This document shows positions 1 through 38,145 of a DNA stretch of 38,145 nucleotides, piece after piece. How positions within the stretch are numbered: position 1 is the first letter of the stretch; every line of letters begins with the position of its first letter. Source of the stretch: a virus; the IMG/VR virus record IMGVR_UViG_3300047326_000087, positions 1-38,145 of that record; one strand, 5' to 3'. Position numbers and translations under genes: made by a program. The notes beneath the pieces were generated by a model, which was not told the origin of the DNA, did no database searches, and saw nothing but the letters and a program-made list of their open reading frames with translations.

Positions 1-3000
1 GCTGCGATAATCGGTAGTATCGAGGATCTGGTAATATCCATCGGTAAATGAGTGAGATAGGTTAGAGGTTAGAATTAGCTCGTTATTATTGGTTCCAATG
101 CTTTCGATTTGATACTGTCCTGACACATTAGATGGTGATGTAATGACGATATAGTCTCCGATGCTCGCATGCGAGAAGAAAGCTTTGGGATCACTAACCG
201 TGTTGCTACCAGCAATTCCTGAAAGAGTAGAGCCTGATAGTATCTGATATGAGTATCTAATTGCAGGAACCGTAATGCTATTCTCGGCTGTAGTGATTGG
301 GTATGCTTCCGCAATATAGAAGTATCCAAGATTCGTCATTGATGGATTTATGGGAGTGCAACAAACACTAACTGATGATATATGGGAGAACTTGATTGCC
401 GTATTCAGCGATTCGTTAGTTGTGAAATAGAGCGTTGTGGATACACTAATTCCGCCTGATATACCATTGATCGTGCAGGATACGGTATTTGCGTAGTTTA
501 TATTTGTTCCACCAATGTATACCGATAGGGTTCTACCATTATCTGATAGTGATGGCTGGTCAATGGTATATCCATCCATTGGATATCCATTATTTCCATA
601 CCCATCGTATACAAGATTACCATTGGCTGGGTTGTAAATGAGCTCGGTGGCTGATAGACAATAATGCGTAATCTCGGCATCGCATAACGATGCGGGAGAG
701 GGTAGATTTGTCATCAGTAGATTATTTGAACTGCCCCAGACATAGAATGACTGATTCACTCCACGATTATTGAGACCAAGTGTATTGATCAGCACAATAT
801 CATTCGGCGATGCACCATTTGTGAGGGTCAATATGTTGTTGCAATATCCGTCTTGACTAATTGAGTATGAAGGTTTTGTGGCATTAACCCCAGGTATCTC
901 CTCGGGACTATTTGCATACATAATGAAGGACACATTACTGGCAGAGATTGGTGAAGCTTGGTTTATAACCAACTCTGTAGCACTCATAACCTGCACTACA
1001 ATGAATAATCCATAACCATTAGGATTGTCGAGCGGGTCGGACATTTCAATGTCTGACAAATCGATCTGAATGAGCATTCCAGGAGTAATGCCATCAGAAA
1101 TGAAGTTGGATGATGAAGACGATACAACATCACTATTTTCGACGAGAACAAGGTCTGTTGCACTAAAAAGACTATGAATTAGCGAAATAGCTACATTTGG
1201 ATAGAGAGCAATATCTGTATGCACATCAAATGATGTCTGGTTGATTGAGAAGACGCCACCGGTCATTGTTATGGCAAGATTTTGATTGAGGACAAGAGAT
1301 TGCCCGTTGATTGCCACAATTGTGTATCCTAATGGAGAGAACCCTACGGAATCAATGAATATCGTATCACCAGGTGATATTGAGTAGGCACTAAAATTCA
1401 GAAACGATGAGACTATATTCGAGCCAGCTGTTGTAGTGAGATCATTTGATCCAACAATGCTTTTGTGAACCATTCCAACAATCTCTTCAGGATCTACCGT
1501 TCTGTATAGTTCAGACAAGTATGGGGTTGCGCTTCCGCCATACTTGATTATGTTTGGAACCTCAAACCCATCAATAAATAGATGTAGCTCATCTCTACGA
1601 CTTGCATTATTTATCTTCCAGGCAGTGGCTACTTGATGTAGTTCACCCGCTACCCACGAAGAAATATCTGCGCTCACCGAGCTTGCATTTCCAAATGAGT
1701 CTATGACTCTAAAATTCAGGTATCCGCTTTCATCCTTGTAGATTGAGAACCTATTCTTGGTGAACTTGCCAGCATCTACGAGATAGTGGTAGTTGTCAGC
1801 TACAAAAGTAATACCTTGTGCCACGGCTTGTCCAGATGCCGAAAATACAAGTGAATTAGTGCTCGATGTTATTGTTGAAGACGAGTTTGATGGAGCTGAT
1901 AGCGAGCGCGTGTTGGTATCGTAGAATTGCCCAGAAGTTTGCACATTAATGGTATAGTTCTTGGTAGTGTAGCCATCTGAATAACCATCCCAGTATCCAT
2001 CTTTTATGTCTATGAACCATCGATTGAATGTGCCACTCTGGTCTGCGGAGTAGTAGATAAATACCCCATCACGACTTTCATTTGGTTGACCCTGAACGGA
2101 TGCGAGGTTTTGTGTATTGAGAGTGAAGGTATTTGCTCCATAACCATAGTATGGATGATATCCGGCTGGACCAATAAAAATACTCTGAGGCGGGACAAGA
2201 TACCCATCTTTCATAACTGTGAAAGTTATATCTGATTGGTTGTCGATGCCATTCCATTGTGGATTTACCCAGAATTCGAGCGTTCCTTGTTCGAGACGAA
2301 GGTTCGATGACATAGGAAAGGATATCTTCTGACCTCGTGTATCTACAACAACTCCGTTGCCATATTTCGCTGGCACAAGATTGAATGTTCCCGTTGTTTT
2401 TATTGGCTCAGGATTGAGCAGAGAGTATCCAATTGTCCAGTTCTGAAACGCTGATTCAATGATATCAGGAGGAGTGTGCACGATAGTCTGAACGATATTA
2501 CGCATTGACGTCAGGGAGGGCCCAATTGGGAATGATTGCATTGCCGCCATTAGCGCATCACGATAGTTTTCCCGAGGAAGCGTTAGATCAAGGTTATTCA
2601 GTATTGGAATATTGATAAGAGTGCCAAAGTTTTTCAGCAAAGCATCTCGAAGCGCTCCTACCTTGTATGATACATAGTAGGTTTCTCCGGTATACAATGC
2701 GGATGATTGGCGGAAATCAAGCGCGTTATCACCATACTCGTAGCTAATCACAATCTCATCGGCAAGATATGTATAGTCGATGTAGTATCCGCCTTTATCA
2801 TAGTCTACAACAATTCGCGATATGTTGTTGATGGTGTATGTATAAATGACCGATACGGCATCCCCAAGATGGGGAGAAGCGTATCCATCAAGCACAAACT
2901 GCACTGGTGAACCAAGTATTACTGTCCCTTGATGAGAATTGCTCCATAATTGAGCTCCATCTGACAAACGCACAATAGATACGGTGAGTGTAATATTGGT

Positions 3001-5469
3001 AGATTGGTATAATAGATTTGAGTTAGCCGTGATATAGTATCCATCATTGCCGTGCGCTACCGTGTGATATTCGCTAAAAACTAATGGATTGACCGTAATT
3101 ATTGACCCATTTACTGAACAAGCGGAGGCAAAATTCACTGGCTGAGTATTATTGAGAAGATCCTGATACTCGTATAAACCACGAACATATTTGACCGGGT
3201 CGCTCACTCCGGCTGTAAAGTTATCCAATTCTCCAAATGTTCCTACCTGATTGTTGAGTATTTGATATGGGTAGTCCGCGTTATCATTTAGAAGCTCTTC
3301 GTTAGCCAAATCGAATGCACTCGGAAGAATTGAGTTGTAAGTAAACGATGTATATGGGAAGGTTTTGAGCTTTTGAGTTAGCGAAGAAAACTGATAGTAG
3401 ATATCTTGAACCGTGATGATATTATCGAACTGCGGAACAATATAACCAATTTTGTATGATATGGTTCCTATTGCTATACTCTGGGTTGAGGAAGTGAGCA
3501 GATAAACAACGCCATTAGTATAGTCTACTTGATAGTCCCCCACATTTATTAGTCGTGATTGATTATCAGATAGAGATAGGTTATTGTCGAAGTAGATTTC
3601 CTGAACAAAAACATATGGGTCTGAAAAAGATACGCTTGTGTTTATAGATGAACCTATGCAGTCTTGAGATGATCCGATGAGATTGTTATTATTGAGATCG
3701 ATAGTGAATATAACTGTTGATCCCGAAACTATTGAGGTGGTGTTGACAAACATAACCTCATTGAGGACATCGAGAAAATTCGCCCTCTCATAAGTTTGAG
3801 TCTGAATATTGGGAGCATTGACATATGTGAAGTAGATGGTGGTATCATTCCATCTTGAAACTCCATAGATTTCTCCTGTGGTTTGATTATAGATTCTGAA
3901 TACATCAGTAATAGGGAAGTTCTGGGGCTGAATTGCGTTCAATGCCACGAGATTGTTGTTAATGAATTCCTCCAATACCTCGACATGCGACGATACTTGG
4001 TAGTCTACACCTTGTGCTAAAACGGCTTCATATGAATATGAGACATTGGCGTCAGCTTCCGCGAGGCTGCCATTTGGCAAGTAAGCTATATCTTGCGTAT
4101 CGGTCTCATAGGTATAGTCGATTAGTGGAGAAAATACATATCGATAGGAATAGGTGGCAAGCGGAGGGTAAGCCCCCGTTCCGTCATTTGTAGATGCTCC
4201 GTAGACATATACGGTTCCACTTGCGTAATCTACCGAGTATTGTCCTGGAATAGATGGAAGATAGTTTAGAGTAAATGGAAGCTCATTGATGAAAGCTGGA
4301 TGAGGGGTATTTGATCCTGGATATGCATTAGGATCTATAAATACCACATCTCCTACTGATCCTGACTGATCAGAAACGGATACAATCGGAGCGTGGGCAA
4401 GATTGAAAACGGTCTCAAGAGGTGGGATTACTTCGCGTGATGATTGAAGGACTGTGTCGATTGATAATGTTGTAGGGTCAATATTTCTTCCGGTATCTTT
4501 ATATTGATAGGACACCTCGACATACATAATGCCCTCTATCGAGAAATTTGGATCTGATAGAATTGAGCTACTCAGGATAATCTGGTTGCTTGCCATCGAA
4601 AGATATGTAGAGGCGTAATCAGGATCATACTCTGATGTTAGTATCTGATACCCATATCCATCAATATCGTAAGTGTATGATGAACCATTGTAGACGAAGA
4701 CTACTCCATTGAGTATGATAACATTCTGATTGCTTAGATCGAGTGTGAGGGTTTCGACATTGAAAACTCCGGTGGCGTCTTTGGATGACGGAAGAAGGTT
4801 CTCACTAAACGGCGCGGCAAGCAGTGAAATTGGATAGGTAGGGAATGATGGAATATTAGTGAGGCTTGTGGAAGTAGTTCCAGTTGGTGTTGTTCCGACT
4901 CTTGTAATCTCATAGGCCGCCTCCTCATTGAGGCGATCGAAAGCCCCGCTGCCTCGCTGATGTTGTTCATCTACAATTGTGTAGGATAGATAGTTCTCGT
5001 TTTTGACTTGTCGAATGTCATATAGCCCTTGAGCAAGCACTGTAGATAGCGCATCGATATAGTTAGCCACATTGCTCGGAGCTTCGAGGTTGTAGAGATT
5101 ATTCTGTAGGAAGTTGTTTAGATAGGTTTTTATTGGGTTGTCTGTTCCAACCGGTCCAGTAATTAGAACCCTGTTAGTCACCCCATCATTGAGAATGAAA
5201 GCCGTGCCATTTAGCGACTGAAAAGGACTGCCGGTTATAGATTGGAAGGTAATAAAGTAGTCAGCCAGGGGCGTGAGTGGCTGAGTGGTAATATTTAGTG
5301 TTGTGCCGGATACACTAACCGTGAGAACCTCTGGGATTGGAACGCCAGGCGTTTGTGGACTAATGGTTATGTTTGCCGGAACAATCTCTTCGGTAAGAGT
5401 CGCCGTAAATGTAGCCGTAATATTCGTGGCATCTACGACTGTAACTTGTAGTATTCGAAGATTAGCCAC
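1..5469 (-). CDS. Giant baseplate wedge/fibre protein with LamG-like domain (3' end outside window)
   Basis: My own translation gives a frame open from a GTG at 5469 to base 1, 1823 codons with no stop, so the C-terminus is missing. The GTG lies 2 nt after the stop of the J-like gene, with AGGGA 11 nt upstream. Residues about 1-90 look like an Ig-like beta domain. Residues about 95-190 contain NENYLS and DEQHQRGSGAFDRL, a region I compare with gp7/gpI-type wedge proteins because it follows the J gene. The middle carries repeated VDY-x-x-G-x-x-Y hairpins. Residues about 1010-1310 resemble a LamG/concanavalin-like jelly roll (GTLEFWVNPQW, later ELHQVATAW and LHLFIDG), a fold that often binds sugars. 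The end holds small beta modules also found in sheath and J. Probable role: baseplate periphery or receptor contact. The gene is certain; the function is inferred. Confidence 0.85.
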   Translation of the reverse strand, partial: MANLRILQVTVVDATNITATFTATLTEEIVPANITISPQTPGVPIPEVLTVSVSGTTLNITTQPLTPLADYFITFQSITGSPFQSLNGTAFILNDGVTNRVLITGPVGTDNPIKTYLNNFLQNNLYNLEAPSNVANYIDALSTVLAQGLYDIRQVKNENYLSYTIVDEQHQRGSGAFDRLNEEAAYEITRVGTTPTGTTSTSLTNIPSFPTYPISLLAAPFSENLLPSSKDATGVFNVETLTLDLSNQNVIILNGVVFVYNGSSYTYDIDGYGYQILTSEYDPDYASTYLSMASNQIILSSSILSDPNFSIEGIMYVEVSYQYKDTGRNIDPTTLSIDTVLQSSREVIPPLETVFNLAHAPIVSVSDQSGSVGDVVFIDPNAYPGSNTPHPAFINELPFTLNYLPSIPGQYSVDYASGTVYVYGASTNDGTGAYPPLATYSYRYVFSPLIDYTYETDTQDIAYLPNGSLAEADANVSYSYEAVLAQGVDYQVSSHVEVLEEFINNNLVALNAIQPQNFPITDVFRIYNQTTGEIYGVSRWNDTTIYFTYVNAPNIQTQTYERANFLDVLNEVMFVNTTSIVSGSTVIFTIDLNNNNLIGSSQDCIGSSINTSVSFSDPYVFVQEIYFDNNLSLSDNQSRLINVGDYQVDYTNGVVYLLTSSTQSIAIGTISYKIGYIVPQFDNIITVQDIYYQFSSLTQKLKTFPYTSFTYNSILPSAFDLANEELLNDNADYPYQILNNQVGTFGELDNFTAGVSDPVKYVRGLYEYQDLLNNTQPVNFASACSVNGSIITVNPLVFSEYHTVAHGNDGYYITANSNLLYQSTNITLTVSIVRLSDGAQLWSNSHQGTVILGSPVQFVLDGYASPHLGDAVSVIYTYTINNISRIVVDYDKGGYYIDYTYLADEIVISYEYGDNALDFRQSSALYTGETYYVSYKVGALRDALLKNFGTLINIPILNNLDLTLPRENYRDALMAAMQSFPIGPSLTSMRNIVQTIVHTPPDIIESAFQNWTIGYSLLNPEPIKTTGTFNLVPAKYGNGVVVDTRGQKISFPMSSNLRLEQGTLEFWVNPQWNGIDNQSDITFTVMKDGYLVPPQSIFIGPAGYHPYYGYGANTFTLNTQNLASVQGQPNESRDGVFIYYSADQSGTFNRWFIDIKDGYWDGYSDGYTTKNYTINVQTSGQFYDTNTRSLSAPSNSSSTITSSTNSLVFSASGQAVAQGITFVADNYHYLVDAGKFTKNRFSIYKDESGYLNFRVIDSFGNASSVSADISSWVAGELHQVATAWKINNASRRDELHLFIDGFEVPNIIKYGGSATPYLSELYRTVDPEEIVGMVHKSIVGSNDLTTTAGSNIVSSFLNFSAYSISPGDTIFIDSVGFSPLGYTIVAINGQSLVLNQNLAITMTGGVFSINQTSFDVHTDIALYPNVAISLIHSLFSATDLVLVENSDVVSSSSSNFISDGITPGMLIQIDLSDIEMSDPLDNPNGYGLFIVVQVMSATELVINQASPISASNVSFIMYANSPEEIPGVNATKPSYSISQDGYCNNILTLTNGASPNDIVLINTLGLNNRGVNQSFYVWGSSNNLLMTNLPSPASLCDAEITHYCLSATELIYNPANGNLVYDGYGNNGYPMDGYTIDQPSLSDNGRTLSVYIGGTNINYANTVSCTINGISGGISVSTTLYFTTNESLNTAIKFSHISSVSVCCTPINPSMTNLGYFYIAEAYPITTAENSITVPAIRYSYQILSGSTLSGIAGSNTVSDPKAFFSHASIGDYIVITSPSNVSGQYQIESIGTNNNELILTSNLSHSFTDGYYQILDTTDYRS

Positions 5470-5471
5470 GA

Positions 5472-8400
5472 TTAGTCTGTTCCCTGATTTACAATGATTG
5501 TGTTAGCAACAAAGCTCTGATTTTGCTGAGCAGTAATGGTTAGTGCCATCCCGTTTGCACCATCAATATTGAAAGCCGTGAGAGTAGCGTTAGCAACCCC
5601 AGATACCGTCTGAGCAGCTGTCACGAGATCTGAAAAGCTGATTGTTCCTCCGAGAACATTTGAGTTGATGGCCGCCGTGACTGCACTTTGGACATTCTGA
5701 ATGATGGTTGTAGTTGCAATAGAAGTCGTGGTAGAGATTATTACGCTAACGGTTGCATCAATTAGTAGCTCCTTGCTTTCTTTGACCAAGACATCAGCTG
5801 TAATTGGTCGAGCGGCTTCGATATCAAAGGTAACATCTGATACAAGTGCATTGTAGTTAGATTGAATTACAATACGCTCATTCTCTTGAGGAGCTAAATA
5901 GTTGTAGTAGGAAATGTATCTGGAGCCGGTTGCAGGTTGTGTAAAATACGCAAGTGTAAATCGAACGGAGGAAGAAGCATTGAATCCGCTTGAGATGTAG
6001 ACTTGCTCAATGGTTGCAAACTTGTTGTTCGTATAGAGTGTTCCGTTCTTGGTGAAGTATAGACTCTCTGAATTATTGTCAGTTGCGTAGTAGAATGTGA
6101 TATTGAGTGTATCACCTATAACTGGAGCATTGGTAAGATTGTTAGTAGTAGATGGTAGTGTAAACTCAAAAGCAGATAGACTCTCGTTGTAGAGCATCTC
6201 ATTGGTGTAGAAGAGGTTATTGTTGATCTGCGTTCCCCCTACATCGTAATTAGTCAATACGGAAGTGATTTGGTTGCCCGTTGTGACTGATACATTTTGC
6301 ACCTGGACTACTCGAATTAGGTAGTTATTTGATGGAATAGAAGTGGCGGTTGAATTTAGGAAAGTTAGTATAGCTGGTAGAACATTCTGGGTGAGACCAT
6401 TGGTTATAGCTGTGAATACTACATTGGCGACTTTTGTTACGGTCGTTCCAAGAAGAGTAACAACGCCTGTGTTATTGATTTGGTCAGTTGTCGTCAGCGC
6501 TACTCGTGTGGGAGACTGGTGAAGATTCTTGTTCGTAAAACATAGAACGACGACCTTATCACCCTGAATTGCGTCGATTGAACTTGGTAGCGAGAGAATG
6601 TTGTTGACGGGATCTATTGAGTCAATTGTAGAACTCCAAAGATCATCATTACTCTCAATTCTAATGACTGCTATCTGATCCTGGTTTAGATTTGAAACAA
6701 CGGTTCCAATGGTGAGTGTATTGTTCGATGAGTTGTATCCAAGAATACTGAATGTGCCGATGTTATTAGGATTGTGAGATGAGGTGATTGAGATATTCTT
6801 GCCCAGGATATTATCTACAAGAGCGAAACTGAAATTATTGCTGGTGAATGTGCCGGAGAGCCTATTTGAACTCAATCCTGATAAATACCCATCAGAAGCA
6901 TAACCGTCAGAAAGTCCCGTGGTGGTATCGATAACCGAGAACGACAAGCCTGATTCGGCAGTAAGTGTCTGAATAGGTATGTAGAATTCGTTGGTTGAAT
7001 AGTTGAACTCGAGAGTTTGAAATGACCTGCTAAAGACACGATTGTTGAAAGTGAAAGGCTGAGTGTTGATCAAATCATCCGCGAAATATAGCACAAGAAC
7101 ATTATCTCCTACGGCAGGAGCATTGTAGCCCGAGAAAATTAGCTCGTAGTTTCCACTTACATTTGTGGTCAGCGTTCCTTGGTTTGATGAGTTCCAAATC
7201 TCCGCATATGTTCGTAGGTCAATAACTGATATGACTTGAGAAGCAGTCATTGTGAGACTTGATGAGGATATACTCAAAGAGATATATAGCTGGTCGGAAG
7301 TATTCTCCTGAATTGTTTGGGTCTCACGCCTAATGGTATTCGATGTAATAGCGTTGATTGATCCAATGCTACTGTTGGCATTGAAAGTATTACCGGAACG
7401 ACTTAGTGGGAAATTTGTTATGCCTGCGGTGAGAATGTTTTGAACGGCTGCTATATATGTGACATCGAGATAAATCTGCGATGGTGCTGGAGTAATATTT
7501 ACGGACGGGATTGTAATCTGGTTTGCCACAACGCTTCCGCTTGATCCAACTACATTGAAAGCATCTGACTGATTGTAGATGATATTGACTTCGTTTCCTA
7601 CCATTGCTGGAGAATCCGTGGGAAGAATGAGTGTCACATTATACTTCAGCGATTCTCCTACCACAATTGTAGTATTGAGAATGTCTCCATCATCCTCAGC
7701 CGTAAAGTAAAGTTCTTCATTGGTATTGATAAGTTTGACGCTCTCTATGCTGTTGATTGGGCTGTCGAGTGCCGAGAGCGTAATGGCAGTCCTACCAACG
7801 AAATTGACGACTTCGCTTGTGCTAACGACTCCATTTGTAGTGCTGAATATGTTAGCCTCAATTACCGATGATATCACATGCTTTGATGAGCCAACAAAGA
7901 GTGTGTTTGTCGAGTTCTGGCTAAATAGAATTCGTTCAGTCCTAATGGCGTTTGAAATTCCCCAGTCTACGCTGTCGTCGCTTGGTCGAGGATTATTGTC
8001 GAGGATTTTTCCGTCGTAATCAGAGAATGGGTCATAGCTGATAAGCCAAGTATAATCAACCTGAAGAATGTTGCTTGGGGAAGGAAGAGTATTACCGCTG
8101 ATTTGAATTTGACCCGTTGTGTTGATAGATCCTGTGCCATTGAGATTTTGATTGATGACCGTGTATCGTTCCCCAGTGTTGACATTGAACACGCGAGTCA
8201 CATTCGTAGCTGGTGTATGAAGAAGCTGAATGATCGATTGGTCGGTCGTAGAAATCTGGCTATTCTCATTGGTGATTGAGATATTTTGAGTTGCATTTGG
8301 AAGCTCAATGATATTCGAGAATGTAGTTGCGTCTTGTCCGTTGAACTGAGATTTGACCAGATTCTCATTGAATACAATCTGATTGCTGATCCAAGCGAAT

Positions 8401-9554
8401 GTATCTGATCCCCATGGACTACCACCATAGGGTCCAGTGTCTTTGATCAACTCGTAATTTCCACTCACAACACCGAGAGAATTCACCGACTTGGGTAGGA
8501 AATTTGCGCCGCTCTTCGACCCTGTCACGGATAGAATGCTATCTACTGGCTGAGCCGGAAGGGTTCCATTGGCAATATCTTTGATGCGTCTCTGGGTAAT
8601 CGTTAGTCCTGCATCAGCTGAGATTTGCCCAAGCACAAAATTGTTTGCCGCATTCGTGGGGTCATTCTGATTACTCTTGTCCTGATAGATGAACGTATCG
8701 GTATACTGTAATTCTCTTTCACCAAGAATAACAACATCTACCTTTCCGCCTGTTCCCTCCGATAGAATTGTGTATGAGCCGTTTGAGTTCTCTTGCACAA
8801 CTGTTCCATCTCGAGTCATCAATGGATTGCCCGGACCAATTACTGCCGCATCCTCTACCTGATTGTCTGAAAGAGCAATGTTCTGATAACCAAGAGCCGT
8901 GCCGATGTTCGACCCGCTAAATATCGCGAGAACACGATTACGGAATGTAGCGTCATCTTCCTGATTGCTTCCGCCAGTGAATGGGAACACATTGGTCACA
9001 TTCGATACACCAACGGTAGAGGTAGAAGTGATTGAGTAGTTAGAGATGTTGCCATTTACGCCAGCCACTGATGCTTGAGCTGATACTTCAACCGCATATG
9101 GATCTGTGATATTGAGGAAGTTCAGGTTGTTCTGATATTGAACGGCTATTGACTTGTAAGAGTTAGCCATCGATGGATTGACACTAACACCATTGACCAC
9201 GGTAAAAGTAATCCCATTAGTTGCCGTGAGAATGTCGCCTGCATTGATACTAACGGTAGCTGGAAGAGAAGCGAATGTATAGAGAGCAGTGCCTGTGGCT
9301 TGTTGAGCTACTTTGCGAGTGACTCCATAGTTTTGAGCAAGTCGGTCGAGGTCATTGCCGGAAACAATTCGAAGAGACTGCAAGTTAGAGATCTTGGAAA
9401 GCTCATCATAAAGAAGAGCGATAATGCTTGATGGGGCGTCAACGAACAAGTCTCTAATGACTGAGCCAGGATTCATAGTAGCATCTGGCATTGACGCCTT
9501 GAAATAGTCCAAGAGCGATAATACAAGATCATTAGTAGTGCGAATCGTGACCAT
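5472..9554 (-). CDS. Baseplate J-like / gp6-like wedge protein, 1360 aa
   Basis: The N-terminus (residues 1-125) has the usual Baseplate_J layout: a helical start, SGNDLDRLAQNYGV, then TGTALYTF and INAGDILTATNGITFTVV. Residues about 195-235 (QEDDATFRNRVLAIF, then GTALGYQNIAL) and the C-terminus (about 1235-1345: FDIEAARPITADVLV, VLGGTISFSDLV, VSGVANATL) also fit. J/gp6 proteins form the wedge ring that holds sheath to baseplate. Usual family members are about 300-660 aa; here the core is interrupted by roughly 900 residues of Ser/Thr/Asn-rich beta repeats. One unit (887-950) resembles modules in the sheath. The ATG start has AGGA five bases upstream. It sits directly after the gp25-like gene, as in many contractile tails. 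Confidence 0.9.
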   Translation of the reverse strand: MVTIRTTNDLVLSLLDYFKASMPDATMNPGSVIRDLFVDAPSSIIALLYDELSKISNLQSLRIVSGNDLDRLAQNYGVTRKVAQQATGTALYTFASLPATVSINAGDILTATNGITFTVVNGVSVNPSMANSYKSIAVQYQNNLNFLNITDPYAVEVSAQASVAGVNGNISNYSITSTSTVGVSNVTNVFPFTGGSNQEDDATFRNRVLAIFSGSNIGTALGYQNIALSDNQVEDAAVIGPGNPLMTRDGTVVQENSNGSYTILSEGTGGKVDVVILGERELQYTDTFIYQDKSNQNDPTNAANNFVLGQISADAGLTITQRRIKDIANGTLPAQPVDSILSVTGSKSGANFLPKSVNSLGVVSGNYELIKDTGPYGGSPWGSDTFAWISNQIVFNENLVKSQFNGQDATTFSNIIELPNATQNISITNENSQISTTDQSIIQLLHTPATNVTRVFNVNTGERYTVINQNLNGTGSINTTGQIQISGNTLPSPSNILQVDYTWLISYDPFSDYDGKILDNNPRPSDDSVDWGISNAIRTERILFSQNSTNTLFVGSSKHVISSVIEANIFSTTNGVVSTSEVVNFVGRTAITLSALDSPINSIESVKLINTNEELYFTAEDDGDILNTTIVVGESLKYNVTLILPTDSPAMVGNEVNIIYNQSDAFNVVGSSGSVVANQITIPSVNITPAPSQIYLDVTYIAAVQNILTAGITNFPLSRSGNTFNANSSIGSINAITSNTIRRETQTIQENTSDQLYISLSISSSSLTMTASQVISVIDLRTYAEIWNSSNQGTLTTNVSGNYELIFSGYNAPAVGDNVLVLYFADDLINTQPFTFNNRVFSRSFQTLEFNYSTNEFYIPIQTLTAESGLSFSVIDTTTGLSDGYASDGYLSGLSSNRLSGTFTSNNFSFALVDNILGKNISITSSHNPNNIGTFSILGYNSSNNTLTIGTVVSNLNQDQIAVIRIESNDDLWSSTIDSIDPVNNILSLPSSIDAIQGDKVVVLCFTNKNLHQSPTRVALTTTDQINNTGVVTLLGTTVTKVANVVFTAITNGLTQNVLPAILTFLNSTATSIPSNNYLIRVVQVQNVSVTTGNQITSVLTNYDVGGTQINNNLFYTNEMLYNESLSAFEFTLPSTTNNLTNAPVIGDTLNITFYYATDNNSESLYFTKNGTLYTNNKFATIEQVYISSGFNASSSVRFTLAYFTQPATGSRYISYYNYLAPQENERIVIQSNYNALVSDVTFDIEAARPITADVLVKESKELLIDATVSVIISTTTSIATTTIIQNVQSAVTAAINSNVLGGTISFSDLVTAAQTVSGVANATLTAFNIDGANGMALTITAQQNQSFVANTIIVNQGTD

Positions 9555-9587
9555 TTAGCTTCCTATGAATAAATGCGTGAATGACTT

Positions 9588-10019
9588 CTAAACTGTGCTT
9601 GCATTGAAAGTGGCGGCTACTCCGCCGAATGACTTGTCTAATACTCGAATGACGACTGAGAATATTCTTGGGTCTACCGTGTTTCTTGTGATACTGATTT
9701 TCGATATTGCCGCGATTTGTTCTCCCGGAGAAACCTTCTGCCCTTGCTGAATTTGAATGGATTGCAAGCTTTTGAGTGTTTCAACTGCTGTCTGTAGCTG
9801 ACTTTGTGCCGATGAAATCGTGATATCTGTCGATAAAACTGAACCTATTAGTGTCCTGGATATCATTGAACCATACCAGGGTTGAAGTGGGTTAGATCCA
9901 AGCGTTGTTTGGGCAATTTTGAGCAGATCCTGAATAAGCTTGTCGTTATTACGGATAACTGACAAGTCTCCGTTATCTAAAACCAGGTCGCCATTCAGTA
10001 TTTGTAGGTCAAAAGACAA
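9588..10019 (-). CDS. gp25/GPW-like baseplate wedge protein, 143 aa
   Basis: Length and pattern match the GPW/gp25 family: an N-terminal beta region rich in D-x-G-D-L (NGDLVLDNGDLSVI), then NNDKLIQDLLKIAQTTLGSNPLQPWYGS, a helix that aligns with the family's post-beta helix and (N/E)PW loop, and a C-terminal strand segment (FSVVIRVLD). Family members sit at the base of the sheath and help transmit contraction. The likely start is TTG, with AGGTG five bases upstream; an in-frame stop lies just before, so no longer start is possible. The gene ends in TAG and is followed 33 bases on by the J-like wedge gene, the classic order. Confidence 0.85.
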   Translation of the reverse strand: MSFDLQILNGDLVLDNGDLSVIRNNDKLIQDLLKIAQTTLGSNPLQPWYGSMISRTLIGSVLSTDITISSAQSQLQTAVETLKSLQSIQIQQGQKVSPGEQIAAISKISITRNTVDPRIFSVVIRVLDKSFGGVAATFNASTV

Positions 10020-10053
10020 TGTATCACCTACTTAAATGCTGAATTATAGCCAA

Positions 10054-11739
10054 TCAATTGTTCTGGTTAGTTAGCGAGAAATCTCCGGCTTTCAGGTCGT
10101 CAAAATACTGTTGAATGAGTTTGAGATTGATACTAACGCCAGAGTCGAGGTCAGCCATTGACTGCGCTATAGAATTCTGAGTCAGAGAAGTGGAATTGAG
10201 ATCTGTGCGCTTCTGAAGGCGAGCAAAAGCCCGCTGATCAATGAGTCCGAGCAGTGATGAGATAGGCATAACCCATAGAGTTGCTTGGATTGAAAGGATA
10301 TCAAGAAGCCCAATTCCTCCGAATTCACCCATTATGATCTCTATATTCTTTAGAGAAGTAATCGCATCATTGCCAATTCGATTGCGGATATTGTTGAGCT
10401 TGTCAAGCAAGTCCTGATAGGACTTTGTCGCAGATTTTCGAGCGTCAAATACCGTGTCATCAAGGTTTGAGAAGGCAAAATCTCCAGGATCAGTAGTTCC
10501 CGATAGTCCAAGATCAAATTGAGCCTGGTCAATATAATTACGCGCTTGAGCATCGAGAATATCCAACTCATAGTTAGGGTATCGTGTTTGATAGTTGGCA
10601 TTACGCTGACCATCGTTGCTGACTGAATTTAGCGTTCCTCCAGCTTCTGGTCCAAGTTTAGGATCAGGCGTAGGTTGCCAATTTAGGTTCTTCTCGACAT
10701 CCATAACATTGTCAATTGAATCATGTAGGGTTTGAAGAATTGCTCTCATCTGACGGAAATATCCCTGATAGATCATTATCTCCGACGAGTAATACTGGGT
10801 TTGATTTGCTGTGAACTGCAAAAGTCCCTGATCAGTAATTGCCTGGTTGCTCTGAATGTTAGAAGATAGAGCATTTAGGAATGATTGACTTGCGGCTTGA
10901 TTATTAGTAGGGTTGTTTGAATTGAGAGAGTTGCTAAGCCGAGTAGTTATAACCCGTTCAATATATGGTCTGCGAAGATAGGTAGACCCGCCATTTGGAT
11001 TGTCGATGATTTTGGTTTGCGTTTTATCGTAGAGAAAAGGTGCGCATATGTTATTCTTCGTAGGAATGACATTTGAGGCTATACGAGGATCGACAATAAA
11101 CGGGCGAAGATAGTGCTTTGAACGCATTAGAGTCGCAACATCCCCGCCATTGATCTGTGCAATCTCATCACTATAGAAAGCTGTAATATAGTTCACACGA
11201 TCATCAATGTTTTGTTCCTGCCCTTTATCAATTGCTGGAAATACGATACCATCTGTGAGCTGTTTTTCGAATGAACGAACAAATACCGATCCTATTGCAA
11301 GAGCAATAGCATTGAGAGTTTGAGCCGCGAATATTGGTAGGTAGTATTTCTGGGTATTGTTTTCCCTAACATCTAATTGGGTAGATGTGAAATTGGTATT
11401 CGCGATGATAATGTTGGCTATGTTGGTATACTTGGACTGTGAGATAACATCGAGATTTAGGTTAGGGTCGTATCCTGGGCTATAATACTGCCCACTTCCA
11501 TCAGTGGCAACAATGGGCAATCCGGTCATTCTATAGAATGCATTGATGCGAGACTCTTGTGGATTTTGCCCAAGATAGCTACGAATCTGATCAATGGGTG
11601 TAATGAGTGTTGTATATAACTCACCTATATCTACATTGAGATTGTCTTGATCATCATAGAATTGCGGCTGATGCGGAATTGGTCCCGAATGGATTGCTGC
11701 CGCAGCGGCGGGATCAAGAGTGCCTACATTACCGGCCAT
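10054..11739 (-). CDS. Baseplate-region structural protein of unknown fold, 561 aa
   Basis: I do not recognise a named family. The protein starts with an Ala/Gly/Pro-rich segment (residues 1-25), then mixed alpha/beta sequence. It is rich in Asn and Gln, has no signal peptide, and has at most a mild hydrophobic patch near 135-155 (AQTLNAIALAIGSVFV) and another near 475-500. The last 120 residues look largely helical. The ATG is preceded by GGAGG seven bases upstream, overlapping the end of the 708-aa gene. Its place between the membrane-spanning baseplate protein and the gp25-like gene suggests an inner baseplate or hub-wedge connector. That is inference from position only. No catalytic motif is evident. 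Confidence 0.8.
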   Translation of the reverse strand: MAGNVGTLDPAAAAAIHSGPIPHQPQFYDDQDNLNVDIGELYTTLITPIDQIRSYLGQNPQESRINAFYRMTGLPIVATDGSGQYYSPGYDPNLNLDVISQSKYTNIANIIIANTNFTSTQLDVRENNTQKYYLPIFAAQTLNAIALAIGSVFVRSFEKQLTDGIVFPAIDKGQEQNIDDRVNYITAFYSDEIAQINGGDVATLMRSKHYLRPFIVDPRIASNVIPTKNNICAPFLYDKTQTKIIDNPNGGSTYLRRPYIERVITTRLSNSLNSNNPTNNQAASQSFLNALSSNIQSNQAITDQGLLQFTANQTQYYSSEIMIYQGYFRQMRAILQTLHDSIDNVMDVEKNLNWQPTPDPKLGPEAGGTLNSVSNDGQRNANYQTRYPNYELDILDAQARNYIDQAQFDLGLSGTTDPGDFAFSNLDDTVFDARKSATKSYQDLLDKLNNIRNRIGNDAITSLKNIEIIMGEFGGIGLLDILSIQATLWVMPISSLLGLIDQRAFARLQKRTDLNSTSLTQNSIAQSMADLDSGVSINLKLIQQYFDDLKAGDFSLTNQNN

Positions 11740-11742
11740 TTA

Positions 11743-13869
11743 TCATCCTCCGTTGTCCCGAGCGATATCGGCCGGGTCTCGTCGTGGCTCGCCAGTCGCG
11801 ACTGCGGGTGCCTCAACGAATGTGTAGTTTAGTAAGTCGATAGCAATTGAGGGCATCTCATCAATGGAGACCGGATTGTTCAGCGTGCTGATGTAGGTGT
11901 TGTTGAAGGCTACTTTGACCGTTCCATTTCCAGCGACTGTGCTGGAGATTGTGGCTGTATATGCGCTATACCCATCATATGTGAATTGAGATACTTCACC
12001 AAGAGAGACTACCGCTTGAAGGTTCGAGGCTATTGATTCTCCGACACTTGCAGGAATTCCTGTAGAAGTATTCTGTCCCGAGTTTTCGTTTATGGTGGCT
12101 GTAATGATAATGGGACGAGTTGTGAATTGAATTGTTGTATCAAGTTCAAAAGAACTCTGATACTGGTTGTATCCTGCCCCAATTACACCGGTCAAACAAG
12201 CAGTAGTCTGATTTTGTAGAGTCGTGAGACAAGCCATAATGTTGGTCTGAAGGTTATTAGCCGTTTCAATCGACATATTCTCTCGAAAGTTTGCGACATT
12301 ATCCGCAATACAAGCTTGAGCCGTGGCGACATCGGGCAGTGGAGAAGTAGCGAGAGCATTCGCAAGATTTACACCGGTCGAATTGAAGAGTCCACCGAGA
12401 GTTGTATTGATGAAGTCTCTGTTTACGGCAATCGTTGGCATACATCCGATGGTAATCAATGGTAGTAGTGCACCAGGATTGATATTGAATGTATAGGTTA
12501 TGTCTGAATATAACACACCAATATTTGGAGGAGTCTCACCACTTGATATGTATATTGGGGAAGAATGAAATACCTCATCGATGGTGGCTTTATTTCCATT
12601 TGAATCCACGATCGGTGTCGTTCCGTCATCTTCGGTAATGTATCCACCTACAAGATTAAGCGTTCCATCAAATGGTGCTGTATATGTCTTGCCATCGTAG
12701 GAGAGAACACCTTTAGTTGGCGGAGCTTTGACGATTGCGTTAGTGATGCGAATATAGCGTGGCTCTCCATAGGTTGTTAGACCAAGTTCTTGTGGATTGT
12801 AGAAGAGACGAAAATTGATTGTGTAGGGAACATTGGTCGGGTCGGTTGTATCATTATAGGTAGCTCCGCTTGGGAAAAACACCGTATTATTTCCGGCAGG
12901 CAGATCGAAAGCGTGAGTGATGTTGTAAAACTGCTGATCCTGAACAAGATTTGGGTCATAGAATTGCCAACTCTCTTGACGAACCGCGGACAACCCCGCG
13001 AATAATGCTTGGAATTCACTTGGGAATCCACTGGGTAGTGATACCGAGAGTCCTACTTGTGGGTAGTATTGAAAGAAGCCAGTGCTACTCGTAATACCAT
13101 TGGTTGCATTGTTTTTGATGAATGCAGGACATACATCGCTCGTGCAGCATCCATCCGCACTACCATCGGATGATGAACACGGTGGAATATCGAAACTCTG
13201 ACCAATCATTCCCTTGATCAATTCTACTATGAGTAGAATGATTCCAAAGACTACAAACAAATCCTGAAGCAAGCAAAGCAGGTCTCCTATCTTGCGGGTA
13301 ATGGCTATGATAGTGTTGTTATCAAGTCTTTTTACTGCAAGTGAGAGTATCTTTATGTTCTGAATTATTATCTGGATGATATTGTCGATGCGCTGAATAA
13401 CATACTCTATAAGAGCAAGAACAAGAAGAAGCAGTGTTGTGACGATGACAATGAGAGCAAGGAACGGAAATAGCGAAACAAATTCAGGTAGGCAGACTCT
13501 GAAAAGTCGTGAAAGAGCGCGAGGGAGTTTGAATGGGTTTGGAATTGCACATAGAACTTCGATGATACAAAGAATTAGATTGAGCACCGGCAAGAAGAAC
13601 TTGTATAGCATCAAAAAAGGCATACACTGCTCTAAAAGAGATAAGAATGCACTAAATGGCTTGTTAGCCACATCTGCGTCGAGATTTGGCTTTAGTCCTC
13701 CTGATGGCAGAATCAGGCTCAGAGTATTGAATAACCCAGTCAAATCCGGCAGGGCAATTGGCGGATTTTGGATATTTAGGTTAGGGAGCGTGGGAGCAAA
13801 ACCAGTCGTTCCAGCGGGTGGCGCCGGAGGATGAAAGTTTGACTCATTAAGTGGTTGGCAGGGACACAT
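11743..13869 (-). CDS. Membrane-spanning virion protein in the baseplate cluster, 708 aa
   Basis: Residues 1-60 are Pro-rich with an MCPC start. Residues about 80-220 hold three or more strongly hydrophobic stretches (83-107, 128-158, 198-219) separated by basic or amphipathic helices, a clear multi-pass membrane region. A Cys cluster follows (about 231-247, with CC and DVCPAF). The remaining 450 residues look like beta-rich virion sequence. It contains a YDGYSAY tract and ends with EPRRDPADIARDNGG. The combination of membrane helices and a long soluble domain among spike and wedge genes suggests a protein carried in the tail and inserted into the host membrane during injection, or one needed at the membrane during assembly. 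Both are inferences. The ribosome binding site before the ATG is weak (AGAAG). Confidence 0.8.
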   Translation of the reverse strand: MCPCQPLNESNFHPPAPPAGTTGFAPTLPNLNIQNPPIALPDLTGLFNTLSLILPSGGLKPNLDADVANKPFSAFLSLLEQCMPFLMLYKFFLPVLNLILCIIEVLCAIPNPFKLPRALSRLFRVCLPEFVSLFPFLALIVIVTTLLLLVLALIEYVIQRIDNIIQIIIQNIKILSLAVKRLDNNTIIAITRKIGDLLCLLQDLFVVFGIILLIVELIKGMIGQSFDIPPCSSSDGSADGCCTSDVCPAFIKNNATNGITSSTGFFQYYPQVGLSVSLPSGFPSEFQALFAGLSAVRQESWQFYDPNLVQDQQFYNITHAFDLPAGNNTVFFPSGATYNDTTDPTNVPYTINFRLFYNPQELGLTTYGEPRYIRITNAIVKAPPTKGVLSYDGKTYTAPFDGTLNLVGGYITEDDGTTPIVDSNGNKATIDEVFHSSPIYISSGETPPNIGVLYSDITYTFNINPGALLPLITIGCMPTIAVNRDFINTTLGGLFNSTGVNLANALATSPLPDVATAQACIADNVANFRENMSIETANNLQTNIMACLTTLQNQTTACLTGVIGAGYNQYQSSFELDTTIQFTTRPIIITATINENSGQNTSTGIPASVGESIASNLQAVVSLGEVSQFTYDGYSAYTATISSTVAGNGTVKVAFNNTYISTLNNPVSIDEMPSIAIDLLNYTFVEAPAVATGEPRRDPADIARDNGG

Positions 13870-13898
13870 ATGCTATCTTCTATATACCAGAGTGAACA

Positions 13899-15962
13899 TT
13901 AGATTTGCCCCTTGAAGTTGTCTTTCACGACTTCTCTACCTTGTAAATAGAGGTTTTCTGCCTCGAGATACATATCAGAATTTGAGTGCAGCATTACATG
14001 ACCATTAGCCGAACAAACAATTCCGCCAGGAGTTGATATTGTAAGCCCTGTCTGATCTACTCGAATAACGGTCAGCGCTCCTAACCCATCATAGACACGG
14101 ATATCGAAAACTCCCGCAATTAGTCCCGTATTTGCGCCCAGCGGGGAATTCGCGAAGCGGGTTATTCCATTTGGACCAGGTTGCTCAGAAGGCACTGTGC
14201 TTCCGCCTATCTCAAGCAACACCTGACCATCGAATTTCCCAGCTAAACTTATGTTTTGCAGGTCTCTTCCCACTGCCGCAACAATTCCTCCTTGTGTATC
14301 GAGCCAGAGACTTTGACGATCAATAGTGTTTGCCCCGATATTTATCTCAATCGATCCATCAAAATTCATCTGTCCACTTCGTCCTCCGCCATTGGCATTA
14401 GGACCGGCTGTAGTGATAGTGCTGCTAACTACATATGGAAGAGGCGATATTAGACCATTAGCGAGACTTGTGATCGGAACATACTCTGGCGGAACATATT
14501 CAGTGCCAGTCTGGAATGTTATGCAGGTCTGAGCGATATTGTGATACGCGGTGCCGAGACCAATGTTAGCTGATGTAATACGATCAATTGGTCCCGATGA
14601 TCCACCAAGGTCATCTATGAGACTGATCGGCGAGGCATTCGTGAATGATTCGATTAGAATGTCTGTATTATCACTATTGAAAAGTAGCGCATTTGGGTCT
14701 TTAGTAGCTGGGTCGAGATTCACCGTTGAATAGTTCTCATAGCGTGTAAGGAGAGGAATATTACCCTGTTCACTGCTCGCGGGAACATTGAGTTTGAATT
14801 GCCCTTCTTTATCGATATCGAAGTGAAATCGGCTACGAAGCCGTGCATAGTTGTTTAGATTGTTGACATCGGGAACACCGCTACCATTGGTTTCCTTGCG
14901 AGCATTTACCTCAAAATGGTAAGCAAGACTTTTGCGCTCAAAGCGTTTTATCTGCTCATAGACATTGTGGAATGTATCTTGGTTAGCAGTTGATTTGATA
15001 TTGGCAACCGATAGCTCGGCATTTGTGCCGATGGGAATCACGCTCCTATTGATGTCTACGATGTTGCCGAAGATATCAATGACTGTTCCCTTTATACTCT
15101 CCATAAGGTAGTTTGGAGAAACGAGGCTTAGACTCAGCGCGTCAGCTCTTCCTTCTCGTCGATTGATAAAGTATGGAAGAGTAGAAGACACATTACTTTG
15201 TGAGTTTGGGTTATATGCCTGAAGTTCCTGATCGTTGCTTCTAACATATGCTGTTTGCTCATATTCAAATACCGTCTCGTGTTTTTCAATGCGAGCCGGG
15301 TTTCTAACCGATGAACCCGCATTAGATAGGCTTGTTGTCGCAATGGGATCCATTCCAACTTCTTTCAGCACATCATCATAGGAGGCATCTGTTGCTCTCA
15401 ATGACTTTGAGAATATGGTGGATGGAACTCTGTCTCTTCCTACCGTGCCCTCGACCATTCTACCTGCTTCAGAGAGCGTGTAGTTGTTGTTGAAGGTATT
15501 GATAAGCACACCACGATTAGTGTCGAAAACAAACGAATCATTGTAGTCACCAATTGTTATACCATTGTCATCGAGTATAATAGACTCATTGGTATTTGCC
15601 TGAATAATTATCTGATCGTCAGTGAGAGAGGGTAGAATTATCTGTGTCGGTGTAGTTGTATTCTTGGCCGAGGGATCTTGAGCAAGGAACGAAACGATAA
15701 AGTAGTTCGCTCCTCCTTCCGCTTGCGCCACGAGAACCGGCGTTCCACCCGCGGGCTTTCCACCAATAAAACCGCCTCCTGACGAGAAATATGAGATGGG
15801 AAGTTGTGCCGGAACAATTTGAGCCTGACCAATTGGCGAATCCTTGATCTTGACATAAGCTATCTTGAGGCTCAAATCCACATGATCAATAGATGCCACA
15901 CGCAGAAAACCAGAAGGTCTCTGCATTACATGATCGGCAACTCCCCTATTATCCCGCATCAT
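13899..15962 (-). CDS. Baseplate spike (gp5/gpV-like), 687 aa
   Basis: Residues about 15-100 read like the OB-fold of tail spike proteins (GFLRVASIDHVDLSLKIAYV, then GGTPVLVAQAEGGANYFIVSF). A short beta segment follows (DDQIIIQANTNESIILDDNG). The C-terminal 170 residues have the repetitive turns of a spike beta-helix or beta-prism (FDGSIEINIGANTIDRQSLW, IVAAVGRDLQNISLAGKF, ISTPGGIVCSANGHVMLHSN). No lysozyme or other hydrolase domain is visible, unlike T4 gp5. The gene begins with two consecutive ATG codons; AAGGAG lies 13-16 bases upstream, inside the end of the hub gene. Its position right after the hub gene supports a role as the membrane-piercing spike that sits on the hub. Confidence 0.75.
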   Translation of the reverse strand: MMRDNRGVADHVMQRPSGFLRVASIDHVDLSLKIAYVKIKDSPIGQAQIVPAQLPISYFSSGGGFIGGKPAGGTPVLVAQAEGGANYFIVSFLAQDPSAKNTTTPTQIILPSLTDDQIIIQANTNESIILDDNGITIGDYNDSFVFDTNRGVLINTFNNNYTLSEAGRMVEGTVGRDRVPSTIFSKSLRATDASYDDVLKEVGMDPIATTSLSNAGSSVRNPARIEKHETVFEYEQTAYVRSNDQELQAYNPNSQSNVSSTLPYFINRREGRADALSLSLVSPNYLMESIKGTVIDIFGNIVDINRSVIPIGTNAELSVANIKSTANQDTFHNVYEQIKRFERKSLAYHFEVNARKETNGSGVPDVNNLNNYARLRSRFHFDIDKEGQFKLNVPASSEQGNIPLLTRYENYSTVNLDPATKDPNALLFNSDNTDILIESFTNASPISLIDDLGGSSGPIDRITSANIGLGTAYHNIAQTCITFQTGTEYVPPEYVPITSLANGLISPLPYVVSSTITTAGPNANGGGRSGQMNFDGSIEINIGANTIDRQSLWLDTQGGIVAAVGRDLQNISLAGKFDGQVLLEIGGSTVPSEQPGPNGITRFANSPLGANTGLIAGVFDIRVYDGLGALTVIRVDQTGLTISTPGGIVCSANGHVMLHSNSDMYLEAENLYLQGREVVKDNFKGQI

Positions 15963-15967
15963 TTGTT

Positions 15968-18900
15968 TTAGGTAGCTCCTTGGGGATTAGCGGTGTTTGT
16001 GTATACTATCCAACAATCCACAATAGAGGTATATATCACCTGGTCTATTAGCTGTTGCTGTTGGCTTTGTGCGGCAGTTGTGGCAGATTGTGTAGTTTGA
16101 TTGTTTTGCTGGCTTTGTATACTTGGTATTGCTGAAATAGTATTTGTGCTTCCACCGCTTCCAGTCTTGCCGAGACCATCACGAGCATAGTAGAATGCTT
16201 TACCGGATGGATAGCGAAATTCTCCTGCAATCTTGGAAGATGAATCTATCGCCTTTACAAGGATCTGACGCTGTTGGTTGGTCTGAACGAATTGAGCGAG
16301 AGATTTCGGATTGTTTTGGGTTTGAGATGTAGGATTTGGATTTGTAGTTGTTCCATTTCCACCGATTAGATACTGATAAACGGCATTGGCGAGAGCGATA
16401 GCATAAGAATTGGCGTTTGTGAATGGTGATTGCTCTGAATTGAAAAAGACCCGTAATTCAAGCACTGGAAGATAGTTTCCACTTGCGGATGATAGAGCAC
16501 CAGGAGCTTGCTGAAAGATTTTGCTAAGTGTATCAGTATTGCTTGTAGAGTATTCACCACCGGTGATATCTCCGAGAGCTTCGCTTGGATCTATGGTCTG
16601 TGGGTTAGTATTCCCAACGATCGTGCCTATGTGCTCCTGGTTGAATGAGTTGCCTTGCTTGTGATGAACATAGTTCGTAATGTCCTTGTTCTTGTAGAGA
16701 AGCTTTCCAATGACATCATACGGTGTTGGAATATACTCACCAGGGCTATGGCCGTAGCATACTTTGATTGATGTCGTGAAGCCACTGCCAAATGTGAAGT
16801 CTTGACTAACGCTTTCGACATAGAAGAGCTGATCGAGATGTTCAATATAGATGACTTCGCCTGGTTGTTGATACTCATTTCCTACGATCGTGAGATTACC
16901 AGATAGAATGGTTTTTCGTTCCTTGTTTAGAAGAGACACCGCATATGGGGCAAGCTGCGTTTGTGGATCACTCAGAAAAGGCGCTTTGACCTGTGTTGGA
17001 AGCGAGATTCCATACTGACGCCATAGGTCATAATCGACCGCACCTGCTGTTGTGAGGGCATTTCCATTCTGAAATATGGTAAGTTCTTGTGGCACCTGCG
17101 TATTTAGAAACTGATCTCCATAGTTTCCCGTGACATAGACCGATGTATAGTTTGGGCGGCGCTCGGTGATGCTCATACTCTTGATGTTGACATTGTTGAT
17201 AACATAGCGAGCGCCACTTCCAGGACCGAGATCATCATATGACTCATCCTCAATCATATGCTCGAACATTTGTGGGATAGTCTTTGAGTTATTGAGATTT
17301 GGCGCAAGTATGTTATTCGTTGTGTTGTTATTCTGAGTATCGAGTGTAATGCTTTCTTGCAGGTTTTTGAGAGCATTGGCTGCGCTCTTGATTGCTGTCT
17401 GACGAGCTGCTACCTTCTGAGAGATACCGTTTAGAATGAGTAGAAGATTGCTGCTGGATATTGGCGGAACGGGTGGGATTGCAGTGGCACTTCCAAGAAG
17501 TTGGGTGATATCGAAGGGTTCACCTGTCGTTGCTTGAAGGCGAGTTAGAATGGTTTGGTAGCGATTCTGACTTGAGGCCTGCAAGGCAATTGTCGGAAGT
17601 TGTTCAAACTGTCCCTTGTAATTAGATGTAGTTGTAGAAGGAAAATTAGTCTGTAGAAGCCAAGCGACTCGACCAACATCAAAAGTATTCTTGAGATTGC
17701 TTTGATTGGCAAGAGATGTTCCAGTAGCATCGCCATTGAGAGCATTATTTACGGAATCTAATACCGCATCAGGATTTGATGTCTGCATTATGTATCGAAG
17801 ATCTTGTCCTGATACTTTTCCGCTTGCCTCATTAGACAAGAAGCTAAAGATAGTGCTATTATTACCTGTATTTGGAACTTGGAGAGTTCCGCCAGTGCTA
17901 CTAATGAATCCAACACAACTTGCATCATCTACATATCCGGCTGCCAGACAAAAGAGACGAATCTCATCTTCGAGAGTTCCGATGCTGGTAAGAAGTGTGT
18001 CTACTTGGTTTGCATAGAGATCTTCGAGGAACTGTGGGAAAACCTGAACACCAGTTTCATTCTTTAGTCGTAGCATATTGTAGAACACGCTACTCGGAGT
18101 TCTGTTATACTGAGGATTACGAATTTCTATATGACCTTGACTATTGGAAAAAACTTCGAGTTCGAGAATTGCTGCAACTGTTTTGATCTGATCTTTGATT
18201 GTAACATAGTCGCTTTCGAAGAGAGACATATTGCTAAACGACTTCTCAAAAGCTTGAATATCGGAATCTTTGTCGTATGCGTCATCTACGATAACAAGAT
18301 TGATGTCCTCATTGGCTCTGACCTTGTATATAAGCCTACGGGTAAGAAAAGCAAGTTCTCTTCGAAGATTTCTTCGAGCAATTGGATTTGCGGCAGTTTG
18401 GCTACCAAGAGTTGATAGCGATGGGCTATAAGCAAATGAAATGTCGTTGCCGTAGATACTAACGGGTGCATTGATTTTGTTTAGGGCGGTTGTTATGTTG
18501 GTGATTTGCTCAGCTATTCGAGCATCAAGATTTGTGAGAGTTTGCTGTGCAAGGCTAACTGCTATTGAAACATCTGATGAATTACCAGCTGTTCCTGATT
18601 GATTTCCGGTGAGAGAAGCGATTTGATTTGCCGCATCTGCTCTTTCTTGTAGAAGTTGATTCAGCTGATCATTGAAGTTGCTTGCTGAAAGTTGATTGCT
18701 AAGCATACCGGCATAGCTCTTCTCATCAATCGTAAGCTTCTTGAATGGCACGAAGTTTCCGTAAAGAAAGTTGCGACTCTTTAGGCTTGTCTCAAGTCCT
18801 CGAAAGTAGGAATTCGCTGCGTCTTGCCCTGTAGTCTGATCTCGAGCCTGACCACCGAATTCAGTGGCAGCCTTGTAGAAGGTCGCATAGTTGTATGGCT

Positions 18901-20941
18901 GACCAGTAATGAGAAGGGACAAAACATTGACGACATCTTGCCCTGCATACGGAGTTGATGTGATAGCGGGGGAGGGTTGATTTACATCTTGCTCGACATA
19001 GTCATCGCCAAAAAGAACAAGCGTTCCAATACCCTCCTTCCATCGATAAACGAAACCATCCGGATCGTAGAAAACCCTATTGACATTAGTGCTTTGAACT
19101 TGCTGAAAGTCTTGATTGAGATAATCGGCTTCGGTAGGAACAAGACCCGCGAGTATTCCACTTCGGTTTTTCACGAATGCTGATTGGAAAATCCCTTTGT
19201 TCTCGGGCAAAAGCGGTGGGACACTATTCATCTGAACACCGGTTGTTGAGTCAAACTTGATATCAAATGGAGTCAGCGGATCGTATAGTGCTCCGTTGTA
19301 AACATCGACCGAGGGCTTTAGATTGACAATTCCGTAGTCAAAATACCCAGCATTGTCAGTGCCATTCACCTCAATACTGTTGAATCCACCACTGTAGTTA
19401 GATGTGGCCTCATTGACAATTCCTGCAAATACATGACATCCTTTATCTACCGAGATAAATTGATTACGCATTGCGTTCCAAATCCAGTTCGGAAAATCAC
19501 TTCCTACGAAGTAGGCTTTTTCAACTGATGAGCTATTTTCAGAGTTGAAATACTCGGCGAGATTATTGACTTGCGCTTGAGCGCTTTGCATCCAAGTGAC
19601 GCCTGAAAACGAGCTTTGTAATCCAGCAGTAAGCGTCGTGTCCTGACGAGTCTGAGAACGCATATAGATATTGACCACATCCATCGCCTGAATAATGAGT
19701 TTTCCGTTGTAGTGAAGACGCATTTTGTTTCGGACATACTTGAGATTAGCATTGCTTTGATGTGATGTATTGTTTGAACTTGAAGCAATCGTCATCTGCG
19801 TATAAAGACTTTCGACAATGGCTGTGAATAATCCTACTTCTGAACTACTCAATCCTTCATTACCGAGGGCGATACTGCCTTCCAACGCAGAAGGATCAAT
19901 CGAAACGCTTGTAGCATTTCCATTGAACTGAATCTGATAGCCGATACTTTCTATAACGGCTTGGACTTGTTTACCAAGATAAGCATATGGCTCAACGATG
20001 AATGAAATTGTAGAAGCGCCTCGACTATTGCGTGAAATATTCAGCTCTTGCTTTCTATCGGAAATTAATTGATTGAGCGATTGAACTCCAAGCTGCACAA
20101 ACTGATTCTGGTATAGTATGTTTGTAGAATCATAGAGAGCCTGGTCGATATCATTGCCAGTGATACGCATCAGCTGATATGGATCGATTAGTGATAGAGT
20201 AAATGATCCCTCATTGAGATGAATTGATGTCGTAGTTTTGACGCTCTTGCAAGTCGTTAGCTCAATAACACCCGTTCCTTCTCCAAAGGTCGAACGAAAG
20301 CTGTTTGGAATGTTTGTGATCCAAGATGTTGTGAGATTGTCCTGCGACATCGCAACGACTTCTCGAACACGATTGACGATACTGGTGAATTGAGAGAGAG
20401 AATTGTTGATTGGTGTCTGTAAATCTGCCTGTCCAAATGCTGATGGGAGTGAATTGATATTATCAGTCAAACTGAATATCATTCCAAGAAGACTTTCATC
20501 TACGCCACCAATAGCGGATGAAATCTGGGCAATTTTTGCCAGCTTCTCGTAGTTTGAAATCTGTTTACACTTGTTCTGAAAGAGAACTTTAGTAGCCTTG
20601 TAAAAGAGCTTATCCTGAGCATCCATTAGATCTGGACGATAGTTGTCAGCAAGGGAGGTAAATGCACGCTTCTTTACAAGGACTGTTATGTCAGGATCTT
20701 GCATTAGCACATTGAGAATATCTGGCTTAGGCGCAAAAAAGTTCGGACGACGAGATCCTTGCTCATAGTAGCTTCGTTGAGCGGTGGTCTGATCAAATGA
20801 GCTTGCCAGACCCCCCAATGATCCATACTGCAAGTTTGTGCCAGTTTGAGCTATATTGATCGCGACATCTTTGCTGCCACCCACATTATATTGCTGGGCA
20901 AGCATTTCTCCAAGGCCGGTTAGTGTATCGTCTGTCGTCAT
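15968..20941 (-). CDS. Baseplate hub protein (gp27/gpD-like), 1657 aa
   Basis: Two parts look like tail hub proteins. Residues about 235-265 have the first hub barrel signature (GSFTLSLIDPYQLMRI). Residues about 1345-1400 have the late hub signature: GNLTIVGNEYQQPGEVIYIE, then FYVESVSQDFTFGSGFTTSIKV. Hub proteins join the tube end to the spike. Typical hubs are about 300-500 aa, so most of this protein is extra: helical segments near 750-860 and 1170-1200 and an Asn/Gln-rich C-terminus (a QSQQNN-type tract near 1610). No peptidase or lysozyme motif was recognised. It starts at ATG 20941 with a weak ribosome binding site, after the 275-aa gene and directly before the spike gene, which is the expected order. 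Confidence 0.75.
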   Translation of the reverse strand: MTTDDTLTGLGEMLAQQYNVGGSKDVAINIAQTGTNLQYGSLGGLASSFDQTTAQRSYYEQGSRRPNFFAPKPDILNVLMQDPDITVLVKKRAFTSLADNYRPDLMDAQDKLFYKATKVLFQNKCKQISNYEKLAKIAQISSAIGGVDESLLGMIFSLTDNINSLPSAFGQADLQTPINNSLSQFTSIVNRVREVVAMSQDNLTTSWITNIPNSFRSTFGEGTGVIELTTCKSVKTTTSIHLNEGSFTLSLIDPYQLMRITGNDIDQALYDSTNILYQNQFVQLGVQSLNQLISDRKQELNISRNSRGASTISFIVEPYAYLGKQVQAVIESIGYQIQFNGNATSVSIDPSALEGSIALGNEGLSSSEVGLFTAIVESLYTQMTIASSSNNTSHQSNANLKYVRNKMRLHYNGKLIIQAMDVVNIYMRSQTRQDTTLTAGLQSSFSGVTWMQSAQAQVNNLAEYFNSENSSSVEKAYFVGSDFPNWIWNAMRNQFISVDKGCHVFAGIVNEATSNYSGGFNSIEVNGTDNAGYFDYGIVNLKPSVDVYNGALYDPLTPFDIKFDSTTGVQMNSVPPLLPENKGIFQSAFVKNRSGILAGLVPTEADYLNQDFQQVQSTNVNRVFYDPDGFVYRWKEGIGTLVLFGDDYVEQDVNQPSPAITSTPYAGQDVVNVLSLLITGQPYNYATFYKAATEFGGQARDQTTGQDAANSYFRGLETSLKSRNFLYGNFVPFKKLTIDEKSYAGMLSNQLSASNFNDQLNQLLQERADAANQIASLTGNQSGTAGNSSDVSIAVSLAQQTLTNLDARIAEQITNITTALNKINAPVSIYGNDISFAYSPSLSTLGSQTAANPIARRNLRRELAFLTRRLIYKVRANEDINLVIVDDAYDKDSDIQAFEKSFSNMSLFESDYVTIKDQIKTVAAILELEVFSNSQGHIEIRNPQYNRTPSSVFYNMLRLKNETGVQVFPQFLEDLYANQVDTLLTSIGTLEDEIRLFCLAAGYVDDASCVGFISSTGGTLQVPNTGNNSTIFSFLSNEASGKVSGQDLRYIMQTSNPDAVLDSVNNALNGDATGTSLANQSNLKNTFDVGRVAWLLQTNFPSTTTSNYKGQFEQLPTIALQASSQNRYQTILTRLQATTGEPFDITQLLGSATAIPPVPPISSSNLLLILNGISQKVAARQTAIKSAANALKNLQESITLDTQNNNTTNNILAPNLNNSKTIPQMFEHMIEDESYDDLGPGSGARYVINNVNIKSMSITERRPNYTSVYVTGNYGDQFLNTQVPQELTIFQNGNALTTAGAVDYDLWRQYGISLPTQVKAPFLSDPQTQLAPYAVSLLNKERKTILSGNLTIVGNEYQQPGEVIYIEHLDQLFYVESVSQDFTFGSGFTTSIKVCYGHSPGEYIPTPYDVIGKLLYKNKDITNYVHHKQGNSFNQEHIGTIVGNTNPQTIDPSEALGDITGGEYSTSNTDTLSKIFQQAPGALSSASGNYLPVLELRVFFNSEQSPFTNANSYAIALANAVYQYLIGGNGTTTNPNPTSQTQNNPKSLAQFVQTNQQRQILVKAIDSSSKIAGEFRYPSGKAFYYARDGLGKTGSGGSTNTISAIPSIQSQQNNQTTQSATTAAQSQQQQLIDQVIYTSIVDCWIVYTNTANPQGAT

Positions 20942-20958
20942 TGTCGTATGCTTATTTC

Positions 20959-21786
20959 TTACTGATTACCGAGAGTCGCGCCCGTAAAAGTGAGAGGTGG
21001 CCCGCCTGGACTATTGTTGCTTGGACCATCGATTGCACTATGTTGCCAGCCGAATTCGTTTGTTCGGTAGCCTCGGCGCTGCGTGACTGTGAATTGAATA
21101 TCGTAGTCGAAAAGCCCAAGTCGCTCAGCACTTTCTGTGAACGAAAATGAGTTGAAGTATCCTCGGAAAACCCAGCCCGTATAGTATAACTCTATTCCAA
21201 GGGCCAATGAGGCAAGCGTTGGTATATTCTGTGGCAAGATATTTTGACTGGCTGGATTTAGCCCGAGAAGTCCCGCGGTAGCATTGACTACTGATGTATT
21301 CAGTCCATTGAGATTTCCAAGAGCACTATTGACCGCGTCTCCCACGCCACTGATTGAGTTTTCAGCGGCAAGTGTGAGTCCGATTGGATCGAATGTATAC
21401 TGTTCAGATCGGTATATCTCATAGAGCACATTGAGTCCTTCAATGCCAGAACTACCGGTATGTCCGTTGATAGATAGGGTCATCAGCTCTTCGCCCCAGT
21501 ATTGGATTACGAATCCACCTTTGGTAAGCTCTTTGTTGATGATTTTTGAGGTGCTATATTTGACGCTTTGCGGATTGATATACATATTGATGACACCGAC
21601 TTGTGGAACAAACCAGTGCATAATGTTGCGAGTGACTGTGCCTGTAAGCTGACTTGGAACATTACTCGATGGGAGTCCTGAACCCGATGCATTAGAGATT
21701 GGGGCGACACCAAGAGCTTGAGCTGCTGTGCCAAGAGTATTGGCCACGGCATTTCCTGCTTGAACTGCTGCGTTTAGGAGTCCCAT
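20959..21786 (-). CDS. Tail tube initiator / baseplate hub-associated protein, 275 aa
   Basis: An Ala-rich N-terminus is followed by a beta core (NMYINPQSVKYSTSKIINKE, GGFVIQYWGEELMTLSINGH) and a C-terminal strand set (WVFRGYFNSFSFTESAERLG, then DIQFTVTQRRGY). The NPQSV...GG...QYWGEEL pattern resembles proteins that start tube polymerisation or link tube to hub in contractile tails. I cannot see a clear LysM domain. The ATG has GAGG nine bases upstream, within the end of the tape measure gene. Its position between tape measure and hub genes supports the call. An alternative is a generic baseplate central protein. Confidence 0.6.
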   Translation of the reverse strand: MGLLNAAVQAGNAVANTLGTAAQALGVAPISNASGSGLPSSNVPSQLTGTVTRNIMHWFVPQVGVINMYINPQSVKYSTSKIINKELTKGGFVIQYWGEELMTLSINGHTGSSGIEGLNVLYEIYRSEQYTFDPIGLTLAAENSISGVGDAVNSALGNLNGLNTSVVNATAGLLGLNPASQNILPQNIPTLASLALGIELYYTGWVFRGYFNSFSFTESAERLGLFDYDIQFTVTQRRGYRTNEFGWQHSAIDGPSNNSPGGPPLTFTGATLGNQ

Positions 21787-21788
21787 TT

Positions 21789-23864
21789 TTAGTTGCCTCT
21801 CGGAACCATACCAGGAGTTTTGGCAAGGTTATTGTAGTTGGATATTGTTGTCTTGACATTCGATGAGGTAGATTTGGCAACTACTTCGAGACCATCAGGA
21901 GTTGTCACGGTAATATGTAGGTTCACATTTTGAACACCGTGGTTTATCATAGCGTCTTTGTGTGCCGCGTTTCCAGGAGAGGTTGTTGCAGAATGATTAC
22001 CCATTAGCTTATTGCCAGGCATTGGATGAGAAGCCATTGACTTCTGGAGAGTTTCATTGATATCGGGCTTTATGGCATTCATTGCGGCATCTTTCATTCC
22101 TTTAGCAAGGAGCCCTCCCGTCACGGCTGTTCCAGCCATTGCGCCTGCACCCATTGCACCGACTTGGTTGCTTGCATTGAATGTTTTACCAGCAGCAAGA
22201 GACTCTGCTTGACCACGAGACATTAATCCAGCGTTATCAGCCCGCTGCTCATTGAGGTCTTTCAATGGACTATTATTACCAGCGAGGTCTTTGATATCCA
22301 TACCAGCCGAGAGAGCGGTAGCCGTTGCTATTTGTTGTAGTGATTGAGTCATGCTCTTGAACATATTACTGTTCTCATTTTGGATTTCATTACCCTTATT
22401 CATTACCGATTCAAGTCCTTTGCTTCCGCTCATCTCAGCAAATGATTTTGTGTCTTTATTTTTGAGAGCTTCCAAGATGTGAGTTGCTTGCTCATCGGTT
22501 GAGCCTTTGCCGATACCAAAAATACCACTTTGAAGCATCGTGCGCTGTTTCATAAACTGGGCGGCTGCTGCTGGGTCATTCGCAGCATCTTTGAGACTCA
22601 CAATATTACCGCCCATCTTCTGGCGCATAACCTTCTCAGTCATCTCCATTACCTGGTCAGTTTTTCCTTCACGCATCATTTCTTCGAGTTTGAAAGCACC
22701 CTGCAATCCTCCTGGTCCTCCTGATTGAGATGATATGTAGGCTTTCTGAGCTACCGTGAGTCCAGATACCTGCTTTATCATATCTCCGGTCAATTCCGCC
22801 GCAGCTTGACTCGTGAGACCCGTGCTTTGCAAGGCTCCACTATAGCGTCCGAGAATAGTTGCGGCGGCTGCCGTGTTATCACCCGTGTATTTGAATGTCT
22901 GCGCCACATCATCCATTACTTTCTTGACATCGGCAAACCTAAGTCCAAGAGTCTGTGCTGAATTAGAGATCGTAGCGAAAAACTCAGCGCTTTTTTGAGC
23001 TGATTGCTGACTGGTGAGTTTACCGTTTGCATTCGCCAAGTCTTCAAAACCTTTAGTCAATTCCTCGGTCACTATACTCATGCTTTCGCCAGAACCGCTC
23101 ATTAGTTTCATTGCAGTCGATAAACCAGATGTTTGGTTAGTTGCGCCATCTCCTGATGTTATAATGCTCTTCATAAATCCTGGTATTGTTCCAAGTGCGG
23201 CGGCATACCCGAAAACTTCTTTGCTATCCATACTGTTAGCATCGGCAGATTTATTGACAAAGTCAGTAAATGTAGCAGTCATCGAACTAAGATCTTTTAG
23301 CTTGAGCCTATTGTCATCGAATAGGGAATTGAGATCTCCTGTTGATGCTGCAAGTCCTATGAATGAGTTAGTCATTCTTTCGGCCGCTCCTGCATTTGAA
23401 AGGAAGTTATTTATTCCAGCCATTGCTGCATCTGGAATACCAAGCTTTTTCATTGCCGCATCTAAATCCCCAATATGAGTATCTATAGCGTTGATGCCAG
23501 CCGCGGTGCTATCTTTGAAGTCATCAAAGACATCCGTTTTGATTGCTACCGTTCCTACTTGTAATAGCTTCTTTGACAAGCTATCAACTCCCAATGTAGC
23601 CTGATTGGCGCCATTCATTATGTCTATAAAGCTTTTGTTGTCTATATTGGACATAGAGCTAATCATACTTTGAATAGCGCTCGTGTATTTATTGGTGGCA
23701 GCGGTCGCTCTATCAGCTCCTCCGGCGGCCTCGGCTCCAAATTCACCCATTGAACTCATCACATTTTGGATTGTGCCACCCACAAGACTCATCGCTGATT
23801 GGAAAAGAGTGGCGCTCTTTGTAGCGTTGTCTAAGCTTGTAGTATCGACATTATCAATGGCCAT
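21789..23864 (-). CDS. Tail tape measure protein, 691 aa
   Basis: The protein is low in aromatic residues, rich in Ala, Ser, Met, Lys and Gln, and predicted to be mostly helical, with a Gly/Ala-rich hydrophobic stretch near residues 565-590. It follows a frameshifting chaperone pair and precedes the hub genes, the standard place for the tape measure. In known tails about 0.15 nm of tail corresponds to each residue, so 691 residues would imply a tail near 100 nm. That is short next to the very large baseplate proteins. The start ATG has only a weak GGA upstream, and the gene begins 7 bases after the chaperone ORF. No peptidoglycan hydrolase domain was seen. Confidence 0.8.
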   Translation of the reverse strand: MAIDNVDTTSLDNATKSATLFQSAMSLVGGTIQNVMSSMGEFGAEAAGGADRATAATNKYTSAIQSMISSMSNIDNKSFIDIMNGANQATLGVDSLSKKLLQVGTVAIKTDVFDDFKDSTAAGINAIDTHIGDLDAAMKKLGIPDAAMAGINNFLSNAGAAERMTNSFIGLAASTGDLNSLFDDNRLKLKDLSSMTATFTDFVNKSADANSMDSKEVFGYAAALGTIPGFMKSIITSGDGATNQTSGLSTAMKLMSGSGESMSIVTEELTKGFEDLANANGKLTSQQSAQKSAEFFATISNSAQTLGLRFADVKKVMDDVAQTFKYTGDNTAAAATILGRYSGALQSTGLTSQAAAELTGDMIKQVSGLTVAQKAYISSQSGGPGGLQGAFKLEEMMREGKTDQVMEMTEKVMRQKMGGNIVSLKDAANDPAAAAQFMKQRTMLQSGIFGIGKGSTDEQATHILEALKNKDTKSFAEMSGSKGLESVMNKGNEIQNENSNMFKSMTQSLQQIATATALSAGMDIKDLAGNNSPLKDLNEQRADNAGLMSRGQAESLAAGKTFNASNQVGAMGAGAMAGTAVTGGLLAKGMKDAAMNAIKPDINETLQKSMASHPMPGNKLMGNHSATTSPGNAAHKDAMINHGVQNVNLHITVTTPDGLEVVAKSTSSNVKTTISNYNNLAKTPGMVPRGN

Positions 23865-23871
23865 ATAGGTG

Positions 23872-24243
23872 TTATTCCGTTATCTTCCGTTTGCGTTTCT
23901 TCTTGCCAGTTCCGCCTTTTTCTTTGCGGGCCGCCTCTTCTCTGTTTTGCTTGTTGCTTTCTGCAATTCTTCTAATCAAATCATCTGCCTCTTCTTCTGT
24001 AGAGCTGCGTTGGTCTATCCCAACTCCAAGCATCTTTTTCACCGCTTCTGGGTTTATAAACGACCCTACAAGATAGCCTTGATTTTCGAGCAACTTATAC
24101 TCATCAGCGTAATCTTCTACCCAATTATGGAACATCCATGCTTTCATAATAGGATCCATTTCTTCTATCTCGGGGTCATCAGGGAGCTTCTGAAAGGTCT
24201 TACACAAGAACCATAGAAATCTATGGTCTGGCTCCTTGACTAT
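23872..24243 (-). CDS. Second chaperone ORF, made as a -1 frameshift extension (T-like)
   Basis: This frame is open from the end of the slippery run at 24243, without needing its own start. A -1 slip after residue 206 of the upstream gene continues as IVKEPDHRFLWFLCKTFQ and ends in a basic tail (GKKKRKRKITE). The fusion would be 206 + 123 = 329 aa. The only start-like codon near the front is TTG at 24207, 24 bases from the nearest SD-like AAGGAG (24232-24237), too far to work well. In lambda-like and many other tailed phages the two forms (G and GT) bind the tape measure and tube subunits during assembly. Composition is acidic in the middle and basic at the end. Confidence 0.8.
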   Translation of the reverse strand: MVKEPDHRFLWFLCKTFQKLPDDPEIEEMDPIMKAWMFHNWVEDYADEYKLLENQGYLVGSFINPEAVKKMLGVGIDQRSSTEEEADDLIRRIAESNKQNREEAARKEKGGTGKKKRKRKITE

Positions 24244-24270
24244 TTTTTTAGCTCGGCGGCGACCTCCTTT
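24209..24270 (-). promoter_or_regulatory. Programmed -1 ribosomal frameshift cassette
   Basis: Three elements are visible in the coding strand. First, a perfect SD-like AAAGGAGGT (24270-24262) inside the coding sequence. Second, 13 bases later, the heptamer A AAA AAA in the correct phase (24249-24243), immediately followed by TAG in frame 0. Third, a hairpin with arms GACCATAG (24228-24221) and CTATGGTT (24216-24209) and loop ATTT. The layout mirrors bacterial dnaX, where an internal SD upstream and a hairpin downstream stimulate slipping on A AAA AAG. The spacer to the hairpin, 14 nt, is longer than usual, so the SD may be the main stimulator. Confidence 0.85.
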
Positions 24271-24860
24271 GCTTGTTCGTTTGTGTTTATGCCGTATTTG
24301 CTTTGAGCTTCTGCTTTGAGTGCATTGAACTCATTGAATAGCTTGTTGACAACGATGTCTTCCAGATTTTCATCAATCCAAGAGAGCTTTCCATTGATAT
24401 CCTCAGTTCCAATGACATCTGATATTGGGTGTCCATCAATGTGAGAGATTGAGCGAGCAAGCTGCTGGCGACGGGCTTCGTAGGAAGCTTCGAGTTGAGT
24501 TTCTACCACCGAGAAAGTGGCGATAGAAGCCTCGCGAGCTTCGAAAGCTTTCAGGGTGCGGAGAGTGAAAGTATGGTCTCCGAGCTTAACATCACGAGTC
24601 ATTCGACCAATGTTGGCAAGGATTTCGATTCGTTTCTTGGCATCGGGATTGATACGCGGACCGTGAGCGATTTCTTGTGCTTTAGCGGCTCGTGCTTGGC
24701 GTATAGATGCCTCGATATCGGAAGGCGACTGTGGTGGCTGAGTCGGAGCTTGGGAAGCGGCGAATTGCTCTACTTCACCCTCTGGGGCTCCAACATTGAA
24801 TTCACGCATCTGAGGGTTTGGAACGGTCTTATTGAAGGAAGAGCTGGTAAAAGTAGCCAT
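24240..24860 (-). CDS. Tail assembly chaperone (G-like), 206 aa
   Basis: The supported start is ATG 24860, with AAGG ten bases upstream and a typical soluble N-terminus (MATFTSSSFNKTVPNPQMRE). The frame continues 53 codons further to 25019, but that part runs through non-coding palindromes and encodes a hydrophobic, implausible leader, so I reject it. The protein has a Pro/Gln/Ala-rich linker (about 30-60) and then a helical body (KKRIEILANIGRMTRD, EASYEARRQQLARSISHIDG). It ends AAELKK at a TAG directly after seven A residues in the coding strand. Position between tube and tape measure, together with the frameshift cassette, makes this the short chaperone form. It is the first gene after the terminator and IS gap. 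Confidence 0.85.
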   Translation of the reverse strand: MATFTSSSFNKTVPNPQMREFNVGAPEGEVEQFAASQAPTQPPQSPSDIEASIRQARAAKAQEIAHGPRINPDAKKRIEILANIGRMTRDVKLGDHTFTLRTLKAFEAREASIATFSVVETQLEASYEARRQQLARSISHIDGHPISDVIGTEDINGKLSWIDENLEDIVVNKLFNEFNALKAEAQSKYGINTNEQAKEVAAELKK

Positions 24861-24940
24861 AATTTGAGTGCCTTGTATAATGTTGGAATGGTCTTGCAAT
24901 AGAGATATAACGCGAGAGAAAAAGGAATGTCTTGCAATTG
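24861..24940 (-). promoter_or_regulatory. Candidate promoter/operator region with a direct repeat
   Basis: The leader of the chaperone gene holds two near-identical copies of ATTGCAAGACATTCC (24938-24924, and 24900-24885 with one extra C), 39 bases apart start to start. TTATAT lies between them, and TATACA lies 14 bases after the second TTGCAA. Spacings are not ideal for a sigma-70 promoter. A promoter here would make sense because a terminator-like hairpin ends the sheath/tube unit upstream. Confidence 0.25.
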
Positions 24941-24991
24941 GATGCGGAAATATGAGCAGATAGGGGTTAACAATGAGTAGCGAGTCAATTA

Positions 24992-25012
24992 CCACCAGCA
25001 CAAGGCTGGTGG
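24992..25012. repeat. Palindrome, left end of IS remnant
   Basis: Perfect 8-bp arms with the 5-base loop ACAAG. It matches the design and loop of the palindrome at 25366-25386. A TTAC tetranucleotide overlaps its left edge (24989-24992); the same word is the target of IS608, but this may be chance. Confidence 0.8.
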
Positions 25013-25094
25013 CTTGCATCTGAAGACTTCTCGATGCATTCGGCTAATTGACATATAGCCTGCTGTGCCTTCGGTTTGACCGCAGCACAGATGA

Positions 25095-25347
25095 GGTTAT
25101 TGCGAATATTCTTGGCAAACATATAACGAAAACCATTGCCAACACGAAATTGCCTACCATATTATATTCTGCACAAAATACCGACATAAGGTCATTGTGG
25201 ATGCGGTGGAAATAGAATTAAAGAAAATACTGGCAGAAAAAGTTCTGGGGAAGTGGTCTCTGGTCAAGAAGCACCTATTATGGTGCTGTAGGGCATGTCT
25301 CGGAAGATACTGTTAAGAAATATATTGAAGATCAACAATCACATTAA
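25095..25347 (+). pseudogene. tnpA: IS200/IS605 TnpA (Y1 HUH transposase) remnant, internally deleted and frameshifted
   Basis: Frame 1 from about 25122 reads YNENHCQHEIAYHIIFCTKY and then RHKVIVDAVEIELKKILAEK (to 25241), the N-terminal part of Y1 transposases (YHxxFxTKYR). A different frame from 25246 reads WGSGLWSRSTYYGAVGHVSE, then DTVKKYIEDQQSH and TAA at 25345-25347, the family C-terminus. The Tyr of YIEDQ (25321-25323) and its Gln (25333-25335) correspond to the catalytic Tyr and metal-ligand Gln of IS608 TnpA. The middle, including the HUH metal site, is gone (roughly 60 residues from family length about 130-155). A TGA at 25092-25094 sits upstream and no start codon follows it. Clearly non-functional. 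Confidence 0.85.
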
Positions 25348-25365
25348 TCTCGGTCGCCAATTCAT

Positions 25366-25386
25366 CCACCACGACAAGCGTGGTGG
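25366..25386. repeat. Palindrome, right end of IS remnant
   Basis: Perfect 8-bp arms CCACCACG and CGTGGTGG with loop ACAAG, 18 bases after the tnpA stop codon, followed on the plus strand by TTTT. It is the likely right-end hairpin of the element and could also act as a weak plus-strand terminator. Confidence 0.8.
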
Positions 25387-25403
25387 TTTTCTTGGCAAGA
25401 GAT

Positions 25404-25445
25404 CATAAAATCTGAAGAGACCCGGAAGAAAACCTCCGAGTCTCT
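25404..25445 (-). terminator. Probable intrinsic terminator or attenuator after the tail tube gene
   Basis: In the transcribed strand a 12-bp stem (arms AGAGACTCGGAG and TTCCGGGTCTCT with two G-U pairs, loop GTTTTC) spans 25445-25416. It is followed by TCAGATTTTAT, so the U run begins about five bases after the stem. This lies 44 bases after the tube stop codon and would separate the sheath/tube unit from the chaperone genes. The short, displaced U run makes full termination uncertain; a processing or stabilising hairpin is the alternative. Confidence 0.55.
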
Positions 25446-25489
25446 ATAGAAAACTTTCGCTAATAAGCAAGCCGAAAAAAAACGATGAA

Positions 25490-26116
25490 TTACTCGAAAA
25501 CTGCGTTGATTACACCAGGCGCTGTTAATGCGCCTCGATAGGCGCCTTGATCTGTAAGACTTTCCACCGAGTTCTGTTGAAGGCTGAATCCACGTGGACC
25601 TGAAGAAGCAGCACTTGCTCCACTTGTAAGTGTGCTGAAGATTGTCTCGGCTTCCCAGCTCATATCATCTACGATTGTATAGTTATCAGCCTTATATGAG
25701 TATCCTATTTGGCTGATCCACACATTTTGGATAGTTGTGATAACTGTATTAGCGTCATCTCCAGCTGTCTGATCAAGAATAACGATATCGAATGGAATAC
25801 GCTGAGACCCTGCGTGAAGGAAGTCGCGACTAAATGCTTCTGTAATAGTTAGAAGGTCGTATCTAATACGACTACAACTGCCAGTGACTTTAAGTGCACT
25901 AACTGGTGTGCTATCTATAAATCCATCGAACCCCAACTCAGCTATCATCTGAATTGGTCGGGCTTCAGTAATACTCAACGACTGTATAGCTCCAATAGGA
26001 GTTCCATTTACCTGAATGATGATATTCGTAGATAGAGAAGTTCCTGTCCTATCTACTGTATTACCAGCTGCATTGTTGATAATGCTACCTGTCTGTGATG
26101 TTAGTAATCCGGCCAT
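25490..26116 (-). CDS. Tail tube protein, 208 aa
   Basis: Size, position directly after the sheath gene, and sequence style fit contractile-tail tube proteins: a beta core with NIIIQVNGTPIGAIQSLSIT, then RPIQMIAELGFDGFIDSTP, a polar helix (LLTITEAFSRDFLHAGSQRI), and a late strand set (NVWISQIGYSYKADNYTIVD) ending before a flexible Ser/Ala-rich stretch. Tube subunits stack as hexameric rings inside the sheath. The ATG has GGAGA six bases upstream. A strong hairpin follows the gene, as expected for the end of a highly expressed sheath/tube unit. Confidence 0.85.
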   Translation of the reverse strand: MAGLLTSQTGSIINNAAGNTVDRTGTSLSTNIIIQVNGTPIGAIQSLSITEARPIQMIAELGFDGFIDSTPVSALKVTGSCSRIRYDLLTITEAFSRDFLHAGSQRIPFDIVILDQTAGDDANTVITTIQNVWISQIGYSYKADNYTIVDDMSWEAETIFSTLTSGASAASSGPRGFSLQQNSVESLTDQGAYRGALTAPGVINAVFE

Positions 26117-26156
26117 TTACATTCTCCAGTTGAAATCTATAATCATCAATCTCTAA

Positions 26157-28961
26157 TTAGCTACCAATAACGCCAACACCCACATTTACAAGTATCCAGT
26201 TAATCGGGTAAACAGGTTGGACAGCTACGCTAATATCGTACTGTCTTGGATCAACCGCATCCTGCACAATGTTTAGGTTCGCGAAATTCGTTATCAGTCC
26301 TTGAGAGATAAAGCTCTTTAGCAATGCTAAGGCTTTGGCGCTCATATTGGTTATCACATTCGGATATCCAGGCTGCCCAATAAAGCCCGACAAGCCCGAT
26401 CTAAACGATTGAGCAATCGTGTCGCGAATGAACACGATCGAAATCTCTTGCTCCTCAGGAGCCCCGCTCTGAGTAGTTGTCAATCCCCACACCACAAGCC
26501 CACCACCGCTGACCGGCATTAGACTTGTCACGCCAGCAGCGGCCAAATTCTGATAAACGGTTGGGCTAAACTGACGAGTATTCAAGATTGAAAATCCACT
26601 CAAAACCTTGTTCGTTAGAGGCACCGCCACATTCGGCACGCCTGCTACATAACCAGCCGCAGCTGCTGCGATATAGAATCCGTCCAGTGTCTGATTATCA
26701 GATCCTACTTGAACCACAATCTGGTCAGGGAAGAAATAGACGCAGCGATATGTGTTTCCGTATGCATTTGCCACCGAGTAATTGAGCAGATCTTCCGTAT
26801 CTCCTGCCAAAACTTCGGCCGGAGTATTACCTTGAATACCTTCCAGGATTCCGAGGCTCTCTACCGCAGCCAATGATTGTCCCGTCAAGTTAGCCGGAGT
26901 TAGTCCATTGATCGCACCGATAAAAGCCACTCGCTCTTTACGATTTCTGATATCACTCATAGATATGCAGTGATTGACTGCATTCTCGAAAATGACCGAG
27001 ATTGTCTGTAGTGGTAGAGGCACGAGAATATTGAGGGTTTGTGTTTCAAGCACACTCAATACGGTTTCCCACCCGGCATCGAAGAAACTGGCATCTCCCT
27101 CGTCCACCACGGTTACTCGAAGGCTATTGCCCGTTGGAATAACATTGTGATTGACCACAAGATAGAAGCTTTCCATTGTGGGATCTTGCACTTCAAATTT
27201 CAGGTTATTATCACTTGTGAATGCTTTAGCAACCGTGATAGTATGACCAGAGACCGCTATAATGTCGAAAATGCCAAGATTGCTCGCATCAGCTGAACTC
27301 AAAATCTGTAGTTTGTAATTGTTAAGGACTGGGTTGAAGCTAGCAAAGTTGATGCTTGCACTGGAAAAGGGTCCAGTTGCTGTGTATGCCGTGCCTGTAA
27401 TAGTCCCGTCTGTCCCTGCCGTTCCTGCTACAAGCTCACCGAAAACCGAATCAATCAGTTGAAAGTGCACACTTGTATCAGTAATGAAGTCAGAGAATAG
27501 TATTGGACTGTTGCCAGGAGAAGGAGGAGCAACATAGTTTGGGTTGAGCGCGGTAATTTGAAGAACTCCACCCGTGACTCCAATTACCGGGAATGTTCCG
27601 ATATCCACATTATAGTCTGAATCGATAATCTGAACCTGTTTGCCAAGATAGTTGGAGTTGAAAGATCCAACACTTGCACTGCTAAAGTATCCATCGACCG
27701 ATGAGTTGAAAATTCGATCGATATAACCATCTTGTCCAAAGTTTATCGTCTCAATTTCCTGAACTACCGAGTATGAGAATGAGTTTCCGCTGGGAGCAAT
27801 AGCGTTATCAAACACGAATTCGCTAATCGTTGGCTTTCCCGCCGTTCCAAGAGTATAGAATGGGAAGAGATTTGGCAGGATTTGCGTTTCAACAAGCGTA
27901 TTTGGATTAGTGACGAAGAAGTGAATCGACTGGTTTGTGGCTGGCTGAACACCGAGCGCGAATGGAATCACGAAGTCATTGACATTGGTGCTCGTCGCTG
28001 GGAAATTCGAGACAAGCTCGTATGAGGTGCGTCGTGGAAGCGGAGGTGCTGCCTGAACCGCAAGCACACCTGGCGTATCGTTAGCGAAAGCGAGCTGCCC
28101 ACCGAGAGAGAGAACATTGGTGAGACTAACTGGACCAGAAATCGCAGTGAGAGCAGCCATATTCTGCACATATGTAGGGTTGTTGATATTGGCGACCGGA
28201 ATGAAAGTGGCCGTGAGACTATCACCCTTGCTGAGAACTCCGCTGTAAACTTCGATTGTGAAGTAATCTCCAGGATTGAAAACACTGGTCTCGAGAATAG
28301 AAAAGCTTAGAATAGAGTTTGATACAACGACATTGTTAGCGACCCAAACGACCGAGTTTCCATAACCATCGAGGAGATTACCGGAAACGGAACCGAATGC
28401 CGTAAAAGAAGCGGTCATTGCAATTGGCTGATTGATATTGTTTCGCTGAACCGAGACACACTTGATTGTCCAAGTTTCCTGTGGAGCGTTCACATCAACA
28501 AGCTGAAGATTTTGGATTGAACCTTTACCTATATTTGTGGCACCGGTCGTGTAGTATGACCCGCCTTGATTGATAATGTAGGCTGCCTGAAGCTCGATAT
28601 TGCCTGTGGTAGGGTCGAGGCAGTAGTCGTAGCTATTGCTGAAGACGCCACTGGAAGGGATTGCTTGTTCAAGTCCTACAAGAGTGACTCCGTTCTTGAA
28701 AAGCTGGGTTCTATTTGACACGAGGGGAGCTTGGGAGATATTGAAGAAGCGACCCACGGCTCCTGTGGTGCTGGTAAAGCTGGAATTCAATCCGTCCTGC
28801 CCACCTCCAAGCGCGGAGGCGACTATGGTTAGATTTGTAGAACCCTCGCCGATTATGCACGGAATAAGGACTCCACCAGGAACGCTTGCGCCCGTGCTTT
28901 GAGTCTGGACATTAGTGTAAACTCCGGGTGTTGCGTTATTTATGCCTTCAATGTTGCTCAT
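26157..28961 (-). CDS. Tail sheath protein with inserted beta modules, 934 aa
   Basis: The N-terminus (TPGVYTNVQTQ) and the long C-terminal part (about 665-934: NRKERVAFIGAINGL, LAGDTEDLL, YIAAAAAGYVAG, TNKVLSGF, GVTSLMPVSGGGLVVWGLTT, IVFIRDTIAQSFRSGLSGFI, ending with DPRQYDISVAVQPVYPINWI) are typical of contractile sheath subunits. Common sheaths are about 400-700 aa. The extra length lies mainly at residues 100-640 and includes two copies of a small beta module (420-471 and 528-581), probably domains displayed on the outside of the tail. The ATG has GAGGA eight bases upstream. The 80-base gap before the gene shows no clear promoter. Confidence 0.92.
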   Translation of the reverse strand: MSNIEGINNATPGVYTNVQTQSTGASVPGGVLIPCIIGEGSTNLTIVASALGGGQDGLNSSFTSTTGAVGRFFNISQAPLVSNRTQLFKNGVTLVGLEQAIPSSGVFSNSYDYCLDPTTGNIELQAAYIINQGGSYYTTGATNIGKGSIQNLQLVDVNAPQETWTIKCVSVQRNNINQPIAMTASFTAFGSVSGNLLDGYGNSVVWVANNVVVSNSILSFSILETSVFNPGDYFTIEVYSGVLSKGDSLTATFIPVANINNPTYVQNMAALTAISGPVSLTNVLSLGGQLAFANDTPGVLAVQAAPPLPRRTSYELVSNFPATSTNVNDFVIPFALGVQPATNQSIHFFVTNPNTLVETQILPNLFPFYTLGTAGKPTISEFVFDNAIAPSGNSFSYSVVQEIETINFGQDGYIDRIFNSSVDGYFSSASVGSFNSNYLGKQVQIIDSDYNVDIGTFPVIGVTGGVLQITALNPNYVAPPSPGNSPILFSDFITDTSVHFQLIDSVFGELVAGTAGTDGTITGTAYTATGPFSSASINFASFNPVLNNYKLQILSSADASNLGIFDIIAVSGHTITVAKAFTSDNNLKFEVQDPTMESFYLVVNHNVIPTGNSLRVTVVDEGDASFFDAGWETVLSVLETQTLNILVPLPLQTISVIFENAVNHCISMSDIRNRKERVAFIGAINGLTPANLTGQSLAAVESLGILEGIQGNTPAEVLAGDTEDLLNYSVANAYGNTYRCVYFFPDQIVVQVGSDNQTLDGFYIAAAAAGYVAGVPNVAVPLTNKVLSGFSILNTRQFSPTVYQNLAAAGVTSLMPVSGGGLVVWGLTTTQSGAPEEQEISIVFIRDTIAQSFRSGLSGFIGQPGYPNVITNMSAKALALLKSFISQGLITNFANLNIVQDAVDPRQYDISVAVQPVYPINWILVNVGVGVIGS
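27219..27704 (-). repeat. Two copies of a small beta module inside the sheath gene
   Basis: Residues 420-471 (GYFSSASVGSFNSNYLGKQV, IIDSDYNVDIGTFPVIGV) and 528-581 (GPFSSASINFASFNPVLNNY, ILSSADASNLGIFDIIAV) share the pattern PFSSAS-x-x-F ... L-x-x-Y/G-K-x-x-I ... N/D-x-G-x-F-x-I-x-x-V-x-G ... I-T. A third relative is in the J-like protein (6705-6896). Similarity is at protein level only. Confidence 0.6.
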
Positions 28962-29041
28962 AGGTTAGGTCCTCGCGTTATGCTGATTAGATGCCAGAAT
29001 ATTGCTGTGGTAAGATTTTTGGCTCGTAAAAGTGTTTGATG

Positions 29042-29839
29042 TCATAGATTTGCCAACATATCCGTTATGCTTTCCTGAACATTGATGGTAAAATCGGGCG
29101 GGGCAAGTCTTTCTGGCGGTCCTAATTGACCGAATTCTATACTCATATTGATGATATCTATGGTATTCAGAATGGGAATATGTCTTCGCCATTCGCTTCT
29201 CACTTGAAGAGTCACGGTCTGCATAAAAAGCTTGTCGTTTCTATCGTCGATTTCACTTGGGGCGCCTGAAGAAACTCCCCCGGCTTTGATAACAAGTCCA
29301 GATTTTGCCAGATCGTTGAAGCAAGTATCGACAAAAGCTTGAGAAACAATATCAACAAGCTCATCTCTTGTTCGGAGATCGCGTGCTTTGATATCGAGCA
29401 TAATAGTTCCTTCCCAGGCTCCCGCGAATATGAAGTATTCTGGAGTTGGAAAGGTCGAAATATTCCCATATCCATCCTCAAATATGAGTTGACCCCATTT
29501 TACCGAGGTAGCCTCCCTATTGAATGAGATTGGCACCGAGGTCGAGCCGCCATTAGATACGAAAATTCCTGGATAGAAAACTACATCATAACGATACTTC
29601 TCACCTATGAATAGACGGGTAGTTATGTTGTTATGATATCCAGCATCGGGAGGAAGATCGATTTGACTGGGAGTTTGTGGATATCCCCACTGATCATAGA
29701 CATAGTGATACTGAGAGTCGCGCGAAAAATAGTCCCTCAATGTCGAAACAACAAGCTCTTTTGGATAGAGCGTCATTGCGTTCTGAACTACATTGTTGAT
29801 GCGGTAGATATCAGTATTGGTAAAGTTATTGGTAGCCAT
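29042..29839 (-). CDS. Probable tail terminator / neck protein, 265 aa
   Basis: The start ATG overlaps the stop of the fibre gene by one base (TAATG), which suggests translational coupling. The protein is a mixed alpha/beta sequence: an N-terminal helical part (RINNVVQNAMTLYPKELVVS), a beta middle (FIGEKYRYDVVFYPGIFVSN), and a helix plus strand pair (DLRTRDELVDIVSQAFVDTC, then FMQTVTLQVRSEW), a layout I associate with tail-terminator and completion proteins. Its place just before the sheath gene fits a cap at the head-proximal end of tube and sheath. The family assignment is by pattern and position only; a neck or collar protein is the alternative. Confidence 0.55.
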   Translation of the reverse strand: MATNNFTNTDIYRINNVVQNAMTLYPKELVVSTLRDYFSRDSQYHYVYDQWGYPQTPSQIDLPPDAGYHNNITTRLFIGEKYRYDVVFYPGIFVSNGGSTSVPISFNREATSVKWGQLIFEDGYGNISTFPTPEYFIFAGAWEGTIMLDIKARDLRTRDELVDIVSQAFVDTCFNDLAKSGLVIKAGGVSSGAPSEIDDRNDKLFMQTVTLQVRSEWRRHIPILNTIDIINMSIEFGQLGPPERLAPPDFTINVQESITDMLANL

Positions 29840-32800
29840 TAGAGATTATTCACGCTCGTCGATAGGATATTGGTGTAGTTGAACACGATTCCATATATTG
29901 TTAGCGACGAGGATGTAGATGGATTATTAGCCAATATGCAGTATAAGTTTGAGGCATCATTTACAATGGCACCTATATTGATGGTGACGCTACTTGTAGA
30001 ATAGCCAGTGGTTCCCGTTGCGTTATAGTGAATAACATCCACTCCACCAGTAGTGTAGATATACAGCCCGAATGTGGGAGCAGTTGTTGCAGTCGTGGAG
30101 TTAGCATAGGTAATTGTAATGGATGAAAGTGTCGCACCATTGATTATTCTTGTAGCATTGAATATCCCATAGCCACCTGACCCATTGAAAGATGGATATG
30201 GTCCACTATTATAGCTAACTGAAGTCGCCGCCCCCAATATGAGCGGTTGGGCAATTGATCGTGTGGTTTGACCACCATTTACAAGTGCTACACTTGTGCC
30301 ATCTACAGTTGTCTGGTCGTAATAGTTATTGGATATGATTGACGAGCTGCTTGCACTAATATAGTAGGCAATTGTTGTAGAGTATCGATATAGAAAATTC
30401 CCACTGATGATATTGACATTGTCTCCACCATTACAGAACATCAATCCAAAGTTAGATCCTGCTATGCTTCCGTTGATGATGTTATTTGTAATCGGACCGC
30501 TATGACTTGTCACTAATCCGCAAGCATATGCGTAAGGGGTATAACCAGCAGATGAATTGAGGTAGTTTCCGCTCGATATTTTGTTTGAATCTACAATTGA
30601 TGTCGGGAATATTGAGGACAATTCTACCAGTGGGTAGAGTGAGATTGCGGCATTATAAGCAGATGTCGTAGCTACGGTGCCGGAGAAGAATGATGATAGG
30701 TATCCGACCGAATCATAAGCCTGGAGGTTGTTGTTGATAATGATTGCCGAGCTTCCTTGATCAATTGCGGTTGCGCTCGCCGGAATGCAGCAGTGTGATA
30801 TCCAAGCCGCCGTATTGTTAGCAATTAGAATTGGGGATGTGGGAGCGGTGGCTGCTATAGAGAAGTATGCGAGTCCATCGATAAGTTGTCCGGTGCCTTC
30901 GAGAGAAGCGATAAGCTTGCAAGTATTGCCCGTGACTGAAACGCCAGTTTGTTTACCGTTTGCAATACCATTGGTCGATGTCTCATAATTTCTCGTATAG
31001 GCATCTCCAAGCGTGACTGCTATTGTTCCGCATATATTTCTATTGATTCGAACACCTACGGCTACAATGAGAGTATTGACTATAGCTGAAGAACTCACTG
31101 ATGTGAGTGAAATCATCTGGTTTTTGTCGCAGAAGTTGTCCTCTATTAGACAATCAATAAGCTTGAGACCTTCGGCTGGGGGAGTGCTTGTTAGCAGACA
31201 ATTGAAAGCAATAACCGATGCCCTATCATCACTTGTAGAGGTATTATAGAACTGATTATTCTTGATCTGAATATGCTGCATCGATGAGTAGCCATCGTTG
31301 TCGTTATACTCAAAACTAATGAATGGAAACCTGGTAGCCGTATTTGTGGTGAATGTGCAGTTATTGATTGATATGTTTTGTAGCGATGAAACGGAAGAAT
31401 AGATGAATGCATTTCCGCTATTGATTAGATTTGAAGAAGAATATCCGGTTGATGTTTTCGGTATGTAGTTTGCGCTGCATCCTGTGAACTGAATGTCTTG
31501 CGCCGTTGGCGATATGACGATTGTAGTTGCAAGATTTGCCTCATTTGAGATGAATGAGCAGTTATTGAATGTGGTGTTGCTTCCTACGGTAAGCTGCGAT
31601 AAACAATTGAATGTGCATCCTGTAAATACCGCATTCTGAATGGTTATTCCACCAGATACCTCGAAGTATACATTCGAGAAGTTTGTTCCATTGATTGCGA
31701 GAGAAGCCAATACGGCAAGCGTAAATTGCCCATTTACCTCTGAATTACCTTCTCCAGTTAGACTGAGCCCTGATATAAAACCAGGATCACTATAAAGAAC
31801 AATGGATCCTCGTAAGATTCCAGAAGTTTGAATCGATGAGTTATACTTCGCCCAACTCATCATTGCAAACAATGATCGGAAATTTCCCTGTGATGAATCG
31901 GATGAGAATACCAGGGGAAAGTTTCCACTCACATCAGTGATATACTTCCGCGCATCATATTGAGTGAAAGTGTATGTTGTAGAGTTAGTGACTTGCGAAA
32001 CAACGAGTGAGATTACGGTGAGATCTTTTCGTGTGTTGACTATTGTCGTGAATGTGGATGAATCGACATAATAGAAGCTTGCGTTGGCTGGATTATATAG
32101 CTGTAGGAGCCTTCCTGGATTGTCAATTGAATTCACGCTCGAATTGTAATCTGTGAGAGGAATACCAATAACTTCACCAAGACTATTGATGCAGATTGCC
32201 CATAGAATACCATTGACTGGCGTTCCTCCGTTATAATCCTGCACAATTGGTATTTCGATTGTAAAGTTATTGATTGGCTCAAGAGAGCCATTTACAAGAG
32301 CAATTCCTCCTGAGAAAGTCAGTTCATTGGCGCTTGTGCCGATATAATCAAAGCCTCTAACTACGCCATTTTGCCCAGAATATCCCGCATATGCATTGAT
32401 AAAATCGATGGCGGAATCGCTGAGCTGATTTTCGCTTACATTTCCGTATTGGCGCTGATCTACCAGATTTGAAATGAGCTTCGTTGTGTCATTGAGCTGA
32501 CAAGTCGATAGTAGGAAGAAATCCTGATTGAGTTGCAGTGATGGGAAAAGCTGGATCGTTAGAGTCGCTGGTGTGCTTGAAATTGAGGAGCCAAGAGGAA
32601 GAATTACCTCGATGAAGTCGATATTGGTGCTATCATAGAAACGAACGACCTCACCTTGTTGACCGGTCGTAGTGACGCCAATATTACTTGTTCCACCCGG
32701 TGCGCTCAAATACCCAGAGAATACCCCAGTAGTCGAACTATAACTGGTGATATTCAGCTGAATATTTACGCCCACCAGTGAGGATGATACATATCCAGCA

Positions 32801-35184
32801 AGTTTCGGTGATATGTTGTTGAAGTTGAGGTTTATGAGGCTTGAGGTTAGATTTAGAAACCGTGCTCTTTCGTGGGTAAAAGTGTGCCCATTCTGATCGA
32901 CATACACCTCAAAGAATCGCTTGAATGGGCCGCCTGAACTATCATCGGCAACATTTTGAGCGTCAAAGCTCACGCTATCATCTGAGAAGTAGATATTGAC
33001 TGGGATACCATTGCTTGTTACATATGGAGAGTTGCCGGTTCCGTGAACCGCATCATACACGGTGAGTGTGGTGATAGGATTGTTGGTATCGCAACCACTG
33101 AACGATATTCCACTAACAACAAATCGTCCATAGTCAACATATGAGTATCTCGAGTCAGTAATTGGGAAAGCTGGCTGAACTACAATGGTTTTTCCAAGCT
33201 CAATACCGCTTGTTGACAAATCGTAATCAAGCGTGTATGTGGTAGAAACTGATGTTGTTCCAACCGATACGGATGAAATTACCGCAGGATAGTAGCCATC
33301 TCCGAAAACATCTGTGATGTTATTGATGGTGTCAGGATCTGAATTGAGAGAATCTCGTTCAGTTCCGCTGATATAGTAGTAGTTTTTTCGGAGGGCGTAG
33401 AAAATAAGTGTGGGAGCTACACTCGCTGCGATTGGTGTTACATATGATACCGAATATGCTGGACTTGCCACATTAGCAGCACTCGATCCGAAGCCAAGCG
33501 GGTCGATAACATTATAGCCATCTACGACATTGTTCTTGAATATACCTGAAGTGACCAGAGCATTGCCATATCCATCTACGCTTGTGCCGATAATTGAGAA
33601 GGCAGCATCGTTATATGAATCAGCCAGTCCAATTCCAAAATTTCCATCATATTCAAAAGCAACGAATCTGTAGTTGTAGCCAGGAACACGAAATGCAAGG
33701 TTTGTGCTATTAATGATACCAGCAAGTGTATATGCGCCAGGCGTTGAGCCTTTATTTCCCGTGATATCGATAGCTGGTAGGTTTATGACCTGGTCAGAAG
33801 GATTACCAGTTGGATATAGTGTGAGATAAAGATTGTAGTGCGATGAATCAAATTCGGAAGCGTTGAAACCAACACCGAGCGCTGTCGCGCCCTTTGGACT
33901 CGAAACAATAAGCGTTTCGTTATTACCAAGAGCATTTTGTCCGCTATTGTTTAGGATAGCAGTGCGGGAAGAAGCAAGCACTCCAAACTTGTTAGTCTGA
34001 AATAGCGACTGATCAATTCGTGCTGATGCGTTTGTTGTGCCATAGAGATTCTTTCCAACGATTCTAACGGCATAGATTCGTGTCTCTCCACTGATTATAC
34101 TCTTGACCGAGTCTACTGCAAATTGCGCCGCTATTCCATTGCCATAATTTACCGTGAGAATATCACCGGATTTTACCTGTGCAAATGCCGCATCAAAAGC
34201 TGCTGTTGCAAGCGAAGCGCTTGACGGATTGAAGGTGATTACATCATCTCCTATCGTGATATCATCTACTGGCGCTGAAGCACGAGAAGCATTTGGCGGA
34301 ATACCAAGAAGATGAGTCGTAGCGGGAGTAGGCGGAACGATAGGTTGAGCATACCCATCGCCGGAGAGAACGGTTGAGCGACTCGCACGAATAATTCCGT
34401 TCTCAAAGAGGTTTTGAATGCTATTGCCAAGAAGAATGTCTACCTCATCGGCAAAATTCTGTAGATTGGTCTCTGTCTGAGGAATCGTCGAGAAGTTTGT
34501 GGAGTTGATGTAGACGCCGCTGGCAGCATGTGCATAGTTTGATGGAACCACCTCGCCACTGACTGTGGTAAATGAGCTTAGGGGATAGGATGGATTTGGT
34601 GAAGTTCCATCAGCTCTCTCGTGATTAGATAGATCGGTATTTATATCGAGAAGGAGAGTATTAGCATTGGCAGTATCACGATTGGTAAGGAAACGATTGG
34701 TGTATTCCTCTGCACTAACCGAATCAATTAGAATGGCTGTTAGATTGTGATTGTAGGCAGTTCCTGCAATATGAGGCTCTACCTTTATTCCGGTGATTGA
34801 GATAAAGCCATTGATTAGATCAACCGAATTATCGAGAATAGCGATGAGATTGTATAGTGCAGCTGTTGGATAGGAAAGAGCAATCTTGCTTTCTTCGATG
34901 GCGGCAGTTTGAGATACCTGCTCATTTGTTATGGAGATTGTAGAGAGCAGCCCAAGAAGCGCGCTTGAAGAGAGACTGCCATCGGGATTCAATGCTACAT
35001 TGAGACGAGCCGCAATAGATGACTGCGAGCCATTTGCACCGATTCCGATGTTGTTTTCGATAGCGAATATAGCGCTGCGAATAGCATTGATGGCGAGTGC
35101 ACCAAGCTGAGTTATATTATCGAACACCGGCGGCAAATTTGTGTCGTTGTCGATGTTTGTGGGGAAAGCCGTGATTCCGTTCAT
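29839..35184 (-). CDS. Giant collar/tail-fibre-like protein with beta-helix, 1781 aa
   Basis: I choose ATG 35184 because AAGGA stands four bases upstream; a GTG at 35226 in the same frame has no spaced ribosome binding site and overlaps the previous gene. Residues about 1-60 are helical. Near 130-150 is PHIAGTAYNH, shared in form with the 550-aa appendage protein. Residues about 760-930 form a segment (FFEVYVDQNGHTFTHERARF; CQLNDTT; DQRQYGNVSENQLSDSAIDF) of a type I associate with large virion fibre proteins. Residues about 1150-1630 show the repeating N-N-C/N-x-F turns of a right-handed beta-helix (FTGCTFNC, FNNCSFIS, INNCTFTTN, IKNNQFYN, ISNNYYDQ). The last 150 residues look like a small beta receptor-binding tip. 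Likely an external fibre or collar whisker. Confidence 0.8.
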   Translation of the reverse strand: MNGITAFPTNIDNDTNLPPVFDNITQLGALAINAIRSAIFAIENNIGIGANGSQSSIAARLNVALNPDGSLSSSALLGLLSTISITNEQVSQTAAIEESKIALSYPTAALYNLIAILDNSVDLINGFISITGIKVEPHIAGTAYNHNLTAILIDSVSAEEYTNRFLTNRDTANANTLLLDINTDLSNHERADGTSPNPSYPLSSFTTVSGEVVPSNYAHAASGVYINSTNFSTIPQTETNLQNFADEVDILLGNSIQNLFENGIIRASRSTVLSGDGYAQPIVPPTPATTHLLGIPPNASRASAPVDDITIGDDVITFNPSSASLATAAFDAAFAQVKSGDILTVNYGNGIAAQFAVDSVKSIISGETRIYAVRIVGKNLYGTTNASARIDQSLFQTNKFGVLASSRTAILNNSGQNALGNNETLIVSSPKGATALGVGFNASEFDSSHYNLYLTLYPTGNPSDQVINLPAIDITGNKGSTPGAYTLAGIINSTNLAFRVPGYNYRFVAFEYDGNFGIGLADSYNDAAFSIIGTSVDGYGNALVTSGIFKNNVVDGYNVIDPLGFGSSAANVASPAYSVSYVTPIAASVAPTLIFYALRKNYYYISGTERDSLNSDPDTINNITDVFGDGYYPAVISSVSVGTTSVSTTYTLDYDLSTSGIELGKTIVVQPAFPITDSRYSYVDYGRFVVSGISFSGCDTNNPITTLTVYDAVHGTGNSPYVTSNGIPVNIYFSDDSVSFDAQNVADDSSGGPFKRFFEVYVDQNGHTFTHERARFLNLTSSLINLNFNNISPKLAGYVSSSLVGVNIQLNITSYSSTTGVFSGYLSAPGGTSNIGVTTTGQQGEVVRFYDSTNIDFIEVILPLGSSISSTPATLTIQLFPSLQLNQDFFLLSTCQLNDTTKLISNLVDQRQYGNVSENQLSDSAIDFINAYAGYSGQNGVVRGFDYIGTSANELTFSGGIALVNGSLEPINNFTIEIPIVQDYNGGTPVNGILWAICINSLGEVIGIPLTDYNSSVNSIDNPGRLLQLYNPANASFYYVDSSTFTTIVNTRKDLTVISLVVSQVTNSTTYTFTQYDARKYITDVSGNFPLVFSSDSSQGNFRSLFAMMSWAKYNSSIQTSGILRGSIVLYSDPGFISGLSLTGEGNSEVNGQFTLAVLASLAINGTNFSNVYFEVSGGITIQNAVFTGCTFNCLSQLTVGSNTTFNNCSFISNEANLATTIVISPTAQDIQFTGCSANYIPKTSTGYSSSNLINSGNAFIYSSVSSLQNISINNCTFTTNTATRFPFISFEYNDNDGYSSMQHIQIKNNQFYNTSTSDDRASVIAFNCLLTSTPPAEGLKLIDCLIEDNFCDKNQMISLTSVSSSAIVNTLIVAVGVRINRNICGTIAVTLGDAYTRNYETSTNGIANGKQTGVSVTGNTCKLIASLEGTGQLIDGLAYFSIAATAPTSPILIANNTAAWISHCCIPASATAIDQGSSAIIINNNLQAYDSVGYLSSFFSGTVATTSAYNAAISLYPLVELSSIFPTSIVDSNKISSGNYLNSSAGYTPYAYACGLVTSHSGPITNNIINGSIAGSNFGLMFCNGGDNVNIISGNFLYRYSTTIAYYISASSSSIISNNYYDQTTVDGTSVALVNGGQTTRSIAQPLILGAATSVSYNSGPYPSFNGSGGYGIFNATRIINGATLSSITITYANSTTATTAPTFGLYIYTTGGVDVIHYNATGTTGYSTSSVTINIGAIVNDASNLYCILANNPSTSSSLTIYGIVFNYTNILSTSVNNL

Positions 35185-35191
35185 CGTTTCC

Positions 35192-35704
35192 TTATGAAGA
35201 GCTTGTTGGTGGTTTATTCGTTCCACCCTCTACTACTGTAGTTGTGCTGACAATTGGCGGCTGTGGAGGTGAAGGAAGAGGCATTGGATCATTGGTGGGA
35301 GGAACCGTAACCACCGTTGTATTGGTGGTAGGAGAAGGATACTGAGTATTTGTGGTCGTTGTGACTGTGGTGATCTCTTGTGAGATTTTCTGGGTAATCG
35401 TGCTCTTTACGACCCTATATGCCAGTCCGCTAAAGGCTCCGGCAACCGCTCCAAAAATTAGCCTATCAGATAGTGATGACATATTGTTTGGGTATGCATA
35501 ATTGGTTGCGAGGAATGCAATCAATGCCCCAAGAGAAGGAGGGAATATTGGAAGAAACACATCACTATAGACCGTCTTATTCACAATCATAGGGAATATG
35601 TGCTCGATAACTGTTCTGAAGATGAATACAAGTATGGCGATTCCTATAGCGAATAGGAAGAAATTCCAGGATAGAAGCGCCTGCAAACCGTTATCAAGAT
35701 CCAT
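35192..35704 (-). CDS. Small three-segment membrane protein with Thr/Pro-rich tail (holin-like?), 170 aa
   Basis: Three hydrophobic segments are visible at about residues 13-34 (FFLFAIGIAILVFIFRTVIE), 48-70 (PIFPPSLGALIAFLATNYAY) and 82-98 (LIFGAVAGAFSGLAYRVV). A low-complexity Thr/Pro/Ser tail of about 60 residues follows (TTVTTTTNTQYPSPTT...). The size and number of segments resemble a holin, but no endolysin is near and the gene sits between two appendage genes. A virion or assembly membrane protein is equally possible. The ATG has GAGGT seven bases upstream, and the gene ends 7 bases before the giant fibre start. Function unknown. Confidence 0.75.
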   Translation of the reverse strand: MDLDNGLQALLSWNFFLFAIGIAILVFIFRTVIEHIFPMIVNKTVYSDVFLPIFPPSLGALIAFLATNYAYPNNMSSLSDRLIFGAVAGAFSGLAYRVVKSTITQKISQEITTVTTTTNTQYPSPTTNTTVVTVPPTNDPMPLPSPPQPPIVSTTTVVEGGTNKPPTSSS

Positions 35705-35715
35705 TGTATCTACCT

Positions 35716-35745
35716 CACATAGTATGCGAGAATAATCGCTATGTG
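35716..35745. repeat. Intergenic inverted repeat
   Basis: Arms CACATAG (35716-35722) and CTATGTG (35739-35745) enclose a second, overlapping pair, GCGA/TCGC. It lies in the 44-base gap between the 550-aa and 170-aa genes. No U run follows on either strand, so it is not a standard terminator; a processing or regulatory hairpin is possible. Confidence 0.5.
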
Positions 35746-35748
35746 GGC

Positions 35749-37401
35749 TCAGATTACAAGGCTAATATCAAACCAAGCATTTACGCCATTATACTGATAG
35801 GCGACAAGGGTAACGGAAGCTTTGGCGTTCTCTATGACAAGAGGAGAAGCGGATCCATCGAAAGTATCTGAACCATTTGCGTTGATGGTGATGGTGACCA
35901 TTGTGGTTGCATATCCAGGGTCTTTGATCGTAATCTTGCGTCCGAGTGAGGTGCTCACTGGTGGCAAGTTGATAACCACACTACCAGCGGCTGTAGGAGC
36001 GATGATAATCTCGTCAGTAGGAGCCACGGTATATGTTTGGGTTGGCGCAACAAGTATTGGACTCTGAAAGTTATTGCCAGAAGCGAGAGCCACAAAGTAT
36101 GTAGCAGTGCTGGGAATATTCGTTGAATTGATGCCAAGTGGCGAAAAGGTAGTATTGACCGAATAGCTCGATCGATTTACCTCGATATTATTGCCCTGTA
36201 TAAGAATTTTTGAGCGAGCCCCAAAATCTGGGGTATTTGTGATGTGGTTGTTTATGTATGCGAGAGAGGTAATGAAATCGTTATCCCCATAAACATAGTT
36301 GTTGGTAATGTTGGCATTGTTGTCGTTCATTGAAATGACGCAGTTATCAGCGCCATTAGAGGAGTTATTACCGAGAAATCCGTATGCCCGAAGCTTTGAG
36401 TTAGTGACTGATAGAAAGTCAGTATTAGCTGTTGCGGAACTTCCAGGGTTAGATTGCCATTGAATTGGCACCGAAAACCCATCAAAAAAACACTTGTCAA
36501 CGGAAAGTATTGTGCCGTTTGTAGCAGAATTCGTAGTATCAAGGCGGATTGCTGATGAGGTAAGATTATCTACTGTTAGGAATCTTCCCTGAAGACACAC
36601 ATTGCATAGCGATAGGTTTGAACCATTGTCTTGTTTGATAAGTGGAACTGTTGCTCCAGTATTTTGCGGAATAGTATATGCCGAATCACCAAGCACTGTT
36701 GGCTCTACAAAGTTGTCTGATATCACCATATTCCAAATGCGTGTCTCTCGTGAGAACATAAACATATTGGAATCGATTGCTCCGTCAGTATATTGACGGT
36801 ATGCGCGATTCGGAGCGACAAGTCCATATGATTCAGAAGCAATTTCGAATAGTGGAGCTGGAGTGCCCGTGATACTGTAGGGTGGATTGCCTGAGGTATT
36901 GATAGCCGTGGCGTTGACAATTTTAGTTCCGAAGCCCATTCCCATTAGTGTGATACCGGGCGGGACTTTGACCGTGGCTTTGATGATGAAAGTTCCAGAT
37001 GGTATTACCAGTATTCCACCATCCTTAAGAGCCGCGTAGGCTGCCGGAATATTTAATCCGCTCATTAGCGCCGTAAATAGCGGATTGAGGAAGGTGTCAA
37101 GAGAAGGAATTGTGTGATCGAAATTAGTGGAATTATTGGCGGCGTGATAGGTGTCATAACCATCGGGGCATGTGAGAAATCCTACCTGTGCTGAGGATGA
37201 ACCACCAAGAGCCGTAGCTACGGCCGATAGAACGGTTTCGACATTTGAATAGGACTGGTCGTCAATCGTGATTGATGAAAGGAGATCGATTTGATCTGCG
37301 GTATGGCGGAAAGCTGTGCCGGTAATATGGCTCTCGAAGTCGTATCGTGAGGTCGCGAGTCCGCCTACGCCGGGCGTAAAATTTGGAGGGGTAGTGGCCA
37401 T
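35749..37401 (-). CDS. Beta-helix appendage / tail-fibre-like protein, 550 aa
   Basis: The N-terminus carries SHITGTAFRHTADQIDL (about 24-40), which resembles a motif in the giant fibre. Residues about 110-160 (AALKDGGILVIPSGTFIIKA, VPPGITLMGMGFGT) match the start of pectate-lyase-like beta-helices. Repeating turns (ITNNYVYGDND, ILIQGNNIEV) follow to about 420. The C-terminal 110 residues (APTDEIIIAPTAAGSVVINL, PPVSTSLGRKITIKDPG, DTFDG) form a beta domain of a kind often found at the ends of phage fibre and decoration proteins. No catalytic residues could be assigned, so enzymatic activity is not claimed. The ATG has AGGA seven bases upstream. Confidence 0.75.
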   Translation of the reverse strand: MATTPPNFTPGVGGLATSRYDFESHITGTAFRHTADQIDLLSSITIDDQSYSNVETVLSAVATALGGSSSAQVGFLTCPDGYDTYHAANNSTNFDHTIPSLDTFLNPLFTALMSGLNIPAAYAALKDGGILVIPSGTFIIKATVKVPPGITLMGMGFGTKIVNATAINTSGNPPYSITGTPAPLFEIASESYGLVAPNRAYRQYTDGAIDSNMFMFSRETRIWNMVISDNFVEPTVLGDSAYTIPQNTGATVPLIKQDNGSNLSLCNVCLQGRFLTVDNLTSSAIRLDTTNSATNGTILSVDKCFFDGFSVPIQWQSNPGSSATANTDFLSVTNSKLRAYGFLGNNSSNGADNCVISMNDNNANITNNYVYGDNDFITSLAYINNHITNTPDFGARSKILIQGNNIEVNRSSYSVNTTFSPLGINSTNIPSTATYFVALASGNNFQSPILVAPTQTYTVAPTDEIIIAPTAAGSVVINLPPVSTSLGRKITIKDPGYATTMVTITINANGSDTFDGSASPLVIENAKASVTLVAYQYNGVNAWFDISLVI

Positions 37402-37420
37402 ACGGTGTTCCTGATGAAAA

Positions 37421-37440
37421 TGCTGGTTTATGCTGGTTTT
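37421..37440. repeat. Short tandem repeat in leader
   Basis: Two adjacent 10-base copies, tgctggttta and tgctggtttt, lie between the partial gene and the 550-aa gene. They are probably incidental, but they lie just upstream of the ribosome binding site of the 550-aa gene on the minus strand. Confidence 0.4.
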
Positions 37441-38145
37441 TAGAGAATCGTATTTTGCTGGTAAACGCCATCTGTGAAATCAAGTTCATGTGTATGTCCA
37501 AGCTCTATAGATACCTCCATCATACCAGTTTTGTTGTTGAGGAATATGACATGATTATGCCCTGCCGATTTCCCAGTTAGTTGAGACGCCATAGTTATTG
37601 GATTCTCGTTCAATATAAAACTATGGCTATGAGAAGGGATTCCGTTTGATGATGAAATGCTCGTTTGATATGTTTGCGGATAGAGACTCGTATTGTGGAA
37701 TACCTTGATCTGATAGATGATGTCTGTTTTTCTAATTCGTTGCAATGCGAACTTTTGCACACCGGTCTGATTAAGAAGAAGCTTGTTTCGAGTCACATTT
37801 AGAACTTCGTAGCGAAACTCTTCATTATCATTCTCATCGAATCGAACAAGAATATCACGATCTTTGATTGTTGGCACTGCCAGTGTCCAAGAAGTAGGCT
37901 TGAAATCCGATTCCAGTCCGCTATCTGTTGGAAGAAGATCATCTACTGCTGGATCAAATCTAACCATTAGACGCCCATCAGACTCACGAGGATCGAAGAA
38001 TTGGTGATAGCCTGTGATAAATTGAGACCCGTAACATCTGGAACATCTGGCACTCGGATTCTCATTACTTGGCAAGTAGCATTTGCATGTAATCCCTGTC
38101 CAAGTGCGTTTGATCAAACAAACTGGCTCTCCAGTGGTAGAGAGT
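37440..38145 (-). CDS. Virion-region protein with Cys cluster and His-rich end (5' end outside window)
   Basis: The frame stays open past TTG 38117 to the window edge (upstream codons read LSTTGEPVC), so the real start probably lies outside. The N-terminal part holds Cys at GEPVC, TCKC and RCSRC, a spacing that suggests a zinc ribbon or treble clef. The C-terminal part has His clusters (PSHSHSF, AGHNHVI, LGHTHEL). The middle is beta-like (RDILVRFDENDNEEFRYEVL). I do not recognise the family. Its place ahead of appendage and neck genes suggests a head-tail or baseplate-proximal virion component, perhaps metal-binding. Function is inference. Confidence 0.7.
   Translation of the reverse strand, partial: LSTTGEPVCLIKRTWTGITCKCYLPSNENPSARCSRCYGSQFITGYHQFFDPRESDGRLMVRFDPAVDDLLPTDSGLESDFKPTSWTLAVPTIKDRDILVRFDENDNEEFRYEVLNVTRNKLLLNQTGVQKFALQRIRKTDIIYQIKVFHNTSLYPQTYQTSISSSNGIPSHSHSFILNENPITMASQLTGKSAGHNHVIFLNNKTGMMEVSIELGHTHELDFTDGVYQQNTIL

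Follow-up and report, generated by a model that had tools for sequence, protein, structure and literature searches.

A predicted six-stranded β domain shared by sheath, baseplate J-like and dockerin-domain tail proteins of very large phages

The textbook example of a wandering domain in phage virion proteins is the Ig-like domain, but it is seldom possible to tell which protein was the donor and which the recipient. According to the passages of Evseev et al. 2022 (PMC9230969) that cite Fraser et al. 2006, phage Ig-like domains are small β domains that have spread through virion proteins of unrelated kinds, where they would provide weak binding to surfaces. Where those passages treat extra domains of tail sheaths, the domains are handled sheath by sheath, often have Ig-like folds and lie away from the tube side, with a role in adhesion or stability being proposed. 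Tail and baseplate proteins also swap domains, as surveyed by Smug et al. 2023 (PMC10684548), mainly for catalogued ECOD domains. Behaviour of this kind is known: Ig-like domains move around among proteins of the virion, and tail proteins are mosaic (PMC9230969, PMC10684548).

Here we describe a domain, referred to as module A, that resembles phage Ig-like domains in being small, β and spread over several unrelated virion hosts (sheath, J, dockerin-domain protein and edge protein), and that recalls the swaps of Smug et al. in residing in tail and baseplate proteins. It differs from the Ig-like domains in having no convincing Ig, FN3 or Big Pfam match, in being nested in loops, and in a within-genome copying that can be traced on a tree. 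Compared with the sheath domains in those passages of Evseev et al., it is found also in J and in the dockerin-domain protein, occurs in one to two sheath copies and has been lost repeatedly; compared with those of the Smug et al. survey, it lacks a convincing sequence match in Pfam, PHROG or the PDB and appears to move within one genome. A literature search found no description of the family, of its position within a dockerin or of copying that can be traced inside a genome, and all three appear to be new. Our reading, to which we assign a probability of roughly 70%, is that module A folds by itself, is inserted into loops and roams as an accessory domain among tail proteins in one clade of very large myophages.

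The window, that is, the whole stretch of DNA analysed, comprises 38,145 nt (positions 1-38,145 of the IMG/VR record IMGVR_UViG_3300047326_000087). Relatives were taken from viral contigs, and the alignments held 43 further J rows and 44 sheath rows; the relatives' records are metagenomic, so that incompleteness or misassembly is possible. Three genes of the window are central to what follows.

26157..28961, minus strand: tail sheath protein, carrier 1 (934 aa; phrog_2839, 1.8e-13; phrog_23, 4.7e-7)
5472..9554, minus strand: baseplate J-like protein, carrier 2 (1360 aa; PF04865, 7.3e-17; phrog_6, 6.1e-38)
1..5469, minus strand: edge ORF, which runs off the contig (about 2390 aa in relatives)

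The J-like protein passes the gathering score of PF04865 (61.9 vs 21.1 bits, residues 66-268). The sheath protein scored 20.1 bits against PF04984, under the gathering score of 31.4, and its assignment therefore rests on the PHROG sheath families and on the fold. Its model was aligned to the sheath of phage 812 with Z 31.1 and an rmsd of 2.8 over 319 residues spanning 28-930, the core fold being built of the N- and C-terminal parts. When relatives of the J protein were sought in prokaryote genomes by patterns, none was found, and hence no host can be named. It may be noted that four large ORFs of the tail cluster (10054-11739, 11743-13869, 13899-15962 and 15968-20941) are conserved, with about 47-48 aligned rows each in the fetched loci, the window included, and have no PHROG match.

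The earlier note had aligned J residues 887-950 (window 6705-6896, minus strand) with two stretches of the sheath, which correspond to sheath residues 420-471 and 528-581. This resemblance proved sound. All three J/sheath pairs gave Smith-Waterman scores (BLOSUM62) of 62-63, reached by none of 5000 shuffles. When the J stretch was compared with the whole proteins of the window, the sheath was matched (score 75, 0/300 shuffles) and nothing besides it was clearly matched. In hhalign, the profile of the J module matched the sheath with 98.8% probability (E 8e-17, sheath 487-582) and again with 91.3% (sheath 397-470), whereas column-shuffled controls never exceeded 1.4% and none of 13 other tail families of the window exceeded 1.6%. 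The true length of the domain, about 100 residues, exceeds the stretch originally noted; it covers J 860-969, sheath 391-472 and sheath 494-596. By these comparisons, the J segment and both sheath segments are copies of one domain of about 100 residues, and they are the only three clear copies within the window.

6651..6977, minus strand: module A in J (J residues 860-969; profile E 1.3e-26), nested in the second of two B repeats
27177..27497, minus strand: module A, sheath copy 2 (residues ~489-596; profile E 7.0e-26)
27543..27812, minus strand: module A, sheath copy 1 (residues ~384-472; profile E 5.8e-20), the oldest-looking copy

Every host protein is β- and Ser/Thr-rich, and Ser/Thr/Asn/Gly-rich β sequence in unrelated tail proteins might come to look alike by chance. 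One resemblance of this kind was indeed met: the copy seen by eye in the giant fibre near ELGKTIVV obtained just 0.5-3.5% by profile comparison, and that claim falls to composition. For J and the sheath, chance resemblance is already refuted and retains practically no weight with us, given the shuffled pairwise scores, the wide gap between 98.8% and the profile controls, and a structure search that gave back the same three carriers (below). Tail proteins of the phage, and those of its relatives, seemed to us unusually rich in the tripeptide DGY.

The fold of J residues 858-970 was predicted with AlphaFold (AF2) from 116 copies. The model was confident (pLDDT 89.9; 95-97 over most of residues 10-93) and consists of six β strands and a short helix. 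A model of the whole sheath, made separately (pLDDT 78), reproduces this order of strands in each of its two units. The outcome is thus one confident fold, not different folds, with scores far above the level of shuffles. Against viral predicted structures, Foldseek returned three hits below 1e-3, namely a dockerin-domain protein (6e-8), a baseplate J protein (2e-7) and a tail sheath (3e-6); against the PDB, nothing was found below 1e-3. The best neighbours of the model in VIA-align were 2kz4 (Z 7.0), 2rde (6.8), 9rks_O (6.7) and 9mu3_C (6.7). PilZ-type and phage neck/stopper β barrels stand near the top among the matches listed and are its best structural neighbours, but with 7-11% identity and Z below 8 they may share an arrangement only. 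No Ig domain occurs among the VIA-align matches listed, the best Z of 7.0 being to other folds.

The families listed for the 116 copies against Pfam and PHROG match at most three copies each, none better than about 1e-3, and a search of PDB sequences with the module A profile gave a best E of 0.063, which is chance level. With Pfam profiles of Ig, FN3 and Big domains, only Ig-type matches of 0.037-0.042 to single members among the 116 copies were obtained. Module A is accordingly a domain of six predicted strands that lacks a convincing sequence match in Pfam, PHROG or the PDB. The near-invariant residues of the J copy (D31, G32, F53, N74, G76 and I80) appear to occupy turns and the core, and nothing about them hints at an active site.

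When an HMM built from the J and sheath copies only was run on the relatives, a third carrier was recovered: a dockerin-domain protein matched at about 1e-9 to 1e-20 in 29 relatives. In relatives it is encoded directly after the edge ORF; the window stops short of its gene. The protein has a type I dockerin, and module A lies between its two Ca-binding loops. Where module A is inserted, the first repeat alone matches Dockerin_1. Where it is absent, the dockerin is continuous: the L100 protein matches positions 1-54 of the 57 of the profile with both repeats (34.1 bits vs a cut-off of 22.9), and the L098 protein matches positions 1-55 of 57 uninterrupted, at 20.5 bits, which is below that cut-off. 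Type I dockerins were seen in tail-cluster proteins of very large phages at L018:21234-24089, L145:12701-16744 and L098:20028-22994.

Twenty phage records (up to 481 kb) were searched, and most of the large ones have about four strong copies, typically two in the sheath, one in J and one in the dockerin-domain protein. In the one-unit-sheath records that were searched with the module, there is a single strong copy, located in the sheath. The J proteins of seven of seven one-unit-sheath genomes are without module A; the J profile matched them at 1-739 and 1004-1363 only, which means that the whole B-A-B part is missing. In the J protein of L094, the B repeats are present and module A alone is absent. 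The sheath of L026, the window's closest relative, is 77% identical to that of the window and has lost unit 2. On the core tree the number of sheath units has changed at least four times, and one unit was lost at least three times. Each carrier (sheath, J and dockerin-domain protein) is thus represented by natural empty sites. The nearest named phage, Bacillus phage G, has no module A in its whole genome of 497 kb, and its J and sheath are short, without the middle parts. A tblastn search of named phages with two copies over 50,697 records found nothing.

Since the genomes with a one-copy sheath have no module A in J (7/7), the sheath copy looks oldest. Judged from distribution, the module A tree being unrooted, the first of the two sheath positions is probably the most ancient. 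The simplest history has sheath unit 1 first, with sheath unit 2, J and the dockerin-domain protein acquired afterwards.

On the unrooted tree, module A copies group by carrier, with almost the minimal possible number of changes. Unit 1 of the window's sheath clusters with the sole copy of the one-unit sheaths (99-100% support), and unit 2 groups with the J and dockerin copies (100/98), not with unit 1. J and dockerin copies of the same genome scored 92.0, compared with 88.5 (sd 19) between genomes. A general, ongoing gene conversion between carriers was rejected, as same-genome copies are no more alike. The clustering by carrier, together with the lack of a same-genome excess, indicates that the window's copies are not recent transfers. 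Moreover, identity to the J copy of the window is mostly no more than 15-42%, which also speaks against recent transfers on an absolute time scale.

Two lineages, by the placement of their copies, show later intragenomic copying. In L011, the edge protein has one full, clear module A at about residues 2058-2170, where eight of eight other edge proteins have none. This copy is the sister of L011's own J copy (support 99/98), and the two share 77% DNA identity over 48 bases; the direction would be from J to the edge protein. In L148, whose J is 60% identical to that of the window, a second module A replaces a five-residue hairpin loop of J. The extra copy scores 142 (BLOSUM) against the dockerin copy of L148 and 79 against the other J copy of that genome, and the tree puts it in the dockerin clade (98/94), which points to copying from the dockerin-domain protein into a second J site; placement with the J copies was not rejected (AU p 0.158). 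A quick tree of 126 rows had grouped this copy with J, a placement that was discarded because the likelihood was 42 units higher with dockerin and the careful tree agreed.

It could be argued that module A does not move at all: tandem duplication would have produced the two sheath units, and one very old insertion each the copies in J and in the dockerin-domain protein. The carrier-wise clustering with almost the fewest possible changes would suit such a history, as would the lack of excess similarity within genomes. However, the extra copies in the L011 edge protein and in the J of L148 are nearest to copies of other carriers from the same genome or lineage, and sheath unit 2 sides with J and dockerin and not with unit 1, albeit on an unrooted tree. 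We consider an immobile module A quite improbable. The earlier note had proposed that a mobile surface domain spread between unrelated tail proteins of one phage. Spread between unrelated tail proteins is well supported by the non-homologous hosts, the empty sites and the two lineage-specific intragenomic copies; a recent spread within the window's phage is unsupported, its copies belonging to old carrier-specific clades.

For the roaming accessory domain that we prefer, the following course may be proposed. Module A, about 100 residues in six predicted strands, is inserted whole into loops of tail proteins that are not homologous to one another: one or two copies sit in the sheath, and others in the baseplate J protein and in the dockerin-domain protein. 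The module has come and gone at such sites, and has been copied, while the host proteins persisted, and we take it to be an accessory domain. From the first sheath position it would, in an ancestor of the group to which the window belongs, have reached the second sheath position, J and the dockerin-domain protein, and the within-genome copying from dockerin-domain protein to J and from J to edge would have come later. Homology, fold prediction, nested position, empty sites and lineage-specific copies have been shown above; the copying step itself would be an in-frame recombination at loop codons, either non-homologous or akin to gene conversion. Neither mobile-element machinery nor a target-site signature was found. 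The insertion sites suggest display on the outer tail surface, where the likeliest job would be to make many weak contacts with the cell surface and the second likeliest to cement neighbouring tail subunits.

A cementing role may also be taken as the principal one, in place of host binding: where sheath, baseplate and peripheral subunits lie side by side, their A domains would touch one another or the next subunit and so stiffen the tail. Module A is confined to proteins of the tail cluster, the second sheath unit, the J copy and the dockerin copy occur in the same genome group, and cementing is among the roles proposed for extra sheath domains in the part of Evseev et al. 2022 (PMC9230969) considered here. 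Losses of a sheath unit (at least three) and the lack of the J copy alone in L094 are easier to understand if no partner contact depends on the module, and copies of one genome do not match each other better than others do. We regard a mainly structural role as possible but tentative. It is doubtful, in our view, that module A is a unit whose copying from one tail gene to another within a genome still goes on, and whose matching domains recognise one another or a shared ligand and so build a common interaction surface along the tail.

With the roaming accessory domain, gain, loss and direction can be followed directly, in a separate family that occupies three unrelated tail proteins, with an empty site for each and phylogenetically placed within-lineage copies. 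The carriers also provide a natural list of loops, belonging to a sheath, a dockerin and a wedge protein of the baseplate, in which an insert of 100 residues is tolerated.

Looser copies had been claimed at three ranges of the edge ORF, two of which coincide, weakly, with A-like spots. The window's edge ORF probably contains distant module A units at these two places, going by profile comparison.

907..1164, minus strand: A-like unit of the edge ORF, probable and distant (residues 1436-1521; hhalign 22% without edge rows)
1..276, minus strand: A-like unit of the edge ORF, probable and distant (residues 1732-1823; hhalign 16.7% without edge rows)

With a profile free of edge sequences, edge residues 1436-1518 gave 22% and 1762-1820 gave 17% (controls at most 0.6%), and the third range, residues 1320-1395, gave 0.7%. 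A value of 90% from an iterated profile was set aside as circular, for that profile itself held edge sequences, and 22% and 17% are preferred. The unit at 907..1164 reached 55.5% against the profile of sheath unit 2. A-like units recur at orthologous sites in the edge proteins of relatives, in which module A was detected with E values of 5.5e-6, 4.5e-6 and 1.1e-4, and at residues 1718-1807 of the L149 edge protein with 1.3e-6. The tail tube gave a weak match (E 0.002-0.01 in one relative) and 0.7% by profile comparison. Residues 1208-1320 of the edge relative L011:14131-21633 match the lectin-like Laminin_G_3 (9.3e-10, above cut-off), pointing to a possible adhesin role for the edge ORF.

The strongest link between J and the edge ORF is another shared module, module B (98%), which stands far above module A in this respect and was absent from the earlier note.

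7056..7301, minus strand: module B, J repeat 1 (J ~752-833; hhalign 98.3% to repeat 2, 98.1% to edge)
6519..6692, minus strand: module B, J repeat 2 (J ~955-1012; hhalign 98.3% to repeat 1 after removing A)
2836..3072, minus strand: module B, edge ORF (residues 800-878; hhalign with J repeat 1 98.1%, E 1.3e-13)

The two J copies and the edge copy match one another at the profile level with 95-98% (shuffled control at most 1.1%) and follow the pattern RLSDGKELWN..GTV...GD.V.V.Y. The first strand of J repeat 2 (846-864) sits across module A from the rest of the repeat.

Some variants were seen in relatives. In the sheath L051:8390-11443, E1_FCCH (PF16190) is inserted in the second module A at residues 600-656 (33.9 vs 29.5 bits), so that one domain sits in another, which in turn sits in a sheath. 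This family is not among the 25 families listed of the 28 that match any of the 116 copies, where the insert-bearing L051 copy is shortened or omitted. The sheath L050:377-3409 has about 75 extra residues before an eroded second unit, and belongs to the same phage as the J protein with two module A copies. Finally, a protein of about 500 aa (L140:1209-2696, L142:205-1707 and L141) carries a half-length look-alike of module A (VGKFLTISGAANAGNNGTFLI) with E values of 2e-6 to 5e-4.

Follow-up and report, generated by a model that had tools for sequence, protein, structure and literature searches.

Organization of the tail gene locus

The window, meaning the whole 38,145-nt stretch of viral DNA analysed here, carries on its minus strand two overlapping open-reading frames between the presumed genes for the tail tube and the tape measure protein, both of which were assigned mostly by synteny. 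The genes of the locus and the features at the junction of the two frames are:

26157 to 28961, minus strand: tail sheath gene, 934 aa (phrog_2839, tail sheath, E 1.8e-13)
25490 to 26116, minus strand: presumed tail tube gene, 208 aa (weak tube and virion matches; relative of phage G gp180)
24240 to 24860, minus strand: upstream tail assembly chaperone ORF, 206 aa, resembling the short lambda gpG product (homology and an AlphaFold model)
24243 to 24249, minus strand: slippery heptamer A AAA AAA (present in the window and in 67 of 68 distinct relatives)
24240 to 24242, minus strand: 0-frame stop TAG, abutting the 3′ end of the heptamer (window sequence and stop position in relatives)
23872 to 24243, minus strand: -1 frame extension, 123 aa, ending in TAA; C-terminal domain of the predicted, lambda GT-like fusion of 329 aa
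21789 to 23864, minus strand: presumed tape measure gene, 691 aa, directly downstream (position and synteny in relatives; no informative family match)

The upstream frame starts with ATG at 24860, runs for 206 codons and ends GAG CTA AAA AAA TAG, placing the seven As at 24249-24243 in X XXY YYZ phase with TAG next, as had been recognized in a sequence-only reading of this DNA. The -1 frame begins ATA GTC AAG GAG CCA and stays open to a TAA at 23874-23872, and the fusion of 206 + 123 = 329 aa proposed in that reading was recovered in the same frame and at the same length. Its further claim, that the downstream ORF lacks a good start of its own, also held: the -1 frame of the window offers a TTG at codon 13 and an ATG at codon 29, both within the conserved domain and neither with a good Shine-Dalgarno (SD) sequence, and the extension is conserved from its first residues, IVxEPDHRFLWFLCK, with helix 5-17 preceding any ATG. 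The coding strand of the 38 kb contains a single A7 run and a single AAAGGAGGT, the SD-like element discussed below. The pattern GGAGG-N-A7-TAG matched once in the window and in none of 100 shuffles, and its chance occurrence there is negligible. A search of the window against Rfam produced no match.

By profile and structure comparisons, each half of the predicted fusion is homologous to tail assembly chaperones. The upstream family has a few members that match tail assembly chaperone PHROGs, and it aligns with gp181 of Bacillus phage G (hhalign E 1e-9). The AlphaFold model of the upstream protein (mean pLDDT 82.8) has the HK97 tail assembly chaperone 2ob9 as its top PDB match, a weak one (E 0.08), while in BFVD phage G gp181 and gp182 are found near the top (E 3e-7 and 5e-6). 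The downstream family matches phrog_25000 and phrog_4988 (tail assembly chaperone), plus phrog_1316, and aligns with phage G gp182 (hhalign E 3e-7). Searching GenBank phages by sequence gave no direct relative of the upstream protein and one marginal relative of the downstream part, and an alignment-based search of bacterial genomes confirmed no relative.

Of 38 chaperone C-terminal domains, 17 are matched by phrog_1316, a family that goes under the name "RNA polymerase beta subunit". A likely member in Aerococcus phage AVP_84 (L124, positions 6040-6567) is flanked on one side by a tail assembly chaperone and on the other by the next large tail gene, and the name of the family is probably wrong. 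The match in AVP_84 begins upstream of the annotated start, so this phage may also frameshift, with an apparent +1 relation.

Conservation of the slip site in relatives

Relatives were collected by scanning IMG/VR with the downstream protein as the query, so that the slip site was not selected for. The scan returned 80 loci, from which 68 distinct junctions were read; 60 representatives sharing less than 85% nucleotide identity over 135 nt were used in the tests for nucleotide selection. The contigs reach 447 kb, and some exceed 350 kb. Exactly seven As, never a longer run, stand in A AAA AAA phase in 67 of the 68 distinct relatives, each reading NTA AAA AAA followed by a stop, and in each the conserved C-terminal domain is encoded in the -1 frame. 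Among the representatives, TAA or TAG follows the run immediately in 52 of 60 and TAA follows one codon later in the other 8. The base preceding AAA AAA is an A in 60 of 60, compared to 45% expected, and is supplied by CTA, TTA, ATA and GTA codons for Leu, Ile and Val; both Lys codons are AAA in all 60. The first ATG of the -1 frame falls between codons 13 and 37 depending on the relative, usually at codon 29 and inside the conserved domain, and the residues that precede it are among the most conserved.

The lone exception among the 68 (L006/L107, on one contig) has a different frame relation and counts against a frameshift reading. At positions 3690-3720 of L006 the sequence is CTG AAC AAA AGT AGT TAA with the downstream frame at +1 (or -2), the domain resumes as VVKDPDHRF and the SD AAAGGAGG is retained; a genuine +1 site would explain this, and so would an assembly error of one base.

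A Shine-Dalgarno element upstream of the run

The perfect SD described earlier at 13 bases upstream of the run was found at 24270-24262:

24262 to 24270, minus strand: SD-like stimulator AAAGGAGGT, with its GGAGG core 13 nt before A7 (conservation and synonymous shuffles)

There are 12 nt between the final T of the element and the run. GGAGG or GAGG is present at the identical spacing in 39 of the 60 representatives. For the Glu codon within the SD, 44 of 50 sequences use GAG, while at the Glu three codons further on 41 of 45 use GAA, against a background of 26% GAG, a contrast for which Fisher's test gives 8e-16, a p-value that is too small because the representatives were treated as independent. 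Made inside the same sequences, this contrast is the safest form of the selection argument. The best pairing with the 16S tail (anti-SD) averages -8.1 kcal/mol over the 60 representatives compared to -4.9 in synonymous shuffles (z -9), and the SD element is selected as nucleotides. It is absent or displaced in about a fifth of relatives, which counts against the frameshift reading: L058 and its kin have the SD shifted about 6 nt upstream, and among the 60 representatives no SD was seen in L056, L066, L113 and a few others. A trade-off of SD strength against downstream folding was considered and rejected (Spearman -0.07, p 0.58).

RNA structure downstream of the run

Three overlapping elements lie 3′ of the heptamer:

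24229 to 24236, minus strand: 5′ arm of the conserved stem, AGGAGCCA, 6 nt past the heptamer (stem enumeration)
24206 to 24213, minus strand: 3′ arm of the window stem, TGGTTCTT, at the class B partner site and weak in the window
24211 to 24226, minus strand: hairpin CCATAG-ATTT-CTATGG drawn in the sequence-only reading, overlapping and competing with the conserved stem

In a localisation test that is independent of any chosen structure, codons 2-32 of the -1 frame folded at -20.6 kcal/mol compared to -14.9 kcal/mol in synonymous shuffles, a gain of 5.7 (z of mean -13.6). No folding excess was found further downstream; one segment upstream gave z -4.1 and the segment holding the SD gave z -5.1. 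Stem enumeration over the 60 representatives gave a mean of -15.9 compared to -9.5 in shuffles. The 5′ arm is typically GGA(A/G)CC(A/G/T)G and in relatives usually starts 6-8 nt after A7. Its partners are AGGTTCC in the HRFL codons (class A), CTGGTTC in the WF codons (class B) and CCGGTTC in the DPVQ codons, about 70 nt further on (class C). With thresholds and classes that were defined after inspecting folds, a stem of at least seven strong pairs is present at one of the three sites in 50 of 60 representatives compared to 14.8 in shuffles (maximum 24 in 100 shuffles), and the class C stem in 30 of 60 compared to 1.0. The Pro codon in the 5′ arm tracks the class, being CCG in 23 of 23 sequences with class C only, CCA in 14 of 15 with class B only and CCT in 3 of 3 with class A only, where the background for CCG is 9%. 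The class B stem is 85% paired compared to 39-52% when the partner is slid, and over the classes as a whole sliding the partner leaves at most 58% of the cells paired, down from 85-87%. Within classes B and C, pair changes were not above the shuffle control, which counts against the frameshift reading; the stems of one class show very little variation, and this accounts for the lack of a covariation excess. A consensus hairpin common to all relatives was rejected, since there are three main partner sites plus singletons.

The hairpin that had been drawn downstream of the run does exist at 24226-24211, but it is not the conserved element. In the window alone it is unremarkable (z about -1.4, range -1.0 to -1.6), and its six pairs are intact in just 8 of 60 relatives. 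Conservation in related phages, which the same reading had named as a check for all three elements, extends to the A7 run and, in 39 of 60, to the SD at its fixed spacing, but not to this hairpin. In the window, the conserved downstream stem is more likely formed by AGGAGCCA paired with TGGTTCTT, a structure that shares bases with the drawn hairpin and would compete with it. This class B stem contains two G-U pairs and, at -11.7 compared to -11.3 expected from its own synonymous shuffles, is no stronger than they are, a further point against the frameshift reading. The class B stem of the nearest relative, L044, formed by AGGAGCCA and TGGTTCCT, is stronger (-15.1; local fold z -4.1).

On a tree of the fused protein the stem classes are clustered and do not form single clades, and the clade of eight that contains the window has three class A and three class B stems; overlapping labels (B, BC and so on) are scored as separate states, so counts of class changes are upper estimates. 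On balance we favor a history in which the heptamer, usually the SD, and the 5′ arm stayed fixed while the 3′ arm shifted on several occasions between coding sites, of which there are at least three (in the HRFL, WF and DPVQ codons), each kept by synonymous codon choice. If true, the stimulatory RNA has been rebuilt repeatedly around a constant start point.

Proposed mechanism and alternative explanations

These features very probably constitute a programmed -1 ribosomal frameshift through which one mRNA yields a tail assembly chaperone in two forms, and the best reading of the sequences appears to be an SD- and stem-stimulated signal that is unusually well conserved, in which mechanism and gene are each known. 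Most ribosomes would terminate at TAG and release the 206-aa protein, while in a minority the two Lys-tRNAs on A AAA AAA would slip back by one base to give the 329-aa fusion. Pairing of GGAGG with the 16S rRNA tail, together with the stem starting 6-8 nt downstream, may keep the ribosome over the slippery run and increase how often it slips. What the sequences themselves show is the frame relation, the homology, the conservation, and selection at the nucleotide level on the slip site, the SD and the region of the downstream stem; we infer from them that slippage takes place, at what rate, and what both proteins do. If the two proteins act as those of lambda G/GT, the N-terminal part would form a coat on the tape measure protein and the C-terminal extension would bring in subunits of the tail tube. 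The earlier proposal, that a -1 shift joins the chaperone ORFs with the SD placed as in dnaX and not as in lambda, is strongly supported by the 67 of 68 distinct relatives; the placement is also that of IS911. Published ranges for stimulation are 6-17 nt for the SD and 5-8 nt for the 3′ structure (PMC4066793), and the SD of the window and the usual stem start of its relatives fall within them. In E. coli, A AAA AAA is reported to slip less readily than A AAA AAG (PMC5009743), which counts against the frameshift reading.

In one alternative A7 alone matters, and the SD and the stem merely follow from the conserved protein sequence (KEV, EPDHRF and DPVQ). It draws on the relatives that are missing the SD and on the weakness of the window's own stem, but synonymous shuffles preserve the protein and lose both signals, and the match between Pro codon and stem class also counts against it, so that we consider it unlikely. 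Less probable still is transcriptional slippage on A7, in which some mRNAs would gain an extra A and ordinary translation would yield the fusion. In its favor, a homopolymer run is present. Transcriptional slippage usually requires longer runs, though, and here the run is seven and never longer in 67 of 68 relatives with its codon phase held, while an SD and a stem at ribosomal distances would be left without a role. On the other side, A7 is under-represented in E. coli genes, in part as it may permit slippage (PMC4066793).

Separate translation of the downstream ORF by reinitiation or an internal start, with no fusion made, could use the TTG and ATG codons of the -1 frame, and GGAGG could in principle hold terminating ribosomes. 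We regard this as highly improbable: the first ATG lies inside the conserved domain, behind the highly conserved IVxEPDHRFLWFLCK, the window has no start codon 5-10 nt past GGAGG, and conservation of A7 would be needless. A metagenome contig with a homopolymer also invites suspicion of a sequencing or assembly indel, or of a decayed gene, yet 67 distinct sequences, drawn from many metagenomes, have this frame relation at the same site, and the cultured isolate phage G has an equivalent A AAA AAC TAG site. An indel or decay is scarcely credible for the window, and for the family it is already refuted.

Comparison with known systems

The programmed -1 frameshift proposed here has its closest counterpart in Bacillus phage G (NC_023719), which has the same gene order of sheath, tube, chaperone pair and tape measure, and in which both gp181 and gp182 are homologous to the halves found here, with a -1 frame, a heptamer directly before TAG and AAAGGA 12 nt upstream; gp182 is annotated as a joined CDS (tail assembly chaperone). 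The phage G heptamer is A AAA AAC, in contrast to A AAA AAA in the window family, with no clear GGAGG, and downstream there is only a short five-pair hairpin (z -0.3). In Mycobacterium phage Myrna, whose sheath is a distant relative of the window sheath, gp126/127 likewise has a joined annotation as tail assembly chaperone and immediately precedes the tape measure gene, but Myrna has no A7 run and its candidate site, G GGA AAA, lies several codons before the stop.

A general -1 frameshift in the tail genes of dsDNA phages was reportedly described by Xu, Hendrix and Duda in 2004. The lambda G/GT slip site is G GGA AAG, unlike the window family with its invariant A AAA AAA, usual SD and downstream stem. 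The arrangement is otherwise like that summarised in PMC5009743 for lambda gpG/gpGT and dsDNA phage tail genes: a pair of overlapping ORFs precedes the tape measure gene, and ribosomes enter the second by slipping into the -1 frame. The presumed role is the same. The E. coli dnaX and IS911 cassettes combine an A-rich heptamer, an upstream SD and a downstream stem at distances similar to those found here (PMC3711429, PMC4066793). The genes are unrelated, the dnaX heptamer is A AAA AAG (PMC5009743) compared to A AAA AAA in all 67, and the stems of the window family, unlike those of dnaX and IS911, have 3′ arms that vary from lineage to lineage. The window cassette would work like dnaX, with a motif that is not the same.

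Gene and mechanism are known separately, and phage G is already annotated as frameshifted. A chaperone cassette with an invariant A7, a mostly fixed SD and a re-sited 3′ arm appears to be undescribed in the open-access papers searched, none of which reports it for this phage group. Tail chaperone frameshifts are widespread and the signals that set their rates are poorly defined in most phages. The 60 diverged sequences amount to a natural mutagenesis of the complete cassette (SD, heptamer, stop and stem), and the contribution of each part is therefore predictable and testable in one reporter series. Annotators could join chaperone genes in large uncultured phages.

Other features of the window

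The gap between the tube and chaperone genes (24861-25489, 630 nt) holds a broken IS200/IS605-like transposase on the plus strand, two pieces of which match Y1_Tnp positions 2-35 and 88-121 (E 2e-7 and 1e-6) in different frames. It also contains two hairpins, a G+C-rich one at 25366-25386 and a second near 25000-25017; the same gap in L002 is about 140 nt. Recoded stop codons were considered for the ORF-poor first 5 kb and rejected, since this region is one open-ended ORF under table 11 and recoding is not needed. On the minus strand of positions 1-5502, this single frame is open for 1834 codons and runs off the window edge, and its appearance suggests a portion of a very large structural protein.

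Follow-up and report, generated by a model that had tools for sequence, protein, structure and literature searches.

Gene context and ends of the element

The stretch of DNA analysed (the window) is a single IMG/VR virus record of 38,145 bases, a fragment of a large-phage genome whose tail genes lie on the minus strand. In the order of that strand they encode a 934-aa sheath protein matching PHROG tail-sheath families, a 208-aa protein and, beyond the element described here, a 206-aa protein. The 208-aa and 206-aa proteins had no Pfam or PHROGs match, and gene order points to a tail tube and a tail assembly chaperone respectively. The top strand of the element is the minus strand and hence the sense of the tail operon, its left end being at 25404 and its right end at 24984 (Table 1). 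The imperfect hairpin that follows the tube gene is a possible operon terminator and was not called in a terminator scan of the window. Beyond the element, the next gene has a reading frame (24240-25019, minus strand) that stays open upstream into the right-end hairpin, with an ATG at 25019 and 53 extra codons. Relatives start at an internal MATF-type start, and the upstream extension is probably due to chance.

Table 1 Features of the element and its immediate surroundings (positions are those of the window)
Feature	Position	Strand	Basis
Imperfect hairpin downstream of the tube gene, just 5′ to the target motif	25411..25450	-	Inverted repeat I2, 81% complementary
Target motif TTTAT adjoining the left end, candidate TAM	25405..25409	-	Motif recurs at other left ends
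Whole IS605-type deletion derivative, 421 bp	24984..25404	-	Alignment to the 1,645-bp L056 element; end sequences common across copies
Left-end hairpin, ACAAG/CTTGT loop	25366..25386		Palindrome; two compensated stem pairs relative to L056
tnpA 3′ remnant (KFWGSG...KKYIEDQQSH), frameshifted relative to the 5′ remnant	25237..25347	+	Y1_Tnp match and alignment to relative
tnpA 5′ remnant (TYNENH...AYHIIFCTKYRHKVIVDAVEIELKKILAE), lacking a start codon	25117..25239	+	Y1_Tnp match and alignment to relative
tnpB 3′ remnant (...HQPCAGGN stop), doubling as predicted omega-RNA scaffold	24984..25110	-	L012 alignment block 1; fold z; covariation
Right-end hairpin, ACAAG/CTTGT loop	24992..25012		Palindrome; identical in many copies
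Phage DNA adjoining the right end on its 3′ side, putative guide position	24964..24983	-	Position; role by analogy with ISDra2

We utilized the pattern CCACCANNACAAGNNTGGTGG, allowing up to two mismatches, to search for the end hairpins and obtained two matches in the window, whereas 100 shuffles gave a mean of 0.00. The two palindromes with ACAAG loops bracket the tnpA sequence, as originally predicted. Across copies the right end starts at GTCAATTA and the DNA outside it is variable, while the left end ends in GATC followed by ATAAA, which reads TTTAT on the top strand. Among 20 left-end rows picked by eye from a loose scan the motif was ATAAA (TTTAT) in 15, ATGAA (TTCAT) in three and degenerate in two. 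In Sulfolobus islandicus, elements that carry a solo tnpB also have TTTAT at the left end, according to the available part of a published report (PMC10640517). The outer right 33 nt of the window copy are identical to those of the complete copy L056, and the outer left 59 nt, including TTTAT, differ at four positions that make up two compensated stem pairs.

The element has subterminal hairpins without terminal inverted repeats. It lies on the 3′ side of a short fixed motif, and no target duplication is seen in its flanks. Both features are hallmarks of the IS200/IS605 family. The proposed identity as an IS200/IS605 element stands, whereas the proposed extent (24992-25386), which stopped at the palindrome pair, proved too short at both ends.

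Gene remnants, complete relative and age

Pfam Y1_Tnp matched the window twice above its cut-off, at 25140-25241 (model positions 2-35, E 6.5e-8) and at 25222-25335 (model positions 84-121, E 1.0e-7). The two matches are in different frames and the middle of the model is absent, in agreement with the original description of a tnpA fragment that has lost its HUH site and shifted frame; the suggested check for TnpA similarity thus holds in two frames. The hairpin pattern found 15 viral stretches, among them a complete relative (L012, seen again as L056) on the phage contig IMGVR_UViG_3300037316_000092. This 1,645-bp element comprises an end hairpin, a 134-aa TnpA, a divergent 377-aa TnpB and a second end hairpin, its TnpA scoring above the Pfam and NCBIfam cut-offs and its TnpB above those of Cas12f1-like TNB and guided_TnpB. 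The HUH motif of the L012 TnpA, MPDHVHLF, aligns to MPDHVHLL of the solved transposase chain 2xm3, which we take to be the ISDra2 TnpA, and the KKYIEDQ tail, whose tyrosine is presumably the catalytic one, aligns to QKYIESQ of that chain. The window tnpA has lost the HUH-containing middle and the start codon, both of which are intact in L012.

The window copy corresponds to three blocks of the L012 element (83, 89 and 92% identity). Block 1 covers the right end and the 3′ end of tnpB, block 2 the tnpA 5′ part minus its GTG start, and block 3 the 3′ part of tnpA and the left end. Relative to L012 the window copy is 1,224 bp shorter, as computed by hand from the alignments. Of this, a net loss of about 1,057 bp spans tnpB and the tnpA start, and about 167 bp is missing inside tnpA, where the loss shifts the frame and an A-run is common to both sides of the junction. 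The only complete copy found in this close family is 83-92% identical to the window copy and is therefore treated as a relative rather than as the exact parent. With both ends kept and no intact reading frame of either gene the element is a non-autonomous leftover, as had been proposed, and in its size (421 bp) and end-near palindromes it resembles a PATE. We call it PATE-like only, because neither of its deletion junctions was found elsewhere in viral_contigs (0 matches each) and the 38-kb record holds a single copy; the several copies of one structure by which PATE mobility is recognised were not found.

We consider it very probable that the element derives by internal deletion from an IS605-type element and is now non-autonomous and PATE-like. 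The parent would have entered the gap downstream of the tube gene by TnpA single-strand transposition, landing 3′ of TTTAT, and would have been disabled recently by two subsequent deletions (~1.06 kb net, and ~167 bp at a short A-run microhomology). Encoding no protein for its own movement, it presumably sits inert in a tail-operon gap that tolerates inserts. Comparison of the tnpA remnants with L012 over 74 codons revealed 18 differing codons, 14 of them synonymous (pS 0.34, pN 0.038, Fisher p 2e-7). The predominance of synonymous differences suggests that most of the divergence predates the loss of the gene and that the collapse is young, judging from codon changes to which the L012 branch contributes an inseparable part.

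Alternatively, the 421-bp form may have been moved in as an active miniature element by a TnpA acting in trans, its deletions having arisen elsewhere. Both ends look competent, related phages carry short derivatives at many sites, and the 52-bp terminal-only forms of Haloquadratum are presented as possibly mobile in the available part of the report describing them (PMC3119063). However, with neither junction recurring and a single copy in the window record, we regard this course of events as unlikely. The same evidence bears on the original suggestion that the leftover could still be mobilised in trans: the intact ends fit it, and neither junction recurs in viral_contigs to support it. The proposed search for further copies likewise succeeded in part, yielding an intact relative with the palindrome pair on another phage contig but no second copy in the 38-kb record.

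The predicted omega-RNA scaffold

None of 200 shuffles folds as well as the minus strand of 24984-25105 (z -4.25). The structure that we evaluated is the window's own predicted fold with a pseudoknot set by eye, formed between the loop of the stem GGCTA/TAGCC and the final six bases of the element. Covariation was scored in 13 copies drawn from 19 sites, including the decayed copies L085 and L087 from the phage G005, after six sites that were short or had lost the scaffold were excluded by eye (L088, L089, L090, L092, L097 and L114). Changes on both sides were present in 17 of the 37 pairs, against a shuffle mean of 9.5 and with none of 500 shuffles as high. Across the 13 copies 90.1% of cells pair, a figure that falls to 24-48% when the partners are slid. 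All 37 pairs form in the window, by construction, and also in L056 and two copies from G002, while the two decayed G005 copies form 28 of 33 and 26 of 37. In complete copies part of the scaffold also codes for the end of TnpB, an additional constraint on this segment. An Rfam scan of the element returned no credible family, the best match having an E value of 2.2 and a score far below gathering level.

A structured and conserved scaffold composed of the tnpB 3′ end and the right end, with a pseudoknot, is characteristic of an omega-RNA, and the modelled fold indicates that the retained part of tnpB contains such a scaffold in full, with covarying stems. The ISDra2 omega-RNA also contains a pseudoknot (PMC10097598), and its guide is supplied by the sequence that flanks the right end (PMC8612924), as described in the available portions of these reports. 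In the window element the analogous guide would be read from the minus strand immediately below 24984. In principle a trans-acting TnpB could draw a guide RNA from the window scaffold, and a TnpA acting in trans could excise the element. The result provides a covariation-supported guide-RNA scaffold for this IS605 family; if the scaffold works in trans it would constitute a selfish guide without a nuclease, and if not, the element is a clean example of ordinary decay.

It is conceivable that the element persists as a protein-free guide-RNA element, co-transcribed with the tail genes. The tail transcript would then yield an omega-RNA with the adjacent phage DNA as its guide, and a TnpB borrowed from copies in the huge-phage lineage or from the host would cut element-free copies at TTTAT plus the guide target, thus maintaining the insertion. 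If so, a gutted transposon would still drive its own inheritance through the cutting of element-free tail loci. Such a role is consistent with the folding and the covariation described above, with the pseudoknot, which adjoins the guide position as in the ISDra2 omega-RNA, and with the shared sense of the element and the tail genes. The young age of the collapse means, however, that an intact scaffold needs no selection, and other short derivatives have lost the scaffold partly or wholly (L088, L110 and single-hairpin copies). Moreover, no TnpB was seen within the 38-kb fragment, and the predicted target, equivalent to an empty site or donor joint of TTTAT and the guide-position sequence, had 0 matches in viral_contigs. 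On balance we judge a guide-RNA element of this kind to be quite improbable, on what is a modelled structure. Selection after the collapse was rejected as an explanation for the intact scaffold, the tnpA pieces being equally well preserved at the protein level.

Empty sites, distribution and known systems

In the window 629 bp separate the tube gene from the next gene, or 208 bp when the element is left out. The corresponding gap in relatives, read from ORFs, measures 143 bp (L004) and 177 bp (L005); that of the 353-kb phage G005 (L098) is about 132 bp. The gap of L006, at about 1.08 kb, is occupied by a GH25 lysozyme-like gene (L006:4236-5069), so that different inserts seem to be accepted at this place. 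Three of the four relatives thus have no insert and the fourth a different one, the outcome anticipated for the tube-chaperone gap in the original prediction, although the relatives are too diverged here for a base-by-base comparison of the empty site. These relatives also bear on the suggestion that the sequence has been domesticated as a spacer or terminator, with its hairpins now serving the tail operon. The left-end hairpin followed by TTTTCTT does score as terminator-like on the plus strand, but the tail genes run on the other strand, a single site of this kind was found where chance gives a mean of 1.3, and the relatives manage without the element, which makes domestication highly improbable. 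Overall the original prediction is supported as right in kind. The tnpB 3′ remnant and the omega-RNA scaffold were absent from it, and the analysis also adds the true extent and strand, the TTTAT motif, the complete relative, the absence from related phages and the young age.

The hairpin was present in 14 of 17 records examined and DNA matches to the complete element in 15 of 18, most of these records having been chosen because they contain the hairpin. G005 (353,765 bp), whose sheath is 52% identical to that of the window, contains 17 pieces matching the element. A protein encoded on the L012 contig has homologues in four of 13 records searched (G002, G003, G005 and G009), which links several of the carriers within one lineage. 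Decayed copies are numerous in related large phages and include single-hairpin remnants, of which we identified seven in G002, G003, G004 and G005 (L020, L093, L096, L101, L103, L104 and L105), lying at distinct sites with a right-end flank on one side and a left-end flank on the other. Three of them, in different contigs (L009/L104, L011/L101 and L016/L105), have an identical 40-base core. The seven remnants are either mobile or the products of separate deletions between palindromes.

A further element copy, on a 112-kb phage contig, adjoins a tmRNA gene (L058:2387-2739, 90.4 bits). The sole intact TnpA in the 353-kb G005 (L119) lies upstream of tnpB pieces in the same direction and was judged by eye to belong to a different IS. 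The GenBank phage collection had no DNA match to the window region or the complete element, and its TnpA protein matches, in 62 records, were all below 60% identity. The hairpin pattern also occurs in 34 genome stretches, most of which look like chance matches: among the flanks listed, only those of L028, L042 and L053 have the GTCAA-type end sequence. These are three copies of a related element in one MAG of the Thermovirgaceae (presumably Synergistota), with compensated changes in hairpin and pseudoknot, and possibly hint at where the family circulates.

PATEs and core-deleted IS605-type transposons were described in Haloquadratum walsbyi in 2011, and the available part of that report also describes 52-bp terminal-only forms arising by deletion between the two palindromes (PMC3119063). 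The window element shares with these PATEs its near-terminal palindromes, the lack of terminal inverted repeats and the gutting of the transposase genes, and the phage single-hairpin copies are the same kind of product as the 52-bp forms. In H. walsbyi, as far as that text describes them, there are likewise remnants of divergent tnpA and tnpB, as C-terminal pieces only. They lie in an archaeal chromosome, whereas the window copy belongs to a large-phage lineage and retains a tnpA 5′ piece together with the whole predicted guide-RNA scaffold (PMC3119063). Decayed IS605 copies of Halanaerobium hydrogeniformans likewise have divergent tnpA and tnpB and a tnpA relic made of end pieces only, the commonest (type 5) consisting of the first 63 and last 59 nt, and one PATE-like copy reduced to its ends is described in the accessible part of the report (PMC7290912). 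There tnpB is often long, while the window retains only its 3′ end (PMC7290912).

The comparison with ISDra2, drawn from the portions of two reports available, points to a left-end target motif that also serves as TAM (a candidate here) and, by analogy, to a guide RNA built from the tnpB 3′ end and the right end with its guide taken from the flank (PMC8612924, PMC10097598). In ISDra2 (PMC10097598), as in the fold predicted here, a pseudoknot joins the scaffold to the bases just before the guide. ISDra2 differs in its TTGAT motif, in place of the TTTAT of the window family, in a gene order that is not divergent, and in having TnpA and TnpB where the window copy has no protein genes (PMC8612924, PMC10097598). 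As the decay of IS605 elements into such forms is already documented, the novelty is modest: this is a known type of transposon decay, here in an uncultured huge-phage lineage, with one IS605 family caught at several stages, the complete copy at one extreme, single-hairpin scars at the other and two-gene remnants in between.
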